Assembly: GCA_942159475.1 (NCBI GenBank)
Contig: OW804094.1
Span: 134,154,755 to 134,218,754 of the forward strand
Length of the DNA: 64,000 nucleotides
Direction: 5' to 3'
From: Sthenelais limicola
Lineage: Eukaryota > Annelida > Polychaeta > Phyllodocida > Sigalionidae
Shown piece by piece: positions 1-64,000 of the stretch. Each line of letters opens with the position of its first letter. Position 1 is the stretch's first letter. The translations under genes and the position numbers were made by a program. A model generated the notes under the pieces. The model saw only the letters and a list, made by a program, of their open reading frames with translations. It was not told the origin of the DNA and searched no databases.

Positions 1-132
1 ATATCGACTTAGTTGTTTTATTTTGGAATAGTATTTACAAAATGTAAGCGGGTTAGGCACAGTGATGGGATCACTTCGACAAGTTCTGTTTGGGGCGTTA
101 TTTGAATCTCTTGAATTCAGTATTGCGAAAAC

Positions 133-620
133 AGTCTAGGCTCAGATTTGAGGGAGTCCCTCCAAACTGAGGGAAGGCCTCTATACATAGATTTCATATG
201 ACGTCACCCAGTAGGCGGGGGTATCGCAGTGGCTACCATGTCTGGGGTCACTGCTCCGCTTGCCGTCTATGGCGGGGGTATCAAAACAAAGTTGATAAAA
301 CTCACAAGAGTAGATACTTGGGTAATTCTACACTAAAGGCAGATTATCTAACCTATCATGAAGATATTGTTGAGGAAGATGAAAATTAGTAAAGGTTAAA
401 ACAGCCAGAAAACGGTATTTTCAAGTATCGCAGCATACATAGGCATTTAACTTGACCCCAAACATGGCCAGGGCTGTGACGTCAGTGAAATCTATGTATA
501 GCTCCAAACTGCAAAATGCCATAATAATCTCATAAAGACGCCTACTCCCCGACCGGCAAGGCCACTAGCGCAGTAGGCGTCCAATTACTGACATACAACA
601 TTAATCTGTTATGAGGGATT
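133..620. repeat. Repeat family D, copy 1 (interrupted)
   Basis: About 200 bp of this stretch matches 22348-22556. Shared landmarks are the GGGAGTCCCT-like start, the TCCAAACTGCAAA block and a CGCCTACT...AGTAGGCG hairpin. This copy is split by a separate terminal-inverted-repeat element at 182-500. The family is unidentified and has no coding capacity. Confidence 0.7.
182..500. mobile_element. MITE with 15-bp perfect TIRs, inserted in repeat D
   Basis: The ends TATACATAGATTTCA and TGAAATCTATGTATA are exact reverse complements. Just inside each is a TGACGTCA palindrome (CRE/bZIP-type site). The outer TA is compatible with a TA target duplication, as in Tc1/mariner-derived MITEs. The uninterrupted copy of repeat D at 22 kb lacks this block, so it is an insertion. 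The short open frame inside it (198-389) is not a convincing gene. Confidence 0.75.
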
Positions 621-1176
621 GTGAATCTTGACTGATAAAAAATAGTTTTATGGTTAAATTTTATATCAATTATATCGATTAGTACCAGAGTGAACGACCT
701 CTGTGATAATTAATTTGCCAGACAGTGCCACAACAAACTATACACGGTCACAGGTCAATGACATTCGTATAGGTTGGAAATATTTTTCAAATACTTCCAA
801 TTAAGTATATTTTGATCTGTATATATGGGTGAAGTTGCCAGAAAATATTTTGTTTTAATGCTTGCAGCGAAATGCATTTTGTGAATAAAACTGTTCTCAC
901 CGGAACAGTGACTAAATTAGAAAATGCAATACTAAATATATCAAGAGATTCGAGACATCACCAAGTAATAAAGCGAGTCGTTCTAATCACAAGCATGTGC
1001 GCAGGCATATCATATTATGATAAACAGATCAATAATATATACGACAAACATAATTACATATCAGGAAAGGCTAAAAGTCTCAACCTGGGACCGTGTCCGA
1101 AAACCATGACAAACAAATCTAATTTACTGAGTCGAAATGTACATTCCATCTTCAACAATCCTCTTGGTACAGCCTA
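621..1176. other. Unassigned AT-rich DNA
   Basis: No supported gene. A degraded left end of MITE family C (ATATGGGTGAAGTTGCCAGA) lies at about 823-845. The open frame at 872-1177 has no recognisable domain. Confidence 0.4.
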
Positions 1177-1350
1177 ATTTGGGACATAAATACAGTAATT
1201 CGAACACAACCAAACATATTTGATTGAATCAACGCTATGCCAAATATACGTAGATGTACCCAGTTTTTATCATGTGTCAGCTTCATTTCACAGAATTTAC
1301 TGAATATGTAGGGCTGCCAATTGTACATTTCTTGGCGACCTGACCCATAT
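1177..1350. mobile_element. MITE family C, right part
   Basis: It ends with the family C terminus (CTGCCAATTGTACATTT...CTGACCCATAT). Internal GAATTTACTGAATATGTAG matches other copies. The left end is missing. Confidence 0.6.
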
Positions 1351-1411
1351 ACCGGTACGTGGTCAGAGTAATGGAATCTCGCCACGGCCGGGACATCATG
1401 ATATCTTGATT

Positions 1412-1838
1412 ATATGTGACCAGCCAAGCAGAAAGGGGACTCCAGGGCCAAATTTTCGAATTTTATTACAGATTCTGAATCTGCATGTCCTCCTGAGTCA
1501 ATAACCGAAAAAAATAGTTGAGAATTCCCAGAATTTGCCGAGATATGGGCTTTTTTTTTGTAAAGTTATGTCAGTTTTCAGTAGATGATCTCAAATAAGT
1601 TTGGGGAGTAACTCATTTTCCTGTGACACATCACATGTACAAAAAATAAATATTAAAAATAAAAAATAAATAAATGACAGGGATGTACATTACTAATGTA
1701 CACTAATTAGTAATTAGTAATTACTAATATTTAAACATTTGTGACAGTGACGTCATGAACATGTTGTGACTCCTAGCGGGAATACCAGGAACTATAACTC
1801 CCGCGGGAAGGTCCCTTTCTGCTTGGCGGGTCACATAT
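1412..1838. mobile_element. MITE-like element E, 427 bp with ~27-bp TIRs
   Basis: The left end reads ATATGTGACC-AGCCAAGCAG; the right end is its complement with one or two mismatches (CTGCTTGGCGGGTCACATAT). A TGACGTCA site lies at about 1749. A stretch at about 1555-1645, ending CTGTGACACATCACAT, resembles the right end of family A, so the element may contain an older family A remnant. No coding capacity. Confidence 0.65.
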
Positions 1839-1906
1839 GTTGTACATTTTTCTGATTTCTGGAAGAATTATTCTAAATTTCCGAAAATGGTGGTATACCC
1901 GTCACC

Positions 1907-2260
1907 CAATAGGGGACTTGCAAATCCGCTATTTTGAATCTTGATTCGCATGGAAATATGGGAGTCGTATGTCAGTGTAATAGCTATAGAAAACATGTTA
2001 TGTTCAGCTTGGAATGTTTAACTCATATATAAATTTTAGTCATGTCATTCATATATCCCCATAAAACAAGACTTTATCTTTCCCATCGTGCATTTGTTTT
2101 TTTTATAGATCATTTACACACAACCTATGATATTGGTGGAAAGCTCCTTGCAATTGTTTTTATCAAAATGTTGCTAAATATTTATGTCAGATTTGAAGTG
2201 AATCCGACCCAGCATGCACTGTAATAGACATGTGCAGTGAGACATGCAAATCCCCTATTG
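1907..2260 (+). mobile_element. MITE family B, near full length
   Basis: It begins CAATAGGGGACTTGCA and ends TGCAAATCCCCTATTG, giving terminal inverted repeats. The internal CCCAGCATGCACTGTAATAG block is shared with copies at 13.6, 23.3 and 38.8 kb. A 60-codon open frame inside it is incidental. Confidence 0.8.
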
Positions 2261-2884
2261 CATGAATGTAGCCTGCTCGACCCATGTGATATAAAAAGAA
2301 ATTTATGGTCTTCCAAGAAAGTTACGACCTATAACTTTGTAATTTAAGTGATATTTATGTCAAATTAGATCTGAGTGTCTTACGTATCGCGAGTAAAGGT
2401 TGCTTTGGATGCAAGGCAATTGTATGTGTTATATCATTATAATTGTTAGATATCCAGATAAATCAGGCTAAATACTGCTGTATAGAATTAATTGGACATG
2501 TTAATCTCCTGTTATATAATGTTGCCCTAGTCATTATCGCTTATTGCACTTGCCAATCATAAACTGAGAATAGCAATGTATGTTGTGAGCTTATTGAAAT
2601 AAAAAAGATAAACAAACGCACCAAGTAAATATGTTTTTGAAAAATTATTACAAACAGGATAATTGTGGTCATATATACATGATTGTCATGTTAAAACCAT
2701 GACGTGCTTCCTGATAGACAGGAGATGATGTAGTTCATACTCCAAGCGGCGAACATATGAACTACGGCCTGAGGTGATCATTACATATCAAGGCTTTATA
2801 ACGGCACACTACACTTTCTCCCAGCGGCGGATTTAATTTGGGAGTAACTTCTACTGGTTTCATGTCAAGTACAGATCCTATAGT
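2261..2884. other. Unassigned non-coding DNA
   Basis: No open frame, TIR pair or tandem array is recognisable here. Confidence 0.4.
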
Positions 2885-3135
2885 TATATGGGTCAAATGT
2901 TCAGAAGATGTACAATTGACAGCTCTACCCATTTAGGAAATTCTGCTAAATTAGGCTAGAAAATGATGAATACCGGGTACATCTGAGTATATTTGGTATC
3001 GCATTGATTTAAAGTATCTGTTTTGTTATGTAAAACTGCATTTTGAAGCTCATTTCTGTCTTAAATATGGGTTATTTGAGAGGATTGGTGAACGTGAATT
3101 GTAATTTGTACATTTTCTGAAAATCTGACCCATAT
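2885..3135 (-). mobile_element. MITE family C, full length
   Basis: The ends are ATATGGGTCAAATGTTCAGA and TTTCTGAAAATCTGACCCAT(AT), which are complementary. At 251 bp it is one of the best-preserved copies. Strand is given relative to the copy at 25.8 kb. Confidence 0.8.
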
Positions 3136-3720
3136 AGAGAGTGACCTCACAATGTTCATAATGTATAACGATATGAACGAGAACATTAATTCTATATGTA
3201 TGTAACTCGTGATTTTGAAATATTATTTATTTTAAAAAGGACCAAATTCGTCCGTTTCAGATTTAGAGGAGCTCCATCGAACAGTATTAATTACAAAAGA
3301 AATGTAATCAATCTGCCATCATCAGTTACTGCAAGGCTAGCTATTTGGTGAAAACAACTCAAATGTAGTTTATTCTATTATTTGATTGCATTCTATTGTT
3401 TGCTATGTGTAAACAATAATCACTATTTAGAGGTAGAAGGTCCTGTCGGAAGAACTGTCCCTGACAGAAACGAGAGACCTATTTTCATATAGACCTTATG
3501 TACATCGAAATGTAAATTAAGTTTTAATATATACAATATAAGATTTCTCCTTTAAAAATGGATTAGCTTATTGTAACACCTAGTTATTAGTTTAAACACG
3601 AAAGTTGTATACAAAGGAATCTAACGTATAACAAAAGGACAATAAATAGATAAAAATAATAAATTCGTATCGAAAGATGGGACTTCAAACTAAATCTGTT
3701 GTTTCCATTTTTTTCTTGAT
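3136..3720. other. Unassigned non-coding DNA
   Basis: Nothing recognised beyond AT-rich sequence between two MITE copies. Confidence 0.4.
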
Positions 3721-3999
3721 TTTCAATCTAGATTCGAATGGAATTATGGGACTAATGGTACAACATAAACTCTGTAGAAAACATGCCATCTTCAGCATTG
3801 AATATTAATCAATGCTTTAATGTCAGTACCCACCTTTCCCATATTGCATTTGGTTAACATAGATCATGATATTGGTGAAAATATTCTTGCAATTTTCGAT
3901 AAAAAAGTTGCCAAATATTTTGATGACAGATTTCATCCGAATCCATCCCAGGATGCACTGTAACAGACATGCACAGAGGCACATGCAAATGCCCTATTC
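3721..3999 (+). mobile_element. MITE family B, left-truncated
   Basis: Matches family B from GATTCGAATGGAATTATGGG through GGACTAATGGTACA to ACATGCAAATGCCCTATT. The outer left TIR is missing. Confidence 0.7.
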
Positions 4000-5894
4000 A
4001 CATTTGACGGTACTTGATGGTTGAAAACCGACTACAGCAAGTACACGTAAACCTAACCCGATTTTTAATCAATGGCGAAACAATATTCATGATTTACCTT
4101 AATTCACTATCTACAGTCCGCATCCTGAAGTAATATAAATAATCGTAGGAATAGCATATCGCTCATCTGTGTCAGGCTAAGTTCAATGTCGCTTCTGATT
4201 TGATTTTGCTATTAAATTAGCGCAAATAAAAAAGAAATACAAAATCTGATGATACATTTACACACTTTCAACCTATCACGTACACACTTTCAACCTATCA
4301 CGAAGCTCCTCTCTGGATAGTTACTGTTTTAAGTGTGAAACTTCTGACATTTATATACCAGTTTTCTTCAATATACTTAATATTTTTCTGTTTCAGTCTA
4401 ATTCAGAAGAATTTACTGAATGTTGTCGATTGCAAAGTTCTTACGCTCTTAAACCCATATATCGCGGCTATCATTATGTTTATGCGAAAAATAAATCCCC
4501 ATATCACAATCCCTTCTGGGGATTTAATCTAACTCCTTTGTCCTCTCTTTGACATCTCATTTGGATATTTTCTCCTCTTCAAAAAAATAACAAGGATGAG
4601 AAAACGCAAGCCTCAGTCCACTAGCCTCTCTCCTGGGACTGTATGTGTTGCTGCCAGACGATTTCAGTCTAATAGATCTGGTTCCCCGATCAAATAAGGG
4701 CCAGCCAGTGTAATGCAGACTGATAGACCCCCAGGATTAATTTGTTTTCCCAGAGTTTATTCAAGAGAAAGGGTATTAGTGTCAGCCTTTCTTTCATTTA
4801 CCACAGCTTAACTTACTTAGAAGGTAACCTAGGGAGTAATGGTATGCCTTTTTGCTGGTAACTTTGTCACAGATGTCAAGATGTAACGAACGCCCATTGT
4901 TAACTTATAGGCACTGACTGGATCATGGGCTTCATCTTCATTGATGTTTGATATCTGTATTTATATAAAGGGTTTCAGATGCTTACTTAAACAACTATTA
5001 TACAATTTATCATCGTTTTTTCGTCGCCGTAGCCTTTGTAGATATCTTCTATGTGTATGTTAAATGTGCTTTCTGGGGTTTTCTCCCACCAGCATTCTCC
5101 CCGCCACTAATTCGACAGTCCATAATTAGCAGTTCCGTCAATCATATCGATAAATAAAACCAATTCGATAAAGTGGGTGTGATAAAAATTCGAATTGTTT
5201 AACTTTAATGACGATTCAAAAGCAAACATTTGTGGCATGATCTGAAGTAGACAACCCATTTCATGCATTTAACTCACCCACTAATAGGATTTTATTTCAA
5301 TATTCTTTTATGCAAGGGGCATATGTAATAAATAGTGAATGAAACTCGGCAAGAGTAATTGAATATTGTATTGGACTCAATTGCTGCGCAATCTCTGCCA
5401 AAAAATATGTAATTACTATAGCACCTCGATCTTCTCTATATAGCATGTAGGTATTCCCGAATTATACATGACCACAGATACGTGTACATGTCTCTTTCGA
5501 CGATTTATGCTTATGAATGTACTGAATCACATTCTCCCACCGTTTTTCATTTTAATATAAGCAACAAAAAAAGAATGAATAAATTCGTAATAAACAGGTA
5601 TACCATGTCATAAGCACATGTGCCCTACATGACATATCCATTACAAGGTGTTTGCTCTATGAATAACAGATCCTCTCTAGTACCAAGTCGTCACTATCCC
5701 TGTCAAATTGGGCTGAGGACATATCCGTCTAACAGGGTTCTAACAGCGTTTATAAGTTATAAAGTAATGGATGATTAATGACTAATTAATGTTGATCAAC
5801 AAGTTATCCAGGGGCAAGGCCTTTAAACAGACTATTACAAAAAATGAGTTATAAGGATACTATCAATGGACATATAAGGTGTGATGAGACTTTC
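4000..5894. other. Unassigned DNA with a 22-bp duplication
   Basis: No supported gene. A 22-bp unit beginning TACACACTTTCAACC is repeated exactly in tandem at 4259-4302. About 4350-4450 weakly resembles the inner part of family C. The rest is AT-rich with no recognisable feature. Confidence 0.4.
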
Positions 5895-5959
5895 CAATAG
5901 GGGATTTGCATAGCCGCCATTTTGAATCTAGATTCACATGGAATCATGGGACTAATGGT
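5895..5959 (+). mobile_element. MITE family B, left half (split by insertion)
   Basis: Begins CAATAGGGGATTTGCATAG and runs to GGACTAATGGT, then family B similarity stops abruptly. The continuation expected in an intact copy (GTACAGTATAAAATC) appears at 12083 in the same orientation. The two halves therefore bracket a 6.1-kb insertion. Confidence 0.75.
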
Positions 5960-6222
5960 TAACCCTCTTTTAAAACGGCATTGGAGATTGAGGTCAACCT
6001 CGGTGATCTAGGCCTCGTTTTGGTAGCAGGCTTTGCCCAAGACTCACACAGTTGAGATCTCACACTGTAATTTTTGTTATTCTTCTTATGAAAGTTATTG
6101 ATACTGTAATGGGTAACCATATGCAGTGATATGCAGGATCTAATATTTCTTTTCTTTCCTCCATTCTCTCCTTCTAACTGTTTCTAACTCCTTTCCCACT
6201 CAGCTGTTTCCACCATAGCCCC

Positions 6223-7140
6223 ATGTGTTTAGGTGCAAGACCCATTGGCTGTCTTGCATACCAAGGCCCATATGCGTGGCCAAGTAACTTGTTTCCCTGT
6301 CGATTCTCAATGAAGAAAGTCGAGTTTGATTCGGTTGAGCACTGCTTCGTATATAACAAAGCCATGAAAAATGGACACTTTCAGGTGGCTAGACGTGTGC
6401 TTAAAATGCGGGACCCCTTTGAAATTAAAGATGCTGGGTCGAAACTTGAAACTGACAATGACTGGAAGAAAAATTATGAGGCCTATATGAAGGCTATAAT
6501 CCGCACAAAGTTCGAGTCAAGTTATGAACTGCGTCGCCTACTCTTAGCAACAAACGATATCACCTTAGTGGAAGCTACCGCTGACTGTCGCTGGGGCTGC
6601 GGCTGTTATCTTGGCTCACCGCATCTCAAGTGTCGTACCTGGCAGGGTGATAACAGACAAGGGAAGATACTGATGACAATCAGAGAAGAGCTCAGAGAGA
6701 GGTTCAAACATGAGTTGGTCGACATAAACCCCATATCACCGCCACCTGCACCCATTACTCCATCAAAATTAACACCAAAGTCCAAAGATAAGCTGAAAAT
6801 CAAATACTTCGATAAGTACCCCTCCGAAGAAGAGAATAAGTTACAAGAAAGGGCGAACACAAGTTCTCGTAAAACATCCATTGAAAGCTCTGAAGATGAG
6901 AGTGGAGAGGATGAAATGGAGCTATCAATATCCAAGACCTTAATCGAAAACGTCGCTGAAAATGGGCCTACCCCATTTGACCGCTCAGCCAGCACTCCGA
7001 GAGAACCAAGGGCACCGCCCTCAGGAAATGTGAGATCTAGACGGGGGCGCATGAACACTTCAGCAGCAAGACTTGCCCTTGATTTATCTATGACCGACTT
7101 CCAACAAACAAGACAACGCTTGCAGATGAAAAAGAAATGA
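6223..7140 (+). CDS. NADAR-domain protein (YbiA-like), candidate ORF1 of a retrotransposon
   Basis: This is an intact 305-residue frame from ATG. Residues 13-157 fit the NADAR/YbiA family: SNLFP with N22, FDSVEH with E39, W81, TKF at 95-97, E117, RWGCG at 123-127, and WQGDNRQGKILM at 140-151. Family members act on ADP-ribosyl adducts; those paired with DarT remove ADP-ribose from guanine in DNA, and YbiA acts as an N-glycosidase. Residues about 170-305 form a low-complexity tail: proline-rich, then acidic-serine (about 218-235), then basic (RSRRGR), as in a nucleic-acid-binding tail. A CAG acceptor-like site lies just upstream at 6203, so a spliced host exon is possible. The domain call is good; its role in a transposon is inferred from position. 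Confidence 0.75.
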   Translation: MCLGARPIGCLAYQGPYAWPSNLFPCRFSMKKVEFDSVEHCFVYNKAMKNGHFQVARRVLKMRDPFEIKDAGSKLETDNDWKKNYEAYMKAIIRTKFESSYELRRLLLATNDITLVEATADCRWGCGCYLGSPHLKCRTWQGDNRQGKILMTIREELRERFKHELVDINPISPPPAPITPSKLTPKSKDKLKIKYFDKYPSEEENKLQERANTSSRKTSIESSEDESGEDEMELSISKTLIENVAENGPTPFDRSASTPREPRAPPSGNVRSRRGRMNTSAARLALDLSMTDFQQTRQRLQMKKK

Positions 7141-8183
7141 CTCTCGTGCCCAAGCGAATAAAGGGTGGAGATACACTCAGTATATATGAGTTTCCATCTG
7201 GTAATGAATGGTCTATTGAAATGGTTTAGCATAATTGACTGAACACTGTTCATTCTTTGTCTAACATGTATGTGCCCACTTAGTGTTCTGCGTAGTTCGC
7301 ATATGACATTGTATCTCGCGCTGTCGACAGGAGTATCAATTTATAGGAGCTCCATCCAGGAATAAGTAATCAATGAATTGGTTTAACATAAGGTTTAAAA
7401 CTTCGATCTATCTCTATCCTAGTTATGCCTGGGCCCTTTTTTAGCGACCTGTGTAACTTTAGAGCTTAAGAGACATTATGAAACCCTACCGATCGTCCTA
7501 TCTTAAGTTGAGCCGTGAAGCCACGTGCTAATGTTTTTGTTTACTCAAAAAGGAAAACAAGTTCAGTGTTGGTGTATGGTAATCCCCGCAGCAAATGGTA
7601 GTCAAGCTGTGCATTTGTAAATAGGATAATGTACAAACTTAACCAGGTTTGACATTCATTGCTAAGATATTTTTCTTTTGCGGTAGTAGGTAACATAAAC
7701 TTTTATCGCAAGCGGGACTGTAAAAAAAATCGAAGTTTCTTGAGTGAGGTTGGCATGTATATTTGATGCGGACTAATGTAAATGAAATGGCCGACATCGG
7801 AGCACAGAGCGTGTCACGTACCATCGGGTCGACATGGTTTGGTATAAGGTATGTGAATCATTTCTTGGACTTGTGTTACACTGAGGGAATTTGTTTACCC
7901 TGTTCGCCCATGTTTGATGATTGTCTGTTCTTAATGTATGTTTGGCATGTATGTATGAGTTCAAATATAACTAGATAGATATATGCCGGTGCAGCATGCT
8001 AGCACATGAAACACCGCACGTTACTGACCCGTAGAAGGGACGTTTCTATTTTATATATGCCCAACTGTATTGTCTTATTTGTCTGCCCTTGCAAATATAA
8101 CAACTGTATCTGCATGCGTGAAAAGGCTCGCGTTCATAAAGTTTGTCATGTAAAGAACTCAGTGCAATGTGTAGAGGAACGAA
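7141..8183. other. 1-kb inter-ORF region of the insertion
   Basis: No long frame joins the NADAR ORF to the EN-RT ORF. An AATAAA lies just after the NADAR stop (about 7158), so the two ORFs may be separately expressed. Short frames at 7763-7978 and 8006-8197 lack recognisable domains. The spacer is long for a two-ORF LINE. Confidence 0.45.
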
Positions 8184-11078
8184 ATGGCATTGGTTGAGCT
8201 GAATGATGTAATTGATGAGAAGGGACTAGTTGTCATGTCTTTGAACATTAGATCCCTTCAAAACAAAGTACTAGAGGTCAATGATAGACTATTACGAGGT
8301 AATTTAAACATCTTAGCCCTTCAAGAAACCTGGCTAGGTACATCTGACAATGATCAACAGATACTTGTAAATCCAAGATTTAATTTGTTCAGACTAGATA
8401 GAGGCTCGACAGAAATTGGTGAAAACAAAAAAGGTGGTGGCCTTTGCTGTTTCATAAATGGGAGTTTCAATGTCGACCCTTGGATTTTTGGTGAGCAGAA
8501 TGTCTCAAACAAGGACATTGAGATGCAAATTTTGCAAATTAAACCGGGTTCCAGAAAAAAAATAATTCTATTTAATTGTTACCGTCCGCCAACAGGGGTG
8601 AAACAAGTGTTTATTGAAACCCTGTATGAAACAATCACACTTATCAGGACTAAAAGTAGAAGCTGTAGTATTGTAGTCTGCGGGGATATAAATATCAATC
8701 TGCTAGATACTAGATCAGAACCTTATAGAGAACTGTTATATAAGTTGGGTGAGCTCTCTCTAAAACAACTGATAAGAACCCCTACGAGAGTTAGTTTACG
8801 TTCAGAATCACTTCTGGATATCATAGCTTCTGACCATGAGCATACAAAAAAGGCTGGAGTAGTAAACGTAAACATATCGGATCATTATGCAACATTCATG
8901 ATCATAAAAAAATGTAAAGGGACAATGGAAAAATGTGTTAGGACAGCTAGAAGATACCATCTTATAGACTGGCAGGATTTTGAACAGTACTTGATGGATG
9001 TTAGAATAGACGCCCCCACTATACCAGACGGGGAAACCTCCACAGAGGTTATATGGGAAAAAATGAAAGTAAATTTAAAATATTACTTGGATAAGACATG
9101 CCCTGTAGAGGAAATCAAGGTAATACATAGAGGTAAAATGACACTTGACATTGATACTCTTAATGCTATAAGAAATAGGGATAGGTTATTTAAAATCGCT
9201 AAGACCACAAAGAATGATCAGGACTGGGCAAATGCCAGTCGTAGTAGGAGGGTCGCTGCACGTCTGGTCAGAAATGCGAAGAGAGGGTACATAATGAATG
9301 CCCTAAATAACTGTGAAAATAACAGTAAAAAGTTTTGGAGACATGTTAATGATCTTGTCGGTAAGAAGAAGACCACACTTCCAAGTAGTTTTGTGCACGA
9401 AGGTAAGACTATATCAAACACCGAAGCAAGTAATGTACTAAATGGCATTTTTGAAAGAATGGGTCACTGTGGTATTACTCAAGGCGGTAACTATGAAAAA
9501 TACCTTGATAACCGGGTGCAAAATGTTTTATCAACTCGTATAAATATCACATTGTCAGCTGTTGAAAAAATGATAGATGGTATTGATAAAAGCAAAGGAA
9601 GTGGGTTATCTTGGGTAAACAGTGAAGTGTTAAAATTCTATTTCAAAAAGAATTTACCTGACATCACTAGACTACTAAACCTTTGTGTCAGAACAAGTAC
9701 AATACCTCAGGAATGGAAGGAATTTGTAGTTTCCCCAATTCCAAAATCTGGCAACCCGCGGTTACTTACCAATTTACGCCCGATAGCCCTAGTGCCCCTC
9801 CCCTCGAAACTACTGGAAAACTTTGTATGTGAGTCCCTGAAGTATCATATGGAAAGTAACCATCTGTTCACAGATACTCAGGGGGGGTTTAGGAAGAACT
9901 ACTCCACAAATAGGTCAGTTTTTGAATTTATGGACCCCATTATCAAAAGCATCGATAACGGACACTTAAGTGTAGCTACATACTATGACGTCGCGAAAGC
10001 GTTTAATTGCTTGGACCACAATATACTGAAAAAGAAACTGGAATTTTATCAAATAAATCCCTTGATAGTGAAATTAATAGATAACTATCTGTCAAACCGG
10101 AAACAACGAACTAAAATAAATAATTGTGTCTCAGATTCACTAACCATTGATATGGGGGTACCGCAAGGTAGTGTCATTGGACCGCTAATGTTTATCATAT
10201 ATGTAAACGACCTACCGAATGTCATAAAAAGAGTTAACCATGTTGTAACATCAAAAATCAGTATTTATGCTGATGATACGGCAATCAGCGTCACAGGTGC
10301 AAATCTAAATGAATGTTTAGAAGTCTCACAACAGATTAGTAATGAAATCTCGATGTGGATGAAATATAATAAGCTGCTGTTAAACGCTGGTAAATGTCAG
10401 ATACAAATACTTGGTGGCAGAAATGCCTTGAAAAAAGTGAAATTCAAAGAATTAGGTCCTGTTTACGTGGATGGCAAAGCAGTAAGTATGGCTAAATCAG
10501 TGAACTACCTGGGCTATACCATCGACCCAGTGCTAACCCTAAATCAGCACTTCGAAAAAATGAAGAACAAACTTCAGTTTAGAGTAAATCAGCTGGCTAG
10601 GATTAGGCATTTTATCACAACTCATTTGGCCACCTTAATACTAAAGGTGCATATACTCTCACTAGCTGAATATGGTCTACCATTTCAAAATTTAGCTAAT
10701 AGGGGGACTATAAATAAGGTACAAAGTGTTGTAAATCAAGGGGTCAGACTGGTGTTTATTGGACAGGATCTTACCACTAATGAAATGCAAGATCGTTTAA
10801 ATATAAAAAATATAATAAGAAGAAGCCACATTGCATTAATAGGGCTAATGTGGAACTTTTCTAAGATCCCAAGATATGTACAAGACATGCCAAGAGACAC
10901 TAGACTGGCTACTGGAATAATTCTAAAAGTACCGGTTCCCCGACGAGAAAAGTTAAGAAAGTCTCCGCACATGTTAGGCCCTCTAATGTGGAATGGGCTG
11001 CCAGCTATACAAAAGGCAAAGAACTGGCCAAATTTAAAAGGCTTTCTTAAAACAAATGAGGATTGGATACTTAACTAA
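8184..11078 (+). CDS. LINE ORF2: apurinic-type endonuclease + reverse transcriptase
   Basis: This intact 964-residue frame starts at ATG. The EEP endonuclease spans about 15-240: N21 (SLNIRS), E48 (LQETW), CYRPP, D168/N170 (GDIN) and D233-H234 (SDHY). The RT spans about 470-760: LRPIALVP, motif A D602 (YYDVAKAFN), motif B GVPQGSVIGP and motif C YADD at 695-698. All catalytic residues I can identify are present. The C-terminus has the MLGPLMWNGLP block typical of CR1/Jockey-group LINEs; there is no RNase H and no C-terminal zinc knuckle. It would nick target DNA and copy its own RNA by target-primed reverse transcription. An intact frame suggests a recent, possibly active copy. The clade call (CR1/Jockey group) is from overall look only. 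Confidence 0.92.
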   Translation: MALVELNDVIDEKGLVVMSLNIRSLQNKVLEVNDRLLRGNLNILALQETWLGTSDNDQQILVNPRFNLFRLDRGSTEIGENKKGGGLCCFINGSFNVDPWIFGEQNVSNKDIEMQILQIKPGSRKKIILFNCYRPPTGVKQVFIETLYETITLIRTKSRSCSIVVCGDININLLDTRSEPYRELLYKLGELSLKQLIRTPTRVSLRSESLLDIIASDHEHTKKAGVVNVNISDHYATFMIIKKCKGTMEKCVRTARRYHLIDWQDFEQYLMDVRIDAPTIPDGETSTEVIWEKMKVNLKYYLDKTCPVEEIKVIHRGKMTLDIDTLNAIRNRDRLFKIAKTTKNDQDWANASRSRRVAARLVRNAKRGYIMNALNNCENNSKKFWRHVNDLVGKKKTTLPSSFVHEGKTISNTEASNVLNGIFERMGHCGITQGGNYEKYLDNRVQNVLSTRINITLSAVEKMIDGIDKSKGSGLSWVNSEVLKFYFKKNLPDITRLLNLCVRTSTIPQEWKEFVVSPIPKSGNPRLLTNLRPIALVPLPSKLLENFVCESLKYHMESNHLFTDTQGGFRKNYSTNRSVFEFMDPIIKSIDNGHLSVATYYDVAKAFNCLDHNILKKKLEFYQINPLIVKLIDNYLSNRKQRTKINNCVSDSLTIDMGVPQGSVIGPLMFIIYVNDLPNVIKRVNHVVTSKISIYADDTAISVTGANLNECLEVSQQISNEISMWMKYNKLLLNAGKCQIQILGGRNALKKVKFKELGPVYVDGKAVSMAKSVNYLGYTIDPVLTLNQHFEKMKNKLQFRVNQLARIRHFITTHLATLILKVHILSLAEYGLPFQNLANRGTINKVQSVVNQGVRLVFIGQDLTTNEMQDRLNIKNIIRRSHIALIGLMWNFSKIPRYVQDMPRDTRLATGIILKVPVPRREKLRKSPHMLGPLMWNGLPAIQKAKNWPNLKGFLKTNEDWILN

Positions 11079-11656
11079 AAACCATGTCTTTGTAATTTCA
11101 TATATAACTCTTCACACCCTGTCTTCCGATGTAAGGATTTGTCCCTCGTCGCTATGGATGGGTAAATGTGGGTTTATTTTCGAGATACTAGACAAAATGG
11201 TGTAATGAGTGAACTTATCTGGAAATGGTGCATAAGAAGTAGACCTATGTGTTTTTACCTACGCAGACTGTATTATTATGTATTTTAGACTATGTGTCAG
11301 GGCATCAAAAATCACAAAAAAAGGGGTTGCATGATATTTTTCTATAATTCATGAGAAAGTAAGTGTGGGGAGGGATGGCAGTTGAATCGCTGTCATTGGA
11401 TGACCAATGCATCTGCTATCTCTCCTTCGCTAAAGAAGACACCAGGATGGAGTTGTCTGATTTATATTAGTAATGTATGAAATCGTAGTATAGAAACTGT
11501 ATAAAGCCTTAATGGTGTAAATTGGTAAAAGAAGTAAAAGATTAAGTTTGAAAGTTAGTTATAAATGATAATAGTATATGGGATTGAAATTTTTGTCGGC
11601 GATTGAAATGTATCACATCATGTGAAATCTTGTCGAATAAACATTTTTAAAAAAAA
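11079..11656 (+). other. LINE 3' UTR with poly(A) signal and A-rich end
   Basis: Non-coding sequence follows the ORF2 stop. GAATAAACATTTTT is followed directly by a run of A at about 11648-11656, as expected of a polyadenylated LINE RNA. No matching duplication of the following TTACGTCATGTCATACC was seen upstream in the insertion. Confidence 0.6.
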
Positions 11657-12082
11657 ATTACGTCATGTCATACCTCGCTGCTCATGTCTCCCTGCAACCT
11701 GAATTTTATCTCCACCACATGCAGTGGTCAGTGCTGTGCAGCATGGCGATCCACTCACCAATCTCCACCATAGGCTTATATAAATGTAACCCTCAGTAGC
11801 TTTTACACCTTCCACTCTCCCCTCTCCCTCTGTGACCTTCTCTCTCTCTCCTTTCTTATTTGCTAAACTAATAATATTTTTAAATATTCTTAAGTTTTGA
11901 TTATTATATTTCGATTTCAAATAGATTTCCAGTGTTCATTTTTAGAAGTATGGTTTTTTCTTAATAATAAAGATATTGTTACCATTTTTTTCAGGATATA
12001 CCTAAAGAAATTATATAACTATACACCATATAAATATTAATCTTTGCTTTTTGGTCTGTGGGTTCAAGTGCCAAAGGCACTT
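11657..12082. other. Sequence between LINE A-tract and resumed MITE
   Basis: No gene. It includes a pyrimidine-rich stretch (about 11800-11870) and ends with a perfect 8-bp stem, 3-nt loop hairpin at 12065-12083 (CAAGTGCC AAA GGCACTTG). It is either part of the retrotransposon 3' end or of an older insertion. Confidence 0.45.
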
Positions 12083-12197
12083 GTACAGTATAAAATCTAT
12101 AGGAACAAGCCATGTTCAGCATGGGATATTAAATTATATCAATGCTCTTTTGCCTTATCATCTATCATACATATAGAGATTTATTAACCAAGGTATG
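12083..12197 (+). mobile_element. MITE family B, right half (split by insertion)
   Basis: Resumes with GTACAGTATAAAATCTATAGG and CCATGTTCAGCATGG. After about 12155 it is internally deleted, ending near ACCAAGGTATG. It is the partner of 5895-5959. Confidence 0.65.
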
Positions 12198-13610
12198 TTT
12201 TTTTTTAATAAATTTTATTTGTGTTCAGTCTTGGGTAAATATTCCCGTGATACACAATCAAAAATACAATTTACAGATTGACATTTGATCAATATATCAA
12301 TTATATACTTCGGAAAGTTTAATTTTTAACCATTTAAGATTACATTTCAGATGGACTTATATACATGCAGAAAAAGTCGAATCCATTTTAGAAGATCCTA
12401 ATGATATACACAGTTGTTTTTTGTTTTTTATCTTTTCCCCTTCAATATGAGAATAAAAGCATCTAAAATTACCATGAGTATAAGAGAAGTTTGTGTTTTT
12501 AGTCATTTTTCAAGGCAGTTTTGACATCAGTTAAGCTTGTGAGATATAATGATGTTGTCTGGCATATATACACTGGCATATGAAAGCCTGGTCTTCCATC
12601 TTCCCTAGGTGATCTATCTGGTATCTCATACAAAGAAGTGTTGGGTTGAATAGATTAATGACATGAGATGAAAGGGGTATGAGACAATGATGATATAAAG
12701 CACATTTTTACAAAAACAGTTGATTAGTTTTTGCTGCAAAGGAGTAACATATTGGATATATATTCACCCTTATATATAATACTTTTATTCAGAAAACAAG
12801 TTACATTTGCATTACAAAACACTCTAAGTGTTATAATCATAATCTAGGAAGTGCATGGGTTAGGACATCTGCATAAATGCAGTTCTTCCAACGACCTCCC
12901 ATTAAACAATATATAATGATTAAATTGACAATCTTATCATTCATTTCTTATTATTAACATCTATTTTAAGTTTGTCTTATATTCCGTCTTGCGGTTGGGA
13001 TATTTAAAATCCTCAATTTGTGCTAGTTCATTTTATTATCAGAGCCTTCACGATCTACTTCAGGAAGTTTTGGTTTCAGTCCCCAATCAATTTATAATTG
13101 ATCAACTTCATACTCTTCCTTAATCATTAACATTAACATGGGTATGTTGAACTTGGTTTTTTTAATTCATCACCCGTTGGACATAATATTACAACAATAC
13201 TTAATACTTAAATACACTGTTTATGGATTTTCCAGTGTACCCTAGACTTCAATCCATCTCTTTAATGTTATAAATGTATGATTTCATAAAATATCTCGTA
13301 ATGGTATGACAATCACTAAAATCGATATTATATTTAATACTGATGTATTAGAAACACGTACCCAAACTGGAAAATTAAATTACTTAATTGTTGATATTTA
13401 TGAGAGGGGACGGGACGAAGAAGAGGAGTAATTCCCAATCCCTAAAAACAGGGGCCCCAATATAAGTATATATATATATACAGAGCATGTTCAGTTAAAA
13501 TAACGTGATTAAAAAGAATTATATATACATTATCGAATACGCTATATATATATATGCTATATACAGTTACTGACTTGCAAATCTAGCAGATATTGATCAA
13601 ATTCAACTGC
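12198..13610. other. Unassigned AT-rich DNA
   Basis: No supported gene or repeat family beyond short AT-rich and (TA)n stretches near 13468-13555. Confidence 0.4.
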
Positions 13611-13919
13611 CAATAGGGGACTTGCATAGCGCCCATTTTGCATTTTGATCAGGTGTATGTCAGTATAAAATCCATAGATAACATGCCATGTTCAGCATTA
13701 CATGGAACATTTATCGTATTTCAATTATGCCATCGTGCATTTAGCTTTCATAGAAGATTTATATAGGCTATGACATATAGATCTGTAGACAAAGTTTTTT
13801 GGGATTTTCGATAAAAAAAAATGCTGCTAAATATTTGTATTCCAAAGCTGAACTGAATCTATTCCAGCATGCACTGTAACAGACTTGCGCAGTGGTGGCA
13901 CAGGCAAATCCTCTATTGC
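13611..13919 (+). mobile_element. MITE family B
   Basis: Starts CAATAGGGGACTTGCATAG and ends GGCAAATCCTCTATTG. It contains CCAGCATGCACTGTAACAG and a short internal deletion near the left end. Confidence 0.78.
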
Positions 13920-14385
13920 ACCATGAAATCAAACTGCATTTCAGAAAAGTATACAAATGTTGCAAATTCTGACGTGCAAATATCACCAAAACTCCACTAG
14001 AGTGCAAATCTAAATACAATGTTTATAGTGAAGACGTAATGACATTTACATAAATAATATTCTCTGTGTGAAACTTAATTAACGTACTTTGATTCCCCTG
14101 AAACTATCCGGTCGTACCGAAATGGAATTTTATGTGAATCCCAAAGTCAGTCATGGTACAGGTTGACATATCCTATAATTGTTGTAGACACATGGCCATC
14201 ACACACACGTTTATCGACATGACATTATTTCATTTAATTGTTCCTCTTTTTTAAAAATATTTTTATTGGCCTCAAATTTAACATCACTGATCTTCAATTA
14301 AATGTTGGAATATCCAGTTCATCCAGATTCATAGATTCCAGATAATCATTATTTTCTTCCGTCGTGGAAAATAAATAGCATGTGC
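13920..14385. other. Unassigned DNA
   Basis: No recognisable gene or repeat. Confidence 0.35.
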
Positions 14386-14484
14386 ACTACACTCTATACG
14401 CGACCTGTAGGTAGTAAACATCAAAGCCCTCTAACGTTAAGGCTATGGCACGCCGCTGCCTACAGGACGAGTATAGAGTGTAGT
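14386..14484. repeat. 99-bp foldback element with ~29-bp inverted arms
   Basis: The left arm starts ACTACACTCTATACGCGACC and the right arm ends GAGTATAGAGTGTAGT. The arms are complementary with about four mismatches around a loop of about 40 nt. It is a small foldback transposon or MITE. Confidence 0.6.
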
Positions 14485-14622
14485 TGGATGCCAGGGAAGA
14501 AGTGGGCCGGTTGACCAAGGTGAGAATGGAACAATTAAACATATGCACATTATGGGGCACCAACGTGGCGATCCTCCTGTATTATCTATATGAACTTATA
14601 TTAGATAACATATATTAACAAA

Positions 14623-15021
14623 TGTGATCCGTTTTAGGAAAGTGGGTCATAAGTCGCAAAATATAGATTTTGATCACCATATTTGAAAAGAGGAGATCGA
14701 GCTGATTCCAATGATAGTGAACACTAGGACACCTGATAAGTATTTCTATATTTTAAGTTCGATATTTTTATTTTTGAAAAAAATAAGTTTTCGATGTTTC
14801 TGGATGGGTAATTACCAGTAGAGTAACTAAATATACTCCATACAAAGGCCTTTAAAACGCAAAGATATATTTAATACAATGTCCCGAAATTTAGTACATG
14901 GATTCATATGACTATAAGTGCTAAACCCTCTAATAATAAGCACATTCCTACAACGAGAATAAATCACTTTGAAAAATATCAATTTAGCGACTTGAGACTC
15001 ATTTTCGTGAAACACATCACA
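14623..15021 (+). mobile_element. MITE family A, full length
   Basis: Left end TGTGATCCGTTTTAGG and right end AACACATCACA. The interior (ATATTTGAAAAGAGGAGATC, then a 3' block with ATATATTTAATACAATGTC) matches copies at 25.4 and 60.3 kb. The TIRs continue to GTCGCAAAA. Confidence 0.78.
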
Positions 15022-15358
15022 AATATATTGTAAATCGTGAATACAAATTTAAAGAATAATAAAGCCAAACTTTTTAACGAGCATAACATCAAAAGAAACC
15101 TATGTATATAGTTGTATATAAATAGATAACTAGTCAATTAAGCAGTATATTAGGGAGTCCCAAAACCTCCACCTTATATCCACTTGTTACTTAAGTAGAT
15201 TAGATTCTACATGATAAACCAGATGATCATCAGTTCATGTATAGACTCCATCTGAGCAGCTCTAGGACGTCCTGGAAGACTTGCACTGTGTGCAGAAGGT
15301 CGATCTATTTTCCAACAAAAGTGTAATTATATCATTAAGGAAATAAAAGATTATTATT
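15022..15358. other. Unassigned DNA
   Basis: No gene or repeat recognised between the family A copy and the LINE insertion. Confidence 0.35.
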
Positions 15359-16568
15359 AATATTATATGATAATTGTGTTCGATTGGTGAAAAGCAAGTC
15401 AATATCATCACAGCCCATTTTAAAGAGATTTACACAGCAGTGAAAGATAAGTTATACACTCAAGACGACAGAAATAGTGATTGGTACGATCGTTTTTTGC
15501 AGAAAAATATTGATATTTCGAATATAGAATTTAAAGTATGGTATCGTGTTCCTTTTCTATGTACTAGAAATGTGAGACTACAGTCGTTCCAGTATGGTGT
15601 TATTAATAAATTAACTGTTTGCAACGTTCACCTGAATGATATGGATATAGTAACCTCCAATTTATGTAAATACTGCGATTCGGTAGATGATTTATTTCAT
15701 TTCTTCATAGATTGTCAAAAATCATGTGATTTTTGGTTTAGTTTAATAAACTGGGCCAAAAAGAATGAATATCTTGATAAAGAAATATCGGAAAACATGA
15801 ACGCAATATTCATAATGTTGGGTATTCCAAGTCTGGAAGAAAAATACTGCGTTTGGAATTATATTCTAATATACGCGAGATTTTATATATATAAATGTCG
15901 ACTGTTTAAAGAAAACAAGTTATGCTTCTTTGAGTTCCTAAGGGAATTAAAATTTAAGTTGAAAGCAATGAGAGATGGGGCATTTGTTAATGCTTCACAT
16001 AAGAAAGACTGGAGGAGGTGGGAAAAAATATTTGATACAATATAGGATTAAGAAGTTAAATCCAGTAATCAGTGTTTAAGCAGCCCCCCCCCCCCCCCGT
16101 CAAACTGTGCATTCTTAGGATATAAACAATGTCGATGAAAATGATCTGGTAACCAATGCCTAGTCAAGTTGGTGAGAAAATGCCAAATATGTGGTCTTCT
16201 TTGATTCTTAATATGACCCCCCCCCCCCCCCGGTGCTATCGGTGGGTCGAATCAATGGGTGCTCGATCGCAGTGGAAGCTATGTCATTTTTGTATAATTT
16301 CTTGCCTTTTTTATTTTTTGATCTGTAAACCTGTGATACCTAATGTTTATCCTAGGTTCCACATATATTTAATGTTTTAAAGCAGAATAGTCAAGGTGGA
16401 TAGAGAAATGAAAAACAACGAATATGCTTGGTATATAAAATGTTTTATTTTAGGTCATTGTGAAAAAAAGAAGCGATGTATCTAATGTAAACGCTTCTCA
16501 GTGTTGACTCTGTCTACCTCGGAAATAAAGACCCGGTGTTGGGAAAAAAAAAAAATATTATATGATAA
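15359..16568 (+). mobile_element. 5'-truncated L1/Tx1-like LINE with 15-bp target-site duplications
   Basis: The 15-mer AATATTATATGATAA occurs at 15359-15373 and again at 16554-16568, immediately after the poly(A) run. The insert carries only the C-terminal end of a LINE ORF2, then a 3' UTR with two runs of 15 C (16084-16098, 16217-16231), an AATAAA at about 16522 and poly(A). This is a textbook 5'-truncated target-primed insertion. Confidence 0.9.
15374..16045 (+). pseudogene. C-terminal fragment of L1/Tx1-like LINE ORF2
   Basis: The open frame begins directly after the target-site duplication, so it has no native start. It shows LQSFQYGVINKL, then a zinc-knuckle-like CKYC...HFFIDC (C-x2-C-x7-H-x4-C) and an FWFSLINW block. 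This is the order seen after the RT domain of L1/Tx1-group ORF2 proteins. No RT catalytic motifs remain, so it cannot encode a working polymerase. The remaining frame is uninterrupted to TAG, which implies a fairly young insertion. Confidence 0.8.
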
Positions 16569-16977
16569 ATACAAAAAGTCCAAAATGTTCATGCATTGCC
16601 CTGAATGTTTACACAAACATTTTAATTCTAACTAAAAGTCCCTTTAAATTAATTATTCTTGTTTAAAGAAATTAGTGTCACGAAATAACCATTTTTCAGT
16701 GTTTACAAAAAAAAAGATTATTGCAACGGAATTACAAAATTAAAAACTTTCAGTTCCTGGGAAAAAAAGAAATGTTACCTCCCCTACCTTTCTTTGAACT
16801 GGAGTTACATCTTTTGCCTAAGCATTTTACTAATCATTTAATGCTGCATAGTGGGTCCATGCCCAGTAGGGAACAGGACGGTCAGAAACGCACAAGCCAC
16901 AACGCCACCTATCCACGCACACCACACTACACATTACACACTCCCACCATACACACATCACTTGCAGTCGCCAGGAA
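16569..16977. other. Unassigned DNA
   Basis: No supported gene. The open frame at 16721-17062 runs into MITE family C and is incidental. Confidence 0.35.
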
Positions 16978-17162
16978 ATGTACAATTTGCCTTCAACAAT
17001 GCGCTCAAATAACCTCAAATTTGGGACCAAAATTTAATTTAAAACAACTTCATCATAATTAGATGTTATTGAATTAACGCAAATACCAGATGTATTTAAC
17101 AATTCCCAGTGTTTATCGTTTTTAGCCTAATTTAGCAGGATTCATTTTCATCGTAGAACTGC
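16978..17162 (+). mobile_element. MITE family C, right end displaced by a family B copy
   Basis: Starts near the left TIR (TGTACAATTTGCCTTCAACA) and runs to GTAGAACTGCC. There the family B TIR CAATAGGGG takes over, so family B probably inserted here. Confidence 0.6.
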
Positions 17163-17372
17163 CAATAGGGGATTTGCATGTCTCACTGCGCATGTCTACT
17201 GCAGTGCATGTTGGGATGGATTCTGTTCAAATCTGACATACAAATATTGGCAATATTTTTATCGAAAATTGCAAGAATGTTTTCACCAATATCATAGCTT
17301 TTATAAACGATATATGAAAACAAAATGCATGATGGGAAAGATGAAGTCTTGTGTTATGGAAACATGTATACA
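17163..17372 (-). mobile_element. MITE family B, reverse, truncated
   Basis: Starts CAATAGGGGATTTGCATG, with GCATGTTGGGATGGATTC and GCATGATGGGAAAGATGAAG as in reverse copies. Similarity is lost after GGAAACATGTATA. Confidence 0.72.
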
Positions 17373-17589
17373 ATCCCATTATATAGTTCTAGGCGACATG
17401 ACCCGGACATGACCCATTCTCTCAGTCATACAATATATAATCCATCATTTCAATCATACCGGCCATCACACAACATATATACATAATAATTATGTATTTT
17501 CTATTCTAAACTCTCAAAACATTTATTATTATTTCTATAACTTTGAAACATTTTATCACAACTCTCCAATCAATTCTCAACCTATATAT

Positions 17590-17730
17590 CAACCTCCAAT
17601 TTTATCAAAACAAATATACTCAGATATACCCAGATATACCTTGTATTGGCCATTTCCCAGTCTAATCTAACAAAATTTACTAAATATGTAGATCTGCCGA
17701 CTGTACATTTTCTGAAGATCTGACCCATCA
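17590..17730 (+). mobile_element. MITE family C, right part
   Basis: Contains ATACTCAGATATACCCAG and ends TGTACATTTTCTGAAGATCT-GACCCAT. The left end is not recognisable. Confidence 0.6.
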
Positions 17731-17935
17731 GTGATACCGATGAAATACTGAAGCAATTATACAAATGACTTCTTGTCTGTGCAGTTGTAGCGGTAATAAT
17801 ATACAAAGGTGTCTGGGAATGGATATCTTCATTATTTTGTATTAATGAGGACTCCTGCTGGTCTTTCACGACTTAATAATTCCCTAGGCCTCAAGTCCTT
17901 ACTGTCTGCTCTCCTTAATAAAAAAAAGTATACAA

Positions 17936-18405
17936 AACATGTGGTGTTCAGAGTGGAATATTTAACAGTGATCTTATATACATGGCCATGTGTTTTACGT
18001 GATTCAGTAAAACGAGACTTATATGCATATGGGTAAGATTTTCAGAAAATGCACAATTGGCAGCTGTACACATTTATTGGATTATGCTAAATTATGCTGC
18101 TATTTCTTCAATATACTAGATAAATTCGATTCTAGCAATCTGTTTGGTTAGGTTGAACTGTATTTTGAACTTTATTTTCGTCGGAAATTTGGGTTTTTGA
18201 ACAGATTGGCGAAGTGGACTTGTACATTTTCTGAAAATCTGACCCATATACGTTATAGATCACTTACACAAGGTATATGATTTTGGTGAAAAGATCCTTG
18301 CATTTTTGGATAAAAATGTTGCTAAATATTTGTATGTTAGATTTGAACTGAATTCACCCCAGCATGCACCGTAATAGACATGCGTAGTGAGACAAATCCC
18401 CAATT
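17936..18405 (+). mobile_element. MITE family B, left-truncated, with nested family C
   Basis: Family B sequence runs from AACATGTGGTGTTCAG to about 18026, is interrupted by a complete family C element (18027-18250), and resumes at TATAGATCACTTACACAAGG to CAAATCCCCAATTGG. Family C is therefore younger than this family B copy. Confidence 0.75.
18027..18250 (-). mobile_element. MITE family C, full length, nested in family B
   Basis: Begins ATATGGGTAAGATTTTCAGA and ends TTTCTGAAAATCTGACCCAT(AT). The flanks on both sides are adjacent segments of family B. Confidence 0.78.
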
Positions 18406-20094
18406 GGCATGGATATAATGAAGATTTCCACCCAACACCCCAAACATGGGCACAGTATAGATCTGTGCTGCGTCTATATTGTGTTTGATCCGAATACAAT
18501 TTATCGCATCTCTATTTCCATCTGTCACAGAGAGTGGCAGAATGCAAATATTTATTCAATCGATTTTCAATGCTGTGAACCAAACGAGAGAAAAATTAGT
18601 TCCCGGAAATGATTAATTACTTCAAATAAAGAATGTTGTATTTGCAGGGACCTGTGTTATCATTGACGGCGCACAAATTGATCGTCAAATACGTCATGAA
18701 ATGACGAGTGGTAAATCCAGGGGTCGGATGGAATCTCATAACTTATTATTTTCTCTCATTTCTATGCATACTAATTAAACATTGCAGCGATGGTCTATTT
18801 TAGAATAGCCACGTTTTAGAATAGCCTCCGCTCTCTCGGATGATATTCACCCATCTGCGATCTAACACAGGTCATCTAGGATTTCCTGTTCTGCTATAGT
18901 TCGTTCTGTTTTTGTTTTTCTTCTGATCAGTTCACTGTTCGTTTTCTGTTGTTTTTCATGTTCTCACTCGAACTTAAAGCCAGCCCGTACGGCTGTCATA
19001 CAACAGTTTTAACAAATACAACTCTCTATATACACTAACATTTTGCATTAGTTTCATTTACACAGTCATTATTATAGGTCATGCCCATGCAGAGATGGTT
19101 ATTTCTACCTTTTGACCTTCTGTTCTACCACCTTGTTTCACTAACAATATTTTCATTTACATAGTCATGGTTACCCTCTGAGTCCAGAAAAGTATACCGC
19201 TGTATTGGGTTGTGTGGGCATGTGACTTTTAGGCTAGTTGCTTGTATAAATCATGTGGATTGTTCACATTTTCGACGAACTACCCTCCACCCAGCCATCC
19301 CGTTCTCCGACCCACCCCACCCGGGCCTCGGCGCTGTTCACTCAGTCAGTGAACAGCGCCGCTGGTGTCAATTGATGTAACTAAGGGGCTCTTCCATGCT
19401 CGTTCCCTGCGGCCCGCCCTGCAGCTCTTCCATGAACCTTATAGCTTCCCATCTATTTGTTTTCTTATTTTGTTATGGTTGACTGCACTCGCTTCGAATC
19501 TTCGGTAAGCAATAAGTTTTTATTTTATCAGTAAAGGACACATGTTCCCGTTTTGACCTTGCTACCCTTAACTCACTCTAGCTTCTGGGATCGGTTAGAA
19601 AGTTCCATAAAAAAAAATGCCTGAGAAAAGCTCTTCAGAAGACAGTCTTGGTACAATAGCGTTCCGGGCTTCGAAAAGCGCCCCGGTCACGTGTTTTGAT
19701 GAGCATAGCAAAGCCATCCTTACGGATAGCGGTTGGGGGGCGGGGCGTCTAGTGGTGGCTATTTCTCTCTGTTAATTTCAAACCCTACTACACTCTGTGT
19801 GTTCATGTCCCTATTTACGCTATTAATCAATATCACATGAAATCAGTCAATAATACATGAAACAGTAACCGTAATATTGTCAATGCTACATCTTTGAATT
19901 TCACTCTGTACTTAACTTGTACTTCAGGCGGCGGTGGTAATGGACATATGACTTAATACATGTTCCTTCTCAACAATATATGATAGTATATACTACTCCA
20001 TGAGTTAATGGAACACTTACTGTTTAGAACCCTAGGAGAAATAACATGGGAAAACATGTTAACAAGCTAATTTATGCCCCCGCCTTTAAATACT
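18406..20094. other. Unassigned region, locally GC-richer
   Basis: No confident gene. It includes a perfect GC-rich hairpin (19329-19361), a repeated GCTCTTCCATG (about 19388 and 19425), a 27-codon frame from about 19618 and a GGGGGGCGGGGCG block near 19734. A promoter is possible but nothing downstream supports one. Confidence 0.35.
19329..19361. repeat. Perfect 14-bp stem hairpin
   Basis: The arms CGGCGCTGTTCACT and AGTGAACAGCGCCG are exact complements around the 5-nt loop CAGTC. Confidence 0.85.
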
Positions 20095-20470
20095 CTCCAC
20101 CACCTTTCCTCTGTCTTTCTTTCTCTCTCCTTCCCTCTCGCCATCTCTACCCCCTCCCCCTCTTTCTCTTATCCTCCTTCTGTCTATCATTCCTATCTCT
20201 TTTCTTACCTTTACAACATGCATCTTTCTATCTCCTTTTCTCACGGTCCCCTTTCTCTTTCCCTACTTTCATTTTTCATTCCTCTTTCTCTCTCCTTCTC
20301 TCTCTCCATCTTTCTATCCCCTCTCTCTTTCCCTCTCCTTCCTGTCTCTCCCTAGCCCTCCCTCTCTCTCTCTCCCTAGCCCTCCCTCTCTCTCTCCCTG
20401 CGTCTATTTCCCTCTCTCTCTCCCTCTCTCTCCCTCTCTCTCCCTCTCTCTCCCTCTTTCCCCTCTTTCT
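20095..20470. repeat. CT-rich polypyrimidine tract
   Basis: Long low-complexity run of TCTC/CCCT/TTTC units on the plus strand. The long open frames across it (20046-20579 and others) encode only Leu/Ser/Pro/Phe repeats and are not genes. Confidence 0.9.
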
Positions 20471-20764
20471 TACCGCTTTCAAAGGTTCCGGATGTACCGA
20501 CGTTCACAATGAGCATCATGCAGTGAGTTTGATTGTTATTCTGATGTGCTGGAGGTCAGGAGCCGATACAAATGATTAAGATGCACTCTGTGAAGGTGTT
20601 AAGCATTCATTGTATGTTAACGAACTATTGTTGACTTGTCAGAAGAGTTTTATCGCCAGAGGGCACTCGTCACAAGAGTATATTATATTTCAAGGGCGGC
20701 CATCAAACACCTTTGGCACGCGTTGACTTTGTGTAACGACCAGTGAGTAGCATCTCGTAGTGGG
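20471..20764. other. Unique spacer between opposed tracts
   Basis: About 300 bp of ordinary sequence separating the CT-rich and GA-rich tracts. No gene recognised. Confidence 0.5.
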
Positions 20765-21236
20765 CAGATAGACTGAGTGAGAGAAAGTGAAAGAGGGAGA
20801 GAGAGTGAGTGAGAGAGAGAGAGAAGAAAGAGAGAGGGGAAACAGAGGGAGAGAAGAGAGGGAGAGAGAGATAGGGAGAGAGAAGAGAGGGAGAGAGAGA
20901 ATTCAGAGGGGGAGATAGAAGGAGTAACAGAAAGGGAGAGTGAGAGATTGAGTGAGAAAGAGTGAGAGAGTGAGTGAGAGAGAGAGTGAGGGAAAGAAGA
21001 GAGGGGGAAAGAGGGGGAGAGAAAGAGAGGGAGAGAGAGGGAGGGAGAGGGAGAGAGAGTGAGAGAGTGAGTAAGTGAGAGAAGAGGGAGGGGAAGAGAG
21101 AGTGGGAGAGAGGCAGAGAGAGGCAGAGAGAAGAGAGGGAGAGAGAAAGGGAGAGTGAAAGAGTGAGTAAGAGAGGAGAGAGGGAGGGAGAGGGAGAGAG
21201 AGGGGGAGAGAGGAAGAGAGAAGAGAGAGAGAAGGG
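20765..21236. repeat. GA-rich polypurine tract
   Basis: Low-complexity GAGA/GGGA/AGAGAG sequence on the plus strand, compositionally the inverse of 20095-20470. The reverse-strand open frame across it is low complexity. Confidence 0.9.
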
Positions 21237-21270
21237 TTTTGTCTTTCACTCCTATAGATCTAAATATTGA

Positions 21271-21611
21271 GTTTGTCACTGACAAAATGAGTCATAGATT
21301 TTGAGATACCATCATTTTTGAAAAGATAGGATAGGAAATTCGAAGCAATCTAAAAAGTATTTCTATAATTCACGCTAGATTTATTTGACGTTTGAACACT
21401 CTTTTGCCAAATTATACTCCATAGGATGTCATTAGAAACGCAAGAATATATTTACTACACTGTCTTTAAATTTGGCATATGTATTCATACTACTTAAAGC
21501 ACTAGACACTCCAAAAATGCGAACATTCCTACAAAGAGATCTTGTCAATAAACCCCTTTAAATCTATCAATTTTGCCACTTATGACCCATTTTTCTGTGA
21601 CACATCCCACT
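21271..21611 (+). mobile_element. MITE family A
   Basis: Left end degraded but AAAATGAGTCATAG is present; the right end reads TTTTCTGTGACACATCCCA. The interior matches other family A copies (GATACCATCATTTTTGAAAA). Confidence 0.72.
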
Positions 21612-22347
21612 TTGGAACATAAAAGATCTTACATGCATGATGGATTTGGTATTATTAATTCACCGATTGCTTTCTCATAACATAACATGTCGACCAATAA
21701 ATGTGTGCAGATAAAACCGAAAATGTATCGTTCTATGAAGTTTTAGTGTCGAACAAGGACGCCAACATGTGAGGAGAATTAGAATTTCTAAGGAATCGCT
21801 TAATTAGAAAGTTGCCGACCTTGCTATTTTAGTATGCGAACCGACTTGATATCAATCCACAAGCTTAAGCTTTCCCATGCTTCCTTCGTGTGAAGGATGC
21901 TGTAAGTTCACACTTTTCTCAGACCTGACGCCGGCAACACCTTTGGCAAATTACTGTGAATCCAGCAAATGGCGATGTGACTAATTAAAATAGTGACATC
22001 TGCGGTCGGAGTTCCCAATATGTACATGTCGTCCTGTCTCGGCGTATGATAGATATTTCCAAGTTGTGGACCTAGATTTGTTTTAGCGCGAATTAACTGA
22101 ATTAACCGGGATCCCCGACATAAATGACAACCTGCCAACGGTGAGGACATTTTCAATTGCCATTAAGTGTTATATAGTCTATACACATCCGCTATTTTTA
22201 TTAATTCAATCAAATACTGGTAGATAGATGTATAAATGCTTTCATTTGGTTTTTTACTTAGATTTAAGCTAGGACATGTTCAGCATTAAACTAAATACGG
22301 AAATTCTGATCCACGTCCACTATTATTATTGACTGTTTTGCTTGATT
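21612..22347. other. Unassigned DNA
   Basis: A minus-strand open frame at 21908-22156 (82 codons) has no recognisable domain or splice context. Nothing else was found. Confidence 0.35.
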
Positions 22348-22556
22348 GTACTCAGACTAGGCCCACAGTTGAGAGAGTCCCTTCAATCGAAGGGAAAACC
22401 TCTCGTCTCAAACTGCAAAGTCCCATTATAAATCCAAAAAGACCGCAACATGTCATTATATTCCCATTAAAACGCCTAGTCCTAGGCCAGGAAACCGATT
22501 AGCAAAGTAGGCGTCTGATCACTGACATACAATTATTATCTGATCTGAGGGTTTCG
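22348..22556. repeat. Repeat family D, copy 2 (uninterrupted)
   Basis: Matches 133-620 without the inserted MITE, including the ACGCCTAGT...AAGTAGGCGT hairpin. Confidence 0.7.
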
Positions 22557-23340
22557 ACCCAGAGTGTGCTTGTTTTATCGCATTATATCTACTCACATCG
22601 TCTATACTTGTGTGAGAGACATTGTATGTATACATGTATGCCTTGATTTGTTGATCCTTTTGTTTCACTCACCGTCATTTAAGGATTCTCGTTGTGTCGC
22701 TATGCGTAAAACGTGTCTTACTGAAATTATTTCCCCTTGACCAGCTATATATTTTTATTTCTATTCTCTGTAATCATTATATACTACGGTGATGCAACTC
22801 AAGTTGATCGCTCTCTTTTTATAGTGTATATCATTGTACTTGATCAGTAGTCATTTATTGGTTATGTTATCCAGAATTTTCCAAATTGAAATCATGGAAG
22901 AAATGCAAATTGATTAGGAATTTCTCTCATTGAAATCTGTTCATAGAATTGCAGAAATAACGAATTTCCCTAATGTAAATGAAGGAGCTATAGTGGCGTA
23001 CGTGCTGCAGTATTTTCTCCCGTCACACAGGACTATTCTTTTTCATCGAACGAGCACTATTACCAGTTATGATATTGTCACAGCTAAGTACTGACACAGC
23101 TATCGTGGCCATAAATCTGTTCCAAAAACGCAATAGGGAGTCTCTACTTGATTATAGGTGTCAACGTTTTTGTAATTATTATGACAACTGCATGGCTTTT
23201 GAATGTTAAAAACATCATCATCGTCTGAGAGGAGCATTTAAAACGCTATGTTTGGACGTTTAGTCGTGGTATTTAAAATATACAATCAGTGGTTGTGTAA
23301 CGTTATACAAAGCAATATTCCCATTGACACTTTAGACTCA
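22557..23340. other. Unassigned DNA
   Basis: No supported feature. Confidence 0.35.
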
Positions 23341-23696
23341 CATATAGGGGGTTTGCATAGCCGCCATTTTGGATCTTGAGTCCTCGCATGGAATTATGGG
23401 ACTAATGGTAGGCCTACAGTATAAAATCTATAGAAAACATGCCATGTTCAGCAAGGAATATTTATCAGTGCTCTAATGTCAATATCCATGTGTTATACAT
23501 GTTTCCAAAACACAAGCCTCCATCTTTCCCGTCATGCATTTGTTTTTCATAGAACATTTACAAAAGCTATGATATTGGTTAAAAGATCCTTTCATTTTTC
23601 GATAAAAATGTTGCTAAATATTGTCAGATTTCAACTGAATCCATCCCAGCATGCATTGTAATATGCATGCGCAGTGAGACATGTGAATCCCCTATT
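23341..23696 (+). mobile_element. MITE family B, near full length
   Basis: Left end TAGGGGGTTTGCATAGCC, YY1-like GCCGCCATTTTGG, CCCAGCATGCATTG and right end GTGAATCCCCTATT. It has a small GGCCTA duplication after GGACTAATGGTA. Confidence 0.8.
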
Positions 23697-25355
23697 AACA
23701 TTTGCTTATCTACATCTGTATACAATTATCGATTTTGTTGGAAAAAAGATTTCTCAAAACAGATTATAAATAAAGAGTTATTATTGTCGTATTTAACATA
23801 AATGACATTGCTTAACTTGTATATCGCTAATATTTCTCTGTCGTGGTACGAATGTTTAGCATTATTAATTTTCTTTCCATCTCAGACTTCTTGAACGTGG
23901 TTCGGTGGTCAACGATATCGGTGATTTATATTGTATCGATTTTTGCAATTTAAATTTTCAAAAATGTATATTTAAATACCGTATGAGTAGGCCTAATGTA
24001 ATGGTTGAATTAATTTTGGACTTTGGCAAAATGAGACATATCACATACTGTGAAATGTTTGTCAAATAAAATGTATTTAGAAATATAATTTTTACATTGT
24101 ACGCAATTCGTAAATCAGCCTTAATAAGGCTAGTACGTGAAGTAGTACGGTATATATACCGTACTACTATGTGTATTGCTGAGTAGAATGCATTAAGCAT
24201 GAGGTAATCCTCCATTGGAATATATTATGATGTTTTTTCTCTACTTTATGTCTAATGTCCTGAATATGTATAAGCCATAGATATCGCCTTGTGTACGAGA
24301 GCTCATTCAACAAACAAACATCTAAATAAAAACTGGCTAGCTATATAGGTATTATTACATCTGATTTTTCTAAAATGTCTGGTCGTTAACATTTATAGAC
24401 CGGGGCACCGGACAGAAATGAAGCTCCGAAACATTAAAAGGATTAAACCTCACAGAAAAAAAATCTCGGACAACCGGCTTGTATGCAAACATTCAAACAA
24501 GTTAGACGAGAAATTTATGGACTGGCCGTTAATTGAATTTTCTCATACAAACCTTGAGGTTTGACATTATTCCATGAAAAGGTCCTGGCACAGAACATGC
24601 CATGATCCACACACTAGACAATTATCTACATTACGACCCATTAATGGAGTTTAATCATCGAAGGACTTCCTGCCTTGATTCCAGGTGACCCACTAGAGGA
24701 AACGATAGATCTCTCGTCAAATTCAGACAGGAGGATTCATCTCTCAACTGAAATATTTTCTCAACATTCTTGTCCCGTCCGATAAATTTAGATTTTTTAA
24801 TCAAAGGACAATTTGTCCAAGTTTTTGTCAGGTCATCATCCTTTGCAACGGTCGGATTTGACATATATATATTGGCCCTCCCGGAAATTTACATTAACTA
24901 TTTTGTCTGCATTAATTAGAGGGTGTGTCCAAATATGAACATAAATAATAAAGAATTATTATTATTGAGTTGAGAGCTGGTGGCTCGTATCATGTCTTTA
25001 TTTTATGAAGACATGATTTAATGAGTTGTATTATATAAAAATGGTCTTTTTAATATAGGCACGAAACACCACAACAACCGATTTATTAAATAAAATTACC
25101 TCAGTCAATACTAATGATATGATCAAATAAAAATATTTTATCAATTCCTTATAAATATCTATTCAAATGCATCAAACCTACGCATTTCGAAATTAGACCG
25201 AAATATTTCGATCTACAACCCATGCCCGGACCTTGAAAGCGTGCTAATTATTCCAATCAAAGCTTACATGTCGTAACTCTATAATTAACCTGATCATGGT
25301 CATGGCCATGGTCATTATCTAACCTTGGCATCTAACGAGTTGTGTATTGCCTATA
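23697..25355. other. Unassigned DNA with a 28-bp palindrome
   Basis: A perfect palindrome (AGTAGTACGGTATA and its complement) lies at 24141-24168. Minus-strand frames at 23958-24215 and 24655-24864 have no recognisable domain or convincing splice sites. Confidence 0.4.
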
Positions 25356-25770
25356 TGTGATGTGTTTTAGGAAAATGAGTCACAAGTAGCAAAAAAATGG
25401 ATTTTGAGATATCATCATATTTGAAAAGATAGGATCGAGCCGATTCCAATCATAGTAAACATTAGGACATCAGATAAGTGTTTCTATATTTTAAGTTTGA
25501 TATTTTTATTTTTGAAAAAGAGTTTGCAATATTTCTGGGTGGACATTTACTATTAAAGTAGCTAAATATACTCTATAAGATGCCCTTAGTAATACATGAA
25601 TATATTTAATACACTCTCTTGAGATTTGGTAGGTCTATTCGTGGTACAAAGAGCGTTAAGCACTTCAAAAATGAAAACGTTCCCACGAAGACATCTTGTG
25701 AATAAATCACTTTGAAAAATATCAGTTTTGCGACCGGGTGATTCCACCAGTGTTACATGAATATTATGAA
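25356..25770 (+). mobile_element. MITE family A, right end degraded
   Basis: Left end TGTGATGTGTTTTAGGAAAA with TGAGTCA. The interior (CATATTTGAAAAGATAGGAT) matches the family. The right TIR is diverged after TTTTGCGACC. Confidence 0.75.
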
Positions 25771-25791
25771 AAAATTACACACAAATGGGTC

Positions 25792-26023
25792 AGATTTTCA
25801 GATAATGTAAATTGGCCTTCACCAATGCTCTCAAATAACCCATATTTAAGACAAAAATCAGCTTCAAAATACAGTTTAACATAACAGAACTGATACTTTA
25901 AATCAATGTGATACCAAATATACTCAGATACACCCGGTATTCATCATTTTCAGCCTCATTTCGGAGAATTTCCTAAATGTGTAGAGCTGCCAATTGTACA
26001 TTTTCTGAAAATCGGACCCATAT
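25792..26023 (+). mobile_element. MITE family C, full length
   Basis: Left end ATGGGTCAGATTTTCAGATA; right end ends AATCGGACCCATAT. The interior has ATACTCAGATACACCCGG and GCCAATTGTACATTTTC. A C-rich microsatellite follows at 26038-26049. Confidence 0.8.
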
Positions 26024-28467
26024 ACATCACACCTCTCCCCCCCCCCCCACACACACCCTCACCCATTGCCATCATATAAGCACCCACAATCCTAAAAATG
26101 TCCTAGTGTTAATAAATCCCAACCTCCCAAAGCAGGGCGAGATTCTACTAATCAATATAGTAGGACTAAGGTAACGCAAGGAAGAAGCTCTGTTGGTGGA
26201 GGCTGAGAAATCCTAGCATTGCATCTATTAGAGTCAGTTGATTTAGACACGGCAGAAAACCATGGCTTTTCCTAGTTGAATTAATCCCGTGACCCCACGT
26301 CCTAATAATGTTTCATTGTACGGTCTCCTGCATTTCATACTTGATCACTCATCTTTTTTACCTTGCTGTATAAACATCCTGAATAAAAAAGAATTATCTC
26401 ATCTGTATATCGAGTATTGTAGAGCTATTGAAGAAAAGAGAAGGAGCAAAGAAGAAGTCTAAAGGCTGAGATCCCAGGATCTAGCATGAACCATTTATTT
26501 AGGTCTGAATCTACATTTTGATCTTTGTTGTCAAGGCTATTGCTGATTGGTGGATCAATAATAATATGTATGTCTGTGTTACCTAAGCCGTCACGTGATA
26601 CCGTAAATATTGCAATAAATTACTGCTTAATGCTATTACTCCGGATAATGGTACTAATTCGGAATATCAATAATGATAATAATAATTAATGCTAATTAGT
26701 AATCATGAATTGATTACATCCTGTTACGTCATAATTACCTAACATGATGTAACACCATCGGTAAAATATATTATCTTTTTCGAAATATCATAAAAGGTCA
26801 GAGTATAATGGTAAAACTGACTGGTGGACCCCCACCCTTTATAGTATAATTGGTGAAGGGAATGTTATTTATAGCATCGCTATATATAGTATCATTTCCA
26901 TAAACTTTACAGAAATAGGGCTGACACCTTCTGCTTGCCACATCTTCCAGGTGCAGGCCGGAAAGGATTTTAAGAATACAATTCGAATAAAGACAATAAT
27001 GATAATATTATGTTACCTAGTCTATGATATACTATTTCCCTATGAAAACAAAGTTACAATTTCTTAATACAGTATGGTATCCCAAGCTTAGTTTCTTTGA
27101 ATAGTTCAGCATGAACATTGTCATGGTAATTGCTTTATATGCCAGAAATGCCATAATATTGATATAAAGGGAAAGAATTGTACGCCTGAGAATGCTGTTC
27201 ATACATACAACCATTCACAAATACATTCTTTCTCATGTACTTCCACGAGGCATGGAAAAACTGTTGAAACAGAGGGCAAAAAATGAAAATAAAAAACTAT
27301 TACGCCATTTGACAGAAGAGCCGAAGTCTCTCCGAGTCACCGGACTCTTCTTTCAAACTAGGATTTAATGATAATTGAAAATATATAAAACAATACTCAA
27401 TTTAATAGATATGATTTTGCCAGTACGTTAATACTCAAATTAATCCCAAAAATCAAAATGGAATACCTAAGATGAAACCTGTTTCTATTTATAAACAACT
27501 AACTGTAAATCGTTGTGAATGAACGGAAAATGTTTTAACTTAATACATTTCGCTCAAGGACACTGCTGAAGCTTTTAAAGGTAAGAACTGTAATTAAGGC
27601 CAAGTCTGCACCACTTCTTATTCCGTTGCATCCATTTAACCGATCCTGCACGAAAACCATTCGAATTTATGTTTAAATTCTTCGACTGCGAATTACACTG
27701 ATTTCACTGCTTCCACTTTTTATTAGCATAAAAAAGTTATATAACGAGCGGATATTCCCATTTGAAGGAAATGCAGTGCCATGGAGGAAATGTTATAAAT
27801 GAAATAAAATAAAATACTAAGAATCCATCAGGGAAAAACCCAACATCCTAGAAAAGCGAACGATTAGAAAGGTGCGTCCATTGGCGGTAAAAGCTCTTCA
27901 ACGCTCTTAATGTTAAGTGATTCACAGGATTCATTTGATGAAAGTCTAATTCAATTCGATGGAATTCTGATTCCTCATGATAGATCGTCATTAAAAAGAG
28001 ATATAATTATGTACGAAGCATCATGTATAAATTTAATCCACACAATATATGTATAATCAACAAAAGATAGATTGACAATAATAACGTTATTAGATAACGT
28101 TATTAGGAATCACTTTCAGTTAATTTTCATTAAACTAGCTTTTCTCTTTTTGAATAGTTTTTCGTCCTTGCGTTCGAATCTGGATGTGTTTAAATATTCA
28201 ATGAAAAAAAACGATCGAACGAAATCTAATTTTCTATTCGTTATAGAACAATATATATGAATGGGAAGCATCAATGGAAATCTATTATAATTATATCGGT
28301 CATTATTGTTATACACTACCCAATATAAGGAATAAAATAATGCGGTTATACTTAATCATTACATTATCAGGTCGCATTATGACCTGTTAATATAAAGCAT
28401 CATGTCGAATCAGGAGCCAATAAATAATAATCAATGAATAATAATAATCAATAAAAGTTTGACTTAC
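26024..28467. other. Unassigned region downstream of the signal-peptide exon
   Basis: If the minus-strand gene starting at 28545 is real, this is its first intron or beyond. I saw no second exon with confidence. A TAATAACGTTATTA palindrome lies near 28079. Confidence 0.35.
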
Positions 28468-28545
28468 CCGTCCTGCAGAAACATTGTTGATTAATAAACT
28501 CCACGACACAAACGCCGCTGCAATGAATATTCTCAAATCTACCAT
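28468..28545 (-). CDS. First coding exon of an unidentified secreted or membrane protein (signal peptide)
   Basis: On the minus strand an ATG at 28545 opens 26 codons that end exactly at a consensus donor (CGG|GTAAGT). The peptide begins MVDLRIF, has a hydrophobic core IAAAFVSWSLLI and ends NNVSAGR, so it looks like a signal peptide with likely cleavage after VSA. An in-frame stop lies just upstream at 28550, consistent with a 5' UTR. The sequence around it is mostly free of recognisable repeats. The protein family is unknown because no further exon was found with confidence. The coincidence of start, signal peptide and strong donor makes a real first exon likely but not certain. Confidence 0.5.
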
Positions 28546-28870
28546 TTTCCTAGAATTCCAATCTCTCTTTTCTTATAATATTCTCCACAATAATTCCGTC
28601 CCGAATGGGCGACAGCAATCTCACTAAATTGCTGTAATTTGATGTGACGTTGAAGAGAGAAAACAAGACCAGAAATAAAACGTATGGCTGGTGTGGAGGA
28701 GCCTCGCACGAATGTATCCTTATTGATATTGAGTGCCCTTTTCGTGATGCGTTTGCCTGATCACTCCGGTGAAGTAATGGGTCCGTCAGCGGACCAACGT
28801 CAGGTATGTCCTCGCGAAAAGTAATGACCATCGTTTGATGATAGACCAGTTGTCTATACTTCAATTTCTG
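28546..28870 (-). promoter_or_regulatory. Probable 5' UTR/promoter of the signal-peptide gene
   Basis: Minus-strand sequence immediately upstream of the ATG, locally richer in C and G than its surroundings. It carries a 104-codon frame (28550-28864) that stops just before the ATG and has no recognisable domain. Assigned by position only. Confidence 0.3.
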
Positions 28871-29162
28871 CTGCCAGGTACAAGGTGGGCCACAATCGTT
28901 TTCGGGAAGTAGTAATAAAATAAAATTTGTTTTATGATTTTAATAATTGGCAGTTGATTACCGTGCGTTTTAGCAAGTAATCTTGGTAGTAGTTACGCCG
29001 GTAGAGATGTCGTTTTATGCAGTTTTTCCTTTGTTTTTTAAAAAGAAAAAAAAAATCGTTTATATTCAGGTTACGAGCTATACAGTTTTAATAGTATCAG
29101 ATTAATAAATCAGCTCCCCAGATCAGCATGACCGCGGGCTTCCTTTGCGCTCTGAGCCTAAC

Positions 29163-29353
29163 TGCGATGTGTTCCAGGAAAATAAGTCACAAGTCGCAAA
29201 AATAATATTTTTCAAAGTATTTATTTACAAGATCTCTTACTTGCAATAATCTATACTACCATTGGAGTCGGCTTGATCTCCTCTTTTCAAATATGATGAT
29301 ATCTCAAAATCCATTTTTGCGACTTGTGACTCATGTCTCTGTTACACATCACA
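29163..29353 (-). mobile_element. MITE family A, internally deleted
   Basis: Both ends are present (TGCGATGTGTTCCAGGAAAA and GTTACACATCACA), with 191 bp in total. Only the end portions of the element remain, including TGACTCA in the right TIR. Confidence 0.78.
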
Positions 29354-30703
29354 CCTATGCTTTTGTATTTCATAATGAATGGCCGATGCAGATATTGAGA
29401 ACCTTATTCATATGTATCTATACTAAAGAAATGCACATCTATATATACATGACAAATAACATAATGTCCAAGCATGTAGGCAGTAAGGGCCATAAATACA
29501 TGATGCCCAAGTGTGTATAGGTAGTAAGGGCCATACATATCATTCGTCGATAAATAATCAACAATTAAGCAACGCTTGAGAATATCCATGACGGACGTAG
29601 CATGTTTACACTTGAATTGTTTAAATGTATTGGCCTTTAATTAAAAAAGAAAGATATATGATGTCCAAGCGTGTAGGTAGTGAGGACCATAGATTGGCAC
29701 AGCGACACCTCACGTGCAGTGCCCGAGGTGGACGTGACGCCGATTTCTCTCGCGCAATATTTGTCTTGTGTGTAGAATGCGTGCGCATCATGTCAACTTT
29801 ATACTTTCTTAGTAACTAAACAATGACTACTTACGGTCCTTTTATATCGGCCCGTCGTAATCTAGCACACTCGACCATGTCTTACATATTTTTCCTCTTA
29901 GAAGCCTATTTTTAAGTTCGAGAAATGGGTTCATGACATAGGTCAGAATACGATCTCATGCGAACAATCGAGCCGGGTAAAAATATTAAAATCAAATTTC
30001 ATTTTTTTCTGTCGGAAAAGCCGCGATGGGGATTGGTAACAAATCGAATCTGTTGTACGGACTGAACTACAAATGAGAATTTCGTTCTTTTTCTGTTCTC
30101 TCTCACGTGCATTGCTATTGCATATAATTATATCCATATCTGAGTAATAGGCTAGAACTCTTCTCCGTATTTTGTTATATCTAATATACCAATATTCGTT
30201 CTGTTTTATTTTCATATTTTTGGTATCTGCTTCTTCCTCAAACACATGCTATTGCGTATTTTGTAATTGAAGATCTGCGATCTGCGATAAAGACCCATAC
30301 TATTTACACTCGTGTTTAGTTTAGTTAGTTGAGAAACTGAAAAACTCTCTCTTGGAAGTGGTAGATGGTTTGATTTTTCATTTTAATTTCGCTTTTTTTG
30401 ATATAGCTCAGTTGTCTAGTCCAGGAACATACTGTACGACCTGGAAGTCATCTTTCAGATGTATGTTTCCTTTTTGTACACTTGTAGGTGCAAATTAATG
30501 ATATATTGAATTGAATGAATTGATATGGTGAATAGAGAGAGTGAAAGCTATCCTGAGAGTTGTATGGAGGAATGGCAAAAACGTACCCACAAACGGGCTG
30601 TCAGGATAAAATCATGAATAATCTCCAATTGGTGTGGGAACAAAGACATGGAATGTGTTTCTACGTTTTTGTTGATCCATTCCTACTTTTACCGTGAATC
30701 ATT
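29354..30703. other. Unassigned DNA
   Basis: Contains a diverged local duplication of GTCCAAGC(A/G)TGTAGG(C/T)AGT(A/G)AG (about 29466 and 29662). Open frames lack domains. No gene supported. Confidence 0.35.
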
Positions 30704-31083
30704 TGTGATGTTTTCCAATGAGTCATAAGTCGCGAAAATGATATTTTCCAAATTGATTTATTTACAAGATCTCTTTGTTGAAATATTCTGATTTTTGGGG
30801 GTTTGGCGCTTCAACTTATATGAATCCAGGTACCAAATCTCGAGACAGTGTATTCAATATATCTATGGTGTATATTCAGTTTCTTTACTGGTAATTTGCC
30901 ACCCAGAAATATTGCAAACTTTTTTCAAACATAAATATATCAGACATAAATATAGAAATACTTCTCAGATGTCCTCGATATTTACCATCATTCGAATCGG
31001 CTTGATTTCATCTCTTCAAATATGATGATATCTCAAAATCCACTTTTGGCGACTTGTGACTCATTTTCCCTTAGCACATCACA
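30704..31083 (-). mobile_element. MITE family A, near full length
   Basis: Ends TGTGATGTTTTCCAATGAGT and TTTCCCTTAGCACATCACA. TGAGTCA and TGACTCA sit in the two TIRs. Confidence 0.8.
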
Positions 31084-31708
31084 TTTTACATACAGCAGTA
31101 GTATAGATTCCGAACAATAAGACTCACAAAAATGTTTGGATGTAATAATTTATAATGTTGTATTTTGATTTCACTCAAAACATACATTTCAATGTAGCAG
31201 TAAATTTATTGGTCAACTCAACACAAGAGAGCTAAGATTAAGAAGGTATTCCTCAAACCAACAATTATAGACTGCCCGCTGTTAACACATAGGCTGCTAC
31301 GACAGGGATGCATGATATACACGCCAAGAAGACCTCATAATAACCTTATATAAATAACACATTTCCCTATCATTATAGAAATCAATAATCGCACAAAGAA
31401 ATGCTACAATATAGTATTCGGCACCACATTCAACACAATCTTTCTTCTTGTTCTTCAACGCACACAAAAAATGTCATTATGAAATATTTATAACATCATC
31501 ATGTTCCGCTTCGTGGATATAGGAAACTGTTAATTAATCTACACGTCTGTAACTCATCCATCACACTCATTACAATGGGGCTATCACACTGATAGCCCTA
31601 AAAATAGGCATGCACCGTTAGTTTAAGGTAATCAATCGGATTTAGACACTGCCGTTAACGGTCTTTGGGTTATAATCACCTTAGGCAGAGACTAAAGGGA
31701 TTACTAAC
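31084..31708. other. Unassigned DNA
   Basis: No feature recognised. Confidence 0.35.
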
Positions 31709-31953
31709 CTCCATCTCGGGCCTATGTCAGCACTATTTGTGCATAATCTCTTGGTGTTGTCTAGCACCAAACAGTGCAGCACCAGCCCTTCAATGTCGGC
31801 CATTAATCCTTTGATAATTTCACTGAAAATATACTTCAGGCATGAGCACAGTGGACCGACCAACCGATTTGGGAATACAAATCCACTTAACTCTATCAAC
31901 AGATCAAACCCAATACCAAATCTAACAACAGATTTGATTGCTTGCATTGTGCA
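31709..31953 (-). CDS. Tentative internal exon, unknown protein
   Basis: On the minus strand a 245-nt open stretch lies between a CTGCTCAG acceptor-like site (31954-31961) and a GAG|GTTAGT donor-like site (31703-31708). The peptide has mixed composition with hydrophobic segments (GFDLLIELSGFVFPNRLVG; LMADIEGLVLHCLVLD). No domain was recognised. The polypyrimidine tract is weak and no flanking exon was identified, so this could be a chance open frame. Confidence 0.3.
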
Positions 31954-33364
31954 CTGAGCAGATTCTCGAATGATCCTTAAATGATTACGGTGATCAGTCA
32001 GTTCAGTGTGCTCCTGCCTTTAAGCACAGTAACTACTGTCCTGTATTTCTGTTTACAATCTTTTCTTTTATAAAGAGATCCTGGGGAAGAGCAGGTGTAA
32101 CTAACATCTCTTCACAATCTGTACATTTATAAATAGACCCTGTAAACACATTACTCAAAAGCAATTTTAGCATCTCAAACACTTTCATATTAGGGAGTAG
32201 TTAGACTCAATCAATACTGCCATTTGAGGTTCTGGGGAAAATATGGATAAGAGTTCTTTGAAAAATCTAGTACTGAAGGAACCCCTACATAAGGCTTCAT
32301 GAATTATACAGTCATAGCATGGGGTATATTCAAGAGAAATGTAGACTAATAATCTTTATTCCTATTACGGTAAGTATTTAGCTGCATGATAGACGTCAAT
32401 GAATTACACTGACAGATGACAACCCTAATCTCCTAATCTCCTGAGTGGAGATAACAATTAATACACGGACAAAACATTACATTTCTTGCAAAAAACTATC
32501 TTTATGTAAAAATACAGAAATTTGGCGAGTTTTTTCCCACCCTCTTAAAAACAACAACACATCAGTTTAAAGGCTCATTCCAGAGAGCTGTTTAATGACA
32601 ATGGCTCCTCTTTAATATATATATATTGAATATCAGTACTATTATTGTCTATGTATTACTGATTCTCTCAGCATCGGAATTCTGAACTGTTTTGATTGAG
32701 ATGATGGGGAGATTTGTATGGATCCTCTTCATTAGCTGTACAGGAGGTAATAGCCTATTATATCATATTTGATACCTTTGTTATCAAATGAATTACATTA
32801 TTTTATCTTTTAATTTTGATAATAGTGCCACCTCTTAAATCATCAACAGGATGTCACATTAAATCATAACATTTATCCTTGAGTATCAAAGTTAATTGTT
32901 TTAATAGATAGAATAAACCAATCATTATTTTAACATGTGAGACTCTTGTGTTTAATGTTCCTTTCCTACCATTCATACCCATAAATTTCGGTGGCTAACT
33001 GAACTCCTTTGCTGCAATTATCGTTCACCGGTGCTCATTTTATTTTGGCAGATTCGTCTTCAAATTCTTGTATAAACATTATAACAACAGCAGAATAATA
33101 GTAATTTCAGTCCTATGGGTCAAACAATGAGTAAATCTGGTAAATATATTTTGTTGGAATTTGCCCCTTAAATCTCAAATATAAGAGTATAATTTAATAG
33201 CGAGTGCAGTCTTATATCCATTGAAATGGCTTCAATTCAATTGCAAGACACTATTCACATTCATTAACAACAATTATTATACACGCATTCAATACCGAGG
33301 CCCTGACAGCCGCTCATTACTTGTAACGCGGTATTGGACTAGTACATTACCGGCGCGTTGTCAT
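31954..33364. other. Unassigned DNA
   Basis: AT-rich sequence without a recognised gene. GC content rises after about 33290, next to the minisatellite. Confidence 0.35.
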
Positions 33365-33434
33365 GGCGACGCAAGTTTGGCGACGCAAGTTTGGTGGCGC
33401 AAGTTTGGTGGCGCAAGTTTGCCGACGCAAGTTT
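33365..33434. repeat. 14-bp minisatellite, five units
   Basis: Five head-to-tail units of GGCGACGCAAGTTT and the variants GGTGGCGCAAGTTT and GCCGACGCAAGTTT. Confidence 0.92.
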
Positions 33435-33580
33435 GCCAGTGCGAGTGCTTTCTTTCTCCATGTTTCAACTGTTTCTAGTTCCATTTCTCCTATACGAAAC
33501 CAGATATTATGGTAAATTATGTTATCATCTTTTTAATTAAGCACGTTTTACATTCAAATCTAGGCATGTATAATAATCAA

Positions 33581-33676
33581 CTTATAGGACTCATTGCCAC
33601 ACGGACGCGTAAATAAAGGACTCGATCTTCGATCTCGTCCTTTATTTACGCGCCGTGCGGCAACTCGTCCAATAAG
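33581..33676. repeat. 96-bp foldback palindrome
   Basis: Two 40-bp arms (left starts CTTATAGGACTCATTGCC; right ends GCAACTCGTCCAATAAG) are complementary with about four mismatches and one indel, around the 15-nt loop TCGATCTTCGATCTC. The inner 16 bp of each arm pair perfectly. Confidence 0.88.
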
Positions 33677-34846
33677 TGCTAAATAATGTCACCGGTTGTG
33701 TATCAATCAATTATTTACCACAATGATCAGACAAAGCAGTTAGCTAATTAATTATTCAGGAACCCTACCTCCAAACGCACTGGGAATCTTAATTCCTTTT
33801 TAACACCGAACATGATGTAATTAAACTAGACATTGCTCTCATTAAGCACCTGCTAATAACCTTGGAGTAGAGACCGAAGGTTTCTATAGGCATTGGTGAG
33901 GATCACCCCTTCTACCTTGGACTAAAGACCAGAGGCAGGCATTGGTGAGAATCACTCCCTCTACCGTCAGCTACCTGAACAAACCACTTAGCCCAGCATG
34001 CACCTCACTTCCTCCAAACACCTGGGCCCTGTTTCATGAGTTTGACTCAGATTTATTTAGAAAAGACATGCAGGTACTTCCCTCTTATTAAGTCAAATGC
34101 AGAGCACCAGGCCTCACAATTGTATTATATCAGTGTATGAGTATGTACTGGGGTAATTCGCAGGGGAGTAGTGTGCCTGCGGTGGAGTAAAATATTCACG
34201 GTATAACGTGGTCACAGCACCAGAACTATTATATCAAGTGTTCTAACCTGAGACCCTAGATTCCTGGCAAAGAGATAATTCACACCGGAAAAGACATAAA
34301 ATAACTAACTTGTTGCTATTATCAACCCATTTCCGTCAACATACTACACAATGGTATCTATATATTGCATGAACATGTATAGATATAATATATGATAAAC
34401 ATAACATAAAAGTGCTGGTATAGTATATGGCTTTGAAACCTCAATTTAGGTTCCTATTATTGGGTATTTTAAACTCCAATTATACATATTATTACATACT
34501 TCATCAGATACTACTGTGCCGTTATGGGGGGCCTCCAACTTCTTGTAATTGTACATAGGTGTTGTAACATGGTAACATGTGACCCAACTGACGCAATTTG
34601 ATTGGTTTGGCGACGTTGCGCTCTTAGCGGCTGCTGCGTAGTGCTGCCTGGCATGTGTGTTTTAAAAGTTTTCAGACATTGTTCCGATAATTTGGCAAGA
34701 AATACAGTACAAATAAGGTAAATATAACAAATAAGTATGTAATAAATACCCAATGGCACTCCGTTCATTTCGTAATCGCACAATTGCTGTTTGTTCAATC
34801 GGTCATTACGTTTGAGTGGTTCATCAATTCACGGTCCCTACATATA
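33677..34846. other. Unassigned DNA
   Basis: A local imperfect duplication lies around 33870-33960 (GGCATTGGTGAG(G/A)ATCAC(C/T)CC twice). No gene recognised. Confidence 0.35.
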
Positions 34847-35229
34847 TGTGATATGTTACAGATAAATGACTCTTAAGTCTACAAAAATGGATTTTGAGAT
34901 ACTATCAAATTTTAAAAGATGGGATTAGGCAGATTCTAACGATATCAAACGTTAGCATATCTAATAAGTACTTTTATATCTTTGTATGTTAACAAATAGT
35001 TGCTCTGATATTTCTGGAGGACAATCACTACATAAAGTAATTAAATACTCCTTTAACATGACCTCAGGAACGCAGAGATATATTAAATATACAGTCTTGG
35101 AATTTGGAATAATAGTACTGATTCGACCGAGAGCGCCTAACACTCCAAAAATCAAAACATTCCTAGAAAGAGACGTTGTGAAAACAACATTTGAAAAATA
35201 TCTCTTTTGCGACTTTTGACTTTTGTCCA
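34847..35229 (+). mobile_element. MITE family A, diverged right end
   Basis: Left end TGTGATATGTTACAG; the interior matches family A. The right end stops after TTTTGCGACTTTTGAC. Confidence 0.72.
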
Positions 35230-35580
35230 GACCCAGGCATGGATGTCACTGACTGTTTTCTATGCTATCCAAAGTTGATGAGTACTGACCGAGCTATCCC
35301 TGACCACGATGCGCCGTCCCCGGCATCTGCAGCCCGTGGTCTATAATTATATGATTGATTTTACGCGACCCAATGTGACCATCTTTGTAACCTAATTAAA
35401 AATATGGTGTTTATGATCGAGTGTTGAATCTGGTGACAGATGTAATAGGTGGAGGCAGTGTTTGGAAGGATAAGCCTTTTTATACCCGGAAATTAACATG
35501 AAGATTTATAGAAGTCAGTGGTGAGTCGTGGTACAAAATATTGGCTTGTGTGCCTAAATAGCAATAGGGTAGTTTCGTAT
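35230..35580. other. Unassigned DNA
   Basis: Non-repeat sequence between a family A and a family C copy. No gene recognised. Confidence 0.35.
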
Positions 35581-35836
35581 ATTAAGGGTCAGGTTGCCAG
35601 AACATGTACAATTCGGCTTCACCAATCCTCGCCAATCCTCTCAAATAAACCAAATTTAAGACAACAATGAGGTTCAAAATACAGTTCAACATAACCCAGC
35701 AGATTCTTTGAATGAATAAAATACAACATATACTCAGATATACTTAGTATTCATCATTTCGCAGTCAAATTCATCAGGATTTGATAAAATGTGTTGAGCT
35801 ACAGATTGTACATTTTCCCACGATTTGGCCCATATA
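35581..35836 (+). mobile_element. MITE family C
   Basis: Left end AAGGGTCAGGTTGCCAGAAC, with a small internal duplication (CACCAATCCTCGCCAATCC). The right end reads GATTTGGCCCATATA and abuts a family A copy. Confidence 0.75.
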
Positions 35837-35838
35837 TA

Positions 35839-36345
35839 TGTGATGTGTCACAGGAAGATGTTAAAAATGTTAAAAAGTGGATTTTGAGATACCATCATAA
35901 ATATTTGAGATTAAGTGAATTCCTGCGATGTCAACATTTAGGAAATCTACAAAGTATTTCTATTGAATAAAACACTGAAAAATATCGATGTCTTACAAAT
36001 TGAAAATTTAGTTGAATTATGAGTACCTTATTATATTGAACACTTTAAAAATTTAATTTACGGTGCTACACACAAAAGATACAGGATCTCATGTTTGATG
36101 TTACTATAGTGAGTTTTATGCTTTCTGTTTCATAACTTATTTATATAATGTTCTATATATTTACTATGCACCTATTAGACAGCCTCCCTTCTATAGTCTA
36201 GGCAACTTTTCTTTTCTCTAAAGGTAACGGCTGGAAGAACTGGATTTTTTCAGATGCCAATTCATGCATTTGACATATTAAGTACTTTTCAACTCAATTC
36301 AATCAACTCTGCGACTTATGACTCATTTCTCTGTGACACACCACA
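35839..36345 (+). mobile_element. MITE family A with expanded interior
   Basis: Ends TGTGATGTGTCACAGG and CTGTGACACACCACA. It is about 100 bp longer than other copies, owing to unrelated interior sequence. Confidence 0.72.
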
Positions 36346-36656
36346 TATACCGTTGTGAACAATGGACAGTAAATACAAGTAAATACATTTAATACTCAGG
36401 AACGTACTACTGAGCTGTATAACTATAGCAAAGGATATTCTCCGAGTGATATGCTATCACTAAACATACTGTATTATGTTTAAAGAATGCTGTATTAATT
36501 ATTTCTGAAGATATTTGAGACAATCTTCTCGATGTGTAATACACTATATTTAATTGAGTGTTATAGGAGTGAAACTGGAAGGACCACCAAAGCAGATGTT
36601 TATTTTCTCATATCACATTGTTTCGATGTAATTTGACATTGTTGAAATTAATCTCC
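36346..36656. other. Unassigned DNA
   Basis: No feature recognised. Confidence 0.35.
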
Positions 36657-36680
36657 CAATCAATCAATCAATCAATCAAT
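36657..36680. repeat. (CAAT)6 microsatellite
   Basis: Six exact CAAT units adjoining a family B copy. Confidence 0.95.
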
Positions 36681-36683
36681 TCG

Positions 36684-36944
36684 CAGGGCATGATGGAGTA
36701 TATTCTAGTGTGGGTATTTCCGACATACAAATAATTATCTGGCAAAATATTTATCAAAGAATTGCTCGGAATTGCTGTAAACACTTCTAAGCTAATCACA
36801 GTCCAAATGCACGACGGGAAAGATGGAGAATTGTTCCTTCATATCATATGGAACACAACATCCCACAAACTGAATATGGGAAACACAACTCCCATAATAT
36901 TTTGCAAATCTGAATTCAAAATGGCTTCCATGCAAATCCCCTAA
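36684..36944 (-). mobile_element. MITE family B, reverse, truncated
   Basis: GCATGATGGAG, GACGGGAAAGATGGAG, then ATTCAAAATGGCTTCC and ATGCAAATCCCCTAATG, matching reverse-oriented family B. Confidence 0.7.
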
Positions 36945-37619
36945 TGCAACTATAATTATGATCTTTGGTCATACCTCAGGTGATATCAATATTAACACTG
37001 GGGATAGAAAAGAATTTCGTGAGTTTTTAAAGAAATCATATATGTTGCAAGATAAGAATGGGGGGGGGGGGGGGGGCGCAATCCCATGAAGTAATGGCAT
37101 GTATTGTATTAAATATAAATCCTAGCTTTTTATTACACCGTTTAACTTCGGTGAGTGAAAGTGCCGATACTTAATTTATGTCAAAATATAGTAGAACGAA
37201 AACGTACTTAGAGAATGGTTATATTGACAAACTCAAGATAATATACGTTGTATTAATACTTAATAATTCACAAATCTCATATTAATATTGACGAAATCTG
37301 CGAATTATGACCAAAGGAAGGGTTATCATTTATCTGTTTATGTACTTCAAATACCTTTCTTCATGAGCAAGTAAATGATTGATGGTTTTTCCATTACGAT
37401 AATTACTGTATTTTAACTTAAAAAGCAAAAGGGGTACCCAGGAAGACCTGTTTACAGAGGGCCACACCCTATCCTATTTCTATTGTAATCACGTATAATT
37501 TGTAACTGACGAATGAAATTAAATCGCTTATATATAATTTTATATCTTTTAGGAATGGCCTGTTGTCACCAGACCTTTGCCACATTGACCCATGGTCGCT
37601 CACAGACTAATAATCTAAT
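36945..37619. other. Unassigned DNA with a 17-G run
   Basis: A run of 17 G lies at 37060-37076. No gene recognised. Confidence 0.4.
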
Positions 37620-37696
37620 AAGTCTCAAGTCTCAAGTCTCAAGTCTCAAGTCTCAAGTCTCAAGTCTCAAGTCTCAAGTCTCAAGTCTCAAGTCTG
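37620..37696. repeat. Heptanucleotide tandem array (AAGTCTC)11
   Basis: Eleven uninterrupted 7-bp units. The open frame across it (37513-37773) owes its SLKSQVS repeat to the array and is not otherwise supported. Confidence 0.95.
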
Positions 37697-37901
37697 TACT
37701 GTTTGGTGGGAAAAGTCTGGTTCGCCCCAGATGTAAACGAAACGTCCACAACGTCTGGTTCTCTACAACTTAAGCCAACTTGTGAGCAGTCTTGAAATTT
37801 ATCTATCTTTGATTCCAGTTTTTTTTGTAGTAATAGCTCGCTTAACAGTTGATGTTATCATCAGCTATAGTGAATCATTATCATCGTTACTATGATAGCT
37901 A

Positions 37902-37965
37902 GAATTTACTATCATATATATAGTAAATTCGGCAGCTCGACACATGTTATGTGTCGAGCTGCCGA
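37902..37965. repeat. Two back-to-back perfect hairpins
   Basis: Hairpin 1 has 11-bp arms GAATTTACTAT/ATAGTAAATTC (37902-37930, 7-nt loop). Hairpin 2 has 17-bp arms starting TCGGCAGCTCGACACAT (37929-37965, 3-nt loop GTT). The right arm of hairpin 2 belongs to a family C right end that continues to about 37992 (CTGACCCTAAAT), so the hairpin is an inverted duplication of MITE sequence. Confidence 0.88.
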
Positions 37966-37992
37966 TTGTCCATTTGCTGATGATCTGACCCT

Positions 37993-38784
37993 AAATAAAT
38001 ACTACATTGTAATCATCATTGATACAAAAAAGTGATTCCTGTTCAATACCTCCCTGTCTTATTGCCTCAAAGGTGACGCTCATAAAGTCGAATAAAGTCT
38101 CTTGATTCCCCATTACCAAAGTTGAATCAATAGGGGCTTTCTTTGTTAGCTCTAAATCGTAATGAAAACAATCGTTTCCTGACTATTCAGCGTCCATCAA
38201 CCTTGGAATTGCGACATTCTTTTGTTGGCTCCGGTTTTGTTTTCATGCTCGGCTCGGCTGCGATTGGACACTTTATCTTCATCAGCATTGTTACTTTAAT
38301 TCATGATATTCAACCACAAACAACACCTAATATTTGATTAGAGATTGAAAACTAATTACCATTTTGTTTTCACCTTCTTTCTACGTCTTCTTTCTTCGCC
38401 AATATATTTTCAATGACAGAACATTAGGCAAGTAAATCTAGTTACAAAATTGAAAAGTTCAGATCAATGTGATCTAGTATCAATTGATTTGTCGATGACT
38501 GAAACAAAATGCATGGGACTAGTAATTATAAGAAAGCACGAAAATAATAAAGATCAAAGAGGTTTTGAAGATTTCCTAATTTGCTAGCGATATTAAATGA
38601 CGGGTTCAGAAATTGAAATAATACTGGATGGTAAACGGATGTTGTGTTTTTTTTAAATAAATTGTATTGAGTTCAATTTAGCTTAGTTTAATCATAGTCT
38701 CTATGCGTTATTGAGATATAATTATTTGTTTAATTTCCAGACATCAAGAAAGATATACAGACGGATTGTACCCATTCCCATTTT
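37993..38784. other. Unassigned DNA
   Basis: No supported gene. The 64-codon frame at 38143-38337 has no recognised domain. Confidence 0.35.
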
Positions 38785-39131
38785 CAATAGGGGATTTAGA
38801 TAGCCGCCATTATGAACCTTGATTTGCAAGGAACTATTGGACTAATGGTACAGTCTAAAATCTATAGAAAACATGCCATGTTCAGCATGGAATATTTATC
38901 AGTGCTCTAATGTCAATATTCATATATTAAACATGTTTCTAAAACACAAGTCCCCATCTTTCCCATCATGCATTTGGTTTTCATAGATCATTTATACAAG
39001 CTATGATATTAGCGAAAACATTCTTTCGATAACAATGCTGCTACATAAATTTGTATGTCACATTTCAACAGAATCCTTCCCAGGATGCACTGTAATAGAC
39101 ATGCGCTGTGGCACATGCATATCCCCTATTG
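38785..39131 (+). mobile_element. MITE family B, full length
   Basis: Starts CAATAGGGGATTTAGATAGC and ends CATATCCCCTATTG. It contains GCCGCCATTATGAA, CCATGTTCAGCATGG and CATCATGCATTTGG. It is the best reference copy in the window. Confidence 0.85.
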
Positions 39132-39898
39132 TTTATAATTATGGAAATAAAACAACATGGGGCATGTTCACTACCTCATGATCAAGTATTCATACTGTGT
39201 ATTCGCTGTGTAGTACATTCACTTGTTTAATTAACAAGTCAATGACCTGTAATATTTAATATAAATATCTAATGCAAAACTTTACAGCCCCGATCCATGT
39301 AGAGGGCAAACAATCACCTTCAATTGTATGTCTTCCTCTTTATAGTTCCCACCAGACATCACTAATCAATATAAAAACGGAATTCTTAGTTAACTTTAGT
39401 CAAAAACTAAAAACACTTTACTATTTGTTTTCTTCCCATCTGCGAACTATTTGACGAAGCTGTTGTTCTTGTTGCAGGCCTTCATAAATGTCCACATTTA
39501 TCACTGTGGCTACACCAATCAAGAAAACCGCTTGACCTCATCACATGGCGAATGTTATCAAAGGGGGACATTGTTCACATTATGTTCCAGTATTTATATA
39601 CCTCTGACATGTATGAAAATAATCATCAGATATCATAATCAATATTAGATCATAAGGATTTCACCATCATTGTTATCATGACAGTGGTTTCTGGATAAAA
39701 CAAGTTTCCAAATCTGATAGTGGTGAAGTAAAGGCAAGGTGATGATGAGTGTAGAACGACTTTTATGAATATTTCTAGTAAACTTTTCTCCATTTCTCCT
39801 TCTCATTTTTTAAACAAGGCCAGCTCATAGATCTACAGCTGGTCGTCCCCTAGTGCCCGGGAAAGGAGGTGAAATAGCTGCCACACTGGGACTTGAAC
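39132..39898. other. Unassigned DNA
   Basis: No supported gene. A GGTTCAAGTCC-like box on the minus strand near 39890-39900 is the only tRNA-like feature, and no tRNA fold was found. Confidence 0.35.
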
Positions 39899-40141
39899 CT
39901 ATGGGTGAAATCGCCAGAAAATGTACAATTTGCCTTCACCAATCCTCTCAAATAATTCAAATTTAAGACAAAAATAAGGTTCAAAATTCAGTCCCACATA
40001 ACCAAACAGATCGTTTGAATAAAGGTTATATCAAATATACTCAGATATATATTTACATATATTTCTCAGTCTAATGTAGGAAAATTTACTAAATATGTAG
40101 GTCTGCGGATTGTAAATTTTCTGAAGATCTGACCCATTATA
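39899..40141 (+). mobile_element. MITE family C
   Basis: Left end CTATGGGTGAAATCGCCAGA; the right end reads TTTTCTGAAGATCTGACCCA. Its right end is one arm of the palindrome at 40102-40183. Confidence 0.8.
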
Positions 40142-40183
40142 TATATAATGGGTCAGATCTTCAGAAAATTTACAATCCGCAGA
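40102..40183. repeat. Perfect 82-bp palindrome
   Basis: Checked base by base: 40102-40142 is the exact reverse complement of 40143-40183, with no loop. The arm is the right end of family C (TCTGCGGATTGTAAATTTTC...), copied in inverted orientation. Confidence 0.95.
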
Positions 40184-40520
40184 TTGACCTCACTCAAACT
40201 TGCATTCTTCATGTCACAATCAGAATCATAATAGAACACAGATGATTTATATTCTGCTGCTGTTCTATGTGTAATAGGCCTACAAGAACCGAATTTGAAG
40301 TAGAATTGTTCGAGCGAAAACAGCCATCGGTGAGCGATAATAAGTGAAGTCATCATAGGAAAGATACAAATGAGGACGTTTTAGAAGCTCTGAATCAAAA
40401 GCAATCACACAGAATCCTCCAAACTTTCTGTCAAATGGCATTTAGATGGGTTGGAAAAGAAGGAAGAACGTTTTTATTTTTGACTGATGTTAACTGAGCG
40501 TGCAGCTTCAATCTATTTTC
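40184..40520. repeat. Repeat family G, copy 1
   Basis: Shares GGTGAGCGATAATAAGTGAA and ATCCTCCAAACTTT-like blocks with 53180-53490, and weaker similarity with 46090-46384. Family unknown and non-coding. Confidence 0.65.
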
Positions 40521-41902
40521 TAGCTTGGAAAACTTTAGTTTCGTCAAGAAAATTCACTTGAGAAAAGTGGAAGGCTTAGGGGTATGAATTCTAGGAGGGA
40601 GAATTGAACAATACAATTAGGACGGTCAAGACAGATGTGTATCAAATAGATAGAAGTGTTAGTTCTTAGCCTTTTGCATACAAAGAGGGTCAGAGAAATC
40701 AATACTATTTTATAGACGTTTCAACGTCCACATGAATATGGAAACGCTAGTAATAGGACATGATTTCATTTTGTGAACAATCTCCTAGTCCTGTTATTTC
40801 ATCTTCCCCAATGAACATGGACAATGAAGGCAGTCATTAATTGTAAAACCTGCTAATGGATCCGATCGGGTCCGTTGCTCAAATGTCTTTTCAATGAATT
40901 GATGGGTCAGAATTGTAAATAGTTTCGGAAACTAAAAGTCTTTTTTGTGGCCTTTCCTTGTATACAAAGCCCTACTCCTTTCAGATAATTAAATATTATA
41001 TACAGCAGTAAATCTCCAGGCAAACCAACTTCACTTTGCCACTTCAGGACACCTGTAATCTATGGATATAGATATATCATGAACAAAAGCTTTCTTATTC
41101 AAAATTAAAACATGGTACCGGTTTTTTATGAGTGTATACATACAGTATATGTCGGCGTATAAGGTATGAAAATATTTTCGCCATCAAGAGATAAAAATAC
41201 AGAAATTTCACTCGGACTTACACTGACCGGGATTTATTACATTCTACGTTCAACTCCATCTATGAACATGAATGTTTAAACCTGCGTAGGTTAATATGCC
41301 TAACATTGGGTAAAAATATAGATTTCATGTGGCCTCAGGCTCTAGGAAATTGCCTAAAACTGACTATTACCTGCGGGTAGTAAAACACAGCAGGATCTAT
41401 TTCATGTACGGATGTTTTGCCATGGTTTAAAAACAAATAAAATTATCATAAGCCATTGAATGCGTTTTTTTTTCGTATACAAAAACGCTAAACAGCTATT
41501 AAAATATAAAGCACATTTTCACAACCCCTTCACATATACGAAATTGGGATAATGTATAACAAGAATTGGGGCCTCAATTGTAAAAGACTTCAATCAATAA
41601 TATTGGATGTATCTTCTTCCATTTTCGTTCTACCATTCTAGCCGAGTGGTAACATGTAATAGTCTTTAGAACCTCTCTATTCATTCTCATTACGAATGAC
41701 AGTATAATGTGCACATTACCTCAACAATACACGACAAGTCTGGTACTAAACAAAGAGCTGAGTTTAACATTTTACACAAGGGTAATCATAGCCAACTGCT
41801 TTACATTCGAATATATATAATGTACCTCTAATATTCTGATTATATATTCTGGAAAATTTACATTCGTAGAATAATTGACAGACATGATAGATAATAAATA
41901 GG
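40521..41902. other. Region 3' of the GPCR gene
   Basis: No gene recognised. A minus-strand AATAAA lies near 41231-41236, which could be a polyadenylation signal for the GPCR; a nearer one was not noticed. Confidence 0.35.
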
Positions 41903-42625
41903 TTAATCGATATTGGTTGATCTATAATTCTGTTCTTGGTCGACGATGCTCCCTCTGCTTAGGAAGCTGTGGCTGGACAGAACCATGGACATGCCAGAAA
42001 ACCGTCGGAATGACGACCTTCGGCAAACTGTGCGTAAAAAAGCAGACCTGAACTTAGTGGAAACAACATTGTAGATCACCGGATTGATGGCACTATTCAG
42101 ATAAAACATAATCCTTGAAAAGGAGAGGACATGCATGTAGCCTTCAAATCCTAGGTCCGCCTTATCCTTCTCACTACTGTAGATGTTCCACAGGGTGAAC
42201 ACCCGCATTGGAAACAAACAAAGGAAGAAGAGAATAATTAGTATGGCCAGCATAACTATGACTTGTTTTCGAGTTCGCAGCGTCTGCGATGAAGAGGCAC
42301 CCCTGTTTCTTTGATTGGTTAATCCAGTGTGGGTTGACCGACTGAGGGAAGATTCCCGGGCTAGTTGCCTTCCAAGAAACCCATACAATAAGGGTAGTAG
42401 CATTGATGGTATTACGAACAAGAGCACAGTGATTGTTATGATGTAAGCCTTTTCTTTCTCTGTAACTATAGGAACTCCACATAAGGTTACGTTCCTCTGA
42501 AAGATGTAGTGATACGTCTCCTCTGTCTTGGCTATGAAGAGGAAAGGAATGGCTGATCCAATAGCCACAACCCAGAGAGCGCAGATGATCTTCATCGCTC
42601 GTGCAGTTGTGCAGGTATATAGCAC
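41903..42625 (-). CDS. Last exon of a TRH-receptor-like rhodopsin-family GPCR (TM4-TM7)
   Basis: The minus-strand exon starts after a CCCCACAG acceptor (GTG CTA TAT...) and ends at a stop at 41903. It encodes TM4 (KIICALWVVAIGSAIPFLF), ECL2 with NVTLCGVP (glycosylation site and disulphide Cys), TM5, a Ser/Thr/Arg-rich ICL3, TM6 with FFLCLFPMRV, TM7 with NSAINPVIYN (NPxxY) and a short C-tail rich in Ser/Arg. RIMFYLNSAINPVIYN and TKFRSAF resemble thyrotropin-releasing-hormone receptors; growth-hormone-secretagogue or neuromedin-type receptors are alternatives. It is expected in the plasma membrane as a G-protein-coupled peptide receptor. The splice phase (0) fits the exon at 47329-47432. TM1-TM2 exons were not found and probably lie upstream, beyond the window or in unrecognised DNA. 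Confidence 0.9.
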   Translation of the reverse strand: MLYTCTTARAMKIICALWVVAIGSAIPFLFIAKTEETYHYIFQRNVTLCGVPIVTEKEKAYIITITVLLFVIPSMLLPLLYGFLGRQLARESSLSRSTHTGLTNQRNRGASSSQTLRTRKQVIVMLAILIILFFLCLFPMRVFTLWNIYSSEKDKADLGFEGYMHVLSFSRIMFYLNSAINPVIYNVVSTKFRSAFLRTVCRRSSFRRFSGMSMVLSSHSFLSRGSIVDQEQNYRSTNID

Positions 42626-43319
42626 CTGTGGGGAAATAAAATGATTGTGTTTATTAGAGAGAACTAAATTAAAGACTATCAGGATTTTCAAAATATTCAG
42701 AAAAAAAACTGTACTTTTTACCTTCTCAGTTCCTGAGAAGGTTAGTGGATCGAGTACCATTCTGTCAATCATCTTGTTATCGTTTAAATCCCACATAAAT
42801 GTGTTAGCTGATTGTGGGATGTGTGAGGTAACAATCAGTGTGAAATCATCTGTCTGACCAGTTCGCATGTTTGCAGAAGGCTTATCTACTCCACCCATTT
42901 CTCACATCCACCATATACCACTCCACCCTGCCCCCTCTGGTTATTACATAATAAGACAAACCAGGCCTGCCCCTAACCCAGTCATGGTTGGTTGCCCACG
43001 CCCTCCCTTGCCTTCCAGCTCCCTCCCTCCCTCCCTAGCCTTCCACCCATTACCCCCATCTCTCTTTCTCTCTCTCACTCTGAGTGCTGTTTTAATGCAT
43101 TCTACTAATTTTAGAGAGATGCACCTTAAAAACCCAAAATCATAATTACTTTAACAGACCTTTTACTGACCTCAGGAACCCTGTATATGACAGTATATAC
43201 CCTCTATATGACAGTAAATATTCTGCATTTTCAGTTTGAGAAAGACTAAATTTCAGTAACTATGACTTGACGATTTGGCGTCAAAAGTGGCCATATTTAT
43301 GGCCTATATAGGTCATACC

Positions 43320-43760
43320 GCTTAAGATTTTAACCACGCCCCCTTTATTTCGAACTGCCAGCTTTATACTCGACTCTGCATCGATCGTGTGAAACTGCTA
43401 CTTCCCGGCATCCCATCGCCAGAAACAAGGTCTCCAGGCTTAGGGGAAACATATACACGGAGATTACATCCAATACTACATGGTCTTTCTGGTAAAATAA
43501 GTGAGAAATAACCGATTCCCTGACCCCTATGCTAAAGCATGAACAGATATTTTACCCTGCGTACGGCCGCATGGCATCTTCGGTAACACTCGGCATCGCA
43601 TCTTCGGTATGCTCCGGGGAAAAAATCGACCAATCACAGGGCGCGTTACATCAACCTTCAGCTAGGCTCTCAGCCAATGGGATCACCCCTTCCAAATGTT
43701 ACTCGGCAAGCCATGTAGACGGCCCGTAGGCCGGAAACATGGCTCATCTCGGCGGTGGGT
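43320..43760. promoter_or_regulatory. CpG-rich block with CCAAT boxes inside the GPCR intron
   Basis: Visibly richer in CG dinucleotides than its surroundings. It contains GACCAATCACAG and AGCCAATGGG (CCAAT boxes), a repeated GCATCTTCGGTA and a TTTAAATAG/TATAAAGG stretch downstream. It could be an alternative promoter, an enhancer or an unrelated transposon promoter. No transcript structure supports it. Confidence 0.3.
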
Positions 43761-46089
43761 GGGTTACGGTGTTGTCGAAGACTTTTTAAATAGCCTATAA
43801 AGGTTTCATTATCTGCCAAACATTATAATATCCTAGTTAATTTAAGAGTTCTTTGTTGTGAATATAGTCTATCCTGGTGCCACTCACCATCTGGACATTG
43901 CGCACAAATAATTGATCCTGAGAAGTTGTTTCCTTTGGAAACGTAGGGTATAAACATTAAGTTAAACTGATTATAAAGTTAAATAGAAAAATAGTTGATT
44001 AAATCATCGATTAACTTAATAATTAGTAAACTTATAACTTGTTGGAAAATGCAACCCTAACACCGAAATAGGAATGCTGTATGCGAGACAGCAGTCGAAA
44101 TCGGGAGATTGCTTCGCCATGGTCATTGGATTAATGTGGGGACATCCATGGCAGTCTACCAATATTACACATTTCTACATCTTTAGTGATATGTTTTCTT
44201 TTAATATGCATTGAACCATTATTGTCATTACATTTTGAAGTACATGTAGAAAGATATTATATTTCATTTACTGAGTTTTAGGAAAAAATAGTAATGAGGA
44301 ACCTTTGGGTGACAAGTTTACATGGTGGAGAGGAGAGCTTAATAGCGGAAGGATAGTACTAGGAGTAAGGCGAGGAAGTCATGGAGTGACAGTGTGTGAT
44401 TTGGACCAGAGAAAACCCAATATAGGAGTTGCATTACATATATCGCCTCCTCTTTCACATTGCATATATCTTGTTTGTTTCATGGAGCTCCCGTTTATTG
44501 ACAAACAAACATAATGTCATGTACAAGTAGCATATAGTGAAAGCAAAGAAAGGACACATTTAAGGAAACTGTGGATCAAAATTACACCACAGTTATAAAG
44601 GGGATTGACATCATCATTAACAGAGTTGCACTATATTCCTAAACATATATTGGCATTTTTGTTTTTACCAATCTTTCACTCCCAGTTCTAGTAAGAATGA
44701 TTCCTTTTTTGTATAGTGTATATAAAGTAAAAAATGGTGTAAAAAGAAATAAGGGGGTTGGTTGAGTAGAGAAGGATATAAATAGGCAAACCTATTTCGC
44801 AGTTAGGGTTGCATTTGACTTTCCATCGAAATTAAAGCAAATGTTGTATGTATACTCAGCTAGTTTGACAAACAATTTCTTTTCCTGAGTTTCACATTAT
44901 GGGATTCATAACATTGAAGGTAAACAGGGAACAATGCTTTCACTTTCTTTTTATTTAACTGTGCAATAATTGGAATTTCTTTTGGAAAAGTTAAAGCTAA
45001 AGATTACTGGGCACGATCCTTCCATATGCCCTAAGGATTCTTTAAGAGTTCTTGAGAAGGATGGGCCAGACAGCAGAACATTTTATTTTTGATACACACT
45101 AGGAATCTTTGATAACAACAATGATGATTAAGCTACGGACTTGATTAAGCCAGACATAAAAGTGCATGTCATGAAATGAAATGCAAAATAATGACATTTT
45201 TCCTAGGCTTTTGAAATATAATTCTTGGGGTGCTTTTCTTTTATCATTGGCAGCAAGCCCCCTCATCTCCTCTAAAGCACTTGCTTTTGTTTTCCATGTC
45301 TGGATGTTTGTAATGGCCCGAAATAAAGAGAAAAATTGAAATCTGAATGGCATGTCAACTATCAATAAATTTTAGGGAAGGACATGATTCAAATCAAATG
45401 ATGTGCAATTGAGATTGAAGCAAGGCTATGGGTCGCATTCCTTTAAACCCTGGTCATGGCATAAGGACATAATTCAGAGGCTGAAACACTCTGATGAATC
45501 TGTGTTGTCACTGATGGGGTAATGATTGCAGAGGAATCTTTACAATAAATTATTATAAAGTGCTTTCGGGACTGCTTGTTATGTTTGCATGTGTCTGTCA
45601 GCCTCTGGTGGGAGGGGCATGGGGGTGGGAGGGATGGATGCATCATTCAGGGTTTATATATACCCAGCTGAAATAAACAGCAGTACATGACATGCAATCA
45701 GTGCAGTGAGTGTGCGGATCTAGAGACTCCTGCATTGGTATATTGTAGAAATAGATGCAAGATATAATTTTATGATTAATTTGAAGCATTGAATGGCCTG
45801 TGGCTAACACAGGGGCCTTTATGAATGATTTATTTTCTCCATTCTCCTCAATTATGTCTCATTTTTGAGTCATTTTTTAAAAGAAATTTCCCTAATATCT
45901 CCACATCCATGGCTTGGTTTACTTTCAAACTCACACATTTAGTTGTTGAAGTCATTCCCTTTCAATTGATGAAAGGATTAGAGAGGCCAAGCTCGAATTA
46001 AGCAAGAAAAGTGGGTTAAATTGGGTTGTAGGTTGTAGGTTCTATAGACCAGAGTGTACTGTTGGTGGTAGTACTAAGCTTGTGTTTAA

Positions 46090-46384
46090 TTTTGGCGAAA
46101 ATGGTTTCCACACGCCACAACTCATTGAGTTGAGTTCCAATAGCTATAAGCTCTACCCAAGATATGCCATAGATTATTATACAAAGCTTGAAGTTTAAAG
46201 CTACATTCTATTATGACAAAGCAAACCTTACCAAATTTACCCATATTATAACTTATATGATTGAACTTATCAAAATTCAGCTGCTTGTTTACGCATGATT
46301 TTGAAGCCGAATCAGCAGACCAAAATCGGCTGTGGTGAGCAATAATATTCTTCATGAAAAAGGAATTGGTCCTCCAAATTTGAT
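46090..46384. repeat. Repeat family G, diverged copy
   Basis: Shares GTGGTGAGCAATAATA and GGTCCTCCAAATTT with the better copies at 40.2 and 53.2 kb. Confidence 0.5.
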
Positions 46385-46499
46385 GTCCTACTGTTTACTA
46401 TCATTACTATTAGCATCGGCTTGATCTCATCTTATCAAATATGATTATATCCATATTTTTGCCACTTGTGACTAATTTTAGTTTAACAAAGCACATATA
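46385..46499 (-). mobile_element. MITE family A end, split by a LINE
   Basis: CATCGGCTTGATCTCATCTT, ATATGATTATATCC and GCCACTTGTGACT match the reverse-oriented right end of family A. The terminus AACAAAGCACATATA became the target-site duplication of the LINE that follows. Confidence 0.68.
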
Positions 46500-47246
46500 A
46501 GCAAGATCGCAAAATGGCAGGCGTTACAGTATAGAATTTTTTACCGGACGATAGGCTGCAATAGCTATTTAGCTCAGATTCAATTTAAAAAATCTAAGAA
46601 ATGTAATTACTGTGATGACGACGACACTATTAACCACTTCTTTATTCAATGTGAGCATCCAAATGTAATTTGGCAAATAATGAAAGAGTGGGTCAGAAGA
46701 AGTGAAATACTTTCTGGATTCAATGGGAAAGAGTTTAATTGTACAGCTATTCTATTAGGATACAGTGGGAAGACCCCACAAAAACATTTCATAAATTGGA
46801 TTGTCACTGCAGCCAAGTATTATATATCGTGAGAGAATATTCCATAAGAACAAGGTGGTATTCAGAGCCTTTTTAAATGAGGCAAAGTTGAATTTGAGAA
46901 TATTAGAGTACAACAATATCGTACAAGGTCTTGGGGAAACAAATCCCTAGCTTAAAATGATAGAAGAGCTTGAAGGTGTGACATTGGTATAAGGGGAAAC
47001 CCCATACTTTGTTAATAGCTGCTAGGCGGCTGCTAATTTGTTAAGAACAAAGGTAATACAAAATTTCCACTATTTCCTGCTACTGATCTATCAGTGTGAA
47101 GCGAGAGAAAATTATAGAAAAAAAATATATAAAATATAAGGGACACTGCATACTTGCCATTTAGAATTGTACGAGCCTTGATGGCAGGATATGTTGAATA
47201 AAACCTTTTCAAAAATAAAAAACAAAAAACAAACAAAGCACATATA
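46485..47246 (+). mobile_element. Second 5'-truncated L1/Tx1-like LINE with 15-bp target-site duplications
   Basis: AACAAAGCACATATA is present at 46485-46499 and 47232-47246. Between them are a LINE C-terminal fragment, a 3' UTR with GAATAAAA and an A-rich tail. It inserted into a family A MITE within the GPCR intron. Confidence 0.88.
46500..46950 (+). pseudogene. Frameshifted C-terminal fragment of L1/Tx1-like ORF2
   Basis: Reads KWQALQYRIFYRTIG, then the knuckle CNYC...HFFIQC (C-x2-C-x7-H-x4-C) and VIWQIMKEWVRR. The frame breaks at about 46830 (a one-base shift at TATATATCGTGAG) and continues in another frame to a stop near 46950. It is homologous to 15374-16045 but diverged. Non-functional. 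Confidence 0.75.
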
Positions 47247-47328
47247 TTTTTACGATATTGAGCTCAATAAAATGTATTTAAACTTATAAGAAATGATATT
47301 TTAATAACATACCAAGCTTCACTCTTAC

Positions 47329-47432
47329 CTTCAATGGGTAGCACATGGCATAGTACCTCTCAAAACTGATCGCTAATATTGTCAGCACTGAAGCATGGGT
47401 GACTACGTATTCCAGGTAGGGTACTAGTTTAC
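47329..47432 (-). CDS. GPCR exon encoding TM3 and the E-R-Y motif
   Basis: This 104-nt minus-strand exon is bounded by a TTGCAG acceptor and AAG|GTAAGA donor. It encodes KLVPYLEYVVTHASVLTILA then ISFERYYAMCYPLK: TM3 with the ERY (DRY-type) motif that couples receptors to G proteins. It reads in phase into the exon at 42625, which continues VLYTCTTARAM. Together they give TM3-TM7. The upstream exon with TM1-TM2 was not identified; the Ngaro element starts about 520 bp upstream, apparently in the preceding intron. Confidence 0.88.
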
Positions 47433-47950
47433 CTGCAATATCAAAAGTAACATGTTGGAATTAATTACATACAGTATATGAGATAAGATAACATAATTTT
47501 GTATTCGTCATAAGATGGTTGAGATAAAAAAGTTGTCATCTCAAAAAGAGGTCTTCCAGATCATGCCTTTCTTGTTTTTTCTTCTCTTGGTCACATACTA
47601 TATACTTCTCCCTAAACTAGGCCTACATATAAAAGTTTCTGTGCATGTAAATTACACAGATTGCATCTACAGTTAGGATTCAGAGTAGTCTAAAGAGATC
47701 TGACTTACATTTTGTAATACAGTTTGTATTAGAATTAACAATGCAAATTAAATCAATTTACATTGCTAATTGTAAGGCAAGTGAATGAAGAATGATTGTG
47801 GTTTATAGATGGACAAGGACTGTTCAGTTTGATGCAAATATAAATTCAATATATTCGGAGAAGCTGTCAGTTTAAGGCAGCTATATTCTTTGCTCCAAGT
47901 CCAAACTCAATTTACTGTCCGATGGATGAATATTTATTTTATTCTCCCAA
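47433..47950. other. Probable GPCR intron flank
   Basis: No feature recognised between the TM3 exon and the Ngaro left repeat. Confidence 0.4.
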
Positions 47951-48156
47951 AAATATACACAGTCGACTCATCGACGCTCATATTTGGGCGGGAGCAGATC
48001 ACGTGGACTTTGACCACGCCCATTTCCTCACAGCCAATCAGATCGTCGCACCTCTACTATGATGCGCTATCATGCATGTCAACATTCGCACGTTCTATTG
48101 TTTACTGTTGAACTGGTCGCCTCACCGCTCAGACGTGTTTGAACTCAAAATTTTTT
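47951..48156 (+). repeat. Ngaro repeat A1 (also probable promoter)
   Basis: 206 bp matching A2 except T/C at the GATGCG/GACGCG position. It contains GGGCGGG, CACGTG and CCAATCAG, which look like promoter elements reading into the gag ORF. Confidence 0.9.
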
Positions 48157-48190
48157 ATTTTGAGTTGAATCTTCGGATTTTGGTGTCAAG

Positions 48191-49024
48191 ATGAATCCTA
48201 AGGGCAGCAAAGCGTGTGTGAAATGTAACACTGTTCACAAACCTCCAGTTGGGGATGGTTGTGAGAAACCTGAGGCCGATCCGATTACAGAATCTGAAAA
48301 GGTGAATACTCGTATTGACGGCTTGGAGTCTTTGGTTCGTGGCCTATGCTCGACGATGGAGAAGAACATTGCAGCCATGAATTCTTCTTCTGTTCCTGTT
48401 GCCTCTACTTCGGCTGAAAGCAATGACACGGTGACTTTCAAGCCTAGAAGCTCGAGTGTGGAGAGTTCGATTTACGCGGTGGGCGGATCTTCTGCTAGAA
48501 CAACTCGTGGCAGATCAAGGTCTCGGTCCCGGCCACGCCCCTTTGACCAGCGAAAGGATCTCGATAAAGGTGAATCTATTGAGTCCATAGAAAAGTTGCT
48601 GCTGTTGAATTTAAAATTGGTTGCCAAGCTTGTCGACGATGACAGGCCTTTAGAGGAAATCAGTGGGGTTGTTAACCATTGCATAACTGTTTGTGAGAAG
48701 TCTGGATCCCAGGTCTACGCTCTGAAAGCCAGTATATCTTACGACCAAGCTGTCAGGTCGCGTGCAAACAAGGCGGGGCTTGCAGCTTTCGCGGACGTCA
48801 GACAAGAGGAGATTCTACGATGCTACTCATACGAGAATTCCCGTAAGGCTACTACTGTTACCAAGTCAGCTAGTTCAAAGTCTAAGAAGGACAAAATATG
48901 CTTCAAATTTAATAACCCTGGTGGGTGTGGCAAGTCGGCATCTTCGTGTGAGTTTCCGCATAAGTGCTCGTCGTGCGGATCATCGGAACACGGAGCTAAG
49001 TCGTGTACGGTTAAAGCTAAATAG
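48191..49024 (+). CDS. Ngaro ORF1, gag-like zinc-finger protein
   Basis: 277 residues from ATG. The N-terminus has CVKC...C (possible zinc ribbon); the centre is Ser-rich with RGRSRSRSRPRP. The C-terminus has a CCCH finger (C237, C246, C253, H257) followed by a CCHC knuckle CSSCGSSEHGAKSC (C259, C262, H267, C272), the usual arrangement in DIRS/Ngaro gag proteins that bind element RNA. It ends at TAG (49022-49024). The RT frame continues in the same reading frame directly after that stop, so gag-RT could be one readthrough polyprotein or the stop could separate two proteins. Confidence 0.85.
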   Translation: MNPKGSKACVKCNTVHKPPVGDGCEKPEADPITESEKVNTRIDGLESLVRGLCSTMEKNIAAMNSSSVPVASTSAESNDTVTFKPRSSSVESSIYAVGGSSARTTRGRSRSRSRPRPFDQRKDLDKGESIESIEKLLLLNLKLVAKLVDDDRPLEEISGVVNHCITVCEKSGSQVYALKASISYDQAVRSRANKAGLAAFADVRQEEILRCYSYENSRKATTVTKSASSKSKKDKICFKFNNPGGCGKSASSCEFPHKCSSCGSSEHGAKSCTVKAK

Positions 49025-50425
49025 GATGAGGCGAGTGAGAGAGAAAATGTGTCTAAGGTGGGTCTTTGTGTAGAAAATGTTTTTACTTTGCCTATCATCG
49101 ATTGTGTTAATATTGTCGATGGAATTTGTGACCCAGTGAACTTTGTTCCGACTGACCCGGATGTTGATTCTTGTGGCCATGGTGAACCGGAAGTGGTTCC
49201 TGTTGGAAGAACTGTCATGGCGGCCAAGGTGGACTTGCTTCGTTCGAACATGACTTTGACAAGTGATTATTTTCCTCTCTCACTTCCTCCCCATACTCAA
49301 CACAGCTCTAACCGAAATGAAGGTATTTATGATGATATTCGTGACATTATTGCGGACTTTGGTGACAATGGTACTAATGTGAATGATGATGTTATCCTAT
49401 TTGAAGCTCCTGCTTCGCCTAAAGGTCGTGTAGTTAAAATCTTTGCCTCATGTGCTCGTGGTGATTGTAGCTGTAACCATACGTTGGGAGGTATTAGTAC
49501 CCAACTCAAACCTTGCAGATTTGCATATTTACTCTTCGGTCTTGATAACACTGCTGTTAATATGTATCTCGATGTTTATCACGGTATTGTTGATGGGTTT
49601 GATGTAGTTGACCAAGAGGTCGAACCTTATGTCTGTGACAACTATAAATCTATTCTCGAACCAGCTGTCAAAGGTAAAATGGATGATATTGTAGTGAAAG
49701 AACTAAGCGAAGGTTATATTTCTCGTAGTGATAGTTTACCAACTTGTATTCACTCATTAGGGGCTGTCCCTAAATCTGATGGGGGCATTAGGCCCATCAC
49801 CGACTGCAGTAGACCCATTGGCTGTTCTGTAAATGATCATTGTGCATCCCTGGTTCGTGAATTTTCTTATAATTCTATTGACGATGCTGTTAGATTTATC
49901 AATCCTGGTAGTTTCATGGCAGTTGTAGATATCAAATCTGCCTATAGGGCTGTGCCAATTAACCCTGACCACCGTCGTTTTTGTGGTTTCAGATGGGAAA
50001 TAGATGGTAAAGAACATATGTATGTCGACAATCGTTTGTGTTTTGGCCTTCGTACTGGGCCATGTATTTTCAACCATATATCTGACTTTTTCACTGCTTG
50101 CATTCGTGAATATTTTGACTGTCAGATTGTTAATTTTCTAGATGACTTCTTTGTCTGCCATGATGTTTATGAAATGTGTACCAAGGGCCAAAATGCTGTG
50201 TTGGCTTGCCTCAGATATATGGGATTTCATGTGGCGTGGAAAAAGGTGTCTGCTCCCTCAACCAACTGTGTATATTTGGGATTCAACTTGGACTCTGCTA
50301 TGATGACCATTTCCCTTCCCCCTGGAAAAGTGGAGAAGTTGGCAAGGCTGATAGATGATGTGAAATCTTTGAAGTACATCTCTAAGAAACAATTGGAACG
50401 TTTCTGTGGCTACATCTCCCATTGA
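49025..50425 (+). CDS. Ngaro reverse transcriptase (frame ends before RNase H)
   Basis: This is in frame with ORF1 after one TAG; the first in-frame ATG lies at about 49217. RT motifs: GGIRPITDCSRPIG, motif A MAVVDIKSAYRAVP, motif B LCFGLRTGPCIFNH and motif C NFLDDFF. The frame ends CGYISH-stop at 50425, where family members continue through a conserved thumb segment into RNase H. The next segment (DLYKVMLAQRLSR) is found in another frame, so a short deletion with a frame change is likely at about 50420. Confidence 0.82.
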   Translation, partial: DEASERENVSKVGLCVENVFTLPIIDCVNIVDGICDPVNFVPTDPDVDSCGHGEPEVVPVGRTVMAAKVDLLRSNMTLTSDYFPLSLPPHTQHSSNRNEGIYDDIRDIIADFGDNGTNVNDDVILFEAPASPKGRVVKIFASCARGDCSCNHTLGGISTQLKPCRFAYLLFGLDNTAVNMYLDVYHGIVDGFDVVDQEVEPYVCDNYKSILEPAVKGKMDDIVVKELSEGYISRSDSLPTCIHSLGAVPKSDGGIRPITDCSRPIGCSVNDHCASLVREFSYNSIDDAVRFINPGSFMAVVDIKSAYRAVPINPDHRRFCGFRWEIDGKEHMYVDNRLCFGLRTGPCIFNHISDFFTACIREYFDCQIVNFLDDFFVCHDVYEMCTKGQNAVLACLRYMGFHVAWKKVSAPSTNCVYLGFNLDSAMMTISLPPGKVEKLARLIDDVKSLKYISKKQLERFCGYISH

Positions 50426-51158
50426 CTTATATAAGGTCATGCTTGCCCAGAGGCTCTCCAGGATTATGCTTTCCAGTGATGCTATGCTCGACCTAAAATG
50501 GTGGGACTCATTCTCCAGGGTGTTTAATGGTGTAGGAGTTCTCAAACGCCCAGAATATCATTTACCTATGGTATCAGACGCCTCCTCAAGAGGTTTTGCT
50601 GCCTTCTTGGGCCAGGATTGGTTTGCTGGAACTTGGAGAGATGGTGTTATACCTACTGGTATGTCTCTCGATAATCATATCTGCCCTACCCCCTCAGAGG
50701 AAGAATTGGCAAGTAACATTAACATTCAGGAATTATATCCCATTGTGGCTGGGGTAAGACGTTGGGCCAGTGAGTTGAAAAACAAGGCTCTTGTGTGTTT
50801 TATAGATAACACCCAGGTGATTGCCATGCTTAAGAATGGGACCAGCTCGAGCAAACAGTGCATGCAATGGTTATATGAACTCAACTGGATGTGTTTCATA
50901 TTTAATATTGCATTAATTCCGAAGTATATTAACACCCATAACAATGTAGTAGCTGACGCTCTATCTCGTCTTCCCTATTTAGAGTTAGATGCTCCTGTTC
51001 CTGATATTTTGAGTGCAGCTAATTTGTGTTGTATTAACAACTGTGAATTTGTGTGCTGCAGGCTTGGACATTTGGATGAGAAGAGTAGATATATTGAAGA
51101 ATCTCTCTCTAGCACCTTCAACTCGGCGACAAAGAGAGAGACAGTGGAGCATGTTTAA
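50426..51158 (+). pseudogene. Ngaro RNase H part (different frame from RT)
   Basis: Starts within DLYKVM and has the four RNase H acidic positions: SDASSRG, NIQELYP, CFIDNTQ and VVADALSRL. It removes the RNA strand during cDNA synthesis. It lacks its own convincing ATG and depends on the RT frame, from which it is shifted. The 3' part overlaps the recombinase frame by about 80-145 nt. The domain looks intact in itself; the break upstream is what disables it, unless frameshifting is programmed. Confidence 0.78.
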
Positions 51159-51996
51159 CTCCTTCCTCCAGGACAATTCGTCTGTGTTGCTCCCCATTGA
51201 TGTGTCAAAACTAACAGCTTTTGCTGCGTTTTTGTCATCTTTTATGAAACATAACTCCATTTCTACATATTTATCTGGTGTGATATCCTATGCCCGGAGC
51301 TAGGACTTGGACTGCCCCACCTTATCACACCCTTCCATCAAAGCAGTTTTGAGAGGTATTAGGAAATTGCCTGGTGCTTCACCCTCTCCAGCTTTACCCA
51401 TGACTCTAGGAATTCTCTCAAAAATGTATTCCCACTTGGACACTAGTGATAATCTAAACTTGCTATGCTGGGCAGCTTATCTGTTCATGTTTAGATCCCT
51501 TCTGAGAGTGAGTCATGTTGTGTGTTCCCCTCATACCATTTGTCGTAGTGATGTGAAAATGTCTACTGAATTACTGACTGTGAGGATTGGTTCCTCTAAA
51601 ACTTCTGATGAACCATACTTCATTTATTTGAAGCCTATTTCCATTAAGTCCCTATGCCCAGTACACTGGGTCAGGAAGCTGTTGAATCAACCCCTTCCCA
51701 GCTCATCACCGCTTTTCTCTTGTGCAGACTTGAAAATTTTTTCTTATGAGAAAATCTCGAACAATTTAGCTAATTTGCTATCTGCTTCAGCTGTGGGCCC
51801 TGGATATTCGACCCACTCATTTCGTCGTGGCGGGGCATCCTTCCTATCGTCATTGGGCATCCCCCTTCAGGAAATTAAGTTGAAAGGACACTGGAGGTCT
51901 TCTGTTGTGGAATCCTATGTCATTCCTTCTCCCAAAGACCATTTAAAGTGTGAGGACTATGTCGTCGCCGCCATGGAAAAACTCTCTTCTTCTTAG
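51076..51996 (+). pseudogene. Ngaro tyrosine recombinase with one in-frame TAG
   Basis: An ATG at 51076 opens the SAM-like N-domain (LAPSTRRQRERQW). A TAG at 51301-51303 interrupts just after ISYARS, and the same frame continues to TAG at 51994-51996. The catalytic set is present: R in LLRVSH, K in SSKT, HSFRRGG (H and R), GHW and Y in VESYV. The enzyme would join circular cDNA to the target. With the stop read literally it is truncated before every catalytic residue. Confidence 0.85.
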
Positions 51997-52005
51997 GTTT
52001 GGCTT

Positions 52006-52105
52006 TTGCTGATGAATAAACCATGCTTTGCTTGGTTTCTGGCCAACCTTGTGTATTCGTTCCTTCTTCATCTAATATTATATCTATCGTCGTACGTCCA
52101 AATAT
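52006..52105 (+). repeat. Ngaro repeat B1
   Basis: About 100 bp from TTGCTGATGAATAAACC to CGTCCAAATAT, identical by eye to B2. It contains an AATAAA signal. Confidence 0.88.
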
Positions 52106-52305
52106 ACACAGTCGACTCATCGACGCTCATATTTGGGCGGGAGCAGATCACGTGGACTTTGACCACGCCCATTTCCTCACAGCCAATCAGATCGTCGCAC
52201 CTCTACTATGACGCGCTATCATGCATGTCAACATTCGCACGTTCTATTGTTTACTGTTGAACTGGTCGCCTCACCGCTCAGACGTGTTTGAACTCAAAAT
52301 TTTTT
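52100..52305 (+). repeat. Ngaro repeat A2
   Basis: Second copy of A, joined to B1 through the shared AAATAT. Confidence 0.9.
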
Positions 52306-52331
52306 TTTTTTTTCTTATGTACCTGTTGTTA

Positions 52332-52431
52332 TTGCTGATGAATAAACCATGCTTTGCTTGGTTTCTGGCCAACCTTGTGTATTCGTTCCTTCTTCATCTA
52401 ATATTATATCTATCGTCGTACGTCCAAATAT
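52332..52431 (+). repeat. Ngaro repeat B2 (right end)
   Basis: Second copy of B, ending CGTCCAAATAT before unrelated flank TTAATTTTTATT. Confidence 0.88.
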
Positions 52432-53179
52432 TTAATTTTTATTATAAATCTAATAACCATTTTTCAGGACTCCATATTTGTTTTAATAAAAGAAAAGAAC
52501 TTTATCCTTTATTTTTCATGGGCCTCCAGGAAGAGCACTACTGTGAGGAATGTGTCCACTTCTCGATTATAATACTTCTGTATATGTGATTTTGAATAAA
52601 AGTTTTATATATATATTATATGTATGGGGACAAGGAGAGTTATGGGGAGTGAAAGCATTCACCAAAGAAAGTCCTTTCATGTTCAAAAGCAGTTAATATG
52701 ATTTAATGTAGCGGGATAACACAGATTTATGGGCAGGTCCTTTTAAAATGGATCAGCATAACATCCTCCTTTTTGAAAGTCACAGCCAATAAAACGGTGT
52801 CAAGAATCGGAACTGAATGCCAAATGAAACAGTATACTTTGCACCTTAATGAAGCGATGACTCTGCGTTCCAGATACATAAATTCACCATATTGCAACCT
52901 TTTATGCATCCTAAAGTATGTTCTCATGTAAGACATGATGTATAGTGTGGTATTCAATTATGTATTCCAATAGATCCTAATCACAGTGAAAGCTCATTTT
53001 CACTAAAAGCCTAGTTGGCTCGTTGTTGGGTCTACTACACCCTGTTAAATGCGGACGAATTACGTCCAATGGAGATTACTGGATGCGCCAGGCATTAACA
53101 GTAATTGGTGATTGGTTTAGCGTCCATTACCTTAAAACAAAACTAGACTCTGCGAGTTACTGTACTTTAAGTTTAGGTA
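52432..53179. other. Unassigned DNA
   Basis: No gene recognised. Confidence 0.35.
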
Positions 53180-53490
53180 GGGAAAACTCTTGGTTAAAGT
53201 TGCATTCTTATCTCAGCTATTATATCATATTATGACTTATTCCACTGGATTTATCAATATTCTGCAGCTATGTTTATAAAGAATTTGAAGTTTAATTCCC
53301 GAGAGATAACTGCCGCCGGTGAGCGATAATAAGTGAAGTCATCGTATGAAAGGATTTGGGTGAGTTAGAAGCCCTTTAGCAAAATCAACTAAACAAAATC
53401 CTCCAACATTTTGGTCCAATGACTTTTAGATGAGTTGGAAAAGAATGAAGAAAAAGTAGAAAATATTCAGTTTTTGACTGAGAGTGCAGC
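53180..53490. repeat. Repeat family G, copy 3
   Basis: GGTGAGCGATAATAAGTGAA, AAATCCTCCAACATTTTGGT and GAGTTGGAAAAGAATGAAGA match the copy at 40.2-40.5 kb. Confidence 0.65.
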
Positions 53491-54180
53491 TTTAAATGTA
53501 CTCCAGCCAGTTGTGATTCATCTGATTTTGAAACAGTGTATTTTAGGGAAAGGAGCAGTAGATTCTGTTTTAGTATATTCTAGACCCAATTTTAATATAA
53601 CTGCAGACCGTGCTCATGGGTTTGATTACTTTCTTATTTCTGAGCACAACGTCAATTGCTGTTTGCACTTCTGAATCTGAGGGGAGATTGTATTTGTAAA
53701 TTTGTATTAACTTGTAATAACCGAGGTGATAGGAACCACCGAGTTTAAATTGCCTCTTTCTGTTTTCGTCGCTTGAACTGTGATAAAACGTAGACACATG
53801 TTTTAACAATATATCGGTGGTAAAGAAAGTCATCCAATACAATACATTGTGCCTTTTTACCATGCCTGACAGAAGAGTAGAGAGATGCAAATATGTGAAT
53901 CGTAGGGTTTTTACTTAAAGGGTCAGTGAACCCCCAAATATTATGAGCAAATCCATTTCCTTGCTATTATTGAAATGTAACCACCTCGGTTTCACTTAAT
54001 TCAAGTTATTATTTAGTGAGTTTTACCCATTTAAAGCAGTGAAAAAGTAGTTCCAAAGTTTAACACTCCATTCAAGGCACCACCATATAAATACATGTGT
54101 CAAATTTCAAAGCAGTATATTAAGTATTTTGTTCAACTTCTAAGGTCGTGCTATTGAGTATTTTTAGCTCTTTTACTAGT
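53491..54180. other. Unassigned DNA
   Basis: No gene recognised; open frames here lack domains. Confidence 0.35.
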
Positions 54181-54348
54181 GGTTGTCTACCCAGAAAGAC
54201 TGCTAACTTTATAAAAATAATAAAAACAAATTTACTTAGAAATACAGAAATACTGTCATAATGTTTACTATGGTTAAAATCTGCATGATCTCATCATTAC
54301 AAATACGGTGATATCTCAAAATCAAATTTTGCAACTTGCGACATCACA
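54181..54348 (-). mobile_element. MITE family A, right part
   Basis: CTACCCAGAAAGACTGC, ATGTTTACTATGG, CTGCATGATCTCATC and TTTTGCAACTTGCGACATCA match reverse-oriented family A. Confidence 0.65.
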
Positions 54349-56332
54349 TATTATATATATTTATGAAAGGCATCGAGACAATGATTTTAGTCAAAGCAGC
54401 ATTCATATCTAAATCAACCATCAACTCCTCAATTCGTTCTTTGGCCCTCGGCGATGTAGTATGGAAGGGTTACAATACTGAAAGTGGAGAGTCAAGATAT
54501 ATATTGTCCCAGAGCTGAGTGAGTGAGTGAGATTGGCTGCTTTGCGCCCTTATCGACACATTTAATATGGTTATATCAAGGGCGGGGGAGTTGAGAGGGA
54601 GGCAGTTTATGTTCATACCCAGGAAATAGAAATAGAGAAGAAGGAAGAGAGAGATAGAAAAAGAGATAGAAAGGCACTTTATGGTCATACCCAGGACCGA
54701 CGCCCCAGAGCTGTCCAACATCTACTGATTGGATACAGGAACACAAGCTACTTCCATCAACCTTACCTCGGGTGGCTCTCCCTCATTGGTCAAGTAACAA
54801 GGGTTATTACTTTTATCCGGGGAGAGAAACACAAACACTAAGCAAATACATAGGTACACTTCAGTTTAGCTACTTATATAATCATGAGTAGGGTCTAGGG
54901 TCAGCGGATACAATGGAGCTCGGATAACAAACTAAGAATAATATGATGATAATGATAAATGTTGCTCAAGGCAAGTTAAATATCATTTCAGACATTGAGC
55001 TTGATATGTGTCTGATAAGAAAAGGTATGCCTAATGCATGTTCTTGTAAAAATCTGCTTCCTTTTTTCTATAATTTAGATTTTCTTGCAATATGTATGTC
55101 CAGTAAAATAAGCATTATTATCATATATTAGCTTGACACGGCAGCTAAGACTATATAAAGGTAATATTGATTGATTGTTTGCCTATTTAATTTATCGATG
55201 TAAATTATGACAAAAAAAGGGGAGACGTCTTTGGTCTATGTTTAAAACCCCAACATATTGTAGGAATGGTCAGAGGTAATTCTCTAGTAGGAATGGTCTG
55301 AGAGAAAAAACTGCTAAGTAAGTAAGCAAGTAAGTAAGTAGACCATGATATGCTGAACTATCGGTTGTATATTGTAGTTAGTATGTCTGAATCTGTGAAT
55401 TATCTGTGTTGACAGAGCTATCGTTTTCCCCACCCGTATTAATGTGTTTGATGAAAACTTAGCGGGACATGAAGATACTTATGATATATATAGATATATG
55501 ATTATATAATGTATCTGTGTATTTCAATAACTTAATGATTGACATTCTGGTACAAGTAGATATGGATTATGTTAATATAAATTGTTGGAGTATAACAAAA
55601 TATAGTTTGGTGCAGGATATCATTTCAGATGTATCGTTTAGTCGTATGTTTTAAACATGTACACACATTTGTCTTTATTAGTAAGTAGATCACGATAGAT
55701 GTATTTAAAAGAAACAAAAAAGGGACCCCCTTCAGCTGTTGCTGGTGGGCATGTAGAATTATTTTGCAGTTCGTGCTCGGCACACAACATTGGGGAAAAA
55801 CTTGGCTTTGAAACACACATCTCTGTTTGTTGCGTTGATTCATTTCTCGCTCAACTGCTGACCCTAAATATTCAGCGGAGAATGACCCTGAATTCTTCAA
55901 TTGCATGTTGATGACATCCCATTACTGTTAAAGGTTGACCCAAGGTCTTCTGGAAAAAAGGGTTTGACGGGTGTTGGAAGTAGAAGGGTCTTTCAACTCT
56001 GTGATAGATCACTGTCAGATGTAAAACATAACGCATACAATGAGCCTTTAATTGATAGAGACTCGGATTGATGGTTGCGGCTCCAATGATCAATCAGAGG
56101 TCTATCAATTTCTTGTATATTTTTGTTTAGGTTTTATTGGCAGGAATGTACTTTTCATAGTGTCGCCACTAGGGCTGTCGTCCCACCACCGTTTGCCTTA
56201 ATAACTAAGGAATACTTTCAATACATTTTGATTAGTAGATGTGTTTTGAGAGTTATTTAATTAGTACATTTCTTTATTTTCGAGGGGTGTTGGGTGATCG
56301 ATATCATATACGATGTATGAATGATTTATAAA
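54349..56332. other. Unassigned DNA with small repeats
   Basis: Near 54600-54700 a TCATACCCAGGA-containing block is repeated around a GA-rich stretch. An (AAGT)n microsatellite lies at 55316-55340. No gene supported. Confidence 0.4.
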
Positions 56333-56572
56333 AACCAAATGCATGATGGAAAAGATAGAGGCTTGTGTTATGGAAACATCATAATATTTGGATATTAACA
56401 TGGGGAAACATCATAATATTTGGATATTAACATGGGAGCACCGATAAATATTCCATACCGAGCATGGCATGTTTTCTATAGGTTTTACACCGACATGTCG
56501 GTGTATGCATACAGGTCCCATAATTCCATGCAAATCAAGATTCAAGATGGCGGACATGCAAATCCTCTATTA
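56333..56572 (-). mobile_element. MITE family B, reverse, with internal duplication
   Basis: Ends CAAGATGGCGGACATGCAAA-TCCTCTATT. A block of about 33 bp containing AACATCATAATATTTGGATA is duplicated at about 56381-56440. Confidence 0.72.
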
Positions 56573-56924
56573 TGAGTTTCGTATGTAAGACCATAAGCTA
56601 TGGAATTATATGTTCAGCATGTAGATATGTACATGTGTTATCATAACTCATGCATGAGTTACATAAGATATAATTCTATTAGGATACAAATAATGTAAGT
56701 GAGGTTAACAATACATTATCAAATCAAATGGGCCTCACGCAAATATGATGTAAATTTAATGAATTAATGAACAGATCCAAGATGGCAGCCAACTTTACAG
56801 TTGCGTCGAAGAAGAACAATAGATATTTGGTTTTGTTTCATGCCTTTGGATATACATGTATCATTTGTACAAGCAGTAATTTCTTTAGAAATATTTGCCT
56901 ATGATTTTGTATATAAAACGATTT
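56573..56924. other. Unassigned DNA between two family B pieces
   Basis: No feature recognised except a possible AAGATGGCAGCC family B-like scrap at 56777. Confidence 0.35.
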
Positions 56925-56995
56925 GAATATAATCCATCCCAGCATGCAAAGTAACGGTTAGTCATGCGCAGTGACACGGGGATGTCCCCTATTGC
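56925..56995 (+). mobile_element. MITE family B, right end only
   Basis: ATCCATCCCAGCATGCAAAG then CATGCGCAGTGACACGG and GATGTCCCCTATTG. Confidence 0.65.
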
Positions 56996-57963
56996 AAATC
57001 AAGGTTGACAAGAGTCAACGCAACTCCTCTATCTCACAATTTCGCATCCCTATTTGCTTTTTGCCAAGTAACTCAATGTAGTCTTAGCTTTTTAAAATGA
57101 AATTCAATAAACTTGTTTGTTCCGCCAATGAATTTCTCATTACATGTCCATGGTTCCACGCCAACAGAAAGGGAAGGGTCTCATTTAGGGAAAATATGGC
57201 TTTCAAATGAAGGCAGTCTTGTTTCCCAGGCTTTTTGCAAACATTTTATCGAAAACTCGTCTGTCCTTTTATATTGTTCCTTAAATTAATATAAATTGTA
57301 AGTGAATAATTGGGAGAACACATTCACGAAACAACTTTTTTCACTAGGTTAACATTCCTTGGCGACCTTGGAATACGTTATGGAATGGATTGGTTTTTAC
57401 AAAGAGAATTAGCCCTGCTGGGCAATACCTGCTGGTGTTTTATAGTTTAATTTTCAGTAGCATCTCCCCTTTATACATAGGCAAAAGCAGGCGCCTACAA
57501 CTTTTCGTCATAAAATGAGCATCATTGATTGGCGCAACTAGATTTACTCAATCAAAACAGCGTAGTAAATTGGGTGCATTCGAAAAGCAGATTCCCCTAG
57601 TGAAATCTACCCATACATATGCAATGGGCTAATCTGGCCCTCTTTTTTTTGGATATGCACACCTATCGTGGCATAATAATCAGAATCTCCAACAGCAAAA
57701 CAAGTGAAGCAAAGAATGTACAACAGCTATTATGGTCATATTAAATTAGCGATGATAATACAAAAGGTAGAGCCCAACAGAGATCCCTAGTTCTCTGATA
57801 ACAACAACATTTTATTAGTTGCAATGATACTGAATACCCTTCTTTTCTTTCATTTACATCGACATATTTTTATTGCGATGAATTTCACAATTTTAGTGAC
57901 ACGTTCTATCATGGAAATATCCATCACAAACCCAATTAATGTAAATATAAGTTAATCTTTCTA
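56996..57963. other. Unassigned DNA
   Basis: No recognisable gene or repeat. Confidence 0.35.
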
Positions 57964-58331
57964 CAATAGAGGATGCGCATGTCTCACTGCACATGTCTAT
58001 ACCACAGTGCATGCTGGGATGGATTCTGTTGAAATCTGACATGCACATATTTGGCAACATTTTTTTTTTCAAAATTGCAAGAATGTTTTCACCAATATCA
58101 GAGTTTGTATAAATGAGCAATGACAAACCAAATGCATGATGGGAAAGATGGGGACTTTTTTGTGTCATGGAAACATGCATAGCACATGGATATTGACATT
58201 ATATATATATATATAGAGCATTGATAAATATTCCATGCGGAACTGTTTTCTATAGGTTTTAGACTGTACCATTAGTCCTATAATTTCATGCGAGTCAAGA
58301 TTCAAAATGGCAGCTACGCAAATCCCCTATT
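57964..58331 (-). mobile_element. MITE family B, full length, reverse
   Basis: Starts CAATAGAGGATGCGCATGTC and ends ACGCAAATCCCCTATT. GTGCATGCTGGGATGG and GCATGATGGGAAAGATGG are intact. A (TA)n run lies near 58201-58213. Confidence 0.82.
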
Positions 58332-59004
58332 CTACTATCCATTACTTCAATGTCTCTTTCCTTGGTCAACCCCAACATTTATGTGGCAAACACTATCACG
58401 GGATGGAAGGCTACTCGACTATCATCTACTGCTTTTAGCACACACTGGAGATCTATTCACAAGTCACCATGCACCCTCCCACGCCTGATCATTATAGTAA
58501 GAATATTATGTGTTGCACAGTAAATGCCATCAGTGACCAAATGCCACCGATTGCCAACATTAACAAAGTCCCTGGCATGGCATAATGTGCATGGCACCTA
58601 CACTGATGAAGAAAAGAGCGCTACATCTTACTGCAAGCGCTGCTTCTGAAATAATGTATAGGAAGCAAATAGCTCAAGAAATACATCCAGCGTGTGACAT
58701 ATAGTCGATCCATCTTCCTCCTTTGGTCCATGAAAAGGCAATTATCACCTGAGAGGTCTGCATGTGAACGTTGCAAGAGCGAGCGAATTATCGAAATGAA
58801 AGTGGCTCTATTGAGTGGGAAACTTATCCCTCTGCCTTAGTTTATCTTGTTACTTTCATCGCTTGGTAAGTATCCGCAACTATTCCGCCGCTTTGTAAGC
58901 AGCCAACTTATAGAGCTGTAAAGGAGGCTTTTTGTATTAAAAGCTTATAGATACATGTAACATTGTGGCGAAAGATTCTCCGTGGTTTGAAGTCACTGCC
59001 TATA
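58332..59004. other. Unassigned DNA
   Basis: No gene or repeat recognised. Confidence 0.35.
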
Positions 59005-59400
59005 TGTGATGTGTTTCGGGAAAATAAGTCACAATGATATTTTCCAATGTGATTTATTTCCGGGATCTCTTTGGTGGAATGTTCTGATTTTTTGAGAGCT
59101 TACCGCTTTAAGTCATATCACTGCATGTACTAAATTACAAGACAGTGTATTGAATATATCCCTGCGTTTAGAAGGTGATCCTATGGAGTATAACTTTACT
59201 TAAGTGGCAATTGCCCACCCAGAAATATTTCAAATGTTTTTCAAACACGAATAAAACAAACATAAAATATAGAAACATTATTTAGATGTCCTTAATGTTT
59301 ACTATCATTGGAATCGGCTTGATCTCATCTTTTCAAATAATGATGATATCTCAAAATACATTTTTTGCGACTTTGACTCATTCTCCTGTAACACATCACA
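59005..59400 (-). mobile_element. MITE family A, full length
   Basis: Ends TGTGATGTGTTTCGGGAAAA and CTCCTGTAACACATCACA, flanked by TATA/ATAT. Confidence 0.82.
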
Positions 59401-59999
59401 TATCGCTTCATGGATGGAGATGAGGCAATCTGCTACAGGGTACTTAGTCCCCATGGGTCCCTAATGCATATATTCATCGCGGACGTTCCCCCAATCTGCA
59501 TTCTTAGCTCCTTATCATTAAGAAACCTCTACCTTTTATATAAAGAAGCTTGTCATTTGGTCTAGAAGCTATAGATCTAGAAAGTTGAGTGGATATCGCC
59601 TTTGGTTTAACGTTATTACTATTATTATTGTGATTGGGAAATTTAGCAATGAGGGACTATAGGTGTAGCTACCTGAGCTTGATAACATTTTATTTGCTAT
59701 ATTTTTGTCCACTTTAAACCTTCCATTGAGCCCAAGACAAACTCGTTTCATGATTTACAATATCCATAATATTCTAGGACATTTCTCAATAATATTATAA
59801 TCTGATAGACCTTTTGCATTGTCGCTTTGTACACACAATTAGCCCACAGTGATTCCTACAAAGGACTAACTAGTATCAAAGGTCAATAACTGTGTACACC
59901 TGGAGTCTAAAAGAATCTTTAAATTAAATGAGAAAATGCTAGAAAATGATCGGACACCTTTAAGAACTATTTAGTAGCAAGAATCTTAAAATATTGCGA
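59401..59999. other. Unassigned DNA
   Basis: No supported gene. Confidence 0.35.
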
Positions 60000-60127
60000 A
60001 AGGATGAACCTTATTTTAACAACATAGTTGAAATCCACTTAATCTCATCTTTTCAAATAATTATGATGGTATTAGGAACCGTTTTTGTCACAAGTAATGT
60101 CACATTTGTCTGTGATGCATCATATTT
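60000..60127 (-). mobile_element. MITE family A, degraded right end
   Basis: TTAATCTCATCTTTTCAAAT and a diverged terminus CTGTGATGCATCATA. Confidence 0.5.
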
Positions 60128-60325
60128 GTGTTGTAATCTATGGCCAGAAGAGACAAGAAAATAAAAGCCAGACCTGAGCAACTAGAAGCCAGACAATGCC
60201 CTTTTACTTGCATTTAGAAGACGTTGAAATCGGCATATCAATGATAGCAATATTCGTTTCATTTTTATCATGCTGACAAAGACCATTCTCAAAAGTGATC
60301 GGATGCAGGGCAAAGTTTTGCCATC

Positions 60326-60737
60326 TGTGATGTGTTCCAGGACAATGAGTCACAAGTGGCAAAAAATGGATTTTGACATACCATCATATTTGAAACGATG
60401 AGATCAAGCTGATTCTAATGATAGAAAACATTAGGGCAGCTAAGAAATATTTCCATACTTTAAGTTTGATATTTTTATTTTTTTAAATGAAAGTTGGCAA
60501 TATTTTTGGGTGGACAATTAATAGTAAAGTAGCTAAATAGAGAATAGGCCTATAGGATGACTTTAGAAATGCATGAAAATATTTAATACACTGTCTTGGA
60601 ATTTAGTACTTGTACATATTCATACAACTTAGATCATTAGAAACCACAAAAATAAGAACATTCCAACAAAGGGATCTTGTGAATAAAACACTTTTAAAAA
60701 TATTAATTTTGCGACTTGTGACTCATTTCACATCACA
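60326..60737 (+). mobile_element. MITE family A, full length
   Basis: Left end TGTGATGTGTTCCAGGACAA with TGAGTCA; the right end has TTTTGCGACTTGTGACTCAT then TTCACATCACA (small deletion). Confidence 0.82.
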
Positions 60738-60763
60738 TCTGTACAAGCCTGTGTGTGGCCATT

Positions 60764-60954
60764 ATGGGAAATCAATGGAGCTTTACGTGGTCAGGCGATA
60801 CCAGAGGCAAGTCAGGTAAATCTAATTCCTTCGGCTGGGGCAGAGTATTTTGGCCGGACGGGAGCTGGGAGCATTTCTTTTTCGGTTTGTCCCCAGGGGA
60901 AATAGTAATTCATGTCGATATGATGGAGTATTATGTGTTCTTGAAACCATATAG
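60764..60954 (+). CDS. Tentative first coding exon, unknown protein
   Basis: An ATG at 60764 opens 63 codons plus 2 nt, ending at an AG|GTGAGC donor-like site. The peptide is rich in Trp, Gly and Phe (MGNQWSFTWSGDTRG; SFGWGRVFWPDGSWEHFFFG), unlike random AT-rich frames. MGNQWS could be an N-myristoylation signal. It begins right after a family A MITE. No domain or partner exon was recognised, so it may be a chance frame or part of an unknown element. Confidence 0.25.
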
Positions 60955-60960
60955 GTGAGC

Positions 60961-62256
60961 TTCTTTCTCCTTATTCAAACAAATCTTTTTATCACAAGAA
61001 TTCTTCATAGGAATGTTTTCATTTTCTGCCAGTTAAGTGTTCTGAGGAGTAGCAATACATATACCAAATCCGAAGACTGGGTGCTAAATGTAGCCATGCA
61101 TGTCTGGATTGTTACTTGTAATTTCCAACCTACATGTATTGACTCATATCTATTTACATTCACCAGTTGAACTCATAAAGCTACTTAGAGCCTAGGGTAG
61201 TTGGACACAGCAGTGGGCGGAAGACCATGTTTGTTCTATATTGAAATGTCAACCGTTAGCTCATAATCCTCATTTGTACATGACAATCTTGTTCATAACT
61301 TTATTTGTACCCTGAACACGTTTGCATGTTCACCTGTCAACCTATGAATGGATTTGCTGTATATAATTCTAAATGAAAAATTCTAAATAAGAAATAAAAA
61401 AGGATAACTCTAGACTTTATTATCACTGATGGAGACTGGTGGGTTGACACATCACAAATATAATGGATGAATCAAGCAATCAGCTTCTTGTAATGAGCTG
61501 GCAGTGAATAAACGAAATCTATGAGGTAGTAGACTTAGTCATAAAGAAGTGACATGTAGCCGCAATATCACAGTATTTGCTGCTTGTAAAGGTCAAAGCC
61601 AAAGGAGTAATCTGATAGAACTACAGACACGGTTAGCAGAAGAAAGCAAAAGGCATGAATACACAAATTATACACATGCAAAGAGGGCGCCCTTCCTGGC
61701 AGGTAATTAGTTGCCATGCAAAGCTGAGGTAAGCAGCAATATCTATGAAAGTTTATATCATTTTGTTAGAAGTCTTTCTTTATGTCTCACACATATATGA
61801 TCTCCGAGATCCCGAACACCGTCTGTAATGAACAAAGTCCCATATAAGGACCTGAAATGCCTGAAATTTTGAAGCAAGAAGGATAATTTATTTGTTATTT
61901 TTGCTCAGGCTGTTACATTAACAAAGGAAGAAATTTCTTTCTACTCCATGCCAGGGAGAGGAAGAAAGTTAAGGAAGTGTTTTCTCCTTTATATGCCATA
62001 GAGAAAAAATAAAGAATAAAGGAAGAAATCGGGTTAAGAAATAAAACAGACCAAAACTTGAAAATATCCACGGTGGACTTTTAAATGTCTTAGCCATAAA
62101 GGAAATAACAAAAACAGAAAAAAAGGCCAACTATCGAGTGTTAGAGGTCTTTTTCAGACCACCCATGAAACCTCATTTAGAAGTGACTATCTAGATTTGA
62201 ATATTGTATGTTGACTTCTATTTATAACAAGTTCCTGTTAACCCTTTGCCCTGCGA
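60961..62256. other. Unassigned region, low in recognisable repeats
   Basis: No MITE copy or domain-bearing frame was seen. Confidence 0.35.
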
Positions 62257-62406
62257 ACCGCTCTTTGCAATCAACCATGGTAAAACAGGGCCAATATAAC
62301 GAGGTCTTCCTTCCATGGAAGGGGAAAGCCACTTGCTGCACATGGAACATAGACAGCGCTGTAAAACGCATGTGTATATTTTGCCATGGTTGATCACAAA
62401 CGGCGA
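62257..62406. repeat. 150-bp foldback with imperfect ~29-bp arms
   Basis: Left arm GCAATCAACCATGGTAAAAC; right arm ATTTTGCCATGGTTGATCAC, complementary with a few mismatches. The open frame across it is incidental. Confidence 0.6.
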
Positions 62407-64000
62407 TTCAGGGGGCAAAGATCTCAAGTCAAAAGCCCCCCCCCCATTTCCCTCTTCTTAAAGAAGTCCGTTTGGGCTGTGTCAACTACTAATTGGAGAG
62501 AGTATAGTACATGGACATTTCAGTGAAAATAAAAACAGATTTTGAGAGGAAATAATGTCATAACGCAGCAGGTCATGGGGTGCGTAATTAGCTTAATGTG
62601 TGGAACTGGGTTGGCACCACTTGGGTCTGTTTTTAGTCTTTCTTTCAAAGTTGGAATATTTTGTGTGGCATGCATTTAGGGTTTAACCTTGACTAATTCC
62701 CTAAACGGTTGGAAGCATCTTCTCCCCGTTCTCCTCATGCACAAAAAGTAAACACCTTGCGGATGATCGCCACAGCTTTCTTTGAGCATTTCTGCTTGTC
62801 AGTATTTAACTGATTAGGGTTGTTTTAATCCGAAATCCCGGACAATTTTAATGGATTTTTCTAAGGAAAAAGGGAGTAGAAACAAGAACAAAAACAGCAT
62901 TGTCGTTACGTGTCTCTAGGAATGCAGTCAGTGAATATAATTTGCGCTTAAAGAGTTGTAACTTCAAATAATGTCCATTGATCCGAGTTCATAAATAAAG
63001 AAATTGCAGAAGCCAGTAATTGCATTAGTGGTGCATTAGAACAGCAGCTGTTAGTTTGATAATATTGACTGGAGCTAATGTGGTAGTTTATTTAGAGTTT
63101 AACAGTCCATTTCAGTTTGAGACAGACGTCTTGCTTTCACATTAAACAACTCACAGAAGAGGCTTCCCTGCTGGCAGCACATGGCTATATATAGTTGGTA
63201 ACCTGATAACTTCGCAGCGGCGATATTTCTTTGATGGGGATGTGTGGAAGACGGGATTCCATTAAACGTCTCGAAATCTGTCACCTCCTCATTAAAACAA
63301 CAGCTGGGTTAGGATGGATGGAAGAACTCAGATTTGGGGGACAGCTCCCCTTGTCTTATTATTACCCTCTCCCCCACCGCCCTGATGGCGGTGAAGCACA
63401 ACACCAGAGGCAGTGAAGTGTATTAGTATGTATCAGGATGGCGGGCCTGATTACCAAAAGAAGTGGTCCTCCCTCCCCTCAGCTTTGAACTTGTTCAGTT
63501 AAGAACTATATCCCTGCGTTTACCAGGACTTGCGAACAATGTGTTCCTCAAATTTCCAACAAGGAAATCAAATTGAAAAATACAATTTTTTGCAACTTGT
63601 AAAACATTTCCCTGGACCACACCCCATTTAGGGTTCTGGTGAAACCCTTTATTTCTCTCTCTGTATCACGGATCGATAGCTAATCTGTAAGGGAATGTAG
63701 TGGTAGACTGAAAGTTCTTGTCAGAAAGCCCAATAGAACTGCTAAGAATGGCAGACCACTGCAGGACTCAAAGTCTGTGGTTGGCACATGCCAACTGTAC
63801 GCGATAGATGGCGCATACAAAGTGGATATGTGCCTTAAAATCTAATTTGTCTCGAGCCTGTCGTTTGTCGTTTTTTTAAACGTGAGGATGCGGTGGATCC
63901 CAGAGGTAGTTATATGTATAAACCTGTACACATAAACTTGAGTAAAAGTGATGTGACTGAATGCGAAATAAATAGAGAGAATAAAATGGGAAGCTAGTAA
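62407..64000. other. Unassigned DNA to window end
   Basis: No supported gene. A weak family A end (TTTTTGCAACTTG...CCACACCCCAT) lies near 63585-63628. Confidence 0.35.

What the first reader, a model, noticed from the sequence alone, without database searches (positions are those of the whole stretch)
5960..12082. NADAR-domain ORF paired with a LINE EN-RT ORF: a possible retrotransposon carrying an ADP-ribose-processing enzyme
Seen: an intact 305-codon NADAR frame and an intact 964-codon endonuclease/RT frame lie on the same strand within one 6.1-kb block that interrupts a MITE. Known: NADAR/YbiA enzymes act on ADP-ribosyl or related N-glycosidic adducts, and those paired with DarT reverse guanine ADP-ribosylation in DNA. 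Some animals encode guanine-specific DNA ADP-ribosyltransferases (pierisin-like proteins, including in shellfish). Inference: the NADAR protein is the element's ORF1 and may protect its RNA or cDNA from ADP-ribosylation-based host defence. I know of no described LINE with a NADAR ORF1, but I could not search.
Basis: partly seen in the sequence, partly recalled or inferred. Interest (0 to 1): 0.88.

Follow-up and report, generated by a model that had tools for sequence, protein, structure and literature searches.

The report
LINE retrotransposons carrying a NADAR domain
A group of jumping genes in this animal genome carries, fused into what looks like its RNA-binding protein, an enzyme domain of a kind that strips ADP-ribose from nucleic-acid bases, and keeps it better conserved than its own copying enzyme, which suggests that the domain matters for how these elements spread.

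Summary
The two frames are real: NADAR at 6223-7140 (Pfam E 1.2e-27) and EN-RT at 8184-11078, same strand. The window's own genome shows what they are. The LINE is 6246-11657, ending in poly(A), and this copy is 5'-truncated: the '305-codon ORF' is the C-terminal half of a ~600-codon ORF1. The rest of the 6.1-kb block is other repeats. Full-length ORF1 is coiled coil, RRM-like region, NADAR, low-complexity tail. All 20 NADAR loci fetched from the first search (129 rows) have EN-RT downstream, as do 4 of 5 distant ones; three capped searches give at least 302 distinct NADAR loci. NADAR and ORF2 distances correlate (Mantel r 0.92 and 0.96, 0 of 5000 permutations). NADAR is better conserved than the RT in 44 of 45 pairs and keeps its catalytic residues. 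Three sampled relatives add a hydrolase-like middle ORF. So NADAR is an inherited, constrained domain of a LINE ORF1p. That it removes ADP-ribose from the element's RNA or cDNA is inferred. Prior art: a 2025 paper notes NADAR-like ORF1s in oyster Tx1 LINEs; whether this is that clade is unresolved. New variant of a known kind.

The parts
5891..5959 (.). left half of the interrupted MITE
   Evidence: self-BLAST to other copies in the window, e.g. 38781-38849, 23344-23409, 58331-58268; alignment
5960..6231 (.). foreign dispersed repeat; not part of the LINE
   Evidence: 40 other rows in the genome, none reaching beyond 6234 (the query began at 5960, so the left edge rests on the MITE junction alone); absent from the other LINE copies
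6246..11657 (+). 5'-truncated LINE copy, 5.4 kb; a full-length subfamily member is ~6.6 kb
   Evidence: 98.1-98.9% nt identity to L011-L015 inside this span only; L011 3073-9670 as full-length reference
6223..7140 (+). open frame holding the C-terminal ~297 codons of ORF1; first ~8 codons come from the flank
6268..6696 (+). NADAR domain (frame residues 16-158), catalytic-type residues E39, K46, E117, with D121 and W124
   Evidence: PF08719 E 1.2e-27; YbiA fold by Foldseek, TM 0.70 by target length to 2b3w; residues mapped on 8bau
6697..7137 (+). low-complexity C-terminal tail of ORF1p (Ser/acidic stretch, basic end)
   Evidence: alignment A1; pLDDT mostly below 50 except the last helix
7141..8183 (+). 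ORF1-ORF2 spacer (~1.04 kb); no coding remnant found
8184..11078 (+). ORF2, endonuclease plus reverse transcriptase, 964 aa
   Evidence: 99% copies
8235..8894 (+). APE-type endonuclease region (residues 18-237)
   Evidence: PF14529 above cut-off, PF03372 below cut-off
9738..10523 (+). reverse transcriptase domain (residues 519-780)
   Evidence: PF00078 E 3.5e-27
11636..11657 (+). AATAAA signal and poly(A), 3' end of the LINE
   Evidence: shared 3' ends of L011 and L015
11660..12082 (.). foreign dispersed repeat whose last 17 bases form a perfect hairpin AAGTGCC-AAA-GGCACTT
   Evidence: 51 other rows in the genome (the query was cut at 11660 and 12082, so the right edge rests on the MITE junction); fold
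12083..12148 (.). right half of the interrupted MITE

Best explanation
The window holds a recent, 5'-truncated copy of an APE-type LINE whose ORF1 protein has a coiled coil, an RRM-like region and a built-in YbiA-type NADAR domain. Shown here: NADAR is inherited with the EN-RT ORF across many diverged families, its main ADP-ribose-binding and catalytic residues are kept, and it is the best conserved part of the element. Inferred: ORF1p coats the element's RNA as an oligomer, and the NADAR domain acts in that particle as an ADP-ribosyl-guanine hydrolase, cleaning ADP-ribose from the element's RNA or single-stranded cDNA so that host ADP-ribosyltransferases (defence enzymes or DNA-damage PARPs) cannot block reverse transcription or integration. 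The window copy itself has lost the ORF1 N-terminus and is probably not a working ORF1.
For: Fusion and co-occurrence: 20 of 20 NADAR loci fetched from the first search carry EN-RT downstream on the same strand, plus 4 of 5 from a separate family search. 23 of 39 EN-RT rows complete at the 5' end have a listed NADAR 895-1324 bp upstream, against a chance of about 0.0002 per row, from capped lists. Architecture: alignment of 14 full-length ORF1s; NADAR E 1e-25 to 3e-29 in 5 of 5 scanned. Co-inheritance: Mantel r 0.919 and 0.96, each 0 of 5000 permutations. Constraint: NADAR identity exceeds the RT in 44 of 45 pairs and EN in 45 of 45; dN lower than ORF2 in 8 of 8 between-family pairs. Active site: equivalents of P. 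nicotianae E43, K50, K75, W89, E125, D130, W133 invariant in 14 of 14. Fold: YbiA 2b3w and 8bau are the only PDB matches with E up to 0.001. NADARs of an oomycete, E. coli and a phage hydrolyse guanine-linked ADP-ribose (PMC11543638, PMC11125620, passages). NADARs of eukaryotic RNA viruses are proposed to remove host-made ADP-ribose conjugates (PMC9503650 passages). Shellfish pierisin relatives that ADP-ribosylate guanine are noted in PMC8385414 (passages).
Against: No activity, expression or substrate was measured. R79 and R93 of the oomycete enzyme are not kept. A guanine ADP-ribosyltransferase was not looked for in this genome. The RRM-like region gets no Pfam hit and only weak PDB hits (E 0.29-0.34), so RNA coating rests on resemblance. 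In nematodes NADAR residues are needed for SL1 trans-splicing with unknown chemistry (PMC9303266 passages), so other RNA-linked roles are possible.
Confidence: 0.5

Rival explanations
1. NADAR in ORF1p is an active enzyme, but its substrate is not base-linked ADP-ribose on the element's nucleic acid. It might process NAD-derived caps or ends of the element's RNA, soluble ADP-ribose signals, ADP-ribosylated RNP proteins, or another N-glycosidic adduct as YbiA does in riboflavin metabolism.
For: YbiA acts on riboflavin intermediates and viral NADARs are also proposed to act on RNA-processing products or soluble ADP-ribose derivatives (PMC9503650 passages). NADAR residues are needed for nematode trans-splicing (PMC9303266 passages). 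The Ectocarpus authors suggest processing of the RNA intermediate. All the conservation data here fit equally well.
Against: Characterised NADARs of several subfamilies share guanine de-ADP-ribosylation (passages).
Confidence: 0.35
2. The NADAR fold is kept for binding only (RNA, ADP-ribose or a partner protein), without catalysis.
For: It sits in a protein that looks nucleic-acid-binding; NADAR pI is 9.1-9.5 in 4 of 4 proteins computed.
Against: Catalytic-type Glu, Lys and Glu are invariant in 14 of 14 ORF1s. In the second, wider set both glutamates are kept in 14 of 14 and the Lys in 13 of 14, with Arg in the other.
Confidence: 0.1
3. NADAR is a host gene or stray neighbour that the LINE landed beside or picked up once.
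For: In the window alone the spacing is wide (1.04 kb) and the flanks are composite. One NADAR locus of 25 fetched (L039) has no EN-RT in its 2 kb.
Against: At least 302 distinct NADAR loci; single frame with the ORF1 N-terminal domains; tree congruence; 20 of 20 loci with EN-RT downstream.
Confidence: 0.01
4. This is simply one of the Tx1 LINEs with a NADAR-like ORF1 already noted in oyster, so nothing beyond further copies.
For: PMC12477816 reports divergent Repbase hits to ORF1 of several C. gigas Tx1 families. With the EN-plus-RT profile human L1 ORF2p is the top PDB hit, 137.8 bits, and with the RT-only profile it is still first, 109.2 bits.
Against: The RT-only score for L1 is barely above the best R2 (103.2 bits), and R2 lacks that endonuclease (recalled), so L1 would lead the first list anyway. 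The L1 row reads RQGCPLSP where 7 of 7 here read VPQGSxxGP. The single sequence scores R2 (39.0 bits) and 8c8j (38.5 bits) alike; 8c8j carries no element name in the output, but its residue offset to the L1 chains (237) suggests that it is an L1 fragment.
Confidence: 0.25

Closest known systems
NADAR-like ORF1 of Tx1 LINEs in Crassostrea gigas (a passage in PMC12477816, Genome Biol 2025; passages seen)
   Same: LINE ORF1 protein with a YbiA-family NADAR domain
   Different: There: named briefly as divergent Repbase hits, assigned to Tx1. Here: architecture, copy numbers, co-inheritance, constraint and active site shown; the RT matches L1 and R2 about equally. I could not compare sequences (Repbase not held).
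[quoted passage not shown]
   Same: a retroelement with a conserved YbiA-type NADAR
   Different: LTR element, domain in Pol; here a non-LTR element, domain in ORF1p
NADAR domains in polyproteins of animal RNA viruses (PMC9503650, passages seen)
   Same: a selfish RNA-based element carrying NADAR, proposed to counter host ADP-ribosylation
   Different: positive-strand RNA viruses with RNA-dependent RNA polymerase; here a retrotransposon
Type II ORF1 (coiled coil-RRM-CTD) of L1 and some CR1/L2 elements (PMC4120745; abstract, one section and passages seen)
   Same: order coiled coil then RRM-like region
   Different: a NADAR domain and tail follow; PF02994 does not match; the text of that survey of 448 Jockey-superfamily elements has no NADAR or YbiA
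Type IV (esterase) ORF1 of CR1/L2 elements (PMC4120745)
   Same: an enzyme domain in a LINE accessory ORF; L036-L038 have a GDSL-like middle ORF
   Different: here the hydrolase-like frame is a separate ORF between a NADAR-ORF1 and ORF2
YbiA-subfamily NADARs, such as P. nicotianae NADAR (PDB 8bau) and E. coli YbiA (2b3w)
   Same: fold and main active-site residues
   Different: not part of a retrotransposon protein; 27% identity in the structural alignments

Membership tests
NADAR/YbiA superfamily | profile match above the curated cut-off | tested here: met
   97.6 bits against cut-off 35.1 in the window; 91-103 bits in 5 of 5 full-length ORF1s scanned
NADAR/YbiA superfamily | YbiA fold | tested here: met
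   AF2 block pLDDT 80-93 over residues 21-110 but 60.6 overall, 4-row alignment; Foldseek prob 1.00 to 2b3w and 8bau
NADAR/YbiA superfamily | catalytic Glu/Lys/Glu, with Glu at the E125 position (YbiA type) | tested here: met
   E335, K342, E413 invariant in 14 of 14
NADAR/YbiA superfamily | hydrolysis of guanine-linked ADP-ribose | not testable with these tools
   needs protein
APE-type non-LTR retrotransposon (LINE) | APE endonuclease plus reverse transcriptase in ORF2 | tested here: met
APE-type non-LTR retrotransposon (LINE) | poly(A) 3' end and 5'-truncated copies | tested here: met
APE-type non-LTR retrotransposon (LINE) | target-site duplications | tested here: inconclusive
   12 bp (A-rich) in L016 and 10 bp in L015; 7 bp in L011 and 6 bp in L018 could be chance; none in L017 or the window (6 copies tested)
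L1/Tx1 group | L1-like reverse transcriptase | tested here: inconclusive
   RT-only profile: L1 ORF2p 109.2 bits, best R2 103.2; EN-plus-RT profile: L1 137.8, best R2 110.7; RQGCPLSP in L1 against VPQGSxxGP in 7 of 7
CR1/L2/Jockey group | placement of ORF2 in a tree with named members | not tested
   no named references held; the VPQGSxxGPLxF motif as typical of this group is recalled
Type II ORF1 (CC-RRM-CTD) | RRM plus CTD | tested here: inconclusive
   no PF02994 hit in 5 of 5; the RRM-like profile's three PDB hits are two CUGBP1 entries and L1 ORF1p, E 0.29-0.34; strand-helix order in a low-confidence model of P0121 fits
Type IV (esterase) ORF | GDSL/SGNH hydrolase domain in the L036-L038 middle ORF | tested here: inconclusive
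   PF13472 E 0.0086, below cut-off, in 1 of 3; the three are homologous to each other, E 8e-53 to 2e-18

The most novel reading that the evidence does not exclude
Animal cells restrict retrotransposons by ADP-ribosylating guanines in their RNA or cDNA, and a whole LINE lineage has answered by building an ADP-ribosyl hydrolase into its RNA-coating protein, where it became the most constrained domain of the element.
Probability: 0.3. Interest if true: 0.92.

Novelty: new variant of a known kind. Interest (0 to 1): 0.74.

Why it matters
LINE ORF1 proteins are usually thought of as RNA chaperones. Here an ADP-ribose-processing enzyme fold is fused to one, found at hundreds of loci, and more conserved than the reverse transcriptase. 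That makes a direct test possible: does nucleic-acid ADP-ribosylation limit retrotransposition in animals, and is NADAR the counter-measure? The roles of NADARs in animals are described as unclear (PMC11125620 passages). It also suggests that some animal 'NADAR genes' in annotations may be retrotransposon ORFs (inference). Families with NADAR, a hydrolase-like ORF and EN-RT would extend the known range of LINE accessory enzymes.

Tried and rejected
Rejected: the 6.1-kb block as one element; NADAR as a host gene beside a LINE; ORF2 copies without NADAR as a NADAR-less variant (4 of the 16 such rows checked, 4 of 4 cut off at or within the spacer). Led nowhere: protein search with the window frame (0 of 2436 candidates passed); viral-contig scans with either protein (0 relatives); a target-site duplication for the window copy; tRNA and Rfam scans (0 hits); PF02994 or significant PDB support for the RRM-like region; a hydrolase remnant in the window's spacer; literature under DUF1768 with 'transposable element' and YbiA with 'non-LTR retrotransposon' (0 papers each). 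dN/dS between families could not be given because dS is saturated. The clade of ORF2 stays unresolved. No listed copy of the left flank repeat lies next to a listed copy of the right one (compared by eye), so whether they are two ends of one outer element is open.

Dropped rows: alignment A1 used 14 of the 16 full-length ORF1s in L011-L030 (near-identical L016 and L017 left out). The other four loci (L011, L012, L014, L015) have ORF1s lacking part of the N-terminus. The ORF2 comparison used the 10 lineages, of the 14 in the first tree, with an ORF2 frame of at least 840 codons. The first tree used L012 for the window subfamily and one in-frame piece each for the broken ORF2s of L019, L021, L027 and L029. 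EN-RT rows: 12 of the 16 without a listed NADAR were not examined. Family search: 5 of 150 rows were fetched.
Full report
OBSERVATION. NADAR PF08719 matches residues 16-158 of the first (E 1.2e-27, 97.6 bits, cut-off 35.1); RVT_1 and Exo_endo_phos_2 match the second above cut-off and Exo_endo_phos below it. NCBIfam agrees (riboflavin-intermediate N-glycosidase TIGR02464, 90.2 bits, cut-off 73.7). Neither protein has a second recognisable copy in the window. Copies of a short MITE elsewhere in the window align to 5891-5959 and to 12083-12148 as neighbours, so 5960-12082 is inserted sequence; only 'GT' is shared on both sides.

BOUNDARIES. The window's own genome is held (1.13 Gb, 161 contigs). 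The five closest copies (L011-L015) match the window only within 6246-11657, at 98.1-98.9%. The 5' edge at 6246 appears in L011, L012 and L013; L014 and L015 are themselves truncated further in. The 3' end at 11657, poly(A) after AATAAA, is shared by L011 and L015; the other three stretches end before it. Left of 6246, 5960-6231 is a dispersed repeat with 40 other rows, none reaching past 6234. Right of the LINE, 11660-12082 is another, with 51 other rows. My queries were cut at 5960, 11660 and 12082, so only the MITE junctions mark those outer edges. The LINE is therefore nested in other repeats. Relatives show poly(A), 5' truncation and, in some, target-site duplications: 12 bp (A-rich) in L016, 10 bp in L015; 7 bp in L011 and 6 bp in L018 could be chance; none in L017 or the window copy.

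ORF1. In 16 of the 20 NADAR loci fetched (L013, L016-L030) the NADAR frame has 578-648 codons stop to stop. The window frame begins inside it: 'GCLAYQGP...' follows ~296 codons of ORF1 in L013 but 8 flank-derived codons in the window. Fourteen full-length ORF1s (alignment A1) share a variable N-terminus, a coiled coil, a conserved region of about 170 residues, NADAR and a low-complexity tail. The conserved region has no Pfam match in 5 of 5 scanned. Its profile's three PDB hits are two CUGBP1 entries (RRM proteins, recalled) and human L1 ORF1p, all weak (E 0.29-0.34), and a low-confidence model of the foreign homologue P0121 shows an RRM-like strand-helix order. I call it RRM-like, not proven.

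CO-OCCURRENCE. All 20 loci, of the 129 rows of the first search, have EN-RT downstream on the same strand. In the other direction, of 47 scored EN-RT rows, 39 reach the start of ORF2; 23 of these have a listed NADAR 895-1324 bp upstream, and 0 of the 8 truncated inside ORF2 do. One NADAR row lies near an EN-RT row on the opposite strand. Both lists are capped, so 23 is a lower bound. I fetched the upstream DNA of 4 of the 16 rows without a listed NADAR: 4 of 4 are cut off at or within the ORF1-ORF2 spacer; the other 12 were not examined. Three capped NADAR searches give at least 302 distinct loci; 101 of the 150 family-search rows have an open frame of at least 550 codons. Of 14 control genomes, 3 hold NADAR.

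CO-INHERITANCE AND SELECTION. For 14 lineages the NADAR and ORF2 trees share 8 of 11 splits (permuted labels: mean 0.13, maximum 4) and distances correlate at r 0.919 (0 of 5000 permutations as high); RRM-like against ORF2, 8 of 11 and r 0.848; RRM-like against NADAR, 7 of 11 and r 0.775. In a second set of 14 that includes four distant elements, r is 0.96 (0 of 5000) and 6 of 11 splits are shared. The unshared splits mean that the trees are close, not identical. NADAR has mean pairwise identity 0.608, RRM-like 0.526, N-terminus 0.357, tail 0.359 (91 pairs). On 45 pairs NADAR (0.612) exceeds the RT (0.557) in 44, EN (0.499) in 45 and whole ORF2 (0.494) in 45. dN is lower in NADAR than in ORF2 in 8 of 8 between-family pairs, and lower than in the RRM-like region in 7 of those 8 (not L018/L020); dS is saturated there. 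Among close copies of the window subfamily NADAR has 6 synonymous and 1 nonsynonymous changes in 157 codons (5 sequences), the tail 8 and 5, ORF2 29 and 33 in 971 (6 sequences); these numbers are small.

ACTIVE SITE. The profile alignment to P. nicotianae NADAR (8bau) places ORF1 residues E335, K342, K365, W377, E413, D417, W420 (L013 numbering; subtract 296 for the window frame) on E43, K50, K75, W89, E125, D130, W133; all are invariant in 14 of 14 (residue roles from a passage of PMC11543638). The offset of two between chain index and paper numbering is my inference from the match. R79 and R93 are not conserved. Glu at the E125 position marks the YbiA subfamily (passages of PMC11125620 and PMC11543638). 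In the second set both glutamates are kept in 14 of 14 and the Lys in 13 of 14, with Arg in L038; that Arg change in E. coli C7 NADAR still allows hydrolysis in vitro. The outside homologue P0121 keeps the two glutamates and the Lys but not the Asp. The predicted window domain matches YbiA (TM 0.70 by target) and 8bau, and nothing else at E up to 0.001.

RELATIVES BEYOND THIS FAMILY. A profile search of 5.8 billion proteins (7995 candidates scored) finds 3: P0121 (E 7.9e-50), with coiled coil, RRM-like region and NADAR, and two weaker proteins whose NADAR is joined to other domains. Five rows of the NADAR family search were sampled, 5 of 150. L035 has NADAR-ORF1 then EN-RT. L036, L037 and L038 have NADAR-ORF1, then a 236-315-residue frame with DSRG and DGLHP-like motifs (GDSL/SGNH-type, recalled; PF13472 E 0.0086, below cut-off, in L036 only), then EN-RT. 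L039 is a stand-alone 162-residue NADAR frame without EN-RT in the 2 kb fetched.

CLADE. ORF2 is APE-type. A profile of EN plus RT ranks human L1 ORF2p first (137.8 bits; best R2 110.7). An RT-only profile gives L1 109.2 and best R2 103.2. The single sequence scores R2 39.0 and 8c8j 38.5 bits; 8c8j is unnamed there, and its residue offset of 237 to the L1 chains suggests an L1 fragment. The L1 row reads RQGCPLSP where seven of seven here read VPQGSxxGP, which I recall as typical of CR1/L2/Jockey-type LINEs. The clade is not settled.

PRIOR ART. Passages of PMC12477816 report NADAR in an Ectocarpus Gypsy Pol and say that ORF1 proteins of several C. gigas Tx1 LINEs appear to contain NADAR, with a suggested role in processing the RNA intermediate. 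Searches for NADAR with retrotransposon (20 of 104 papers listed), NADAR domain, NADAR with LINE and ORF1, NADAR with transposon, DUF1768 and YbiA listed no other paper that I recognised, from titles and abstract starts, as describing it. The text of the Jockey-superfamily ORF1 survey (PMC4120745) has no NADAR or YbiA.

MECHANISM. Shown: an enzyme fold with its main active-site residues is an inherited, highly constrained part of a LINE ORF1p. Inferred: ORF1p brings it to the element's RNA and cDNA, where it removes ADP-ribose from guanine. Characterised NADARs do this (passages), NADARs of eukaryotic RNA viruses are proposed to undo host ADP-ribosylation (passages), and shellfish guanine-modifying relatives of pierisin are noted in PMC8385414. 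I give the structural claim about 0.97 and the mechanism about 0.5. The main rival is another NAD- or RNA-linked substrate, which the same data fit.

Noticed in passing
L036:2626-3333 (+), L037:4410-5348 (-), L038:3544-4488 (-): Three-ORF LINEs: NADAR-ORF1, a GDSL/SGNH-like middle ORF, then EN-RT ORF2; the middle ORFs are homologous to each other (E 8e-53 to 2e-18). A reverse-strand match to the same frame (E 9e-10) lies upstream in L019 at 1757-2203.
   Followed up: partly
L039:949-1434 (-): Stand-alone 162-residue NADAR frame (E 3.2e-31); two more rows of the family search have the same frame length. The neighbouring 223-residue frame has no Pfam match.
   Followed up: partly
5960-6231 and 11660-12082: Two dispersed repeats around the LINE, the right one ending at the MITE junction in a perfect hairpin; perhaps the two ends of one outer element, though listed copies of the two are not adjacent.
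   Followed up: partly
47951-52310: Likely LTR retrotransposon: 211-bp direct repeats, 99% identical, around frames with RVT_1 (49025-50422) and a below-cut-off RT_RNaseH.
   Followed up: partly
41906-42901 (-): Single 332-residue open frame with a rhodopsin-family 7TM domain (PF00001 E 4.4e-21).
   Followed up: no
15374-16042 (+): 223-residue frame with a weak zf-RVT match (E 0.0029, below cut-off), perhaps the end of another LINE type.
   Followed up: no
1908-2260, 17163-17370, 23344-23696, 38786-39131, 57964-58331 and others: Several multi-copy short repeat families lie in the window (self-BLAST), including the interrupted MITE.
   Followed up: no
   Followed up: partly
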